Source: Cornus controversa (lineage: Eukaryota; Streptophyta; Magnoliopsida; Cornales; Cornaceae). From it: a DNA stretch of 64,000 bases. The DNA lies in assembly GCA_026545225.1 (NCBI GenBank), contig CM048850.1:8729501-8793500 (forward strand), written 5' to 3'. This document shows, one piece after another, positions 1-64,000 of this stretch; the stretch's first letter is position 1; the number at the start of each line of letters is the position of its first letter. Below the pieces are notes generated by a model, which worked only from the letters and a program-made list of their open reading frames with translations, was not told the origin of the DNA and made no database searches. Position numbers and translations under genes: made by a program.

Positions 1-1309
1 AAAGTTAGAAGAAGTCACACCCACTATTCACGGGCTACAAACCCGAAGGTCCAGAGTAACTGCTTAGCTAAGTTTTGGGCCTCTCACCTTAGAGAACCAA
101 TCCCTTCTTGCTTTTTATGTGTTCCCTATCTCCTAAAAATGATCATCCAATACAAAGTTTCCAAGCACAACGATTCAACCAAATTCAAGAATTTAACAAA
201 TTCTACACAAGTGCATAATAAGCCACTATAATCTATGTATAACATGTCCAATCATGCATACTACAATGCAATGCCATTTCCTTCACAAGGTATCAACAAA
301 AATGTAATTTTATGAAAAAATATATTTTCATGCATTTTATCAAACATATGGTGCCCTACATGAGTACATGTAATCCTTATAATACATAGGTAATTCAAAT
401 GGACTACATAAATTTCATAATCAACATGTATACCATATATGATCATAATCACAAGCATAACCCACATGTATACACAATTATGCCTATTGTCCATGAATAA
501 AATCTCACACACACATATATTGTTCATGTATCTTAATACCACCATTTTTAGCTAAATATCACATTTAACACTATTATAACAAGAAGAATAACATGAACTC
601 AAAGATAGAAACATTTCAACTCTTCTAATCATGCCAAACCACCATATAACAAGTTGGTAAACCTAGAAAATCAATGTTAAGAGAGTTCTCACACCCCTAC
701 CTCAAATTCCAAGTTTTGAATCCGAAATCCTAAAATCATCGAAGCTCCAATGAACTCCAAATCAAGCTTTGAATCGATCAACTTGTAGAGGGTAGTGTGT
801 AGAACTTTAGTTCTTGCCTCAAGGTCATAATCCCACTCCTATGCCTCCAAATCTTAGAGACAAATGAAAAATGAAAGTGTAGAGAGAGAGAGAGATAAAA
901 AGGGCCAGCCAATATAGAGGGAAATGGAAGTTGAAAATATGATTTTGGCCACTCAATGTCCATATATAAAATATCTCTTACATAAGTTCTCAAATTTGCA
1001 AACTAAACCCTCTTACCTTTCTCATATTGCTCATGTTTATGAGCAAGTTTCAACTAAATACATACTAACAAAATCTCCACTCCACTTTTCACTTTAGTCC
1101 CCCAATTAATCACTTATACCCCTATATCAACTTATAAGAGTTCATAGATGAATTTTGGATCACCTGACTCGTTCTGGGTCCCAAACCCGTACCCCGAGGT
1201 TCATAAAAATCACATAACCCACAAAACACATACTTAAGCAATTTCACATGCTTAATCACAATTAACATGTAATTAATATAAAATAAATTTTTAGGGCTCT
1301 ACAACGTCC
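1..1309 (-). mobile_element. 3' LTR of a Ty3/gypsy element, running off the left edge
   Basis: On the minus strand this begins TGTAGAGCCC at 1309, directly after the end of gypsy internal sequence, and continues past base 1, so the LTR is at least 1.3 kb. Its first part matches 4747-5228, the other LTR copy of the same element; by eye roughly nine bases in ten agree, which suggests an insertion of some age. No coding capacity is expected or seen. Confidence 0.75.
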
Positions 1310-4001
1310 GCACATTTTAGGAATTTCGTCCCCGAAATTAAGGCATAGCCCTAATGGTGAACAACTCGGGATACTTTGAATGAACTTTTTGTTCTTGTTC
1401 CCGTGTAGCCTCCTCAGCTCTGTGGTGCCTCCATAATACCTTGACCAATGGAATGGTCTTTCCTTGTAGCACTTGCTCTCTAGAGTCCATAATCTCTACT
1501 GGTCTTTCCTCCTAGGAAACATCCTCCTCAATCTCAAGATCTGTCCAATCCAAAAGATGCGAAGGATCCGATTTGTACTTTCTTAACATAGAGATGTGAA
1601 AGACATTATACACACTTGACAACTATGGTGGCAATGCGTGCCAAGCAATACGAAACCTCACCAACACAATCCAAGATCTCGAAAGGTCTTATAAACCGTG
1701 GTGACAACTTTCCACTTTGCCCAAACCGCATCAATCCTTTGCGTGGGGCAACTTTGAGAAACACAAGATCTCCAACCTCAAATGCCAATGGTCATCACCT
1801 TCGATCGGCATATCTCTTTTGATGATTCTGAGTCATAATCAACTGTTGTCGTATTGTTTTTATTTTTTTCATAGTCTCCCGGAGTATGTCGGGTCCCAAA
1901 GTCATTACCTTTCCTACCTCGGTCTAACAAACGGGTGACCTACAAGGTCTACTATACAAAGCCTTAAATGGTGTTATCTCAATGTTGAACTGGTAGCTAT
2001 TACTGATGACAAACTCCACTAATGGAAGGTGGTCCTCCCAATTACCCTGAAAGTCTAAGATATAAGCCCGTAACATGTCCTCTAGAATTTTAATGGTTCT
2101 CTTACTCAATGTGTAGCTGACTAAAAGTATCTACATCATCAGTCACTTGAATAGGTAAAAAATGGGCTGTTTTGGTCAATCTATCAACAATGACCCATAC
2201 AACATTGTGCCCCTTTCTAGACCTCAAAAATCTTGTCACAAGATCCATAATAACATACTCCCACTTCCATCATTACCAGTAATGGTTGTAACAAACTCGA
2301 TGGTCTTTGATGTTCTGTCTTAACTTGTTGACAAGTAAGCTACTTAGCCATAAATTGGGCAACATCCTTCTTCATTCCCTTCTACTAACATTGGCGACAC
2401 AAGTTATGGTACATTTTAGTGCCACCAGGGTGTACTGCAAGTTGAGAGCAATGAAACTCTCTAAGAACGTCATCTCTATAAGATGAAGGCACAAATGTCT
2501 TTCCCTTGAATCTCAAGCCCCTATCGGAATGGATATCCCAAGCTTCCACTTCCTCACCACTCGAAATTCGAGTGTGAATGGTTTCCATCTCACCATCTTG
2601 TTGTTGTTCCTCAATCACTCTACTCACTAGAGTTGGTTGAGCAACAAGTGTGAACAATGTCGCTAATTCTCCATCTTCACTAAAATATAAACCTAATTCT
2701 GATATATCTTCTATCATCTTCTATTCACGTATAACAATACTTGTCATGCTACCCTGCGACTTTCTACTCAAGGCATCAGCCACCACATTGACCTTTCCCA
2801 GATGGTAATGTAAATCGAAGTCATAATCCCCCATATACTCCACCCATCTTTATTGCCTCAGGTTTAAATTCTTTTGTGAGAAAACGTATTTGAGACTCTT
2901 ATGGTCTGAGAACACATCAAACTTTTTCTCGTACAAGTAATGCCTCCACATTTTCAATGCAAAAATTACCGCCATCAACTCTAAATCATAAGTCGGGTAA
3001 TTTTTCTCATGTGTCTTTAATTATCGGGAACAATAAGATACAATCCTTTCGGTTTGCATTAAGACACATCCCAGATCATCTCGTGATGCATCATAATATA
3101 TGGTATACCCCAAACCATGTTCAAAAATCACCAAAACTGGAGCGGTAGTCAACTTACCTTTCAATTCTAGAAAAGCATGCTCACAAAAATCATCCCTAAC
3201 AAAATTAACTCCTTTGCGAGTAAGTCGGGTCATAGGCACCGCTAGGCGTGAGAAATCTTTCACAAAACATCAATAGTAACCGGTTAAACCCATGAAACTA
3301 CAGATTTCAAACACACTCTTTGGCCTTTCCCAACTCAACACGGCCTCAATCTTAAAAGGATCCACAAAAACTCCTCCTTTCGATACAACATGCCTGAGGA
3401 ACTTCACTTCCGCTAACCAAAATTCACATTTTTCATATTTGGCATACAACCGGTGTTCTCTCAAAATCGTAATACAATCCTCAAGTGACTCCCATGCTCC
3501 TCCGATGATGATGAGTACCCTAGGATATCATCCACGAACACCATGACAAACTTTTCCAAATAAACACTAAAGACACGGTTCATCAAATCCATGAAAGCTG
3601 CTGGTACATTGGTCAAACCAAACGGCAACCCGAGAAACTCATAATGTTTATATCGGGTACGAAAAGCGGTCTTCGGAATATCCTCCTGCTTGACCCTTAG
3701 TTAATAGTAAACCGATCTCAAATCTATTTTTGAGAAGCATCTCGATCCCTTAAGTTGATCAAATAAGTCATCAATCCTTGCAAAAGATAATTATTTTTTA
3801 TCGTAACTCTATTCAACTTTTAATAATCAATACAAAGTCGTAGGGATCCGTCTTTTTACTTAGCAAAGAGTACCGGAGCTCCCCAAGGTGAATTACTAGG
3901 ACGTACAAAACATTTATCCAACAAATTTTGCAATTGATTTTGTAACTCTTTCAATCCACCGGTGCCATGCGGTACGATGTCATAGAGATAGGCGCGGTAC
4001 C
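1310..4001 (-). mobile_element. Ty3/gypsy internal region (pol remnant)
   Basis: In minus order this holds reverse transcriptase (about 4001-3270), RNase H (about 3263-2950), an HHCC-type region (about 2717-2385) and integrase through its C-terminal part (about 2109-1606; [14 protein letters not shown]). These motifs are typical of plant gypsy polyproteins. The copy is broken in many places. The gag end is missing because a foreign LTR tail adjoins at about 4002. Confidence 0.85.
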
Positions 4002-4746
4002 AGAAATGAGATTAATGGAAAATTATGTATGGGGGATGGTTTTGTAATCTCAATGCTTATGTATTTATGGACATAATCCATTCGGAAACGTAAATTTTAT
4101 GTTTGGACCATATTATACATGTTATGGATCATTTAAGATGTTTTACACCTCATAGAGAATGTATGTATGTTAAGGAATGAGAATTGGACATGAATTGTGT
4201 ATGATTGTTGATCACTTAGGAATTTTGCCGGATTTGCAGTCAAGTGATTACGATGTATCGTAATCCCCATTACGATGTATCGTAATTCTGCAATGCATCA
4301 AAAATTCAATGACAATGGATCGTAGAAATAGATGAAAAATAGCACATTTCGCATGATATTATGAGACATCTATGATGTATCATAGATTACGATGCATCGT
4401 AGTTTGCAGCTAGATTGAGGATATGGGCAATGTTTGGGTGTGCATGTGTGGTCATGTGTGCAGCCTATAGTGATGGATTGATGTTGAGCTATACGTATAT
4501 AGTTGTATGTATGTGATTAAGCTTTCATGTTGATTAAAGGTTGAGATAGTTCATTATGGTTTAATGGATGGACTTACCCTCAGGATTCGGGCTCGAAGAT
4601 GGAATCTCCGGTGACTCAAAAATCGGGGCGTGACAACTTTGTATCAAAATGTGATATCAGAGTGTGATTATTGATGAGTAGTGTCGATGTTTGACTTAAT
4701 CAGCTCCATTTCCCATGCTTTTCCAGGTGTTGAAAGTCGGGGCGTG
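4002..4746 (+). mobile_element. Tail of long gypsy-type LTRs lying inside the minus-strand gypsy element
   Basis: Two successive stretches end in the same LTR terminus, GGGGCGTGACA, at about 4636 and 4746. A primer-binding-site-like sequence, TGATATCAGAG, follows the first. The family resembles the LTRs at 35538-38167 and 60129-62626. A cluster of short palindromes lies at 4236-4400. The left boundary with gypsy sequence is abrupt, consistent with insertion followed by deletion. Confidence 0.6.
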
Positions 4747-5228
4747 ACACCTAAGGTCCCAATTCCACTGCTATGCCTTCAAATCTTAGAGAGAAGTAAA
4801 GAATGAAAGTGTAGAGAGAGAGAAAAAGGGCTAGCCAATAGAGAGAGGGGGAAGTTGAAAAACTAATTTTGACCACTCAATATCCATATATAAAATATCT
4901 CTTACACAAGTTCTCAAATTTGGAAACTAAACCCTCCAACTAATTTTCTCATATTGCTCCTTTGTAATGAGTAAGTTTCAACTAATTACATACTAACAAA
5001 ATCTCCTCTCCACTTTTCACTTTAGTCCCCCAATTAATTACTTACATCCCTATATCAACTTCTAAGAGTTCATAGACGCATTCCAGGTCACCCCACTTGT
5101 TCTGGGTCCCATACTCGTACCCCAAGGTTCATAAAAATCACATAACCCACAAAACACATACTTAATTTCGCATGCTTAATCACAATTAACACGTAATTAA
5201 CATAAAATATTATTTTTGAGGCTCTACA
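4747..5228 (-). mobile_element. Partial 5' LTR of the left-edge gypsy element
   Basis: On minus this begins TGTAGAGCCTC at 5228 and parallels 820-1309 base for base over most of its length, including the GA-rich run at 4814-4824. It is cut off at 4747, where the foreign LTR tail begins. Confidence 0.75.
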
Positions 5229-5532
5229 GTTTTGGAGCGCCATGTCATTGTTTTGGAATATCCAGTTTTGGCTAATGGAGGCTCCACATTGGACTCTCCA
5301 GAATTTTCACTAGCCAAAAATAATAACATTTTATTTATTTTTTATTTTATTAATATTTAATAATCATAATTTTTACTAAATTAATGAATTTAAGCCTTAA
5401 ATAAATGAAAATTCGTACCATATATAACATATGAGAATTAAAATATAACTCCTGTGGGGTTTAAAAGGTAAATGGAAGTGAAAGAATAGTGTAATCATAT
5501 AAATAAAAGATATGATGTATTTTTAACAAAAA
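5229..5532. other. AT-rich spacer, no gene seen
   Basis: This holds a short perfect inverted pair, TTTTGGCTA at about 5264 and TAGCCAAAA at about 5311, around a GGCTCCACATTGG segment. It could be a worn MITE remnant, but I see no convincing ends or target duplication. Confidence 0.4.
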
Positions 5533-5628
5533 CATGCATATGGCTAAGTGGTTGGAGTGCTTGCATTTTGATTTCGTGGCAGTGTTTGAATCTTGGCAAG
5601 TGTCGAATTTAAAAAAAAAAAAAAAAAA
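5533..5628 (+). mobile_element. tRNA-derived SINE-like fragment
   Basis: TGGCTAAGTGG at 5541-5551 fits the pol III A-box pattern TRGYnnAnnGG. GTTTGAATC at 5584-5592 fits the B box with one mismatch, 33 bases further on. An A18 tail follows at 5611-5628. Box order, spacing and poly(A) are those of a tRNA-derived SINE. No cloverleaf can be folded, so it is not a tRNA gene. No target duplication was found. Confidence 0.45.
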
Positions 5629-5776
5629 CCAAGTGAAACGGCATTGTTTAACTTGAAGAAAAACAAATAATAATAATAATAATAGGCCGCAATTGTCACA
5701 TTGGGGCCCACAATTCGAGCGAGCCCAATGTGGGCTCTCTTCGTCAGATTGGGCTGCAACCATGCTCCTGTATCCC

Positions 5777-6871
5777 TATGTATCCCTATCTAGGTGAAGT
5801 TCTATGATATTCCTCTCCAATTTTAGACCTTAAGTGGTCTGAGATACATTGCAAGTGGCATAGGTAAACCTCTTTATGTTGATCAACCTACACAACACCT
5901 TACCCTTGCTCATTCCCCTATGGCCATTACTAACATGGTGCATAGGCATGTTTCAACCACATTTCCCTCTTGTTATTCAAACTCTCGCCCAGAAACCAAC
6001 CAACCCCGCCCCCCCCCCCCCCCCCCCCCCCACTGCCCAATCCTGAACCATTTATCCCCACTACAAATGCTTCTGTCCACAAACCCATCAACATTGTCAT
6101 TGATTTGTCACCTTTCAAACTTCGATCCCATGTTATTCCTACCTCCCCCACACCCATTCACTAACCCCCTTCATCCACCAATGCTCCCAAGACATTCTCC
6201 AAGCCCATCAAGCTCAAAGTATGCCTTAAACTGGTTTAAGGGGTTAATTGGTCACCATAAATCCTCCTCCAAATGGCCATCTCTGCACGGAATATTATGG
6301 GCTCAATTTCCCTATTAAGCAAGCTAAACTAAAATCCTTCTTGTATGAACAAAACATTAGTATTCTAGTTATCTTTGAAACTAAGGTTCACCATTCAAAC
6401 ATGAACTTTGTTCTCTTCGACATTATGGGTTTCAACTCCACCAATTGGTCCTTTCTGCATAACTCCTCCTCCTCTGATATGGGTAGGATATGGATCATTT
6501 TCAACCCCTCTGAGTACAGCCTGCATGTCCTTGAAGAAACAAGTCAAGTTATCCACTGCATTACTACTGAGTTGTCAAACAACTCCATTTTCAATGTCTC
6601 ATTCATTTATGGATTAAATTCCAGAATTGGGAGACAAAGATTATGGATCAATCTTACCAATCATTCTATATTTATTGTCCACCAACCATGGCTTATTTTG
6701 AGAGATTTCAACAATGTGCTTCACATTAATGAGAGACATGGAGACTCTTTAAGATGGACTACTGAAATGGCCAACTTCAATGCATTTACCACTTCAAATT
6801 GCCTTGAAGACCTCAGATAATCAGGTATTTTCTTCACTTGGTCAAATCATAGTATTAGTTCAGCTAATATC
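5777..6871 (+). mobile_element. L1-type LINE, 5' part (ORF1 end and endonuclease)
   Basis: The element is 5'-truncated in ORF1, whose conserved plant L1 stretch LRYIASGIGKPLYVD is read at about 5830-5880. A long C homopolymer begins near 6009. The AP-type endonuclease of ORF2 runs about 6300-6830, with ILVIFETKV, VSFIYG and WLILRDFNNVLHINERHG; the usual GDFN motif reads RDFN here. ORF2 is interrupted at 6871 by a solo LTR and resumes at 9143. Stops and frame changes throughout mark it as inactive. Confidence 0.85.
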
Positions 6872-9137
6872 TGATGGTCTGGAAAACCCATGAACATGTT
6901 TGTCTAAGTTTTAATGTCAAAAGGATCTGTAAGGGCATTACTGTCATTTCACTTTAAATGCTAATTCCGGGTATTGCTTCATGAATTATTTGCTTGCCTT
7001 GTAAAATTAATTCTTGCTAGGGTTTCTTTCAAATTCAAAGAAAAGGGTGATATTTTTTTTAAAAAGGGGAGAGAAAGTTATTTCATGGTGATGATGTGGC
7101 ATTTTATAGTTCCATTTATTTGCTTAATTGAATGCTTTTCATTTACATATTGCTTTTCGGTTGATAGTGTATAGACATATACATAATATTATATATATAT
7201 TTTATTAAAGCTAGGGTTTTTAGATGAGAGCACAAGTGGATGGTATATATACATGTGTTATAGCAGATGAGTTGTGTAGAGAAAGGATAAAGGTGCAAAC
7301 GGTACTGGATAAAAACAGAGATACAGAGTTAAATACAGGGAAAAACAAAGCTTTCGGGAAAATGGGTTTGGTGAGGAAGAAGGTCTGAGAGAGAGTGAGA
7401 GAGTGAGTTGTGAAAAGAGAAATCGAGAGAGAGAAGATGTGTGTGGGTGAGCTCGGATCCTTAACAACATGATCTCTGCTCGTGTCTTCTCCGATCTGAT
7501 CCAGCGTCCTCTCCAATGTGAGCTCGCATTTACTTCGGTTTGAGCTCGTATCTTCTCCGATCCGTTTCAGCGATCTCAAGTTTCGAAACACTGAGTTGTT
7601 ACTCAACGTTGCTATACTCTGAATTTCTGGTTTGGTATCAGCGGTATCAAAATTCTGAAGCTGTGATTTTGTTCTTCGACTATGTCATATACTGAATCTC
7701 ACTATTCATCTTCATCGATCACTCACCAAACCTCTGTTCACAAATACATGGTATAATCCTTCCTTTCTACACTTATATACACATCACAGGTGCACTCTTA
7801 TGGTTGATTTGTGATTTTGGTTTCTTCCATACTTGAGTTTATGATTATACTTATTTCTGGAATCACGTTCATCTGTTCAGGTATTTGGGATTCTGAGTTT
7901 GTGAGAGTAATAGTATGTTCTGTGTTCATGAATATCCTGTGTTTGAATTTATGAAAGTTCAAGTAATATATATTGCTGTTCATATATTATGAATCTACTA
8001 ATTGATGCTGATTCCCTGCATTGCTGATCTTTGAATCTGGAAATCGATCTTGCTGAACTAGTACTTCTAATGGTCCATCTGATGATACAGAGTTGATATA
8101 TATATTGATTTGGATTTGAAATTACAGGTATGTCTATTTGGAACTGAATTTGCTGAAATGGATTTGATCATGCTGAATTGGAATTTGATTTGCTGAATTG
8201 GAATTTAAATTTGCTGAATTGGAATTGCATATTGTAGATTTGGAATTGTTGTGGTGTTGACATGGAATTGCTGATTTGATATTCTAGAATTGCTATTTTC
8301 GAGATTCTGATAGTGCTTATGCTGTCTACCTTGTTAAACTACTTGAGCTACTAATTTTTACTCTAATTGTAGCTGTGTTCATTTGTAAAAACAGGTACAA
8401 AGACAAAGAAATTCCTGGACGAGTATCAGAAGAGAATTCTAAGCTAAATGGAAGTCTAATAAGCTAAGGACAGGATTCCTTGGAGAAGTAGATTTCTACA
8501 AGATCGTTGCAGTTACACTTTAGGGTGTACTACTTGAGGACATATCATTGAAGAATTTCAAGTGTCGTTACCTGCCAAGAAGACAAGTGACCGTGTCATT
8601 GTCGTACCAGACCTTGGGGACTATTTATCCAAGTTTTTGAAGATTTGAAGATTGATCTTTGAAGACCAACAAACAAAGCTTGAAGACATTGCTGTTGCTC
8701 AAGACATTGAACTGACTCCACTATCACTATGTATAGTCTGAGTATTGGGATATTTTGGACAGGGGGAGTGTGAGTGATTGTGGTGAGATTGAGGTGAGAT
8801 AACTTGGGATTTGGGAAGCCTAAGTTGGGATTGAGAGCGGAAAAGTTGTTATGAAATTTGGTGAGAGTGGTTCAGGCCTAGGGAGACTATGAACTGGGTG
8901 AGTGTTGGAGCAAACTATATTGTGAGTTGGGTGAGTGAGAGAGTGATTGAGAGAATTACTGTACTACCCTTTCATACATAGTGGAGCTCAGTTGGAAGAG
9001 GTTTTTTCCCACCTTGGGGTTTCCTCTATAAATCTGTGTGTCCATTAATTGTGTGATTGCATGTGACAGCCTAAACTTGCAATATTAAGAAGAAAAATCG
9101 AATAACCTATTCACCCCCTCCTCCTCTAAGTTTATCA
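6872..9137 (+). mobile_element. Solo LTR (TG...CA, 2266 bp) inserted in the LINE
   Basis: It begins TGATGGTCTGG and ends AAGTTTATCA, and is flanked on both sides by ATATC (6867-6871 and 9138-9142), a perfect 5-bp target duplication. LINE endonuclease sequence reads on across the site. There is no pol and no second LTR, so it is a solo LTR or a non-coding element. The end segment before TTATCA (ATTCACCCCCTCCTCC) recalls copia LTRs of the SIRE type. A TATA-like TATATATACATG lies near 7245, and imperfect repeats around GCTGAATTGGAATT lie at about 8155-8230. Confidence 0.8.
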
Positions 9138-9142
9138 ATATC

Positions 9143-12100
9143 TCTAGAAAAGTTGATGGGGCTATTGTTAACAATAAATGGAACTCTATATTCCCCAACT
9201 CTAAATTCATTTTCTCCGTTAGGGGGTGTTTAAGCCCCGTTATTGTCAATCTTGGTCCTCTCACTGTTTTTAGATCACTGTCTTTCAAATTCTTTAGCTT
9301 TTGGGCATCTCACCTTTCTTTTCACACCATAGTTGCATATTTGTGGAACATAAATATCACTGGAACAAACTTGTATGGAGTTGTCCATCGATTGAAAATG
9401 GTCAAACACCCTCTCAAATCCCTGAATAAGAATGAGTTTAGTAATGTATCCTATAGAGTCAAGGATAGTAAATCTGAGATTTTAAATTGCCGAACAAGAC
9501 TAGACTTAATTCTACTGATCCTTTCCTCAAATCTTTAGAAAAAAACCTTCTCCATTTGTATACTCATTATAAATTTTGTGAGGAACAATTCTGGAAACAA
9601 AAATCCAGAATTAGGTGGTTGTCCTCAAGTGACCAGAATACCTCTTTTTCTTCAAAATGGTCAACTGCAGGCAAAATAAGAAGAAGATTTTATCCATCAC
9701 CAACTCCATTGATGATACCATTACTGACAAACATGCAGTCATCGAAACATTTATCTCTCATTTCTAATCCCTTTTTGGACAAGCTGCTCCTTAACCTGGC
9801 ATCCATACATTATCACAGTTCATTGCTAATCCCATTTTATCCCATTTCCATCAGATAATCACCTCTATCCCCACAGACCTTGAGATTAAACAGTGTCTTT
9901 CCTTATTTGGCAATAATAAGTCACCTGGTCCTGATGGGTTCACCACTCTCTTCTTCAAAAGTTATTAGGACATTATATGACCTGATATCACAATGGCAAT
10001 TAAAAAATTCTTAATTTCAGGGAAGATATAGAAAGAAATCAACTTCACTCTTATTGCCCTTGTCATAAGATTTAGAATGCCTCTATAGTGAATGACTTTA
10101 GGCCAATTTCTTGTAGCAACATCCTCTACAAATGCATCTCCAATCTGCTTATTTTAAAATTAAAGCCAGTTTTTCTATACTTCATAAATGATTCACAATC
10201 AGCCGTTGTCAATCTTTTTGGCTCAAGAACTCCTCAAGGATTACCATAGGCACTCTAGTCCACCAAGATGTCCTATTAAAGTTGATTTGAGAAAGGCCTT
10301 TGATACTATGGGATAGTCTTTTTTGTTAGATACCCTTCAGTTGATAGGTTTTCCCTCCATCTTCATTTATTGGGTTTAGCTATGTATCACATCTCTTTAT
10401 TTCTCAATCTCCATCATTAAAGAATGTCATAGTTTTTTCAAGGTTTGCAGGGGAGTAAGGCAGGGTCACCCATTGTCGCCATTTTTGTTTGTTTTAGTAA
10501 TGGAAATTCATTTTTTAATCCTAAATAAAACCGCATCAAACAACTCTGACTTTGCTCACCAATGAAGATGTCAAAGCCTTGATCTCACTCACTTTATCTT
10601 TGCTGATGACCTATTCTTATTTGCAAGAGGGCCACTGAGTCCTATTTTAGTTTTAAAAGATGGGCTTGACACTTTTTGTTCTTTCTCTGGGCTAGTTGCA
10701 GATAACTTGAAAAGCCATATCTTAATCTCTACTTTCTCTGAGGCAACACAGCAATCCATCTTTGATCTACTGTAGTTTAGCAGTTGCACCTTGTCTTACA
10801 CTTACCTTGGAGTGCCCCTTATCTCTAAGTTCCAGTGATTACAGTTCTTTGGTCACAAAAATTACTGGAAGGATTACACATTGGTCTAGCAAGCTCCTCT
10901 CCCATGTTGGGAGTCTACAACTTTGCAAATTAGTGCTTTGTGGTTTGCAGTTCTATTAGATGAATGTCTTATCTTTCCAAAATAGGTTATGGCCACCATT
11001 AAATCACTTTTAAGAAATTTACTATGGTCTAGCTCTTCTTTGTTAAAAAAGAAAGCCAAAGTTTCTTGGTCTTAAATTCTCCTTCCAAAATAAAATGGTG
11101 GACTTGGTCTTCTAGTCTTGGGTACACTCAATAGGGCTACCATGACTAAACAAATATGATATCCTATCCCTTCAGCAATCCAAACAACTTGTGGTCCAAG
11201 TGGATCAACTCCTCAGTCTTGAAAGGTAAGAATTTTTGGGAGCCAAAGTGCCCTAGTTATTGTTTATCGTCCACAAGGAAAATAATGTAGCTAAGACCCC
11301 TATCCAGACCACTCATCACCTTAAGGATTGGAAATGGCTGCCATACTTCCTTTGGTTTGATTCATAGCACCAATGTGGTCCTTCGATTTGTAAAATTTAG
11401 AACAATTGCACTCTTACCACTGCATTGGGAAGATATGCAATGGTTAGCTCTATTATCATTAATGCAAGTGGAATATTCCTTACTTTCTTTAGAAAGTCAT
11501 CCCTGAGCTCAAAAATACCAATCAACTTCCCCCCTTTGATCCAACCAAACCTGATTATTTTATGTGGATTATGCTCCCAAAGTTTTCCTTCTCACTCACT
11601 GTTGAGACCATTTCTCCACCATCATCTCCCTTATCTAGTCTAATTTAGTATAGTTTATACCTCAAATTCCAAAGCACAGTTTCATCCAATGGCTAGCTGC
11701 ACTTGAAAGACTTTCCACTCTTGATAGACCCTCCATGGTTTACAATCATATTCCAAATTGTTGTTGCTTATGTCTCTTTACACCAGAGTCCCACTCTCAC
11801 CATCTTTTTCAATGTCCCTTTTCTTTTGAAATATGGAACTACTTTCAAAGAATGCTCAATTTTAACATCACCCCTTCCAGTTGGCATGATCCCCTATCTA
11901 CAACTGTATCCACATGGACTCATCCAATGCTTCATATTTCACACAAACTGGTTTTAGCAGCTGCTATTTACTTCATCTGGAAGGAAAGGAAATGGTTCTT
12001 TAAGGATATATAAAGCCTCCACTGCACCAATAGTCATTAACTCCATCATTGAAGTAGTCAAGCTCAGACTCCACTCCTGCACATTCAAGAACTGCAAAGC

Positions 12101-12412
12101 AGCAAGAATTTTAGCATCAACATGGCATCTCCCAAGTTCCTTCTTTAGGTCACCAAGGAAACCACCTGACAGTCTCAGAATGGAAACTTAGTCTCCCATC
12201 TAACTCACTCTGGCTCTTCTCTGTCTCTGATGCCATGATGCTGCTCTTCTCTTCTTTTACGCTTTGTTTCAAACACATGTTCTATTGTTTATTTCCAATT
12301 TTTCGCGGATTGGTTGTTTGTCAACCTTGTTGCTACAATGTAGCTTTGTAACTCCTTTGCTGCATCTTGTAAAATTTTCATGTATAAATACAACTAACCC
12401 TTACACAAAAAA
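9143..12412 (+). mobile_element. L1-type LINE, 3' part (RT and zf-RVT)
   Basis: ORF2 continues from the endonuclease end (WNSIFPNSKF, about 9175). Reverse transcriptase motifs follow in order: NKSPGPDGFTTLFFKSY (about 9915), VDLRKAFDT (10275), RGVRQGHPLSPFLFVL (10450), FADDLFLFARG with the catalytic Asp pair (10598) and YLGVPLIS (10800). The C-terminal zinc-binding zf-RVT region with HHLFQCPFSFEIWNYF is at 11735-11990. A-rich sequence ends the element near 12412. Several stops and frame changes show that the copy is dead. Together with 5777-6871 it is about 4.4 kb of LINE. Confidence 0.88.
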
Positions 12413-12749
12413 ATTAAATAAATGAAATTATATAACTCCTCAAAGAAAAATATGGAGTACTTTTAATGACATTTGTGGATTATAGGAGTGCTTTCAAAGA
12501 ATAATATATTGTTTTATTTGGTTTGATTTTATTTATTTAAAAAAAAAATTAGTGGATCGTGAGACTACTTTTAATTTGTACAATACGCATATCATTTTCC
12601 CAAAATAAAAATGACTTTAATGAGTTATGTTTCTGCCAAGTATTTTAGAGAGGAGGATTCGATATAGAAAATTTTGAAATTATTTTACACAAAATTTAGT
12701 ACTCTCATAGTTGAACTTACACCCTTATATTATCAGTTCGTGCTATTAC
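12413..12749. other. AT-rich spacer, nothing recognised
   Basis: Low-complexity AT-rich DNA between the LINE tail and a copia LTR. No coding or element signal was seen. Confidence 0.4.
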
Positions 12750-13172
12750 TGTTGCACAGAATTATGTTGGATATAGGACATGATTTAATATATATATATA
12801 TATATATATTGTTTTTCATTGTACAACTACACCTACAAAGGAGACGAGATTCCACTATGATTGCTATAGAGACATTACAACAATAAGTAAAAATACAGGA
12901 CCCCTCCACAAGACTCCCTCTCGTCATTGGTATTCTCTCCACTCTACTAACCCATAAACTACCTCTAGCCATCAATTTTCTCATGACGCTACATCTCTCT
13001 CAATCTCATAAGTCTCTACCTATAGCATACGTGTGTATTTATAGAATCCAAAACTTAATTCCTTGTTCGAGAACTTGGAGCCGAAGACTTGTCTAACAAG
13101 AAATTACCTAATAAAATGTAACTCTAAAATAGAAACCTAATTCAACTAAGATTTGAGACACAATACCTAACA
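12750..13172 (-). mobile_element. Ty1/copia 3' LTR with its polypurine tract
   Basis: On minus the LTR begins TGTTAGGTATTG at 13172, directly after a purine tract GAGGTGGAGAT (13173-13183), and ends TGCAACA at 12750. The tract and start match the copia elements at 39667 and 59019. A (TA)n run lies at about 12788-12809. No coding part of the element is attached. Confidence 0.65.
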
Positions 13173-13188
13173 ATCTCCACCTCGGCTC

Positions 13189-14520
13189 AAATTCCATCAA
13201 GTCAATCATTATTTCCTATAGCATTGATTAGGGCTGCTCAATCAGTCAAACCTCAAAGGCTCTACCTTGACTATTTGAGTTCCATGTCGTGTAACCCATC
13301 ACGATTTTGTGTTTATCATGACCATCGAGTACCATGCCATGTAACTATTGGGATAACGTAGCCTAAAAGCCAATTATTTATTTTGTTTATTCAACAATTT
13401 ATTAATAAATGTGATTTATTATTAAATTAAATGTTCATGCATTGGGAATTTCATATGTTTGCATGAGAGGCATCAAAGTTCACAAGTTGCATTGTAGGTG
13501 ACTTAAGTGTGTTAATGAGATTTGCACACATGAGATTTGAACTCACCAGTTTCTTGCACTTTCGTATTGTTCGCCGTTGGTCATAAAAGCTGGGCACGTT
13601 TATATGTAAGATTATAACACACTTGACCACTATGAGATATGATGGTTTGTGTCAACCATTGGGGTAGTTGACTCTAAGTCAATGTGTTAGTGTGCTTGGA
13701 GTACCCTGAGCTGGATCACCATAAGATCAAACCATACAAATTATTGTCATTATTTTGGTGTGATTCTTATCCACTAGTTGCATTAATCTCTGAATCCTGA
13801 GAGACTTAGTGGACTCAGGTTTCAGTTTTGGTCACTTTGATTTACCAATGCGTGAGATCTTTTAAGGTCAATACCATGGTATCTTGGGTGGCTAATGTTG
13901 GAACTATTGAAACACAATTGTTCAATATGGAACCACACTCTTTATAAGAGTATCAAAATATCCCATTGATGCAAATTAATAAGGTTGATCACTAGAACCT
14001 AGCCAGGGCATTTTAGTAAAATGTTTTCTAAATAATTTTCTATTATTTATTGAGAAAAATATTTATTTTGAAACTTCTTTTATAAAAGAATTAGATTTTA
14101 TGATCATAAGGTTTTAAATTGGTTACTCAAGGAATATAAGAAGTAAGTATGACTTAGGTGGTACAGTATTTAATTATCCTTAGGGGCTACTTATGGATAT
14201 TCGGTAGTGGAGGGGTTTATATGTAATTATTTAGTAGGATTGGCCTTCTTGTTTGAATCCTAGAGTTCAATTACAATAAGATTGTAGTTAGAGGGATCCA
14301 CAAACCTATGTATTTCTGGGGCCATATAGATGAAGCTTCACAGGTGTTCAAGGCCAAGGGGAAAGAGTGTTCTCAGTTTTCAATTTTGGATGATATACTA
14401 GTCATCCCGAGGTACAAAATCTATCTCAACATTGTTGATTGATGAAAATCATGTGGTAGCATCTCAAGCTCCATCAACGACCAGTGCCTTATCTGTAAAT
14501 GGGGAAGGGGGTGAGAATCA
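13189..14520. mobile_element. Unclassified LTR-like non-coding repeat
   Basis: No open reading of note. A TATTGGGATAACGTAGCC start near 13348 and the general character recall a copia or gypsy LTR, but I found neither a matching end nor a target duplication, so the family is left open. Confidence 0.3.
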
Positions 14521-16328
14521 ATATGCCCAATAGAGATACCCAAACCAACTTATGCATCGACTCGACGTGACCTACATAAAATATTATCATGACATTCCTA
14601 TATACTATATGGCATACGTGCAATACTCCTGAGATGCTATCATGGTATTCCTACACACTATAAGGTATACGTATAATGCTCGTGAGATGCTATTATGGCA
14701 TTCTACCCACTACATGGAATACAACAATGCACATGCTCAAGGAATCTCAATCCAATGCTTAAATAGAACACATGCTCAACAATGCTTAATTGAAGTAAAA
14801 GGTCACGTAAGTATTAACATAAATATCTCAAGTTAACAACAAGACTTAAACACCAACTCACATAAGTTTCAAAACCACATAAGGGTAAGAGTAGTCGTAA
14901 GTCACAGGTCGAAAGCTTTTCAAACTAATTTTTTCAAATATTCTACTTTACGGGTAGAACCCGAGGGTCTAAACAAAATCAATATTTCACTTATGGGCGA
15001 TCAACACGAGGGTCTAGACAAAATTGATATTCTACTTTACAAGCTACTAACCTGAAGGTTTAGACAAAACCTCATTGGCCAAGTTCCGGGCTCGGGGCCC
15101 GTTATAAATTATGACTTACTCCCAAAATCAACAATCAATCATATAGGGTTCAAGTATAGCAATACATACAATCTCAAGTGCATCATACACCACTTTAATT
15201 TCATGCTAAAACATCTTCTTTCCATGCATATAACAATGCAACAATTTCACATTCAAGTGCATTATAAGCCATTTATTTTTCATGCTAAAACATGTATTTT
15301 CATGCATATAATAATGCAACATTTATAGAAAAAATCATTCTTATGTATTCTATCAAAGATGTAAAATGCATCATGTACAACATAGTTTTCACATATTTAG
15401 ATTATGTCAATAAGTAACATTTGTCCATAATTGTTATCACTTAGGTATATATGCACAATTCATACTATGATTCACTTTGATACAGATCCAAACACATATG
15501 AATTCAACAATATAACCAATTAACACGAATTAACATACCTAAAGATGCAAAATTCATTTCCTAGCATTTCTATACATGCTAATTCAATTAACACGAATTA
15601 ACATAACTAAAGATGCAAAATTCATTTCCTAGCATTTCTATACATGCTAATTCAATCAAAAACTACATTGATTCCTAAGGAATCGATGATAAAGTGGAGA
15701 GAACACCCCTATCTCAATTCAAGCCAAAATCTCACCAAAATCAACTTTGTCCAAATTCAAATTTGTTTGGACCAATCTCAAGCCCTTAATGTGTAGACCA
15801 ACTTCTTCTTCTTCGGTGCCTTCCAATTATTGCCATAAGCCTCTCAAAATTAATGAAGAAATGAAGAAGATATTGACATATATAGATATATATTGCTCTC
15901 TCTATGTGACTGATGAGAATGAGAATGAATTCAGTGATTCTCTACTTTGCTATATATAGACCTAGTTCACTTATTTACGAAATGCTACTAATCTTTCACT
16001 AAACCTTTTCGGACTTTGTTTTTTATTTTAATAACTCCTACGGACATGAAATCAATTCCTTAGAGCATCAAATATTTTATTTAAACTACCCTCCAAACTT
16101 GGTGTCATTCTGACACTCTTGAATTTTCTAAGCCCACGAGACCCGCGCCCCGGGCCTGCCTGACCCGAAAAACTCAAATTTCTCCAAACGTTCCCAAAAA
16201 TTTTCTAGACGTATATAATGGTCTTTAAACATGTATTTCACATTTAAAATACATGTATAATCATTTAAAATATTTATATGACAACAAATAAAATAAAAAA
16301 GAAAATCGGCCAAAAGTGGTCACGGTTA
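14521..16328 (-). mobile_element. Long gypsy LTR, minus orientation
   Basis: From 16328 downward on minus, the first about 250 bases align with the start of the solo LTR at 60129, including a GGGCCCG-type stretch (plus positions 16130-16165). The far end is not sharply defined. The region holds a 68-bp tandem duplication. Confidence 0.6.
15517..15652. repeat. Two-copy tandem repeat, 68-bp period
   Basis: Units start at 15517 and 15585 with the shared word CAATTAACACGAATTAACAT and differ by only a base or two, so the duplication is recent relative to the LTR that carries it. Confidence 0.85.
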
Positions 16329-16795
16329 TTGATAGACCGATGGAGTTGATTTTTTTTCACTTAGATATATTTTTGTTTATTGGCACATCAATTGGACGAT
16401 TAGTGTCATACTGGACACAATTTTGTCTATTGACCCGTCTGTTGTTGTGATTGTTGTCAACTTAGACATTGTTTTGTCCATCCACATCCATAGAAGTTGA
16501 TCACTATCACTTAGATATAGTTTTATCTATTGGTACGTCTGTTGGAGGATTGGTGTCATTCTGGACATAATTTTGTCTATTGACCTATCTGTTGAATTTG
16601 GTTGTCGTCACTATAGACATAGTTTTGTCTGTAGACACAACCATTGGATTTGGTGATTGTCATTTAGGTGCAATTTTATCCATTGACACACTTGAGGAGT
16701 ACTTGTTGTCATTTTAGACACAATTTTGTCTATTGACACATTTGTTGAGATGGGGATTTTCATCTTTGGACACAGTTTTGTTTATTGATGTACCG
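16329..16795 (+). repeat. Minisatellite, about nine units of 49-52 bp
   Basis: Units begin at about 16329, 16379, 16429, 16480, 16529, 16579, 16631, 16681, 16732 and a partial at 16784. Each starts near TATTGACAC and ends near GACACAATTTTGTC. Units have diverged, and the period is not locked to three. It sits upstream of the gypsy 3' non-coding region and 3' LTR, where plant gypsy elements are known to carry variable tandem repeats. Confidence 0.8.
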
Positions 16796-17651
16796 TTATA
16801 GGTAGTGTGACCCTGAGGGATCGAAGTTTTGAATTATCATTTGGGGTTTGACTCAGTTTTCGGGATGTGACTAGTTTTGATGTTATGGAAGGATGACGAT
16901 GGATATACCATTAGTTTTGGTTTTTGATTGGTTGTTAACCGAGGAAACAATGTGACACTTAAAGAGTAAGATTTTCTGCTCATTTTATTTTCCAACTAAC
17001 AGTATCTTGTGGTATCGGTGGAATTGAAAGAATCTAAGGACTAGATGTCGGACTTAGAAAGTAAAAGTTTCATGCGTCATGGAACGCCGTTTTAGAAAAA
17101 TTCTATACTCTTCATCAGGAAGAAGAACGTAGTTGAACTAGTTGAGGATTGGGTTATAAATTCTTAGGAAGCATTGGCCTTAGGCCACGGGGGAGGAATG
17201 TGAGTTTGGACTACCAGAAAGCAAAGTTCCTTTTGCATATGATGTTGATTGGTTTATTGGAAGGAGGTATGTATGCATACTCACACTAATTGGAAAGTGG
17301 GTTGGTTACCGTTTTGATCTTTCCTAAACTTGAACTTAGCTTAGGAGATAATAGTTATCGTGATGGTTCATGATATGATAATTACACTACAGTATTGGTG
17401 ATACTTGGACATAGTTTGAGGTGTACAAGTAAATGGAATGTTTCATGGAATGCAGAGTGAAGTAGTATGATGATAACCAAAAGCCTTGTTAGTTAAGTAA
17501 TGAAAGCTTTGTGTTGGATACTACCGAGTTTATAACTGTTACCAATGATAAAAGTAAGTTAGGGGAGGTCACTAAATATTTTGTGATGACACTTTGAATC
17601 TTGAGGTATGTTTCTAATTTCGAGGATGAAATTCTTTGAAGGCGGGGAGGT
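16796..17651 (+). mobile_element. Gypsy 3' non-coding region with polypurine tract
   Basis: Non-coding stretch ending in AATTTCGAGGATGAAATTC and the purine tract GGCGGGGAGG just before the LTR. From about 17141 on it aligns with 35035-35537, so two copies of the same gypsy family are present in the window. No pol sequence is attached. Confidence 0.75.
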
Positions 17652-18405
17652 TTTAGAGACCGGGTTCAATTTTGATCGATTTTCTTTGTATTCAGCATTT
17701 TCATCATAAATGAATGTTAAATCATGTTATATATGTATTAAGTGTGGAAAATATGTTTGAAAACTTGTTTAGAGGTTCGAAGAAGTTTTGGGATCATTTG
17801 GTGAAATTTTAGAATTTTGGGTTGGCGGGGCCCGGGAGGTGGGTGGGGTGGGTTCGGAAATTTGAAAAATTTTTGAAAAATAATTAATTTTACTTTTGTA
17901 ACATTTGAAATATTTTAAGAAGTATGGAAGTGATTTTGGAGCCGTAACCACTTTCAAAATCGAAAACGGAGCCCGAGAGGTACGTGAAGTGACTTAAGGG
18001 TAAAATGGTGTTGAGATTCCTCTTCAAGTGTTTGTTGTTGAAGAAAATTGATGAGAATTCTAATCAAGGGCTGAAGAAGCTTGATCTCGAATAGTTTTGT
18101 TGATGATTCTTTGAATTTGATGAATTATGGAGGAAGAACGGCACGACTTTGAATGTGCTTGTTGTTCTTCTTTTTAAGGGTTTAGATGCTTTGGAGCTAT
18201 GGAGATTTGAATTTAAAGTGAAAAATCCTGCAGAGTTTCAGCTTTCTCTGAGAGTCTTTTGGTTCTTCCCTTCTTCCCCACCCTTGAACCTTTATTTATA
18301 AGCTAACCGGAGGGATAGATTTGTAACTTTCTCTTCTTCTAATAATTATCTTTTATGATAATTGTGATAATTATCCAATATATACATAATAATTATCTTT
18401 GATGA

Positions 18406-18441
<36 letters not shown>

Positions 18442-19327
18442 TCTATTTGACCCATTTTCAAGTGGGCTTGGACTTCTTAAACAATTTGGATCAACCCATG
18501 ATCTATTTATTTGTGGTGGGTCTAGATTATGAATTATATGACTTATTGGGTCACATTCCAAAGTGGACTAAACTGAAGATAAACCCAAATTATATTTTGG
18601 GTTCATCATGTAATTTTTTAATGTCTACAAATTGCCCTCACTTCAAGTCTCGCACTATATCGAGCTTGTCACGTATCTAAAGCGGGACTTGAAGTATTTA
18701 ATTTTCGCAATTTTTTTTTTCGAAAATTCAATTGCAAAGAGGATGTCTTCTTTGTCAAGTTGAATTGGAGTTTTGAAAACCTTATTGCAAATAGGTCTTT
18801 TTTCCTTGTCTAAGCGAAATTGAAGACTTGAGGATCCTATTGCAAATAAGATTTTTTTTCTTTATTTAAGTGGAATAAATAGGATTTGGTTTATATGTTC
18901 AAACTGAATTGGAGTCATCGTAACTCACATTATGATGAATCGTAATCTGAATTATGATGAATCGTAGAGTTGAGGCAAATTAAAGGAATTAAGGATCCAA
19001 CCAGTGTGATTACGATATATCTACGATGGATGTGCGTTTCATCGTAAAATTATGATTGATCATAATCTCCACTATGATCGATCGTAATGTGGAAATACTA
19101 AATGGTTTATTTTATAGATTCTTTTGGGTAGGTCATGTGAAATGGGCCCATTGAAGTGAGTTGCTGATTATACATACATATATATAATTATATGTGTATG
19201 AGAAAGCTCCCACGGTTATAAAAAATATGGATGGATCATCGGGTATAAATGCATGGTGTTAATGTATTACCTAATCATCCTCATTTCCCTTATCCTCTCT
19301 CGGACTTTTGGAAATTGGAGCATGATA
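17652..19327 (+). mobile_element. Gypsy LTR followed by a primer binding site
   Basis: It begins TTTAGAGACCGGGTT after a polypurine tract, like TGTAGAGACTAGG at 35538, and ends near GGAGCATGATA. TGGTATCAGAGCTAACC at 19331-19347 is a typical plant initiator-Met tRNA primer binding site. An LTR with a 3' non-coding region on its left and a primer site on its right is the pattern of two elements sharing one LTR. An (AT)n run lies at 18410-18438, and palindromes cluster at 18910-19100. Confidence 0.7.
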
Positions 19328-19413
19328 GTGTGGTATCAGAGCTAACCAGGTTTGAATACCTTGGATGATGGGTGAGAGTTGAATCATATAGGTGTGTAGT
19401 TATGGTTGTGTAC

Positions 19414-19443
19414 TTAGACACACACACACACACACACACACAT
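19414..19443. repeat. (CA)n microsatellite
   Basis: Uninterrupted dinucleotide run just downstream of the shared gypsy LTR. Confidence 0.9.
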
Positions 19444-19448
19444 ACATC

Positions 19449-19990
19449 TGACACCTCGAAATTTTTGACCCACTTATTTTTTATTCATTGAAATGAATTT
19501 TTACCTTTTAAAATTTAAACTTAAATTGAACGTTTACACTCCCAAATTCTAAATGTCCAATGGCCGATCCTGATTTTCAACTCAACCAAATAATACGATA
19601 TGACTCAAAAAATCACACTAAGTTTAAAATCTCAAATAATAGTCTAATACATACTAGTTCAAATAAAATTAGACATGCCACAATCCAAAATAAATAAACC
19701 AAATCATTACATGTTTCTCAAATCAAATAGCTCACGTAAAATAATTCAAAGCATCTAAAAATTTATTAACTCCCAAACCAAGCTAAATACAAGCAAACAA
19801 GACTTCATGTAATCTAATTGGCTCCGGTGCCATCTCTTTCATCTGCAAAAATGTTGGGGGGGGGGGGAGCAAAGCCCGGTAGAAAGTATACTAGCAATTT
19901 TAAACATTAATTCATAAGGTGCCACTAACAAGAAGGAGAATATGGTAATAAGTAGCAATAAACAAAGGCTGTGATGTTTCAAAAAGAGGC
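19449..19990 (+). mobile_element. LTR-like fragment, gypsy type
   Basis: It begins TGACACCTCGAAATTTTTGA, a start common in plant gypsy LTRs, and stays non-coding. A G-run lies at about 19856-19868. The end is not defined. Confidence 0.4.
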
Positions 19991-20029
19991 TGTGATTGTA
20001 CCCAATATATTGGAGTACATTTTGATATG

Positions 20030-20300
20030 GAGTAAGCTCATACTGCCATTGACAATATTTTGTGACAATGAGGCTGTAATGTATACCAAAAAACGATTGT
20101 TACAATAAACAATCCAGATTTGTGCAACTGAAACACAATCATGTGGAAGAGCTTATGGCTAATGAATTATTATAATTCACTTTGTAAATGCCAAAGTTGA
20201 TTTGGCAAATCCACTTTTGAAAGGTATGTTAAGGGACCATGTGTCTGAGACATCTAGAGAGATTGAATTAAAGCCTGTAATCGACGATGTTAAAATGTTA
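20030..20300 (+). mobile_element. Ty1/copia RNase H end remnant
   Basis: A short stretch reads like the C-terminal part of copia RNase H, around the family's DNxxA motif and the following NLADPLTKG-type motif (here VDLANPLLKG, followed by IELKP). It is broken and lacks the rest of pol. A tandem-repeated 3' non-coding region follows. Confidence 0.6.
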
Positions 20301-20431
20301 TAGCAACCCAACCTAGCGATATATCTCCCGGGTTCAATGAAAAAAATAAGTAACATAACAATATGTGTGAGCACATTAATATTCCTTTCCCTATGATGTG
20401 ATATGTGCGCTCGATTTTGTAAGTGAGGAGG

Positions 20432-20735
20432 TTTAGGTTTGGATCTCTTAATAAATCTATAAATCGATTTCTGATTGGGGTGTACAGGATCATTCTTGAT
20501 AGATTCATCGAATAGTCTTATAATAAGGAGTTTGAGACTTGTTTCTTAATGAATCTATAGATCAATTTTTTTATTGGGGTGAACATGATCACTCTTGATA
20601 TATTTACCAACTAATCTTGCAAGAAAAGGATGGAATTTAGTTATCTTAATGAGTCCATAATCGGTATTCGGCTTGCATAGGGTCACTTTTGATGGATACA
20701 CTTATCTAAGTGTGAAAATGGGGCCACTTCTATAG
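20432..20735 (+). repeat. Three degenerate tandem units, about 100 bp
   Basis: Three units each contain a CTTAATGAATCTATA-like start and a GATCACTCTTGAT-like middle (about 20440, 20545, 20650). They follow the copia remnant and probably belong to its 3' non-coding region. Confidence 0.55.
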
Positions 20736-21223
20736 GGTCTGGACAGGCTTGATCCTTAATGACACATAGAAGTAGGATTCAGGACAAATGTATCAAAACT
20801 TCAATATTTGATCTTCGAATAAAAGTATATGTGAGGTTCTTCTAATTTGTCAACGTGGTTCTTGATTCAAGATTCTCTTCACCAAGTTCCTAGATAAGCT
20901 TAAAAATATATATCTTCATTAGGTAATGATTTAAGTTCAAAAACACCTTTGTTGATGCACACTATTGTACCAATCTTCCATATATATTATTTTATAAATT
21001 TTGAAATAAGTGAGGAATTGTAAAAAATTCTTTCAAAATATGCATATTTCTTTCAATAATCGTGACTGATCATCCTCCTTAATCCGTTACATGATCATAA
21101 TTGTTGGATCAAATGTCTATTGGGTTATTTGGTCAGTTATTTGATGAAATAATCTGAGCCGTCCAACTAAATAAAGTAGGTGATGGGTTATTTGCCACTC
21201 ATTAAGTCCATTATTTATTCATC

Positions 21224-21375
21224 CATAAATAAGGAGCTTATAACCCATGACTGTTGGTTTGCTTGATTAAGTTTTAGTTTGTCGAACTCAACATTCATTC
21301 ATAAATAAGGAGCTTGTAAAACTCATGACTTTTGATTTGCTTATTAAGTTTTATTTTGTCAAACTCAACATTCGG
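21224..21375. repeat. Two-copy tandem repeat, 76-bp period
   Basis: Units at 21224 and 21300 begin CATAAATAAGGAGCTT and end AACTCAACATTC, with several differences between them. Confidence 0.8.
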
Positions 21376-21474
21376 TAGAGGTTCCAAGTTTTGGCAAAGA
21401 AATTTGACAATTCCAATAAATTTTTACAAGAATTCTAGGAATTTAACTTTGGCAACGTTTCCAACCTTTAGGTG

Positions 21475-21475
<1 letters not shown>

Positions 21476-21507
<32 letters not shown>
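21476..21507. repeat. (AT)n microsatellite
   Basis: Uninterrupted dinucleotide run. Confidence 0.9.
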
Positions 21508-21508
<1 letters not shown>

Positions 21509-21971
21509 AAATGCTTATTGAATATAATTTTTTATTTTAAACAAATAATTTGACTAAAATGAATACATGAGTTCAGAAAGAATGCCACTATGGACAAATT
21601 GTTGAATTCCGAAAATAACGTTACCATTTAATATTCTAATTGTACCTGGGAAATGCTTTAACTATATTCAAGAAACTATTACGTGCCTCCAAGTATTAAT
21701 TTGAAATTATTTAAAATTTCTTTAATTATGCTATTTATATACTCTATGGCCAGATAATTTTGACGGATCATTAATGATATTTTATAATCACAAAAAATGA
21801 TTTTTCAGAAAAATCGATCACGTATCAACACATACCCAAGACCCAGTACATACATTGTATAGTCATAATCGCATATACAATAATTTGATAAAAGTAACAA
21901 AATAAGAATAAATCGCTAAATCTGAAGCTGATTCAAGCCCTTGATAAGTTTAAAAGTATGGCTTTGCTTCT

Positions 21972-21973
<2 letters not shown>

Positions 21974-22013
<40 letters not shown>
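21974..22013. repeat. (AT)n microsatellite
   Basis: Uninterrupted 40-bp dinucleotide run downstream of the SEC24 gene. Confidence 0.9.
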
Positions 22014-22019
<6 letters not shown>

Positions 22020-22189
22020 GGGGGGTGGTGGTTGTTCCATCATAAAAATTCACACTGCTTTCGTCCACCTGATCAACTTGTTTATACATTTCTTTCCCTT
22101 TTCACAGTAAACAAGAAAAATAGATACAAACAAGAGGGAATCAAATAATAAATCGCAATGTAAGCAGAGAGACAAAAGTTTGCTTTGCA

Positions 22190-22195
22190 TTTATT
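22190..22195 (-). terminator. Likely poly(A) signal of SEC24
   Basis: AATAAA on the minus strand about 190 nt after the SEC24 stop codon. Spacing and sequence suit a plant 3' UTR. The cleavage site itself cannot be seen. Confidence 0.5.
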
Positions 22196-22382
22196 ACCAT
22201 CCTAACGACTGTTAAATATATTAACTGTGCAAACACAAGACACAAACTAAGCTCATCTTGCTCTCCTCCAAAATTTAATGAATGGGGCTACTAGGTGAAA
22301 GTAAAAATCGGACTTTTTCTCCATTTGCCTCACAAAATGGTTGTAAGATCTTCCAAATCAGACCAAAATTGTATGTATATGA

Positions 22383-22486
22383 TCAAGGCATTTTACTTTG
22401 AATGTGCCGATGGATATGTACTAAAAACTCAATGTAGGAGAGGCCAGTTTGAGTTTTGTCTTCTACCATATATGTGAAGAACATTC
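22383..22486 (-). CDS. SEC24: SEC24 exon 20: C-terminus and stop
   Basis: Reads [20 protein letters not shown], then [14 protein letters not shown] and TGA, matching the conserved Sec24 tail. Acceptor TTTGCAG. Confidence 0.95.
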
Positions 22487-25400
22487 CTGCAAATAAAAAC
22501 AAAACACAAAATTAAACAAATTAACAGAATGAATGCAGGGTTTCTAGAAGGAATTATACTTTTTGGAATCCATCTTTGGTTATACTTCCAGTAGACAAAA
22601 ATGTTTGCTATATCTTATGGAAAAACAAAAACAAAATATTTAGACAATGGTAAACATTTGTTCATGTTGCATTTTTTATACACATTTAAAAAAATAAATC
22701 AATTCTCATATTACCATTATACAGAATTCCAAAAACCAGATTGTGGGCTTAACACAATCCTACCATTACCCACGTGGCACAATCATATGCCCAACACACC
22801 CTAAACATGCCTGGAAACATTTTCCACAAGATTTGAACATGTTGAAGAATATAAAACAGTAGTTTCCTTTAAATTAGTCTTTTGTTAGTCAGTAGTTTCT
22901 AAATTTAGTAACTTCCTAGTAAACCACCTTTGTTCCATGGTGTGCAATATAAAATATGCGTGTGTGTATATACTCTCTTAACATTCAACAATTGAAGGAG
23001 ATGTAGTTTAACATTTTGATAACTAAGGAAACCAAAACTAAAACCTAAACCCAAAAATTAAAAAAGAAATGATCTAATAATTACTATTTTACAACACCGT
23101 ATTATCTGATTGCAAAAATCTTAAATTCTAGTGTTGAGGTTTTCATATAAATTTGCTTCGGCGTGATCTTTGCTAAATGAAGAAATATAAATGAATACTT
23201 TGAAAATTAGTGTGAAATTAGATTCCACAAGATTCTATAATTGGAGGATTCATTGTAACTGCTTATTTTGAGCAGGTGACAAGAAGCAGTCATGTTGGGA
23301 CGCATTGGGTAAAAGCTCCTTTGGATATAAAAAGAAACATCTCATGAAGTAAATTATATAGGAGTGTTAAATAGAAATGCTATCTAACTTTTCATCTCAA
23401 ATGATATGTAGAACAAAATGGAAAGATCCAATTTCAGCTTGACATTCAAATACCCATTGAGCTTTTGTTTTGAATGAAAGAGATTACTTGATAAATCAAG
23501 TTTGTGAAGGAGAACTGATGCCATTATACTAGTTCATTCATCATAGAGAGTGGCTGTTCAGCAGTTTATATATGGTTCAGCTTTTTGAGCTCTAAGTTGT
23601 GTAAAAGGATTGCTCCAATACACTAACCTGACTGATCTTCCTTCTTGCACAATTTTAAGCTGCAAGAAAACGGAAATAAAAATTTAAAATAATTACTTCG
23701 AGTAATATAAGAATGGATCAGGCAAGCATGTTCACTAAAGCACTAGAAGTTTTTATTGGAGGAAAATAAGAAAAGATGAGCTTTAAAAAACATCGTCATT
23801 AATACCGCATGTAGGAACATCTCTGGTGCCTTATCTCATTTACAACATCATTCAGCTTCTTCGATGAAGGATTGTCATATTGCTGCAGTACAAACTGAGG
23901 CAACCAGAAAAGTAAAGAAATAGAGAAGAGTTAAAATTTGAGAGGTTTCACTACAGGGAAGGTATCCTAGCAAATGAATTATGCTGATTATGACATCATT
24001 TAAATAAAGTTCTCATCTTTAACCATCCAATTGTAATAAACAAAAATCAACCCAAGTACTATAGCACAATAAAATAAAAAAAAGAAGAGGATTTGAATCT
24101 AAGTCTCAATCTTTTGGTAGCTTTTGTTGATGTGAAAATTGAAGAATGAAGCATTCTGATATAAGTGGCTCACTTGGGACAACATATGTATATGACTAAG
24201 ATGCTCAATTTGGACCATTATTTTATACTTCTACATTGGCAAAATCTTTCTTAAAGAAAACAATAATAATAATAAAATAAGGAATGAAAAAGTCAAGACA
24301 ACGATTTCAAATTGAACAAATCAAAGTTGTTCATGATTTAAGATATGCCAATCTCATATATTGGCTCATCTTTTGGGAGATCCTAAATGAACAACCATGC
24401 CATGAGTCATGATTTGGTGCTCAACACTTCGGGTTTAAATCTCAGATGCATGTCATTTCCAAGCAAGAACAAGCGCAGACAAAATGTACTTTAAAAAATA
24501 AATAAATAGAAATAAAAACACCTGAGTAGGAATTTCATCAACAGAGGAAATGCCAAATAGTTGCCGCATGATATCAGGATCCGCAGAGTTCCCAATATAA
24601 ATTAAACAATCCTCCCCATTCTCAAGAAGGTAGATTCCGCCATCACTCAAGTGTTCACTGGAAAGTGGAATAGCAGGAGGTATTACAGATTCATCAATGT
24701 CCTGTCAATTCAGCAGTAAGAAATTAAGTGTTACCCATGAACTAAAAAGAACAACAGTAAACACACCAGTGCAACATAATTCACCTTTGAGTTAAGGTTA
24801 TGAATAGCCATCATCCTGGGGTACACCAGTGGGATTGCTAAAGGAGTAGAAAGTGAAGAAACATAGTTGATCCAAAAGGACCTATTGTCTATCCGCCCAT
24901 CAGTTCGCAGTCCAGTACTTTTAACCAATGCTGAAAAGAAACAAAATTTTCATAAATAAAAACAAATTATTAAGCAGTGTTCAAAATCCTTTTGGAGAAG
25001 TAGCCAAATATTTCCTAAGAGGTAACTTACCCCACAACAGACATGCTGTAATAGGTGAAAACAGTATAATATGAAAAGTAAGCAATGCCAACCACCAACA
25101 AAGAATTATGTAAAATAGATTTCAGAAAAAACTAAACTAACATCATCTAGTCAATAGTATTCAATTAAACACCTATTCGTACATCAACATGAAGGACTCA
25201 TGTTATTTGAATGTATACTCTATTAGAGTTATTATATTTAATAAGGGTAGAATAGTTTTTTACTTTATTTTGTTTGTAAGACTATATATTTTCTTTATTA
25301 GGTTTTCATATTTGTAACTTTACATTCAAATTGTAATAGAAACCGTAGCCCCTTTTTTTTATCTCCTCTCTCTTTGCAATTCTCACATGGTATCAGAGCA

Positions 25401-28400
25401 ATGATCCAGATGAGTCCTTTGATTGGTAATAACATGGAAGAATTGTACATCCCATCCACGCGGTTCGCGGGTCCAATTGTTGTCGCTTCCGTCTAGCATC
25501 GAATGGTTCCGATTCGCACCGTTTGTCTTTGGTATTTGGCCTTCACCTCTCTTCGTACTTATTTTGGTTCATCGTATAGTTCCGATTTGCACCGTTCGTC
25601 TCTAGTATTTGGCTTTCTCCTCTCTTTGGAATGACTGGTGAAAGAGATGATTCACTTCAGTCTATTAGTGTGAGATTAGATAGAAAGAATTATTCGTATT
25701 GGAGTTATTTGATGAAAAATTTTCTTACGGGCAAAAAGATGTGGGGTTATATTAGTGAAATTTCAGGTAAACCCAAGGATGAAAAGGTTGAAAATTATGC
25801 AGATCTGTTAAATGTTTGGGAAGCAAATAATTCAAAAATATCACTTGGATCAACAATTCTGTTGAACATTTAATAGGTACACAGTTGGCAAAGGATGAAA
25901 TAGCCAAGGAGGTTTGGGACCATTTGGCAAGACTGTACACACAATCTAACTTCGTAAAACAATATCAGTTAGAATCTGATATTCGAGCCCTTGAACTGAA
26001 AAGTATGAGTCTTCAGGAGTTCTACTTTGCAATGACAGATCTTTGGGACCAGATGGCTCTCACGAAATCAACAGAACTACGAGCATGTACACCGTATATT
26101 GCTCGAAGAGAGGAACAATGACTAGTTCAGTTTTTGATGGCTCTTTAGTTCCTAGTGAATTTTGGGGAGAAGCAGTTCTTACTGCTGTTAACTTAATTAA
26201 TAAGATTCCATCTTCTCACATCTCAGGTTTTATCACCTTTTGAAAAGTTATATGGACATGCTCCTGATTATTCTTCCTTGAAGGTTTTTGGTTGTGCTTG
26301 TTTTGTTCTCCGTCCTCGTGTAAAGCGTAGCAAGTTATCTTCTCGCTCTGCCATTTGTGTTTTTTTCCATTATGGTAAGGGTCAAAAGGGATATCGGTGT
26401 TTTGATCCAGTTACCCATAAACTCTATGTATCTCGTCATGTTTTGTTTCTTGAGCATATACCATTCTTTTCTATTCCTGCTAGTACTCATAACATGACCA
26501 AATCCAACCTCATCCATATTGATCCTTTCTCTGATGATACTGACAATGTATTCTCAAGTCCCATGCACTACAAATACTAACTCACAAAATGTTTCTAGTC
26601 CTCGTGTTCCTATTACTCCTTTTCCTTATCATTTTTCTTGCAGGCTTCGCACTGATAGTTCTGCAGATATTGGTCTTTTGCTCTCTGATACACCTGAAAC
26701 TCCCTCTCTTCCTGTGGCCACCCAAGTAGTTCCTGAGACTGTGGATCCTCCTTCTCGTTATCTTCAACGTACTCGTAAGTCTACTCAATTATCAGATTTT
26801 GTTTATTCCTCTTATTCATATTCTTTTACTTCCTTTTTAGCTTCTATTCACTGTCTCTCTGAGCTTTTATCCCATAAAGAGGCAGTTCTAGATCCTCTTT
26901 GGCAGCAGGCTATGACAGATACATAAGATTTGGTACCGCTACCGTCTGGTAGAAGTATTGGTTCTCATTGGGTTTATAAAATCAAAACCAAGTCTGATGG
27001 GTCAATTGAGTAGTACAAAGCTAGATTGGTTGCCAAGGGGTTTTCTTAGCAGTATGGTATGGATTATGAGTAGACCTTTGCTCCTATTGCAAAAATGACT
27101 ACTGTTCGTACTCTTATTGCAATTGCCTCTATTCATCAGTGGCATATATCTCAGATGGATGTTAAAAATACCTTCTTGAATGGCGATCTTCAAGAAGAAG
27201 TTTACATGATTCCCCCTCCTGGTGTTTCTCATAATTCTGGATATGTTTGCAGGCTCAAGAAAGCTTTATATGGTCTCAAACAAGCACCCCGGGCCTGGTT
27301 TGAGAAGTTCTCTACTTTGATTACCTCTTTTGGTTTTTGTCCAAGTAATCATGATTTAGCTCTCTTTATCAAGAGTACCTCTGCAGGTCGTATTCTTCTT
27401 TCCTTATATGTTGATGACATGATTATTACTGGTGATAATGTTGATGGGATTGCAGTGTTGAAGTCAAAATTAGCTTGACAATTTGAAATGAAGGATTTGG
27501 GCTCTCTTCGCTACTTTCTGGGTATTGAAGTAGCATTCTCTCCAAAGGGCTATCTTCTATATCAGTCAAAGTACACAGCTGACATCCTTGAGCGTGCTCA
27601 CCTCACTGATACTAGGACTGCTGATACTCCTCTTGAGCCTAATGTTCGATATTCTCCTTCTGATGGTACCCCTTTGCCAGATCCTACTTTATATCGTACT
27701 ATTGTTGGTAGCCTGGTATATCTCATTATTACACGTCCAGATATTCCATATGCTGATCACATTGTTAGTCAGTCACATTGTTAGTAAGTTTGTTGCTTCC
27801 CCAACTACAGTTCAATGGATTGTTGTTCTTCGTATCCTTTGGCATCTTCTAGGCACTCTCTTTCAGAGTCTTTTACTTCCATCGACCTTTTCTTTGGAGT
27901 TGCGTGCATACTCAGATGTTGATTGGGCTGGTGATCCAATAGATCGCAAGTCTATAATTGGTTTTTGTATATTTTTGGGTGATTCTCTTATTTTTTGGAA
28001 GAGTAAGAAACAGACTGTCGTTTCTAGATATTCCACAGAAGCTGAGTATCGTGCTATGGTATCTATTACCACTGAGATAGTTTGGTTACGTTGGTTGCTT
28101 GCAGATATGGGTGTTTCTCTATCTCATCCCATTCCTATACATTGTGACAACAAGAGTGCTATTCAGATTGCTCACAAATCATTTTTTCATGAGTGAACCA
28201 AGCACATTGAGATTGACTTTCATCACACTCGACATCACCTTAAGCATGGCACTATTACTTTGCTTGTTGTCACTTCTTCCATGCAGCTTGTAGACTTGTT
28301 TACAAAGTCACATCCTATTCTGTGTTTTCGTTTTTTGGTTGGCAAACTCTCGATGCTTTTAGCAGCCGCATCGTGAGTCTGAGGGGGGGATATTATAGTT

Positions 28401-31400
28401 ATTATATTTAATACGGGTAGAATAGTCTTTTACTTTATCTTGTTTGTAAGACTATATATTCTCTTTATTAGGCTTTCATATTTGTAACTTTGCATTTAGA
28501 TTGTAATAGAAACCCTAGCCCCTTTTTTTATCTCTTCTCTCTCTTTGCAATTCTCACATACTCGTCTTGCCTCACAAAATAAACATGTCACATGGTTCCG
28601 CATCTCTGCTTAGCACATCTTTAAACATGCTATATATAATTAAAGCGACTTCACGATGGATGTTTTTTTCTCTTCTTTTTTTTTTCGTCTTCCATTATTT
28701 CTCTTGGCAAGACTAGAAGAGGTTCAACAAGTAGAATATTACCATTTATCTGACAAGCCATGTAATTGTCAAGGATTTCATCCACCCACGAAAAAACAAA
28801 AACATTTAGCTCATGAATGAAAGTTTTCTTCCATATGCAAAAATAATTAGAAGAATAATATTCTATGGTAACAGAAATGATCAAGTGTACTGTAGGTGCT
28901 AACAGAGGAATGGAGCTTCAAATGACTCTATTCTAAGGGAAGAAAACATAATAATAATAAACAGAATTAGGAAAACTATAACACTTAGCTAATTCAGCAT
29001 AATTTCATAAGCACTAAGAAACATACCAAGGGTGTATAGAGGCAAAAGTTTAAGTGCCTCCGGAAGAATAAGTTGTCCAGACGATGATACTGTAGCACAA
29101 AATTTGCGATATGAATGCAGGATGTTGATGCAAAGATTTGTCACTTGTTCCCTGATTTGCACCAATGCACTCGAAGGAATATCACTTGCCGCTGCAGATA
29201 AGGCCAAATAATTAGTATAATAAGTATCCTCTTCCGAGAAAAGGGGGAAATGACACTATTAGCTCTCAAACCATTAGAAGATAGACTACCAATGGAGAAG
29301 AACTGCTGGCCCAAAAAAAAGTAACCAAAATTTTTTTTGGACAAAGTGCATACTTTTGGTATACATTCACAATTTAATGCTGGTGGATGCAAGTGAGAGA
29401 GAACATCATAAACAGGGTGGATGCACACAATACAGACACAGAAGTGACAAAGCAAAAGCATTAAGTGCGTGAGACAATCAATTACCTTGCTTCAAGAAAC
29501 AAGCGAATTGGGTGTCTAAGTCAGCCAAGCGGAATAGACTACTCAACATACTTGTGCATGGCAGCGATAAGGTAGAAATTCGTATTCTTCTTTCGCCAAA
29601 CACAGTGGTGTAGAGAAGAGCACACTAGACATCAAAGTGCAAAAAGTACCCGAAAGCTTAGCCATTTTCTCAATACCAGAATAATTACAGGAAGCTTAAC
29701 TATTAAAAGGAAACACGATATAAAATCTGCAAACTGCATAAAGATTACAAACAGAAAATTGATTCTACCTGAAAAGCACATTCTGAGCCATCCTGCAATT
29801 TATTGTCATGTTTTAAGGTTACCATAATAGTTTTGTCACAGTCGATCTGCTCAAAAGAAACGCTTAATTAGAGAGGGGAAAAAAGTTCATACAATGAATG
29901 AACCAAAAACCATTAAATCCCAATCAAACATCCTGCAGTAGCAAAAAGAGAGGAAACAAGGGTAAAGAAAAAGCAAGTGTAAAACAGCAATAATAAAGCA
30001 ATTTGTTTGCATGGGGTCAACCTCAGGAGAAGAGACCAAATACAAGAATGGAATCTCTCAAATAAAGTGTTCATAACATACTACACACTTGCGACAAGTG
30101 ACTACCATACTAAAACATACTGAATCAGATTATTCTGATCTACACTGCTCATTATTATTCATCAAGTTCCTTATTATTCTTCTTACTGATTTTCTGCCTG
30201 AAACAATGTTGAAGAAAGAAAATAGCAATACTTGTATAAACCATAACCCTCTTGAAAGCCACTACAGCACTTTTCCATACTAGAATGGCAATGAACACAA
30301 CTCAATGACACATAAACAAGGGGTACAGATGTATCCACATATATCAGATCACCAAATTCGTGACTAATAAAGTTAAAAACTACGATCCAATCATACTTTA
30401 TTCAGTTGACAGCCTCTAAAAATTTATTTAAAAAAAGACCTTAAGGAGAGAGAGAGAGAGGCCACTATTTTCTCACATTATCTTAAGTTGGGCAGCACAG
30501 TAACAGAAAAAACCAGGAACTTGCTTAATAACTCATTTCAGACATTTGTCCCAGCTGCTAATATTTGGTAACACAATTCTTTTACAAATAAACACATTCC
30601 TATCTATAGAAAACAAAGTTATGGACTATGGGACAAGGAGGCTCATAGCCATCCAGTTTGGCAAAACTTTAATCAAGCATATATTCCAGTCTAGAAAAGA
30701 GTATTACATTAGATATTAAATGGGGCTAACGTTTAACATAAATATATTGTAGTAAATAGATAGTGTGGTTTGTATCATATAATCCCAGTATCTCAGATAA
30801 TATTTAGAATGCGCTTGAAATGAACCAAATTTTAAGCATCAGACTAGTTTATTATTCCCATGGTTTAACGATATTCAATACAGAAGGGAAGACTGAGAAG
30901 CAACATTCGGTAATACATGAATGAGCAGGTATCTCGTAAAAGATGTACTAACCGAGGGTAGGTCAACATCTGTTGGAATGCGTTTACAAAAGTTTCCGGA
31001 GTCTTCTTGAACTTGAAGTCCCTACAAAGAGAAAAATGTTAACCAAATAATAGTGGAATATGTTTTCTTAACAAGTATTTTCCAATTCTACAAGAATATT
31101 AAAAGAGCTATTAATATTTTTAAAGTGGATCAATGACAGAAAAAGTTCAGTATTAAGAGAACTCGCCTGACTACATCTTATACGCATCACAGCCTCAAAA
31201 CCTTGAGGTCTTGTCACATTCCATCGAAGATCATTGTAAAGCTTGGCAGGATCAGAAAGAGCGGAGAAAGGATAATAATAATAAACCTGGAAGAAGATGA
31301 TTACGAGTCAGCCATCTGTAAGCACCTAATAGGACACATGTCTTGGTAAAAGTGGACCAGGACACAACAATTAGTCCTAACTTGATATATACAAGTCCAT

Positions 31401-34400
31401 TCTGTTGCTTCAATGATTGTAACGCATCCTCATGGATGTAGATATTTGAAAGAAAAAAGAAGAGAACAGACACTAAATTCCATAGACATTGAGTCAGATT
31501 CCACGTGGTTCACCAGAATCCACATCAACTGTCATGCGTGACTATTTCCGGAAAACATTTCACAATGACAGCCATGCTATTCTTGAAAGATACCAGAATA
31601 TGGGAATCCAAATGGATCATTGAGAATACGAACATGCAAAGGGGAGAAATTTTCTCTTCCCAAAATGATATTATACAGCAACAAGTTGATGTGTCTTCAA
31701 ACGATGCAACTGGAGTTGATTTTACTAATGATAGAAATGTTCACCTTTAAAAATCATGCAAGTGTTAGTCGCAGGACTATAGCAAGTAAATATTCATGTT
31801 AAATTCAACAAAATTCTGAAAACACGAGTCAGACTTCTTTTCAGTCATACCAAAAACTCAATTTTGAGACAAAAACAAAATAAAAAAATTGTTGCTGAAA
31901 ATGTTGCATGAGATGATTTGTCCTTCCCCTCCCTCTCCCGAAAAAGAAAAAAAAAAAATAACATCTGAAAATTTGATAAATCGGGACAGTTGCACCTATG
32001 AAAAGGTCTTTTTTTTTTTTTTCGATTTTCTGTTAGCTCACTAATTTCATTTAAAATTTGGCAAAATTGATCTTTTTGCGGGTACACTAGAGATTTGGCA
32101 GTATATAAACACTTTATGTATGAGTAGCAAGGATGGCTTGATTGAAGAAAAATAAAACAAGATGAGACAAGCAAAAGTCAATAGTTGACTGAGCATTTTT
32201 TCCCCAACAATTTGAGATTGGCCACATGAATACTGTTCTGTCGTTCCGCTCCATCTAGGTCCATAACCAATTTCATTTCATTTTATCTCTGAACGGTGCC
32301 GCTTTAGGTGAATAGTTGACTGAGCAGTTTTTTCCCAACAATTTGAGATTGGCCACATGAATACTGTTTTGTCATTCCGCTCCATCTAGGACCATAACCA
32401 ATTTCATTTCATTTTATCTCCGAATCGTGCAACTTTAGGTGCCTCACGACTGTGTTCATTCTAATTTATCCTCTCTTGTCTTGCCACATACCCATCTCAA
32501 CACAGCCAAGTTCATTTTATGAATATGTTGTTCCTTAGCCGTCCAATATTCTAAACTTTAGACTAGTCTAACAACTGTTTTATAAAATTTCTTTCAATTT
32601 TCGAAGAACACAATATGCCACAAGCACTCCTCTTTTTTATGCATATTTCCTTGATTTTATGATCAACATCATATCTATTATTGAGACATTGTTTTTAAAG
32701 CCATTATTTCCTTAATTCTATGATTAACATCATTTCCATTATTGAGACATTGTTTTTAAAGCCATTATTCCTTAATTCTATGATTAACATCATTTCCATT
32801 ATTGAGACATTATTTTTAATGCCATTATGTGGTTAAGAAAGCAATACTTCTCCAAGAAGCCTACTGTAGATGGAAACTCTTACGAAAGTGACTTTGACAA
32901 TTTATTCTGATTAAGAACAGTATAAAGTAAGTCTCAGAATGTGTAACATTCAGTAAGATACTTAGGACCAGCTTAGAGTTCCATAAATGAGAAAGTCACA
33001 GCATGTTCCAGCAAGCAGGCTCTCTTAAAATAAGGGTAGCATATAAAAGAAACAAATCTAAATGCCATGTATTTTTGCACTGCAGACAATCATGAAAGGA
33101 TCGCTCACACGAAATAAATACGCAATATGCTTTTCAATAATAGTTGTTAGGACTAGGGACGGACGCTTGAGGACTAACAATTCACAACTTATATTTACAA
33201 CACATGCCAGAACAGTAAATGTGTCCTTGAAAATGCAAGTGCATTATTGAAAATACCTGGCCTCCAGTAGTTCTTGGGATGGCAGAGATAGAAGCAACAT
33301 CTACATAAGTTTGAGTAGTAATGAATACATCCACACAGACCTGAATATGTTGATATAAAGAATTAGCATTGGTTTAATATAATTTCTACGACTTATCAAA
33401 CAAATAATAATAATTTCCACCATAGATCCCAACAAACAATCATGGTGAGTTTTCAGCATCATACATAATCAGGAAAAAAACAAAAAACAAAAAATTTCAA
33501 ATGTCACCTGGTACTCAGCAAGTTCAACAGCCATTGTCTTTAAAGTTTTGTCCACTGGTTGGAGTTGATGATGCAAAAATCCGCCTCGATCTGGTCAAAC
33601 GCCCACCTGTGAAAAAGACAAGAGAAGTGTGATCGAAAGGGCACCGGTGCAGTGCCGGCCGAACACGCTCCGACGACCAAGTTAGAAATCGGAATGGTGT
33701 TTCAAGGGATCTAGAGGAACTCAGAGGGTATTTTTTGCGTACCTGGCCTATGAACCGCCCCTGTATCTATATCAGTGAAAACGAAGCCGTGTCATAGTAT
33801 GGGACTACCTCTTGGAGATAGAGAAGTCCTGGTAAAAATAGACTTTCTGTCCATATCAGCTTGGGCCCATCATTTACGCTACACGTTTCATCCTTTTAGT
33901 CAACCACTCTATCAGATGCCCCCTGTTCATGAGGGTCAAATGCTGGGTCTTATGAACACTTTGGATTACTGATTGGGCTTCTCTATCGTACAAATAAACA
34001 TTTTTCCCTTCCTTTCTTTTCTTTTCTTTCTTTTTTTTTTTCTTTTTTTTCTTCGCGTGGCCCGGGTGGGCCCGGCCGCTGCCCGGCCAAGGCCGGGCAG
34101 CGCCCGGCCTTGGCCGGCGCCTGTGAAAAAGACAAGAGAAGTGTGATCGAAAGGGCACCGGTGCAGTGCCGGCCGAACACGCTCCGACGACCAAGTTAGA
34201 AATCGGAATGGTGTTTCAAGGGATCTAGAGGAACTCAGAGGGTATTTTTTGCGTACCTGGCCTATGAACCGCCCCTGTATTTATATCAGTGAAAACGAAG
34301 CCGTGTCATAGTATGGGACTACCTCTTGGAGATAGAGAAGTCCTGGTAAAAATAGACTTTCTGTCCATATCAGCTTGGGCCCATCATTTACGCTACACGT

Positions 34401-37400
34401 TTCATCCTTTTAGTCAACCACTCTATCAGGAGTAATTTATGGACTTCCTGAAATTCAATAATAAAAACATCACTTAAGCACATAAACAACAATACTATTT
34501 TACTTTTGAACTAATTGATGTCATCTTCACCATGAAAGCTGCAGAAGCACCAAAATAACAAAAAATAGATCCATATATACTAATAGAAAGAGAAGGAATA
34601 AGAACAGTACAGGGGAAAAAAAAGAAAAAAAAAAAGAAGAAGAGGCTCCACAGGGTTCAACCGATTGAGCCATCAATCGACACCTTATGGGAACTTCTCA
34701 TCAAACGAGGCATGCTAGATTTCAAAATAGACTTTTCCTGTAACATCTTGACCGATTGACCATTTGATCGATGCTCACTGTTTTGTAAAACTTCCTGCTT
34801 TGAAATTCATTTTGAAATCTGTGACCAAAACTCCAATTTCATGAATAAGATTAAAACATAATTTTTGAGGCTTCTAAGGATCATATCTAGGTCATAATTG
34901 GCCTCTATGGTTTGCCCTAGATGTGTGAATGAGTCTTGAGACATCAGGTGTTCTTCGTTGATCTTCATCTCTATCTTCTTTTGAGTATGGCCTCTATGGT
35001 TTGCCCTAGATCTGTGAACAAGTCTTGAGAGATTAGCCAGTTAAGGATTGGGTTATTCCTTGGGAAGCATTAGCCTGAGGCTATGAGTGAGGAATGCGAG
35101 TTTGGACTACCAAAAAGCGAAGTTCCTTATGCACATGATGTTGTCAGGTTTATTGAAAGGGGGTTTGTTGACACACTTTCGTTAATTTGAAAGTGGATTG
35201 GTTATCGTTTTGATCTTTCTTGAACTAGTTTGGGAGATAGTTGTTGTTGTGATGGTTAACAGTATGATGATTGCACTACAGCATTGGCGATGTTGGACAT
35301 AGTTTGAGGTGTACCAGTAGCTGGATGTTTTGTGGAAAGCAGAGTGAGGTACTATGGTGATAACCAAAAGCCTCGTTGGTTAAGGAGTGAAAGCCGAGTA
35401 TTGGAGACCGACAAGTTGATAGCTTTATCGGTGGTAAAAGGGAGCTAGGAGAGGTCACTAAAGGTTTTGTGACAACACTCGGGAACTTGGAGTATGTTTT
35501 TAATTTCGAGGACAAAATTCCTTGAAGGTGAGGAGGTTGTAGAGACTAGGTCCAATTTTGACCGGTTTTCTTTTTTCTTCATCATTTTCGTCATAAATGA
35601 GTTTTAAATGATGTTATTGCTGTTTTAAAGGTGGGAAACATGTTTGAGAACTTGTTTAGAGGTTCTGGGAAGTTTTGGGAGTGTTTGGTAAAATTTGAGA
35701 ATTTTGGATCGGGGAGGCCCGGAATGCGGGTTAGGTGGGCCCAAGAATCTGAATTTTTTTTGAAAAAATATTATTTTTGCTTTTAGACCAAATGAAATGT
35801 TTAAGGAGTTAAGGAAGCGATTTCGAAGCCGTAGCCGCTTTCGAAATCGAAAATAGAGATCGGGAAGGTACGTTAAGTGGTTCGGGGGCATTTTGGTCAT
35901 TTCGCGTCCTATATATTATAAATATCTATTGGCTGAGACTTTCAGCCATTTGCACACACAACAAGAATAGCCGGCCATTACTCTCTCCCTCTGCCTCTTC
36001 ACCTTCTCTCTTCATTTCAGAGGCTTGGAACTTGGATTCAGAAGTTCCCGAAGAAGGGTAAAGTGTTCTACGCGGCAAGAGCTTCGGTTTGAACCAAACA
36101 AAAGCTGATTAGGAAGAAGTTGGAGCTTGGGGATTTCTAGGGTTTTGGCTACAAAGTCTCCAAAGTTGAGGTAGGAGAGTCTTCTCCTTCCTTTCATCGA
36201 TTCCTTAGGATTTCTAGTGGTTTATAATTGTGTTAGCATGATCTAGAGAGGTAGTAAGTGGTAGCTTTGAATTCCTTTCTTGTATATGCATGCTAAGAGT
36301 GTTCTTCATATGATGTATGTGAGGCATATTGGTTTTATGCATGTTAAATTTGAGCTTATGTGCCATCTATATAAAATATATGATGTATTTGACATGTATA
36401 AGTGTTATGCATGAGAATTGGTGAATTTGACATGTTATTTATAGCCTAAATGTGTCTCTAACACTGGTTGTGTGAGTACGTATGTTGTATGTGTTGAGTT
36501 AAGGAGCATGAGATTCATTAGGGTTACTTTTGAGCCATTACTTGAGTATGTGCATTTTGAATGCCATGTGTTTGAAAAAATGCATCAAAGGAATAGTTTT
36601 TCATGTTAATGCATTTGATGATGTTTGTGGATGAAATTGCGTGCATTGTAGAGTGTGGGTTGTGTATGTTTAGCATATGATACACTAGGTAGGAAGTGGG
36701 ATGAGTCTTGAAAACGTTGATGTATGATATTGGATACACACATGTTCTGTGGTGAGATTGTGTCTCCAATTGGCAGATTTCACTTGGCGACAAAATAGAT
36801 TCTCTCTCTCAATTGACATATTTCAATTGATGAGGACCCTTGGTGGTTTGTGAGGTTGACAGATTTCAATAAGTGATAATCTTGGTGGTTTGTAAGGTGT
36901 ACAGATTTCAGTTGTAATACTCTCGAAATTAGTAGAATTTAAGCGTTTGAGTCGATGGTTTAAGTTTGGCTCATGAATTGTGAATTCATGTAGAGGGTTT
37001 TGGTTTGTGAAGTAAAGTGGATGTTGTGTTGTTTTTTTGTGTTTACGCATGGTTAATTGAAACCTTGTTATTTTGTTGCATAATTGTATTGTTGATAGCA
37101 TGAGCATTGTGAGCATGCCATGTAGTGTAGGGATGCCATGATTGCATATCATGTAGGTCGGTGTCGGGTCGATGCTTAGGCGGGTTTGGTCATCTCTGCT
37201 GGGCGCAGTCGTATGCTCACTTCTTTCCCCCAAACCTTTTTCAGATAAGACACCAATGGAGGATGATGCTTAGATTGGTTCGTGGTAGCGGTTTGATGTT
37301 CATTTTGGATATTGTATATATGGCTATCCATGCCGGCTTGTGGCATGCGATTTTGTTGTAATTATAGTTGAATTATGAATATGTAACTTGCCTTCTCATT

Positions 37401-38713
37401 TGAATCCTTTTATGTGTGATTATTGAGGATGGCTTTTGGATATTGAGAATATATTCAATGGAGAGTAAACTTTGGGAAAAGTACTTGTTTATAAGAATGC
37501 ATGTAAAGATGTATCGTTCCTTTAAATTGAAGTGTTGAGGACTCGAGGAAAAACTTGTCTAAGTGTGTGTTTTTGGTTTACCTTATGAAATGTATGGATT
37601 GTAGCATCTATGAGGGATAAATGTATAGATTTTTTCAAGTTTTAATCATGTATAAGCTTGAGTATGAGTTGATGAATTGATGGGATGCATTTAGACTTGG
37701 TTTAAATAGGTTTTGGGATTTCTGGGAACTTTCGGTCGCCTAGTTCTCTGCGGCAGCCGACTGAAAGTGTGAGATCCCAAACATTTCAAATTGGGAATCT
37801 GTTTTAGACGACTAGAGGAGGGCTTCAGCCGGCCAAAAGCATCTTTTTGGATGATTGAAACTACTCTCTAGCCGATCGACAGAGTTGGTAAACTGGAGGT
37901 CAGCTGTACTAGGTTTCAGCTGACCGAAGAAGGTTCCAGCCGACCGAAACTAGGTTGACTGGAATTTCATAAAACTTGGAATGGGAATGAGTATGTGAGG
38001 ATGTATAGACTAGAGTGGGACCTATTTAGACGGGTAATGATGAGTATACGCATAATTGACCATGTGCGTAATGATAACTTCCGCAGTTGTATGGTATTGA
38101 TGTTGATTCTCACCGTTCACCCCCATTTCTTGTGCCCTTCCTGGGTGTTGGAAATCGGGGTGTGACAAATCAGGCTTTATTTCTTGCTACTATGTCAAGT
38201 TCATCTACCTTATTTTTAAATATCCACTTAATTCTTACAACATTTATATCTTTAGACCTAAGAACTAATGTCCAAACATCATTCTTTTACCATCCCAAGC
38301 CGAGACAATAGAACAAAGGCCCGACCATCTAACCGATCCAACCAGCAGAGGAAAAGGTGGTGCCTAATGAACTGTTGAAGTTCCTCTTGCATTGAGTTTG
38401 TCGAATATCACTACTCCCTAAGGCTTCTTCAACATTCTTAGGCTCACCAATTGCTATCACTTGGATGATCTCTATGGACTTTATCTGAGGCTTTTAATCT
38501 CTTTTCAGGTACATTAACTGGAGTAAATATTTCAATGTCACAATAGATGATGAGAACTTCAATAAAGATGATAATAAAGATAAAGATCCTCTCTATCTCT
38601 TAGATACACCTCTTTCGCTATCCAAATTTGTAGATAGCTTGAGGCTTTAGTTTTTGTGTAGTTTCTCGGGCCGCGTCCCCCCTTTGGACGTTCTTCAATG
38701 AAATTCTTGTCAA

Positions 38714-38760
<47 letters not shown>

Positions 38761-41700
38761 ATGATACACCTCTTTCACTCTCTTTGAGGCACAAATGAAT
38801 GCCAAAGAAAAGACAGGAAAGTTACCAATGTTTAATACTTATAATAACAAAAAAAAGACAGATGTCATAGCATGTATGGCTTCAAAAGTAGGACCAATCT
38901 ACTAAATGGGTCTACCTCCACTATTTCACAGAGATCAGAAAAGCAAGACAAATGCAACAACAAACTCCAAACACCACCAAGATGTGTTGGAAAATATATA
39001 TTAGATATGTATACCTTCTCCCCTGCAGAGATGTTCGTTCTTCCTTCAGCCTCTCTAGCAGAAAGGGCTCCAATGCCAACTGATGGCAAGACTGTACACA
39101 ACATAGTACAAGAATCAGAAGAGCCATTAATTCTGTTTATCAGTAGGTTAAAGGATCTAAAAGATCCCCAAATAAATAAATACTGATCAAACACATAGAT
39201 GGTAAGTGAAGAGAACTAAGAAAAATCAAGGAGATTGCCAATACAAGGTACAAAGAAGAGAAGTTAATAAAAAGAATCTTTCAGGCTGGATTCAATTTAA
39301 CTGATAGCATGATAAGACATATTTTCAAAGTTCAGAATTAAATCAACATGAACAAATTTCTGGTGCAATGGTTTGAACGCCGCAAAAAAAAAAAGAAGCA
39401 CAAAAACAGATATGGCACAACAAGGACATGACGACACTGCAAATCCTAAAAATTAGGACACAGACATGATGAATAACAAATATATATGTGATGTTGTACT
39501 TTAAGATATTAAGAGTAATATTATTTTTTATCAACGTAAGTTATTGAACAATGAAAACAATGTGTTTGGCTGAATTTTAGAATCTGTATTTTGCAGGGAT
39601 AAAGAAAGTAAGATATAAAGAGGGTTAAGAAAGAGAAAACAAAGAAACAAAGAGGATTATGGTTTTTGTTATGTTGTGGCTCGAATATTGTCTTGGCGTT
39701 GCGACTGGGGTATGACAAAATTTTTTGACTAGTTTTTTCGCTTATGGGTATTGGACCCTATTTAGGACTAAGGGATTTAGGGTTTGGAGTGAGATTATGA
39801 GAAAAGACTGAAAATCGTAGAAAGAGAAGGAGAGAGCTAGAGCTAGGGTCTGGGGTTGAAACTTGTAATCTCTTGATTTTCGTGTAATGAAAATTTTTGA
39901 TGGATCTTCGTTCTGGACGCAGGCACATCGCTGAACCATGTAAATTCATATGTTATGTGTGTAGTATTTGTTTCATTTTCTGTCGTGTTTCGTGATTGTT
40001 ACTTGGTTCATGTTTGTTTGTCATAACAAACTGGTTTCAGAACTTTCGGTTTGATGCTGGTATGACGACCAAGTTTTTGAAAATTGAGAAGTTTAAGGAC
40101 AGGAATGATTTCAACATGTGGCGGGTTAGGATGCAGGCCTTGTTGGTTCAAACGTGTTATCCAAGGTGCTGAAGGGAAGGGATGCATTGCTAGAAAAGTT
40201 GAAGGAAGACCAAAAATATGATGTTATGGAGAAAGCACATAGTGCGATTCTGTTGTATCTAAGTAACGAGGTTTTGCGAGAAGTTTTTAGAGAGACTATG
40301 CCAGATGGGCTATGGAACAAGTTGGAGTCCCATTATATGACGAAATCTCTTGCGAATCGCTTGTACTTAAAGAAACGACTCTTCACTCTTCAAATGTAGG
40401 AAGGTTCGTCTTTGAAAGATCATCTTGACGAGGTTAATGATGTCATCATGGATTTGAAGAATATAGAAGTTAAAGTAGAGGATGAAGATCAGAGTATTAT
40501 TTTGTTGTGTTCTCTACCACCCTCATACGATAACTTTGTCGATACGATGATGTATAGCAAAACTGTTTTGTCTATGGAAGACGTGAAGGCAGCTTTGAAT
40601 TCCAAGGAGTTGCAGAGAAGGACATTTGACGGCAATACAGAAAGTTTGGCAGAGGGCTTGGTTGTTAGAGGGTGAATGAATCAGAAGGAAGGGTCTGGCA
40701 GCAGAGGTCATCCTATGTCTAAGAACAAATCTAAGGTGCTGAGATGTTACACATGTCGCAAGGAAGGACACTTCAGAAAAGATTACTATCTGGATCGTAA
40801 GAAGGAAAAGGAAAAATTCTCTGAAGCCAGTGAGGCGGTGGCTGTTGCAGAGAGTAATGATTCAGATGGTTGTAACATTATCACGATTTCTGTCGGTGGC
40901 TCTGGCAAGGAGTGGATTCTTGATTCCGATTGCTTGTATCACACTTGTCTAAATAGGGATTGGTTTACCTCTTATCGGTCAATTGTTGGAGGGAAAGTTC
41001 TAATAGGGAATAATGTGTCGTGCAAGGTTGTAGGTATCGGTACAATTCAAATCAAGATGTTTGACGATATGGCGAGAACACTCATTGACACCAGGTATGT
41101 TCCAGAACTGAAGAAGAATTGGATTTTCCTTATAACACTGGATTCCATTGGGTGTAGTTATAAGGTTGGAGGTGGAGTCATTAAGGTTTTGAAGGGTGTT
41201 CTTGTGGTGATGAAGGGACTGAAACAACATGGTTTGTATGCGCTGCAAAACAACACAGTCACAAGTTCAGTTGCAGTATCATCCTCGGATCCGGATTTAG
41301 ATACTACTTGATTGTGTAGGGCATATGAGCAAGAGGGGGATGGATGTTCTGAGTAGGCAGGGTCTATTTGGTGGTAAAACTGGAAAACTGTGAGCATTGT
41401 GTCTTCAAGAAACAAAGCAGAGTGAAGTTCAGAAAGGGAATTCATAGGACTAAGGGTACAGTGGATTATATCCATTATGATGTTTAGGGTCCCCTCATGT
41501 TACTTCACATGGTGGTTGTAGACATATGATGATACTGACTGATGATTTTTCTCGTAAAGTTTGGGTTTATATTCTAAAGCACAGGAACGAGGCTTTTGTC
41601 ACGTTCAATCAGTGGAAGACCTTTATTGAAAAGCTGACTGGAAAACAGATTAAACGCTTTTGGACATACAATGGCTTGGAATTTTGTGATATATAATTTA

Positions 41701-44700
41701 ATGAGTTCTGCAAAACTCACTAGATTGTGAGACACCACACAGTAAGAAAAACTATGCAGCAGAATGAAGTTGTAGAACGGATGAATAGAACACTTTTGGA
41801 GAGAGCACGATGTATGCTGTCCAATGCTGGGTTATGCAAAGTGTTCTGGGCTGAAGTTGTTTCCACAACTTGTTACTTAGTGAACCGGTCTCCATTGACT
41901 GCAAGACTCTAGAGGAGGTATGGTTTGGTTCTCCTGGTAGTTACAATAATCTGAGAATATTTAGGTGTAATGCATATACTAATGTCAATGAGGGGAAACT
42001 TGAACTGAGGGCTAAGAAGTGCATATATCTTGGTTATGAGCCCGGGGTTCAAGGATGCAAATTGTGGTGCCTGGATGCTTCGGGAAAGAAGTTACTTGTT
42101 ATCAGAGATGCGACCTTTCATGAGTCTGCGATGCTACTGTGAGATCTTGAAATTTTTTTTTTTTTTAATTAAATGTTTTATTATTATTATTATTATTATT
42201 TTATTTTATTAAAATGTTTTATTTATATTATTTCATTTCTAAGTTTAGAATATGTTTGGATGTTCGGGTTTCCAATTTCAAGTATTGGTTTGATCCCGGG
42301 CATTTTCAAAGTTAAAGAATAGTTCTACGGGATGGTGGGACATGAGGATATGTTAGTCTTTTCCAAAAAGATTTGGGACGATTTCGGCATTTCTTTTAAA
42401 GTGAAGGGTATTTTAGTAATTTCGTATTATGGATGGCACCATCGAAAATTCTTTGAAAAAGAACGGCATTGTGGTAGTTTTAGAGTAAAATGGAGGGTAA
42501 AAGAGACTTTTTACTTGGGGGAGTCTAGAAGCTTCTAGAAGGGGTGGGAGATATAGATGTATACCTATAGGTTTTGAGTTATAAAAGTCAAAATTGTCTT
42601 CCTCTCTTCCCCATAAGTTCTGCCAGCCCTTTCTTTTTCCTCTCCATCTCTCATTTTGCTCTCTTTCTTCCTCCATTGAAGGTGCTTGAAGGCTAGGCTT
42701 GGTCCAAGGTTATTAGTGTTGGTGCTAGTGGCATGTAAGTGTTTCTTTCCACCACTTTTGTCCATCTTTTTCTTCTACTTCCTCTCTTCATCTTCTTTTT
42801 CAATTATTGAAGTTTGAAGAATGAGTGTGGTGTATGGTTTGTAGTATTGGAAGCTTTGGGACTTGAAGACTTCCATTCCTTTCCATTGATTTCTCCATTA
42901 AAGCTTTTGAAGAAAAGTTAGGGTTTCAAATTGAATTTCAAAATTCAATTTGGGGGTTTCTTCAATCCTTCTTGGATTTAAGGTAGGAATGAATTTAACT
43001 TCCTCTTCTAATGTTTTAAGACTTTAGGAAGTGTTAGGTTGAGATTCTAACATGAATTGCAAAATGTGTAAATTAAAGTTTACTTTATTTCATGAAAATT
43101 TGGGGCTTTTGTGTTTTGAGCATACTAAATGTGTTTAGACCTTGGATTATACCTATTAGCATTATTAGGGAGGTTTACCATTGAGACATGTATACCATTG
43201 GATCACTTGTACTCTTAATTTGAAATTAAAGTACACTTTATTGCATGATAACTCTAGTGTTGTGTAAGAGCTAGGAGTTCTACATTACTTTTATAGTAAT
43301 TGTGTTAATGATTATAAATTATGGAAGTCTTGAGTCATCCGTTAGTGTCTTGGAATGAAAAGCTTAACTTTTGTTCAAGAATAGTATTTTGGGAAAAAGT
43401 AGTGACATGTATGCTTTGTTTGCTAATGTGTGTTCAAGCATCCTACATTTTACTTAATTAGTGTGTAGGAATGCTAATGGATGAATTTGGTTTCATTTGA
43501 ATTCATTTGACAACTTATGGACCACTAGGGGTATTTTGGTCATTCATGTGTACATTAGTTGAGAATGCATGCCAGGTGGTTATTTAAAGTGCCTAAGTGT
43601 TTGTATACGCCTTTTGAACATGTTGAGCATGATAGGTAACACTTAAGGGAAATTTTGGAATTTTGACCACACTTTAATGTATGGAACTAGGGCTCCACGG
43701 TGCAACATGGCTTTTGGCATGGAACTGGAATTGTTTAAATGCTTTAAATTATGCTTAGAATGTACTAAAGCATGATTTGGTGTTAATTTAATATTTTTGA
43801 TTGGAAAGTTCAAGTATGCTTGCTAGGTAGCATATAAATTGCCTAGATGTACTACTTTGGTTAAATTATAAATTTGGTTATGCTTTGATACTATATATAT
43901 GCAAGCATTGAAATTAAAGGTTTAAAGCCCAATTGAAAAGGATTTGAAGGTTTAAAGCCCTATTGAAAAGAGACATTTACTCACATGGAATTTTGCTTAA
44001 GGAATGACTCATTGAAAGCTTGGTGCACATAGATGTAGAACCAATGCTATGAGGATAATTATTATGGACATTGTTATTACATTGTTCATATTGATCATTT
44101 TTTTCATACTGTTCATATCATGTGTGAGTTATGATTTTCGAGAAGTTTTAAATAGTCGGAATTGAAAATAGAGGCACAAAGATGCCTGGTGGTTGATAAG
44201 TCCACCTGACTGGCCAGTGGTTTCACGTCGACCTGCGGACTAGTAATCCGGAATGACGGAATGTACAGAAGGACTGTCTGAGGACTGCTCTGTTGATGCG
44301 TGTGTCACGACTATTTGAGTTACATGTGGTGTGTGTGTGTGTGTCATATGCACTGCATCTAAATAAGCAAACTGTTCATTTCAAGTTTTACGCTTTTTAA
44401 ATCATTATAAATAGGTTTATTTCAAGAGTTTGAACCTTTGAACTAAAATATTAGCCTAGGTATCTGATTAAAAATAAGTTTAATAAACCAACAACTTTTA
44501 AGTAATCAAGTAATGACCACCATATTATTGAAAGTTATTAAACAACATCTCATACTTACACTTCAACCCAACTTTCTTTCTAAAACTTTCTTAAAAATCC
44601 CCAAGAATGTAACACGCGTGTTCGACACGCATCCATGGCGTGTCAGACATGTGTCCACGGCGTGTTCATGTCGTGTCTGACATGTGTCGAGGGGTGTTCG

Positions 44701-47700
44701 GCACATGTCTATTGTCCGACACAAATTCTTTGACTATTTAACTTGAAAAACAAGATCTATTTAGGTATATATCTTTTGACTTGAAAAACAAGATATATTT
44801 AGTTCTTGGCTACTAAATTGATTCAACATCATAATAATGGTTGAACATGAACAATGCATCTATGAATAAATTGGAAGTAGAGACTTTCTTTGCACTTCTA
44901 TGCCTGAAAAAAAGCACGCCTGACTGAAATAAAACAAGTACGCATCAACACTATCATAGTGTTTTACTCCAAATGCACTCAAATTAGAGATATCAGTTCA
45001 CAAGCTTGCCTGACTGAAATGCTAGGAGTTTCCCTCCAGTACTCTTCATTGCCAAAAAAGCAGCCTGAAGTAATAACAAAATTATATAAATATCAATGCA
45101 TATAATCATTGGTTCAACATCCATCCATCCATATACATGTGTATATATCGGGTATATATAGAATTCCATAATTTCTCCTTATTAGATGGAATCTACAAAC
45201 TATAAGAAATAAAAATAATTACAAAATTAAAAGTCCGTTGCACAAATATGTGTGCTAGTTCAAAGACTAGTGATTGCAATTTGCAATAGAAAAATGATTG
45301 TATCGAGCATTTCAACTTCTAGCATCTCTACTGTGGCAGACACAATTTTAACACTTAAATAATATAACATTTTTCGTCATGGCAGACACAATTTTCCACA
45401 AAACCACAAGCATCTAAGCTCATTTATCATTGAGCTTGCCTGACTAAAAACTGCATATTATCTCTAAAATTCCTCCTTCCCAACATCCACACCTGACCTC
45501 TCCAAAACCAAAACCCAGGCCCTGATAGAGTGTATTCTCCTCTTTCACCCCCAGAAATTCAGTTTTTTCTTCTTGCATTACTTCCATACACACCAAATAA
45601 GTTTTGGCGATTTCATGCTTGTAAGGCATGCTGGCATGTAGCTCTTCACAGAAATATTAAATCAAACATTGTTCACAACTGTAAATTGAGTTCTTTAAAT
45701 TCTTCTATTTTTCTGCCACTTTCATATATCTGTTCCCCAAATGTGTCAGTTAAGACTTCTTAATATATCTGTTCCCCAAATGATTCAGTTAAGACTTTTT
45801 GCTTTTGGGACAGCACCACTACAGATTTTGACTTCAATATTGCAATGATAACAAAGATTTTACATCTTATTATTCAATGGTGTACAATATAGCAAAATTT
45901 TAAAATAAGGACATGCTCCAAAAATAGGGCCAAATGGCAAAAAAATATTGTAAAGCCACCCTCAGCAATTGGGTTGGGGCTTCACTGAGTTCACAAAGGG
46001 TCTCACACATTTATCAATCATTAGAGGGACGACTAAATTGCATACCTTAATTGCCGCACCAAAGGCTGAATCAGCAGTTTTATTATTATGAAACATGGAT
46101 GGGATGTTCTCCAGCAGCAGTTCTAAATGTTGACGGCACTGAGTCCCCAAACAAACAACAAACTCATTCAAAATCACTTGAAAAATTCTTGAAGGAATAA
46201 ACAATCAATTTAAAAGAATATGCTAAAATGTGAAAACCAAGAAATTCAAAATTAGCAAAGCTGACCTCAGCAAGTGGAACAATAACATCGGTATGGAGAG
46301 GAGTGTAAATATCTTGCACATCAGGAACTATCAGCATCAATGGCTGTGCACATAGATTGAAAATTAAAAAATGGGATCCATCACAATTTGTTGAAGTAAA
46401 ATTGTCGCTCATAATTTCAATTTATTTTTCAGCCATGATGTATAGCAACATGGACATTGGATAGCATAATATCCTCTACAATTTCACAGAGAGAACATTT
46501 TGAAACATAATATATCAAAAACAGAACTCAAATATGATAAACCAAAAGAAAATGAGAGGGATGGGGGGTGGTGGTGAACATGCAAATTACTTCTCGAGCA
46601 GAAGAGCATATGAATGCACATCATATCAGACAAGACGATTCAAGAAATTATCTACTGTCAATCCCAAAAAATTACAAGCCCAATAGAAAAGAAGCAGGAA
46701 TCTAACTAGAAAGTTAAAAACATAAAATTAGTTTTCAATTTAACTGTAGATTTGAAACCAAAAATGTTGCAACTGAACACCGACCTGCTGTGATGCATGT
46801 TTCAGATTGTAAAAATGGATGGTCGAGTCAAATGTAGCAATGCCAATCATTGTCCGAGGACCCTCCTGCAAAAACAGAACTGTGAAATAATGGGAATTTT
46901 TTATATTGATTTAGCAATGTACAGGAAAAACATATATAGGCAAAAAACAGCCTATAAATCTGGAAACTAACATCTTATAAATCTGAAAACTAACAGCCTA
47001 TAAATCTATAATATATAGCCCAGAATACAGTCCCTATAAATCAGGGATAATAGTTATAGCCGGTGATTTTTACACTCCCCCTCAAGCTGGTGAGTGGATA
47101 TTTTCCATTCCCAGTTTGCTAATAATAGACCGAAATGCAGAACCACTCAATCCTTTAGTTAACACATTTGCAAGTTCACCCTCGGTTGACACAAATGGAG
47201 TACAAATCAGTCCGCTATTCAACTTCTCCTTTATAAAATGTCTGTCTACTTCCATATGCTTGGTGCGATCATGTTGCACAGGGTTATGTGCAATATTAAT
47301 TGCTGATTTGTTATCACAATATAGCTTCATAGGTCCTTCCCATGTAATCTTCAGATCCTCCAAAATTATTTTCAACCATAGAAGCTCACAAACTCCTAAT
47401 GCCATAGCTCTGAACTCAGCTTCTGCACTTGACCTTGCAACTACATTCTGCTTTTTGCTTGGGAAGTCGATCTTCTGTCATCAACTAATCCGGCATAATC
47501 TACATCCGTGTCACTGCCTCTTCTAAACAACACCCCGTTTCTTGGAGTTCCTTTTAAGTACCATAGAATTCGATGTGCTGCTTGAAGATGTACTTCTTTT
47601 GGATTATGCATAAATTGACTCACCACTCCTATAACATAGGCTATGTCTAGTCTGGTATGAGAAAGATAGATTAGTTTGCCAACTAATCTCTAATAGGATT

Positions 47701-50700
47701 CTCTATCCGCCACCACTTCTTCTGGAGCTTCACAAAGCTTGTGATTTTGTTCAATGGGTGTCTCCACTGGTTTACACCCTATTTCCCTGTCTCAATTAAT
47801 AAATCCAGCACATACTTCTGTTAGGTAATATTCATACTCTTTCAACCCCAAGAAATTCCACATGTACTTGGAAAATTTAAAGGTCCTCTATAGCAAGAGT
47901 GCTATCTTGAGGACTCCAAACTTAGCAGCATTCCAAGATGTCCTTGCAAACTAATTTCTACAAATTGTTCACATTCACACAACTATAAACTCAAGAACAT
48001 AACTTTTTGCTCCTTTGCCTCCCAAATATCTAACTGTTCCCGCTATATGCTTTCAGTCTTCAAAGCCTCTAAAATGCTACAACTGCCACACTGAACCACG
48101 TACAACAAACACCATAAAGCAAGACATTCATCGAGCCATTTCTACCCAAAAACTTACCAAATATCATCATTCTCCTTATCCGCCCGGTCATGTCTGATGA
48201 CAAATATACGAGCTATAGATTCAACACTACAGAAACATGGGAAAAACATACCAAGAGACAAAAAGAAAAAGTATAAGATAGAAACACGTCAAAAACAAAG
48301 TCATGGGTGCAAAATGAAAACAGATTCTCCCGCTACTTAGATAACTTCATCAAACAATAGTCATCCGCCTCCTCCTTCCTATTTTTATTGGTTAAAACCT
48401 TTACCATATCTCATTTCATTTACAACTTTTATGTAAGAAGCTCGTATATTAAATTTTCTTTTACAACTTTGCTGTTTTTTCTATTAATAACACTCAGCAC
48501 CCCCATTGCCAAAACTACGTCAATCATAAATTCCTATTTCTTCCCAAAAGCAAAATGAACCACATCAAATCGAACCCAAAAGATCTGTTGAACTCTCCAG
48601 AATTTACTTCACCAAGCTCACTCAGAAGGATTCCCTAAGAGAGCAAACAAAGGTCAAGAAGGTGCCATAAGTTCTTAAGAGGAATTATCATCACAAGCCA
48701 TAATAAGAATGCACACTAAAATGGATCTAATGAGTAGCTTCTTGCAAAGATAAACTCTAGTCCCAACTCATGACTAAAGTAAAATTCTTACTCCCAAAAA
48801 CTTCTGCATAAAAAGTGCATTACTTATAAAGCTTCATTCACCAATCATTTTTTGCTCCGATTTAAAAAAAAAAATCAGAAAGAGAAGCACGGCATATATA
48901 TAGAGAGAGAGTAAGTGTCATGACTTGTCCCATGCTAACCAAATACTGTCCGATTTGTGTTACATAAGCACTTGAGGTTTTCAAAATGTGTCTACACAGG
49001 TAGGAGGCATCTCCAATCATAAGTGCCAGCAATTTCCTCCACACCCCCCCCCCCCCCCCCCCCAACCTCAGGTGATGTGAAATGTCACGATCACCCCCTC
49101 TAGGGACCAGCATTCTCGCTGGAATGCCCCTCCGACTAGGAATTGGCTCTAATACCATCAGTCAAAACTCACCCCCAAGTTGTGCAGAAATTGTTCTACA
49201 TGGCTTTCATTATATTTGCAATTTGAAATTAGTTCTAAGCATGTAGTCATGAATCATTTAAACATATTTCAAATAAAAATCCCATATTCACCATAATACA
49301 CAATCCCATATACATATTTTTTGCATATATATACAAAAGTGTTTTCATATTTATTAAACTATATTCTACATATTACTAGGACATAGATATCTTTGTAAAT
49401 CAGTAGAATACAACTTACTTGATGTCACAATCAACCCCTCTTGGGACCAGCGTTCTCACTGGTGTGACCCTCCAACTGGGAATTGGCTCTGATATCATCT
49501 GTCAGAACTCACCCCACGTTGTGTATAAATTGTTCTACATGGATTTCATTATAACTGCAATCTGAAATTAGCTCTAAGCATGTAGTCATGAATCAATTAA
49601 ACATGTTTCAAATAAAAATCCCATATTCACCATATTACACAATCCCATATATTTTTTGCATGTACATACATCTAAAGTGTTTTCATATTTATTAAACTAT
49701 ATTCTATATATTACTACTTTACTAGGACATAGAAATCTTTGTAAATTAATAGAATACTACTTACCTGAGTCTCTAAGTTGTTGATTCATTGATACATTAA
49801 TTAGTCTCTCTCCAAGTTGTCGTCTTCTTTTTACAAGGCTATAGAGAATATGATAAAAACCCTTGTTTAAGGAATTATATATTTAAGTTATACCCTCTCT
49901 AACAGCTTAAGCTTTTAGAGTAGATGGTTGTCAACATAGTATTAGAGCAGGTAAGGTCATGTGTTCAAACCTCACCATCACCTTGATAATTAAAATTGAA
50001 ACACATGTTGGACCAAAAAAGGGCTACAAGTGAGGAGGTGTGTTGAAGGATTTATATATTTAAGTTATATCCCTCTTTAACAGCTTAAGTTTTTAGAGTA
50101 GATGGTTGTCAACAACCCTAATTATAATTTTCTCAAACTTGTATACTAATGATATTTTTCTTTTGTTTGGTTACATGGTTGCATTATATTTAATTTCTTC
50201 TATCCTTATTAGGGAATAGTAGGCTATCCCTTACTATTATTTTTAATTCACTCATAATTATATTATCATTTTACAATATTACCCTTAAAACAACTTCTTA
50301 TTTACTATTTTAAGTTTAAGGTTATTACATTCTACCCTCCTTAAAATAAATTTCGTCCCCGAAATTTGCATAATTGATTCAAACAAATGCAAATAATTTC
50401 CCCTCATTTCAGACTCGATCTCCAAAGAAGATTTATCCTCCTTGTGATGGCTCCACAAAACTCTCGCTAAAGCTATCTCCTTGCATCGCAATTACTTAAC
50501 CAGCCAATCAATAATGCAAACAGGCACCTCAACATATGATGCATCCGTATGTAACTCCGTAGTATCATAATTAATCACATACAAATCACATTTGAGACAC
50601 TTCCTCAACATAGACACGTGGGATACATCTTGAATTGCCGACAAACTAAGAGGTAGAGCAAGCCTATAAGCCACACTCCATATCTTCTCAGTAATCTCAA

Positions 50701-53700
50701 ATGGCCCAATGAATCTCGGTGATAACTTCCCCTTTCGATAATCGAATCTCACAACTCCTCTCATAAGTGAGAGTTTCAAGAACACAGTCTCCAACACTAA
50801 ACTCAATCGATCTCCTATGTCGATTGACACAATTCTTCTGATGACTTTGAGCTATACGCAGCCTCTCTCGAATCATGATGACCTTCTCCGTGGTCTCATA
50901 CACGAAGCGTCATGTTGCAAAATTCGTATCTAAATGCCTCACCTGCCAACAAGTGAAGGCTGAGCAACAGAAACTAGGAGGAACTTTCTAGCCATTGCCT
51001 ATCGTTGAGTGAAAATGGGAACAAACAACTATAGATTTCGTGGTTGGCTTACCAAAATATAGGCAAAGTCATGATACAGTGTAAGTGATTGTGGATCGTT
51101 TAATGAAGTTGGCCCATTTTCTTCCTATTCGAGCTAGTTATTTTATGAACAAGTTAAGTAGAATTTATATTTGGGAGATAGATAGACTCTATGGTGTTCC
51201 TGTGTCCATTGTTTCAAATAGATTGTTTCACATCACAGTTTTGGATGAGTTTTCAAAGAGCTATGAGAACCACTCTAGATTTGAGTACTACTTTCCACCC
51301 ACAGACAGATAGGCAGTTAGATAGGGTTATTCAGGTATTAGAGGACATGTTCCAAGCTAGTGCCCTAGATTTTAGAGGTTCATAGGAGGATTACCTACCG
51401 TTGATTGAGTTTGAATAGAATAACAACTATCAGGTTAGTACTGGTATGGCTCCTTATGAGGCATTATATGGTAGACCTTGTCGTTCACCAATCTGTTGGA
51501 TAGAGATTGGAGATAGTAGTTTGTCAGAGCCTAAGACAGTGCATAAGACAACAAAGAAGGTGATGATGATTTGAGAGCAGTTGCGTACAACTCAAACTCA
51601 TTAAAAGAGTTATGTCGATCGACGTAGGAGACCAGTTGAGTTTAGTGTTGGGGACTGTGTTCCTGAAAGTCTCACCTATGAGAGGAGTCTAAGAAGCAAG
51701 GCCACTAACATAAGACACAGACATGATACGACATAGATACGCCAACACGTCAAACTCTAAAAAAGTAGGAGATGACTAAAATAAATATAACTTTTCATTC
51801 ATATGTCTGTTGAATAAGACAATTATAAAACATTAATAAATTTATAATTTCTATGCTACAGTTACATAAGTTAGAAATTGAAGCTATTCGAATATCAAGA
51901 AGAATATATTATATTAATATCCTATCTTATCATTATAGTTATGTTTTTTTTTTTTTTCATTACATACTTTCCCATGTGTTTAATATCATTTTTTTAAGGA
52001 AATGGAGGTTTAATGTATGTGCATAATGTTGTTTCTAAGACTGTCGTGTGTTTGTTTTATAAAGACAAAGGATGTGGGATGTTTTGGTAATGTGTTCGGA
52101 ATGTGTTTAAGTGTTCAAGATGTGTCAGTCAAGTGTCTGAAATAATAAAAATTATTTTTGAATTATAAACATTGCCATGAAGTGTCAGACACGGCACTTC
52201 ATAAAAGTGTCTGTGTTTCTTATAGAGGAGTTGTGAGATTCAGGTATCAAGAAGGAAAAGGAAAGTTAGCACTGAAATTCACTGGACCATTTGAGATTAC
52301 TAAGATGATATGAAGTGTGGCTTACAAGCTTGCTCTGCCTCCTAGTATGTCAGCAATTCAAGATGTATTCCACGTGTATGCTGATGAAGTGTCTCATAGA
52401 TGATTTGCATGTGATTGATCAAGACACTATGGAGTTATATCCAAAAGTGTCATATGTTGAGGTGCTTGAACACATTATTGATCGGATGGTTAAGCAATTG
52501 CGATGCAAGGAGATAGCTTTAGGGAAAGTGTTGTGGAGAGCCATCACAAGGACGATGAAGCTTCTTGGGAGACCAGTCCAAAATGAGGGAAAAATATCTG
52601 TATTGATTGGGCACTACTACTGCAACTATTGTTATTTTATATACTAATTTACTTTCCTATTTAGTTATTTATTTATTTTGTCTCGACTCTCCCATTGTCA
52701 TTACCCAAGGCCAGATGTGAAAATGAGAGAATTCATGTGTCCGACCCCATTCATATGAGATTAAGACAAGGATGAAGAGGATGATGATGATGATGATTTG
52801 TTTAAATCATGTAGAATACAGTTTAATTAGTTTAATAAAAATGAAAACAGTTTAGATGTATATAAATGCAAAAAATACGTATATGGGATTTTTATATGAA
52901 ACATGTTTAGAGCTAATTTCTAATTGCAAAAATAATGAAATTCGTGTAGAACAATATTTGTACAGTGTGAGGCGAGTCCAAGAGGGTGATTGTGACATCT
53001 CACATTGCCTAAGGGGGAGAAGTTGCTGGCACTTATGAGGGGGGAGGTCTCCTACCTGTGCAGACGTGTTTTGAAAACCGTGAGTGTTTGTGTAGCACAA
53101 AGTGAACAGTATCTATAGAACATGAGATGGGTCCTGATAGGGATATAAGAAGACACATGTTTCACAAATGAAAAACGAATGAAGAACAAATACAAAGAAT
53201 GAAGAGAATACAATCACTTACAAAAACAAGACAACCAAATGGCCGCACGAGAAGAATGAATCCAATAAACACTAAGATGAATGCATTCCAAGAAAAGAGG
53301 TTTGAATAAGGAACTCTGCTTTAAATACCAATAAGGGACACGTTGCACATGCAAGAGCAAAGAGTATGTATATGATGAATAATAATGAACTTAAGTCGCT
53401 CTTTCTTAATACGTTGCATATATGATATAACAATGAGAAAACATGAGTAAATGCAAGCTTTCTGCAAGAGGCACTGTAAGCCCATCACATTGTATCATAT
53501 GAAAGCAAATACAACAAATTATAATAATGATTGAGATTTAGAAGTAAAACTTCTTTTTCATGTCATGCATGTAAAATACATGTAGACAATTGACATATGT
53601 TCCACTGAACTTGTTTGATTAAACAAAACCAAGAATGCAAATTAAAATATTAAATGACATGTAGGATGATGACAATAATGCATGACACTTCTTACTTTGG

Positions 53701-56700
53701 AAATAAAAATAAATGGTGGAAAATGATATAGTCTGAGGTTGTTCCATTGGCAATCTGCTTTTGACGAACTTAAAAAACTAAGCCTACTCCTTATTCCTTA
53801 ACTGCTCAAATTACAAAAGCTAGGTTTGATCAGCTCTAGACATTTACTCATACATCAGTTAGAGACGTATCCCAGCCCATCTTTTCTGCAGTTCACTTTC
53901 CTTAACTGCATAAATGAATTCAAGAGCTATGTTTGATCAGCTCTAGACATTTACTAATACAATTAGAGCTCTGGCTACTGAGAGACTTATCCCATGCCAT
54001 TCTTTCTGCAGTTCACTTACACTTCCCTGCTGTCTTCCCCCCATCTCTCTTTCATTTACTCAATCAGATACTTCACATTATTATTTAAAAGATTTATAAG
54101 AATTATTTATTATGAGTTAAGTTGAGAAACATGCAAATCTATAGGGAATAAACAATTCATGTAGATCATGAAATCTAAGGTGCTAGTAGGCTCTTTAACA
54201 AGGAATAGCCAAATGTTCCAATAAACAACAGACATGCAACTTACAGGAAGATCAGCAATGACTTGGTTGATTGCACTGCAAGCTGCAGCAGTTGCACCAG
54301 TCTGTATGGCATTCATGGATACATCAATGAGAAAGAAAAACACAGCAGGCATTGGATCACGGACCTGGTAAAAAGAGAAGAATGTAAAGAATCAGTTATC
54401 CTTTTAGCCCATTAAAGGCAAGAAAAACTAGTAACAACTTTTCTAAGGCACATCAAATGATGATCTCCTAACAAAAAAGGCAGCTAATCTCAGCAAAACA
54501 TGACAATGACAAATGTTAAACGGAGTATGTCCTTTACTCCTTTGATAAAATGCAATCCAAAAGATGCAATTAGTTTGACCAAGTTGTTAAAGGCGTGCCT
54601 AGGCTCCAAAAAGCCTCAGTCTTCTCAAGGCTCAGCCGGAGTGCTTCAACCTACTACAGGCCAGGCCCTAGAGTCAAGCACACAAAATTCTCAGGCTTGC
54701 ACTCTTTTGCAGGCTCCAAGATCCCAAAGAGCGAGCCTCTTACTTTTAAATCATCCATTCATGTCGTTTTCTTTCTTTCTTTTTTCTTTTTATTTTTTTT
54801 AAAAAAATTACCATGAATTTACATACTCTACATCATGGTCATAATCGATGGATCATATTGTTTAATCTTATCGTACATTTGACATCATTCATGAACTTAT
54901 GGTTGACTACTTACATTAATTGCGTCTAATTCTTTATGTTGAATTTTTGTGACAACAAAACATATGTCAAAAATCTACAAAATTATTTTTTTCAATTATT
55001 ACACTTTTTTAATAGTTTTTTATTTAGTTAGTGTGTCACGACCCGCCCTACACCGTGTAGAGATTGTCCACTTTGCACACGCTCTTCTCAGTGCTCACAG
55101 TTTTCAAATTACGTCTACACAGTCAGGAAGTATCCACGCATATAAGTACCAACAACCTCTCCCATCCAAGCGATATGGGGGGGCGTCACAATCACCCCCT
55201 CTTGGGACTCAACGTCCTCACTGGGCTGACCCTCGTGAGCTTGAGCACACTCTCCCCATTTCTGACTGGGGATTGGCTCTAATACCATCTGTCACGATCC
55301 GCCTACACCATGTAGATATTGTCCGCTTTTCACACACTCCTCTCGGTGCTCAAGGTTTTCAAAATGCATCTACACAGTTAGGAGGTATCCACACATATAA
55401 GTGTCAACCTCCTCTCCCTCCAGATGATGTGGGAGTCACATAATGCATAGAGAAAAGAAACATGCACATTGATTTACTTGACCCTCTAAATTTCTATGTC
55501 AAAAGTTCCATTTTTAAATAACTCTAGACCAGTTGTGTAACATACATTGATTTAATTGAATTCATATGCAAACGGAAAAGATACATGCATATTGATTTAG
55601 CTTTGAATTAATATGCTGAAAATTTTCCTTATTCTAATCTTAACTAGTTTGTGTTGCATATTTTATTTTTGAGGAGTGCTAGCGGCAGTTGCTCACAGCA
55701 CACTCACGCATGTGTCAGCAGCCTATTGGCTGCTGACCTCAACTATTCAATAACCAAAAATATACATTATTTCTTGTTTGTTTCCTTTTTACTCACTCAA
55801 CTTCGTTTTTGCACACAGCTTCAAATAGGCCACCATTCTTTTCCTCAAGAACAAACCTTTTCACTCTGCTCAACACACAAGGAATAACGTTTTTATTTTA
55901 TTTATTTAATAGTTGAGGTCAGCAGCCAATGGGCCGTGACACGTGCGCGAGTGTGCTGTGGCAGTCGCTCGAGCGACTGCCGCTAGCACTCCTCTTTATT
56001 TTTTTTCTATGTTTAAATTTAATATTCATGTTATGACACACATGGCATACTTCGATAAGGCTTGGGCCCTACGTTACGCCTTGTGCTTAGGCTCTAGGAG
56101 ACCTTGGCACCTTTGTGTGCCTCAGCCTTTCAGAAATAATAATTATGAGTTTGGCCATAAGTTCTGCCTGAAAACTAGACAACAATTCATATATTGTCTG
56201 CGCATGAAACAAGACAAGAAATATTAATCTTGCCAAAAGAAGCTAAGCCTGGGTAGGATATTCATCACAAACCAATCAATTCTAATTCGTATACATGTTG
56301 GAAGTGTTGGTTGACAAACACACTAATTATAGCATGTGCCCTATACATCGTCTGAGATAAATACAATGATCATAACAAATGCAAACTTAGTATATGTCCT
56401 GCAAACCTGATAGGTTACTAACCATGTATTCCTTTGTAGCAACAAATTCAACTGTTCCTCTGCATAGCTCAGGCCTGTCATCAGCATCTCTGCGCCTACC
56501 ATCTGGACCTAAATTGCAGTGGTAGTCACGGGGAGTTTCATCCGTAAATCCTGCCAAACAAATGGCAAGTGTTACAGAGAGATTCACAATAGCTGCATAA
56601 TTAATGTTTAGACAGCGAAACAAAGCCAAAAACATGTGTTATTCAGACTAATGCAATTTACTTGAAAATATATGGAGAATAATGCCAAAAACTACGGGAA

Positions 56701-57544
56701 TGCTCAAATGAATAAACTCCTAGATTTAAGGACTGATGAGATGACTTAGGAGACCTATGAAACCCTATGACACAAAACTAGGAGTTTTATTTCCTTGATA
56801 GCCTATATGGTGCCAAAGAGAAATGCAAGGATGAGAAAAGGAGGAGGAGAAGTAAGTTCTTTTCTTCATTTAGTAGAGGTAAAGAGGGAAAGGGAAATAA
56901 AGGGTGGAGCAAAGCCCCTTCCCTCCAGGCCATAAATTTACATCCTTCAAAAAGTGGGAAGAAAGAAAAGAGAAACATCTTCTCTAATTCTTTTACATTT
57001 TTACTGTTACAATAAGCATTTTTTTTGACAGTGGAGTGGTATAATTGCCAAATCACAAGGTTAGTCATTCTCTTCATTCCTCATTTCATTTTACTGAACC
57101 AAACAACATATACAAGGTAAAGGCTTCATCATTTCCTAAAATACCTCTTCTATCCCGCTTAATTTTTTCTCCCTACAATTTACCAGCCTTCATACCAAAC
57201 AAAGCTTAAGACGTAACTACAAGATTTGGGTAATATGCATCAAATCCAATAAGGTTAACAAATTTAACAAAGTATAAGTACCAAATATGGCTTGTTATAC
57301 CCAACTAAAACAAAATTAACACTATTAATGAGATGGTCTTGACAACAATGAAGCCTAGAGAAAAACAAAATAATATACCAAATTATGAGAGTACTAGATG
57401 GACAGGGAAAAAAAAAGTCCATTTATACTTACCGCACAAGTTACAGATGAAATGCCTGCCCTGATCAATAAACTTCATGAAAGGATTTATGTAGCCTTTG
57501 CAACGAGAACATCGAACAGGACCACTTTCCCCAAAATCCACGAC
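22383..57544 (-). CDS. SEC24: Protein transport protein Sec24, CEF-class (3' part, 20 exons)
   Basis: Sec24 is the cargo-binding subunit of the COPII inner coat and, with Sec23, packs cargo at ER exit sites. The exons on minus, high to low, are 57544-57433, 56550-56423, 54364-54245, 46865-46785, 46343-46266, 46138-46046, 45064-45010, 39091-39015, 34447-33508 (split), 33340-33257, 31286-31167, 31021-30953, 29846-29769, 29624-29486, 29191-29027, 24930-24785, 24701-24522, 23894-23806, 23659-23628 and 22486-22383. Without the exon 9 insertion they total 2022 nt with phases consistent throughout, giving 673 residues and TGA. Seen in order: CxxC...CxxC zinc finger, trunk ([14 protein letters not shown]), beta-sandwich, helical domain and gelsolin domain ([13 protein letters not shown]). 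The recalled family length is about 1080 residues, so the N-terminal exons lie beyond 64000. Introns of 4-7 kb are filled with retroelements. Class assignment rests on remembered sequence. Confidence 0.93.
23628..23659 (-). CDS. SEC24: SEC24 exon 19 (32-nt micro-exon)
   Basis: Only 32 nt, encoding [12 protein letters not shown] across its junctions. The family usually reads CKKGDPSG here, so the Gly and Pro are replaced. Acceptor CTTGCAG, donor GTTAGT. Confidence 0.9.
23806..23894 (-). CDS. SEC24: SEC24 exon 18
   Basis: Reads [20 protein letters not shown] then IRHQRCSYM, ending two bases into an Arg codon. Donor GTATTA is weak, but the frame across the junction is clean. Confidence 0.93.
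24522..24701 (-). CDS. SEC24: SEC24 exon 17: gelsolin domain
   Basis: Sixty codons, [20 protein letters not shown], then [20 protein letters not shown], then [20 protein letters not shown]: the gelsolin-like fold. Donor GTGTTT. Confidence 0.95.
24785..24930 (-). CDS. SEC24: SEC24 exon 16
   Basis: Reads [20 protein letters not shown], then [20 protein letters not shown] and MAIHNLNSK. Acceptor TTTTCAG, donor GTGAAT. Confidence 0.95.
25221..28558 (+). mobile_element. Ty1/copia element with both LTRs, in a SEC24 intron
   Basis: LTRs are 25221-25387 and 28391-28558, both ending CTCACA, with target duplication TACTC at 25216-25220 and 28559-28563. TGGTATCAGAGC (25388-25399) is the primer site and GAGGGGGGA (28381-28389) the polypurine tract. 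Parts in order: gag N-terminal region from 25631, integrase end about 26107-26600, reverse transcriptase about 26930-27480 ([20 protein letters not shown]) and RNase H about 27830-28200. The protease and most of the integrase are absent and there are several breaks. The LTRs differ at roughly 6-7 per cent of sites, suggesting a few million years. It lies opposite to the gene. Short LTRs and pol style suit the Ale/Retrofit lineage. Confidence 0.9.
29027..29191 (-). CDS. SEC24: SEC24 exon 15: helical domain
   Basis: Reads [20 protein letters not shown], then [20 protein letters not shown] and [14 protein letters not shown], ending in phase 1 before GTATGT. The 4.1-kb intron that follows contains a copia element. 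Confidence 0.95.
29486..29624 (-). CDS. SEC24: SEC24 exon 14: helical domain start
   Basis: Reads [20 protein letters not shown], then [20 protein letters not shown] and ACFLKQ, ending in phase 1 before GTAATT. Confidence 0.95.
29769..29846 (-). CDS. SEC24: SEC24 exon 13
   Basis: Twenty-six codons, [20 protein letters not shown] then SECAFQ. Acceptor TGAGCAG, donor GTAGAA. Confidence 0.95.
29847..30952. other. SEC24 intron without recognisable elements
   Basis: This 1.1-kb intron between exons 12 and 13 shows only AT-rich sequence and a short (GA)n run at about 30446-30460. No repeat or coding signal was seen. Confidence 0.5.
30953..31021 (-). CDS. SEC24: SEC24 exon 12
   Basis: Twenty-three codons, [20 protein letters not shown] then LPS. 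Acceptor TTGTAG, donor GTTAGT. Confidence 0.95.
31167..31286 (-). CDS. SEC24: SEC24 exon 11, GC donor
   Basis: Forty codons starting [20 protein letters not shown] and ending AVMRIRCSQ, part of the beta-sandwich. It ends CAG followed by GCGAGT, a second GC donor; the nearest GT would shift the frame, and the next exon opens in phase with GLQVQE. Confidence 0.93.
32181..32442. repeat. Two-copy tandem repeat, 131-bp period, in SEC24 intron
   Basis: Units at 32181 and 32312 share ATAGTTGACTGAGCA and TTTCATTTCATTTTATCTC with few differences. The second unit runs into the RTE-like fragment. Confidence 0.85.
32443..32645 (-). mobile_element. RTE-type LINE 3' fragment
   Basis: On minus this reads [15 protein letters not shown] and [14 protein letters not shown], matching the conserved post-RT stretch of RTE-clade LINEs (CWA.K.QHIHKM...MLRWMCG.TRKD). 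It contains stops and is only about 200 bp, so it is a dead 3' end. Same orientation as the host gene. Confidence 0.6.
32646..32827. repeat. Three tandem units of about 61 bp
   Basis: Units at about 32646, 32707 and 32767 share AACATCAT and TATTGAGACATT. Units two and three are almost identical; the first is more diverged. Confidence 0.85.
33257..33340 (-). CDS. SEC24: SEC24 exon 10
   Basis: Twenty-eight codons, [20 protein letters not shown] then IPRTTGGQ, leading into the beta-sandwich domain. Acceptor TTCAG, donor GTATTT. Confidence 0.95.
33508..34447 (-). CDS. SEC24: SEC24 exon 9, split by an 863-bp insertion
   Basis: The 5' piece is 34447-34429 (acceptor TTTCAG, then EVHKLL and one base). 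The 3' piece is 33565-33508 ([18 protein letters not shown], donor GTGACA). Between them lies the element at 33566-34428, flanked by ACTCC on both sides as read on minus. Without the insert and one ACTCC copy the exon is exactly 72 nt, 24 codons, phase 0 at both ends, matching the family's conserved HKLLQP stretch. Skipping it would join AGEK to VCVDVF in frame. As it stands the coding exon is interrupted. Confidence 0.9.
33566..34428 (-). mobile_element. Young non-coding LTR-derived element inside SEC24 exon 9
   Basis: 863 bp, TG...CA at its outer ends, flanked by ACTCC (minus; GGAGT at 33561-33565 and 34429-34433 on plus). Two 307-bp direct copies (33608-33914 and 34122-34428) differ at a single site. 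The 3' LTR extends 42 bp further, to 33566, ending GGATTTTTGCATCA, a terminus that recalls Tat-lineage gypsy LTRs. GGGGGCATC before that LTR serves as polypurine tract. The roughly 207-bp middle is GC-rich at one end, has a purine run (minus) and has no coding capacity. The element is therefore a non-autonomous derivative. LTR identity implies a very recent insertion, well under a million years under usual plant rates. Confidence 0.85.
34060..34121. other. GC-rich perfect hairpin in the exon insertion
   Basis: A run of GCCCGG/CCGGGC words around AAGG and CCTT. Two arms of 16 bases (CCGGCCAAGGCCGGGC and its complement) pair perfectly around a 3-base centre. It is strikingly GC-rich against the AT-rich surroundings. 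Confidence 0.8.
34448..35034. other. Intron DNA with LTR-like palindromic words
   Basis: Non-coding. It holds ACCGATTGA/TCAATCGA-type words at about 34670-34775 and a repeated phrase GGCCTCTATGGTTTGCCCTA at about 34901 and 34988. Probably a degraded LTR piece; family unknown. Confidence 0.35.
35035..35537 (+). mobile_element. Gypsy 3' non-coding region (partial)
   Basis: Aligns with 17141-17651, including GCGAGTTTGGACTACC and the closing AATTTCGAGGACAAAATTCC. It ends in a purine tract GGTGAGGAGG just before the LTR. The left part of the element is missing. Confidence 0.75.
35538..38167 (+). mobile_element. Gypsy 3' LTR, 2.63 kb, in a SEC24 intron
   Basis: It begins TGTAGAGACTAGG after the polypurine tract and ends GGAAATCGGGGTGTGACA. 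It is transcribed opposite to SEC24. Palindromic CAGCCGACCGAAA-type words cluster at 37725-37965. No coding region. Confidence 0.75.
39015..39091 (-). CDS. SEC24: SEC24 exon 8: trunk end
   Basis: Reads [20 protein letters not shown] then ISAGEK, with acceptor GTACAG and donor GTATAC. The preceding 5.9-kb intron contains a copia element and a gypsy LTR. Confidence 0.95.
39667..42137 (+). mobile_element. Ty1/copia element, 5' part, in a SEC24 intron
   Basis: The 5' LTR 39667-40028 (TGTTATGTTG...CATAACA) is followed by a primer-site-like ACTGGTTTCAGAAC. Gag (about 40060-40680; [14 protein letters not shown]), CCHC knuckle ([14 protein letters not shown], about 40745), protease region (KEWILDSD) and integrase (about 41300-42130; CIYLGYEP near its end) follow. 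Sequence style is that of the Tork/Tnt1 lineage. RT and RNase H are absent because a gypsy-type LTR adjoins at 42138; there are several breaks. Same family as 59019-64000. Confidence 0.87.
42138..44345 (+). mobile_element. Gypsy-type LTR, probable solo LTR
   Basis: It begins TGTGAGATCTTGAAA directly after copia integrase sequence, a start typical of plant gypsy LTRs, and stays non-coding for about 2.2 kb. It contains poly-T and (TTA)n runs near the start and a (GT)n run at about 44328-44343. I could not find the right-hand end or a target duplication. Confidence 0.5.
44346..45009. other. Intron DNA with GTGTC/GACAC palindromic words
   Basis: 44610-44720 has a run of CGTGTC, GACACG and ACATGTGTC words in both orientations, like the ends of the hAT-type element at 51689-52223. 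It may be a fragment of a related element. The rest is AT-rich with no call. Confidence 0.35.
45010..45064 (-). CDS. SEC24: SEC24 exon 7, GC donor
   Basis: Reads [18 protein letters not shown] plus one base. The exon ends TCAG followed by GCAAGC, a GC-type donor. The next exon must start with TC for the frame to continue as [10 protein letters not shown], and no nearby GT gives that reading. Confidence 0.92.
46046..46138 (-). CDS. SEC24: SEC24 exon 6: trunk
   Basis: Thirty-one codons, [20 protein letters not shown] then [11 protein letters not shown]. Donor GTATGC, acceptor ACTCAG. Phase 0 at both ends. Confidence 0.95.
46266..46343 (-). CDS. SEC24: SEC24 exon 5: trunk
   Basis: Twenty-six codons, [20 protein letters not shown] then IVPLAE, with acceptor GTGCACAG and donor GTCAGC. 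Phase 0 at both ends. Confidence 0.95.
46785..46865 (-). CDS. SEC24: SEC24 exon 4: trunk
   Basis: Twenty-seven codons, [20 protein letters not shown] then LKHASQQ. Donor GTCGGT. The acceptor TTTTTGCAG lies only 15 nt from the end of a copia LTR. Confidence 0.95.
46881..47870 (-). mobile_element. Ty1/copia 3' end with LTR, beside SEC24 exon 4
   Basis: Minus order: RT end (about 47870-47640), RNase H (about 47626-47082; [34 protein letters not shown]), purine tract TTGAGGGGGAG, then LTR 47074-46881 (TGTAAAAATCACC...ATTTCACA, 194 bp). Same orientation as the gene. The 5' portion is missing and there are several breaks. Short LTR and pol style suit the Ivana or Ale lineage. Confidence 0.8.
47871..48917. 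other. Intron DNA, nothing recognised
   Basis: About 1 kb of AT-rich sequence in the largest SEC24 intron. No coding, LTR or repeat signal could be assigned. Confidence 0.4.
48918..49434 (-). mobile_element. TRIM-like LTR and primer-site units in tandem
   Basis: An LTR-like block of 48918-49086 (minus start GTGACATTTCACATCACCTG) adjoins a short internal piece with TGGTATTAGAGCCAATT as primer site (49141-49157, minus). A second LTR end (49159-49434) precedes it, and another primer site lies at 49481-49497. The spacing of the primer sites is about 340 bp. A C homopolymer lies at about 49044-49063. Looks like repeated recombination between small LTR elements. Confidence 0.6.
49500..50329 (-). 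mobile_element. Gypsy LTR (minus) carrying a nested TRIM
   Basis: It begins TGTAATAACCTT at 50329, just after the purine tract AAGGAGGGTAGAA, and ends GAGTTCTGACA at 49500, followed by the primer site TGATATCAGAGCCAATT. A 251-bp TRIM with its own target duplication interrupts it at 49864-50114. Confidence 0.65.
49864..50114 (+). mobile_element. TRIM, 251 bp, 73/74-bp LTRs
   Basis: LTRs 49864-49936 (TGTTTAAGGAATTATAT...GTCAACA) and 50041-50114 (TGTTGAAGGATTTATAT...GTCAACA) flank a 104-bp middle. The middle opens with a primer-site-like TAGTATTAGAGCAGG and closes with AGTGAGGAGGTG. ACCCT flanks both sides (49859-49863 and 50115-50119). No coding capacity. The LTRs show several differences, so it is not brand new. 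Confidence 0.9.
50330..50906 (-). mobile_element. Gypsy integrase end and 3' non-coding region
   Basis: On minus this reads the integrase C-terminal part ([38 protein letters not shown]), then the 3' non-coding region with AAATTTCGGGGACGAAATTT and a polypurine tract before the LTR. It is broken and lies head to head with a second copy on plus starting at about 50907. Confidence 0.8.
50907..52965 (+). mobile_element. Second gypsy copy, integrase to LTR, plus orientation
   Basis: Integrase zinc-binding end ([16 protein letters not shown]), catalytic core ([36 protein letters not shown]) and C-terminal part ([14 protein letters not shown]) are read in order. Non-coding sequence and the end of an LTR near 52965 follow. 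It is interrupted by a hAT-type MITE (51689-52223) and broken elsewhere. Same family as the minus copy next to it. Confidence 0.8.
51689..52223. mobile_element. hAT-type MITE, 535 bp
   Basis: Flanked by AGAGGAGT on both sides (51681-51688 and 52224-52231), an 8-bp duplication as in hAT transposons, with gypsy sequence reading on across it. Ends are CTAAGAAGCA and, inverted, ATAAGAAACA. Both terminal regions are rich in GTGTC/GACAC words. No transposase is encoded. Confidence 0.8.
52966..53145 (+). mobile_element. TRIM-like LTR, plus orientation
   Basis: A purine tract AAGAGGGTGATTG precedes TGTGACATCTCACATTGCC, and the block continues through GGCACTTATGAGGGGGGAGG and TTTTGAAAACCGTGAG. This is the same family as 55034-55440, inverted relative to it. 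Confidence 0.65.
53146..54244. other. Intron DNA with one internal duplication
   Basis: No gene. A phrase TTTGATCAGCTCTAGACATTTACT is repeated at about 53825 and 53932, with similar CTTTCTGCAGTTCACTT phrases after each, a roughly 107-bp partial tandem duplication. Otherwise nothing recognised. Confidence 0.5.
54245..54364 (-). CDS. SEC24: SEC24 exon 3: start of trunk domain
   Basis: Forty codons, [20 protein letters not shown] through INQVIADLP, forming the first strand and helix of the vWA-like trunk. Donor GTAAGT. A 7.4-kb intron follows, the largest in view. Confidence 0.95.
55034..55440 (-). mobile_element. Complete TRIM, 407 bp
   Basis: LTRs 55034-55190 and 55290-55440 (both TGTCACGA... 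to ...GTCACA on plus) flank a 99-bp middle. On minus the middle has the primer site GGTATTAGAGCCAATC next to one LTR and AAGAGGGGGTGAT as purine tract at the other. Flanks TAGTG and TAATG agree at four of five bases, a worn target duplication. No coding capacity. Confidence 0.85.
55671..55994. mobile_element. Mutator-type MITE, 324 bp
   Basis: Ends are GAGGAGTGCTAGCGGCAG and its complement, with terminal inverted repeats of about 77 bp ending near GGCTGCTGACCTCAACTATT. TTTATTTTT flanks both sides (55662-55670 and 55995-56003), the 9-bp duplication typical of Mutator-like elements. The right arm carries about 11 extra bases that make a small inner palindrome, GCAGTCGCTCGAGCGACTGC. No transposase. 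Confidence 0.9.
56423..56550 (-). CDS. SEC24: SEC24 exon 2
   Basis: Reads [20 protein letters not shown] through [11 protein letters not shown], the linker between zinc finger and trunk, highly conserved in Sec24. Donor GTTAGT. It ends in phase 0. Confidence 0.95.
56551..57432. other. SEC24 intron, nothing recognised
   Basis: AT-rich intron between exons 1 and 2 of those seen. No element or coding signal. Confidence 0.5.
57433..57544 (-). CDS. SEC24: SEC24 exon 1 of those seen: zinc finger
   Basis: Reads [18 protein letters not shown] then [13 protein letters not shown]. The pairs CSRC and CNLC are the four zinc ligands of the Sec23/Sec24 finger. Acceptor TATAG at its start and donor GTAAGT at its end; it ends in phase 1. 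The exon before it is not in the window. Confidence 0.95.
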
Positions 57545-59018
57545 CTATAAGAGTTATATATGTCATTCAAAGGAAATTGCACTATTAAAAATGATATCTC
57601 TTTTTTTCATATAGTTTCAAGCTAAAGCATCACCTGTAGACTTAACCCAGATAAAGGTCACAGAAAACAACAATAAACTGACAGTTTCTATCAAACCAAG
57701 ACAGCAGATGAAAAAAATTCTCAAATTGAGTGAAAGTGAATGTAACAAACAAAGAAAATTTTGATTAAATTAGAAGGCTTTCTGATCAATTCCCTCATTC
57801 CAACTAGAGAGTGTATATTCGATGATAATCTGCTTGAGCCCCCTATCAAGAGGGGGGAGGGAGACAAAGCATCACTTTATAAACCATCACATGCCAACAA
57901 TTCTCAACTATATCGTTTTTATAATGGAGGAAAAAGATTCTTCAATTGAAAAAAAAAAAAAAGATGTGTCCTTTTCTGTGAACACTGATAATTGAACCTG
58001 ATACCACGTCACAATTAAAAGATGTCACAAGACTGGATGATAGTAGCTTAATTGTGTTTCCAGAAAAATATATATAAACAGTTGGTAACCTAATTATTTT
58101 CACCAATGCCTTAAATATATTTTTATTTAGAACCATACAGTATCAAGAAAACTAAACAAAGATTCATTGCAATTTTGTATCTCTCAATTTTTTATGTTAT
58201 CCAGAGCTACTTAAACAGGATATTCATTTTCCAAATGGATATTCTATTAAAGAAAAAATGGACAGAAATGATACCCACTAAACCTCCAATAGCAACAAAA
58301 TGGAACAAGAAAAACAAGAGGCTAAGAGAAGGTTTAAATAACCCAACCCCCACCAAATTAAGAAAAAAAAAAAAAACAACAACAACAGCCATTTACGAAA
58401 TAACACCCAAAGAGTTGGCTCTGCAGGGGGTGAAGTCATTATCAAAGAGCATGCCACACTGGGTCTGAATCCTAACATTTTGGAAATAAGGGGCAGGGAG
58501 TTAAATGACACCCCAACAAACATTATACGTCATTGTATTACTAAAAGAATGCACAAATCCAATAAAGGAACCCACTTGAAAGTTGAAAGGCAGGAGCTAA
58601 TACTTCCTGAAATTGTTAAAACACCTAAGACTGCCTTTCAAAGGCTTGAGCATTTCACCTCTATATCACCTAAACCACAGGAAATAGATCAAATCACTAG
58701 AGACTCATGCCCCAAGGGACAAACAAGGTCTTTTACTCCTCCCATAACCCGTTAAGGTCATTAAAGAAGCAAAAGAATACCAAACAAATTATTGGCACAA
58801 TTTCCTAGTTATTCAGATTTCTTCAGAACATCATATATCCTTAACGACCTTGACCATAAATAGCCACCTAATCTCTCCATAGATTTCTTCCCACACCACC
58901 AATTAATCCAAAACAAAGTTCCTGAGAATTACGCAACCTAACCGAGATTAGACTTCTAAACATCCACCAATATAATTCCTCTCCGCAGTTTAAGGTAACT
59001 ATTTCATGCAATTGTGTG
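57545..59018. other. Upstream SEC24 intron, no further exon found
   Basis: I looked on minus for the conserved stretch that precedes VVDFGESG in Sec24 and did not find it. Short open frames on plus at 58175-58468 and 58480-58755 have lysine-rich, low-complexity products I cannot assign. The intron probably runs into and past the copia element starting at 59019. Confidence 0.45.
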
Positions 59019-60128
59019 TGTTGCGACAAACAGCCGTGAATCAAGCACAATCATGAAACACGACAAAAATCGAAAAAAGCACAACACACAGAACACAAGA
59101 ATTTATGTGATTCGGAGATATCTTTAAGTCCACGGCGAAAGTTTTCATTATGCGAAAATCAGGAGATTACAAGTTTCAACCCCAAACCCTAGCACTCTCT
59201 CTCTTTTTCTACATTTTCAATGTTTTCTCTCATTTTTCACTCCAAACCCTAGATGCCCTTATATATCGAGCTACAAGAGTCCTAATCTGGGTCCAAAACC
59301 CACAAGTGAAAAACGGGTCATAAATTTTTTTTTTTGGCTCACGACCTGGGCTGAGACAATTCGGGCTACAACATAACAAATCTCCACCTTGGCTCAAATT
59401 CCGCCAAGCTCCGCAATCTCAGCTACTCCTTCGCATGCCCCTAAGAGCCTCAACAACTGCAGACACCAATCAAGCCCAAACAGTGTCTGAACTTGATAGT
59501 AGAAATGACCTTAGTCATCATATCCGCCAAATTCTTTGTTGTCCCAATCTTTCTCACTGTAATAGCATCTTGTGCAATCACATCTCTAATGAAGTGCAAC
59601 ATAACATCAACATGTTTGGTCCTCTCATAGAAAATCTGATTTTTAGTCAAATGTATAGTACTCTAGCTATCACAAAACACAGTCAAATCTTCCTGTTGGA
59701 TTCCTAGATCACTAACCAAGTCTCTAAGCCATATACCTTTCTTCACTGCCTCTGTGGCAGCCATGTACTCAGTCTCTGTAGTAGACAATGCAACTGTAGA
59801 CTGCAAAGTCACCTTCCAATTGTCACATTCCCACAAAGAGTAAAGGCATACCCTGTCAAGGACTTTCTCCTATCAAGATCTCCAGCATAATCGGAATCAA
59901 CATATCCAACAACACTCCCAAATGTGTCGCTGCCTCTATCAAAGACTAATCCAACATCTGTAGTTCCTCGCAAGTACCACAATATCCATTTCACAGCCTG
60001 CCAATGAACCTTCCCAGGTTTATCCATGTATCTGCTCACTACACTAACTATATGTGAAATGTCTGATCTAGTGCATACCATAGCATACATGATGCTACCC
60101 ACTGCACTAGCATAAGGAACACGAGACA
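59019..60128 (-). mobile_element. Ty1/copia 3' part: RNase H and 3' LTR
   Basis: The LTR is 59378-59019 on minus (TGTTATGTTGTAGCCCG...GTCGCAACA, 360 bp), matching 39667-40028, preceded by a purine tract CAAGGTGGAGAT. RNase H and the region before it lie at 60128-59450 (YASAVGSIMYAMVCTRSDIS, VGYVDSDYAGDLDRRKS). Tork/Tnt1-like lineage, broken, interrupted at 60128 by a solo LTR and resuming at 62632. Confidence 0.85.
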
Positions 60129-62626
60129 TGTAAGAATGGTAACCATTTTTGGCTCGTTTTTTTTTTTATTTCATTTAAAGGCATATAAATTATTTGAATG
60201 ATTTTAAATGTGCTTTAAATATAAAATACATGTTTGGAGACTTATATGAAGGTCCAGGGAAGTTTTGGGAGCATTTGGCAAAAGTTGATATTTTTGAGTC
60301 GGTTGGGCCCGGGATGCGGATCTCGCGGGCCCGAAAAATCCAAAAGTGTTGAAATGACACCAAATTTGAAGAGTTGTTTAAATAAAATATTTGATGTGCT
60401 ACAAAATCGATTTCGGGTCCGTGGGAGTTACGAAAAGTGAAAACAGAGCCCGGGAAGGTTTAGTGAGTGACTAATGGTATTTTTGTAAATAGATGAGTTA
60501 GGTCTATAAATAGTAAAGAGAAGAATGCTGAATTCATTTCTCTCATTCTTCATCAGTTGTGAGATAGCAAGATAGATACACATATCTCTAAACCATCTTC
60601 TTCCCTTCTCCATTGATTTTGAGAAGCTTGGGGCAATAATTAGAAGGCGCCGAAGAAGAGAGAGTTAGTCTACACATTGAGGGATCGAGTTTGATCTCTT
60701 CAGAATCGAATTCAAAGAAAGTTGATTTCGGTGAGAAATTTGGGAGAATTATTTGGAAACTCTTCCAAATTGAGGTAGGGATGCCTAAACCATAGAATCC
60801 GGGATTTTTGTGAGTATATTGGTTGTTATGGCAATCAATTGGTTATGTGGGTATAATTATATGCCTTTCAAGGTTAAAGCATGTTAGATTATACTACTTA
60901 ATGAATTATCAATGTTAAATGATGTAATTACACGCTATAATTGTCTTAGATGATTATATAAGCATGTTGAGGTTGAATTGTGAAAGAACTGTGTATTCAT
61001 GTGTAATTGTGAACGTGACACTTATGTGCTTGATAAATTGTCTTGAGAGTATGTTTGGATGTGAGAGCATGTTAATTGTCAATATAAGTGATATGAAATG
61101 CGCAATGGGTGAAGCATGTTCAATGTGGAAGTATGTGACGTTTATTTGAAAAATGTGCAAGCATGACAATTAGTATTACATTGCTTGAATTCTAATTGCA
61201 TGGTGAGCATGGACATTTGAAAATGCATCTTCATTCATTGGCATGGTGAGGTTAGTGAGCTCAATTGGGCGGTCCTCTTGACAAGTGGCGAGGTGATCCG
61301 GTAAGGGGAACCCTCGTGGGGTGGACCGGTAAAGGAGCCCTAGTTAAATGGAAGGGGATACTCCCTAAAACGGAGTCCTACGATGAGGTGCATTGGTATA
61401 AGAGCCTCGAATAGGTGGAATTGGACAGCCAATAAAACCGGAACCCAATAGATGTGTGGAGAGCATGAGTGAGTTATGCATATCACGTTGCATTATATAT
61501 TGCTTGTGATGTGGTAGTGATGTACAGATATTTGCTTAACATGATTAAATGCAAATGTATGTTTACGTGGTATTCATGGAACTTGCAAAATTGTGTTTTA
61601 GACATTCCTACTAAGCGTGTTGTAGCTCATCCTATGAGTATTAACTCTTTTGAAGAAATGAAAATGAGGTGATGGAGTCTCCCCAACAGTGAGTTGGCGT
61701 GGAGCGGAAATCGGTTTTCATTTAAAGACTTAAAATGTTTTATTTGAATGCATGTCCAGATTGTGGACTATATGCATATAGTGATCATGTAAAGAATATT
61801 TATGTTTTCGAAAACATGTATGATAATGCTTTATGAATGCATACGTTAAAATACGAATTTTGAGCATGATTATGATTTTATACTTTAAATGTATGTGTTA
61901 AGCATGATGAATGCTAAGAGATGAAAATGATGGTTTATAATTCCATTAATGTCCAATTATGCATATATATAAATGTTGCCATGATTGAGTTGAGAGGGAA
62001 CATGAAATGGGTCATGTGTATATGTTGAAAACATAACTGGCCACATAATTACGATGGATTGTAATGCATATTACGATACATCGCCACATTATGATGCATC
62101 CAAATATCCATTACAATAAATATCCATTACAATATATCAAAAAATTGAGGAAATGAGAGGTCAAAAACAGTAGGTCTCGCAACTTGTTTCGCAATAGAGG
62201 CAATGCATTGTAGTATTTCGATGCATTGTAACCCATGTTATGTTGTATTGTAATTGTGAGAAGCTGAGTTAATCTGTATTGAGTAAACAGGTGGGTGTGA
62301 TGTACATTTGGGGTCCCATAGAGAGAATGATCATTGTATATGATGATATTGATGTATAAATAATGCTTCCCCTGATTTATGAAATGATAACTTAGATTGT
62401 TGATCATTGTGATATATATCCAATGAGGGATTGATTTGTTGATAATGTAAAGGCTTCGGCGACAAGCCATGGCCCAGGATTTGGGGCATGATAGCTTGGT
62501 ATCCAATCATGATATCGAAGCTGAATTGTATAAAGATAATTTATGTGGTTGAATGAACGGGTTCACTCTCCAGAGTTCGGGCTAGGACCAGGGAAGTCCC
62601 GGCGGTCTGGATTTTGGGGCACAACA
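60129..62626 (+). mobile_element. Solo gypsy LTR, 2498 bp, inserted in the copia element
   Basis: It begins TGTAAGAATGGTAACC and ends TTTTGGGGCACAACA, flanked by AGACA on both sides (60124-60128 and 62627-62631). Copia pol sequence reads on across the site. The start aligns with 16328 downward on minus, and the end resembles 38167 and 4636. Palindromes around ATTACGAT lie at 62045-62250. Confidence 0.9.
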
Positions 62627-62631
62627 AGACA

Positions 62632-64000
62632 TATGCTCCACCTCCTCCTCGGTCTGTGGTGATAATTCTACCGAAAGTCTAAAGTGGGCTTCCAATGGAG
62701 TACTCACAAGGTTTGATGCTTGCATATCGAAGCATTCAAGCACCTTCTCAATGTATTTCCTCTATGACAAATACAATCTGCCCGCTCCTCTGCCCCTATA
62801 AATTTCCATACCCAAAATCCCCTTCGCGGCACCTAGATCCTTCATCTCAAATTAACCACTGAGCTAAGCCTTCAACATGTTAATTTCTGACATATTTCTG
62901 CAAGCTATCAACATGTCATCAGCATAGAGCAACAAGTATAAATACGAAGCATCTGAGAGCCTCCTGTGATACACACAATTGTCGAACTTACTCCTGCAGT
63001 AGCCACTCCCAACCTCAAAGGTGTCGAATCGCTTGTACCACGATCTAGGAAACTGCTTCAGCCTATACAAGGACTTCTTCAGTAGGCAAATATGGTCTTC
63101 CTTTCCCAAAATCTCAAACCCCTCAAGCTGATACATATAAATCTGCTCTACCAACTCTCCATGCAAGAACGCATTCTTGACATCGAGTTGCTCAAGCTTC
63201 AAGTCATACAGAGCAAGTAACACTCAGATTAAGCTATGTTTCACAACAGGAGAGAAAACTTCATTGAAGTCCACCCCTTCCCTCTATGTATAGCCCTTCA
63301 CCACCAAGCGTGCTTTGGACCTCGCATCTTTCACTCCTAAAGTTCCTTCCTTTTTCTTCTAGCCCTTAAGCTTCTTGACTAGCTCCCAAGTCTGGATCTT
63401 ATGAAGAGACTTAATCTCCTCACCCATAACAATAGACCATTGTGCTGACTCTCCACCTGTGACGACCTCATGATAAGTACGCGGTGTACCTACTCATCAA
63501 TAAACTCTACCACACTAAGTGCATAAGCAACCAAATCAGCATGTGAAAAGCCATACTTTTGAGGTAGCTTAATCTCCTTCCTCAGTTTGTCTCTAGCAAC
63601 ATTATACCACTACAACTATACATCTTCTTCCTCAACCTGAAACTGCACCTGCTCATCATTCGATTGATCAGAAACACTCTCTAACTGAACCTCTAATAGC
63701 TCCACCTGCTCACTAACACCCTGAGCTCTAGCTGAATCAACTACCTCCTTTCTGCGAAGTAAGCATCGCAGACTCATGAAAGGTCACATCTCTACTAACA
63801 AATCATTTCTTTCCCGAAGCTTCTGGGCACCACAATCTGTAACCCTTGACCTCGGGCTCATAACCAAGAAATATACACTTCTTAGCCCTCAGTCCAAGCT
63901 TCCCCTCATTGACATGAGCATACGCAGGACACCCAAATATTCTCATATTATTGTAACTAGCAGGATAACTAAACTATTTCTCCTTCGGAGTCTTACAGTT
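62632..64000 (-). mobile_element. Ty1/copia pol: reverse transcriptase and integrase end
   Basis: On minus, integrase C-terminal sequence enters from the right edge, followed by reverse transcriptase (QLDVKNAFLHGEL, LLYADDMLIACRNMSE) down to 62632. Continuous with the part at 59019-60128. The 5' LTR and gag lie beyond the window. Broken in several places. Confidence 0.85.

Follow-up and report, generated by a model that had tools for sequence, protein, structure and literature searches.

LTR retrotransposons can shrink by illegitimate recombination. Elements of the Retand lineage are described in PMC11963269 as having pol in sense, an antisense TRP28 (PF04195) ORF between pol and the 3' LTR, and GC-rich repeats before the 3' LTR. 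With regard to SEC24, work cited in PMC10570158 indicates that gametogenesis in Arabidopsis is affected when the expression of SEC24B and SEC24C drops significantly, and the loss of one copy would therefore be expected to need redundancy. A literature search for a SEC24 gene with an LTR retrotransposon insertion in a coding exon found no report.

The window, i.e., the whole stretch of 64,000 nucleotides of Cornus controversa DNA that was analysed, contains part of a SEC24 gene on the minus strand (22383..57544), with 20 coding exons leading from the zinc finger to the stop codon. Once the inserted element is excluded, these exons encode a product of 673 codons with the zinc finger, trunk, beta-sandwich, helical and gelsolin domains expected for SEC24, and solved Sec24 structures are found among its relatives. 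We take the gene to encode a plant COPII cargo adaptor of the SEC24B/SEC24C type. It extends upstream past the window end and has more than 20 exons in total, three further candidate exons being present as matching frames at least 15 kb beyond that end. The initial annotation had described the 19 exons other than the split one as open, which is correct for the window, but the gene has more exons than the 20 found there.

Exon 9 (72 nt, minus strand) is bordered by AG and GT, and both of its ends are of phase 0, the latter as had been stated previously and in agreement with a preceding exon 8 (39015..39091, minus strand) that ends in phase 0 and a following exon 10 (33257..33340, minus strand) that starts in phase 0. 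The element splits it into a 5' part of 19 nt (34429..34447) and, past the target-site duplication copy, a 3' part of 53 nt (33508..33560), both on the minus strand. The two copies of the duplicated target site, ACTCC, lie on the same strand at 34429..34433 on the 5' side and at 33561..33565 on the 3' side. When the element and one ACTCC copy are removed, the 72 nt and 24 codons of exon 9 are recovered, just as the initial annotation had claimed. The genome search for an intact paralogue that it had proposed led to a tandem twin, in which exon 9 (C6:8614169-8614240) is uninterrupted, is identical at 71 of 72 positions and contains a single ACTCC, thereby representing the empty site. In a third SEC24 copy, located on C1, the 72-nt exon 9 is uninterrupted as well. 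A blastn alignment of the window with the twin stops at 33565 and restarts at 34429. As the twin provides an empty site with 71 of 72 matching bases, a chance resemblance need not be considered, and the insertion of an LTR-derived element with target-site duplication into SEC24 exon 9 is confirmed as real.

The element (33566..34428, minus strand) comprises 863 bp and was delimited by its TG...CA ends, the 5-bp target-site duplication and comparison with family copies; long direct terminal repeats and the empty site in the homologue likewise identify it as an LTR insertion. It lies in the SEC24 sense, its orientation having been set from the sense of pol in related copies. The 5' LTR (34120..34428, minus strand; 309 nt) retains TATAAATA, ends 40 nt earlier than the family LTR of 349 nt and joins directly to a GC-rich interior. 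Only 205 nt of this interior remain (33915..34119, minus strand), a GC-rich stretch followed by a purine run, and there the polypurine-tract-like AACAGGGGGCATC adjoins a complete 3' LTR of 349 nt (33566..33914, minus strand). The TATA-like box of this 3' LTR, TATAGATA, differs from that of the 5' LTR and of the seven relatives compared. The primer-binding site is missing, as is almost the whole interior, and the element does not qualify as a complete, replication-competent LTR element. A solo LTR was rejected, as two LTR copies and interior are present. The element thus derives, by deletion, from a Retand-like Ty3/gypsy LTR retrotransposon of about 9.5 kb.

The LTR length of 349 nt and its inner border are common to all seven other copies fetched. 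Family 5' LTRs were examined at four loci, and GTTGGCGCCGTCTGTGGGAA follows the 5' LTR in 4/4 relatives whose 5' end was fetched, all four with a 5-bp target-site duplication and with a primer site assigned by position. No second LTR was found in the first ~7.7 kb of the interior of two relatives. Two family copies (L051 and L052) encode reverse transcriptase, RNase H, RVT_3 and integrase in sense, another (L002) has an antisense PF04195 ORF according to Pfam, and a similar ORF appears in the ORF listing of a further one (L006); a GC-rich repeated stretch precedes the 3' LTR in family copies. From the pol domains, the antisense TRP28 ORF and the repeat-rich region, the family appears Retand-like. 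Other young copies of it exist in the same plant genome.

The two LTR copies of the element differ at 1 of 309 sites (+33767 C / +34281 T), a count that excludes one outside position matching by chance. The single mismatch had already been given by the initial annotation, although its total of 307 positions has to be replaced by 309. Under assumed rates, the insertion is ~0.12-0.25 My old, with a 95% interval of 0.003-1.4 My that is wide because there is just one LTR difference. These data show that the insertion into SEC24 is young, and the event had been rightly described as recent.

The twin occupies C6:8603-8639 kb, ~150 kb from the window copy on the same chromosome. Over 673 residues the two products differ by 34 substitutions and one codon gap (94.9% identity), dS amounts to 0.067, and by these measures the two genes are a recent tandem pair. 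In the comparison, which covers the exons matching the window's 20, the twin is open in 20/20 exons and the C1 copy in those read, 19/20.

As to the consequences for the interrupted copy, the starting point is a Retand-like element that entered exon 9 of one tandem SEC24 copy in the sense of the gene and thereby duplicated ACTCC. The native exon-9 acceptor is intact and, with a score of 9.0, mid-range for this gene; reading through it continues for 13 further codons and then meets a stop. Transcripts using this acceptor would be truncated and the message probably degraded, which would probably make the window copy a new pseudogene. In-frame skipping of exon 9 may occur in a minority of transcripts, at the cost of 24 trunk residues. 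Cryptic splicing was considered for GT donors and AG acceptors scoring at least as high as the third-weakest native site of this gene, with at most three segments. None of the paths listed in this way retains the exon-9 residues in frame, and three in-frame, stop-free alternatives exist, with 6 or 12 element-encoded residues; the underlying splice-site model is crude, as it was built from 19 donor and 20 acceptor sites, all taken from this gene. The persistence of the tandem twin and the C1 copy would explain why pseudogenisation is tolerated, and as a near-twin with a whole exon 9 lies close by, it is probably a spare copy that was lost and not the function. Its open exons are the ground for regarding the twin as redundant. 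The suggestion that a COPII coat gene had been knocked out with consequence is not supported as it stood, since no lesion is seen in the exons compared of either the twin or the C1 copy. That a redundant SEC24 copy has recently been turned into a pseudogene by insertion of a retrotransposon derivative is, with high probability, the best explanation.

Several findings bear on whether the window copy was still functional when the element arrived. Between the twins, dN/dS is 0.33 versus 0.14-0.15 to C1, and this raised ratio in both twins means that the pair had by then come under weaker constraint. In the window lineage, 17 nonsynonymous and 12 synonymous changes occurred and one codon is absent. 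Two of its donors are GC where the twin has GT, namely CAGTCAG/GCAAGC of exon 45010..45064 (minus strand), an exon that the C1 comparison does not take in, and CAG/GCGAGT of exon 31167..31286 (minus strand), where the C1 copy also has GT. All this would fit an element landing in the dead sequence of an older pseudogene. However, the twin lineage has a similar nonsynonymous to synonymous ratio (15:17), so the relaxation is shared, and a faster decay of the window copy was not significant (Fisher p = 0.44) in a test that omitted one differing codon without a C1 exon, the codon gap, and one synonymous and one nonsynonymous change of ambiguous lineage. Furthermore, 2.8 stops and 4.0 frameshifts would be expected in the window exons under neutrality since the duplication, whereas none was observed in the 673 codons (P ~0.001). 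With no lesion against about seven expected, the reading frame was intact until the insertion, in line with the initial annotation, and the element is the sole disabling lesion seen in the window exons. An older pseudogene is therefore improbable, while function may have been lost shortly before the insertion. Similarly unlikely is a splice variant in which most transcripts skip exon 9 and encode a functional SEC24 that is 24 residues shorter. Skipping would keep the frame because of the 72-nt length and phase 0 at both ends, and the remaining 19 window exons are open; against this, the acceptor is intact with its mid-range score, and the lost residues (249-272 of the window product) fall within the Sec23/Sec24 trunk domain (84-324), 18 of the 24 being the same in all three SEC24 copies. 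A new gene form, either an exon-9-skipped SEC24 with an altered trunk or a C-terminal SEC24 started from the LTR, is a quite doubtful prospect. For the latter, the 5' LTR with TATAAATA may drive transcripts spliced from 33607 (CAG/GTGGGC), a strong donor downstream of the 5' LTR, to exon 10, beside the intact twin.

The junction between the truncated LTR and the interior bears on two further readings. It occurs once in the genome of 772 Mb, as compared to 344 matches in the same genome for the normal LTR continuation used as control pattern; among the first ~100 of these matches listed, many LTR-site pairs are ~8.8-9.7 kb apart. The insertion might be an artefact of assembly, or heterozygous and captured in a single haplotype, as the comparison rests on one assembly. 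This explanation is rather improbable. Against an artefact, the target-site duplication is perfect over 5 bp, the LTR ends are exact, and a junction that is single in the genome is hardly what wrongly joined repeat copies would produce. The insertion may still be heterozygous; no second near-identical place was found for 31200-33561 in the best 40 of 448 candidates, the next being the twin with 89-92%. Being short, LTR-flanked and devoid of the coding region that its relatives carry, the element resembles a mobile, non-autonomous TRIM-like mini-element. Typical TRIM LTRs are shorter than that of the window element. Since the junction is single-copy against a working control with 344 matches, and no primer-binding site is left, a mobile mini-element was rejected as extremely unlikely in favor of a one-off deletion derivative.

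The insertion event is of an ordinary kind. It provides a clean case, of approximately known age, in which a young duplicate gene was brought to its end by a retrotransposon, and in which the interrupted copy, the empty-site twin, an outgroup copy and the source family are all present in one genome, and it lets one ask how much time passes from duplication to loss of a coat-protein gene copy. With the Retand lineage as described in PMC11963269, the family copies share the sense pol domains listed, the antisense PF04195 ORF, the repeat region and 5-bp target-site duplications, whereas the window copy consists of LTR pieces and 205 nt of interior without a primer site. Like LTR retrotransposons shrunk by illegitimate recombination, the element has kept its target-site duplication and parts of its LTRs despite a large internal deletion; it differs in that the deletion also removes the end of the 5' LTR and in that a coding exon is interrupted. 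The window gene has the zinc finger, trunk, beta-sandwich, helical and gelsolin domains of SEC24B/SEC24C-type adaptors of plants and differs from these in belonging to a recent tandem pair and in being split by the element.

The SEC24 exon at 33508-34447 (minus strand) is interrupted by an 863-bp element (33566-34428) that has TG...CA ends and an ACTCC copy on either side. Rejoining the flanks with a single ACTCC yields an exon of 72 nt encoding 24 residues. The two direct repeats of the element differ at one of 309 LTR positions, and this sole difference falls in a TATA-like box, which reads TATAGATA in the 3' LTR (33566-33914) and TATAAATA in the 5' LTR (34120-34428) as well as in 7/7 relatives from elsewhere in the genome. 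The window maps to C6:8729501-8793500 of a genome of 771.7 Mb in 61 contigs. The initial annotation had suggested a search for an intact paralogue, and searching this genome with the SEC24 product revealed a tandem copy, here called the twin, on the same strand at C6:8603-8632 kb. It also brought up a third copy on C1 (104.83-104.89 Mb) and, on C5 at 63.85 Mb, a relative that is more divergent. The matching exon of the twin is uninterrupted, comprises 72 nt (71/72 identical) and contains one ACTCC; that of the C1 copy also comprises 72 uninterrupted nucleotides. The blastn alignment of the window with the twin stops at 33565 and restarts at 34429, which, together with the empty site in the twin, indicates that the insertion is younger than the tandem duplication. 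At assumed rates of 1.3e-8 and 6.5e-9 per site per year, the one difference in 309 positions corresponds to an insertion age of 0.12-0.25 My (Poisson interval 0.003 to 1.4 My), and the duplication would date to 3-6 My ago. The very young LTR-derived insertion into a SEC24 exon, as initially annotated, is correctly observed, and the history given for it is mostly right. The event itself is of an ordinary kind, in which a retrotransposon remnant probably disables one of two genes in a young tandem pair.

The window holds 20 coding exons of the SEC24 gene, from the zinc finger through the stop codon. When the element is omitted, they encode a product of 673 codons without premature stop, in which Pfam recognizes zinc finger, trunk, beta-sandwich, helical and gelsolin domains; a structure search with a 340-residue part retrieved solved Sec24 proteins. 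The gene extends upstream of the window, the preceding region being matched at C6:8808974-8809287, and for three upstream exons matching frames, judged by eye and with splice borders unchecked, are open in the window copy and the twin. Within C6:8793501-8809900, such frames lie at about C6:8808.97-8809.9 kb, so that the gene spans more than 57 kb. Two of its minus-strand splice donors, at 45010 and 31167, read GC, and the corresponding donors of the twin read GT.

All 20 matching exons of the twin are present and open (674 codons), and the 19 of 20 exons fetched for the C1 copy are all open. The products of window copy and twin are 94.9% identical, with 34 substitutions and one codon gap; the codon is absent from the window copy, and this loss and the two GC donors count against its perfect integrity. 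Values of dS 0.067 and dN 0.022 (ratio 0.33) separate these two copies, and each compared with the C1 copy gave ratios of 0.15 and 0.14 (dS 0.35-0.37). Polarised by the C1 copy, changes amounted to 17 nonsynonymous and 12 synonymous in the window lineage and 15 and 17 in the twin, without significant nonsynonymous excess in the window copy relative to the twin (Fisher p = 0.44). Both copies look relaxed relative to the older divergence, and the relaxation is not significantly stronger in the window copy. In the noncoding stretches fetched, 809 of 10844 sites aligned between window copy and twin differ and 51 indels occur, 43 of them not multiples of three. Applying the noncoding rate to one unconstrained lineage, about 79 substitutions would be expected in the window CDS, resulting in 2.8 stops and 4.0 frameshifts, and the probability of finding zero would be about 0.001. 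No stops or frameshifts were seen in the 20 exons with the element omitted, which argues that the window copy has been under constraint during most of the period that followed the duplication. The earlier argument that the gene was intact until the insertion holds for the exons examined.

Reading from the native acceptor of the split exon (exon 9) gives EVHKLL plus 13 residues and then a stop within the LTR. The element, in sense orientation, offers good acceptors, including 34120 and 33606, and a good donor at 33607. When splice alternatives were enumerated and their sites scored against those of the gene itself, none of them kept the exon-9 residues in frame. Exon-9 skipping would preserve the frame at the cost of residues 249-272, within the trunk domain (84-324). 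Most likely, the outcome would be a truncated message that is probably degraded. Loss of the window copy is probably tolerated because the twin and the C1 copy exist. According to work cited in PMC10570158, decreased expression of SEC24B and SEC24C affected gametogenesis in Arabidopsis, in keeping with a requirement for one or more functional copies.

Pieces of Ty1/copia type lie in or near SEC24 introns, with Pfam matches to SH3_retrovirus and RVT_2 at 26197-26574 and 27074-27472 (span 26197-27472, plus strand), Pol_BBD at 40676-41305 (plus) and RVT_2 at 62867-63223 (minus). Frames at 27534-28190, 47085-47477 and 59812-60165 resemble such pieces by eye and have no Pfam match. A possible remnant of a non-LTR element occupies 5827-12010 (plus), with a zf-RVT match at 11654-12007; a Pfam scan of frames 5827-6312 and 6248-6814 gave no match.

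An initial genome search with the region of the inserted element gave 75 matches from the 40 candidates scored out of 2367, and among these none besides the window reached beyond query position 559 of 887. In 7/7 other copies fetched (L002-L008), an LTR of 349 nt adjoins the inner border AACAGGGGGCATC. In all four relatives whose 5' end was fetched, the 5' LTR is directly followed by GTTGGCGCCGTCTGTGGGAA, by its position a putative primer site, and the flanks carry 5-bp duplications. The LTR pairs (349 nt each) of three of them differ at 2, 3 and 3 sites, the fourth (5' LTR of 346 nt) having been left out of this comparison. At its end, the family LTR contains what looks like a strong splice acceptor, TGTCTTTTTCACAG/G (33606-33607 in the window); the bases after it form a good donor in the 3' LTR of the window element (CAG/GTGGGC), as in L002, and read GTTGGC in 6/7 fetched relatives. 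In the window element, the 5' LTR ends at 309 nt and is joined there to a GC-rich interior. This junction occurs at one place in the genome, allowing up to 2 mismatches, and the normal LTR continuation has 344 matches, which among those listed pair about 8.8-9.7 kb apart, so that roughly 8.7 kb are absent from the window element. The relatives encode RT, RNase H, RVT_3 and integrase domains in sense orientation and an antisense ORF with PF04195, and a GC-rich repeated stretch precedes their 3' LTR. PMC11963269 describes Retand elements as carrying antisense TRP28 ORFs and tandem repeats, GC content being no part of that description; the domain set, antisense ORF and repeated stretch of the family copies agree with the features given there for Retand.
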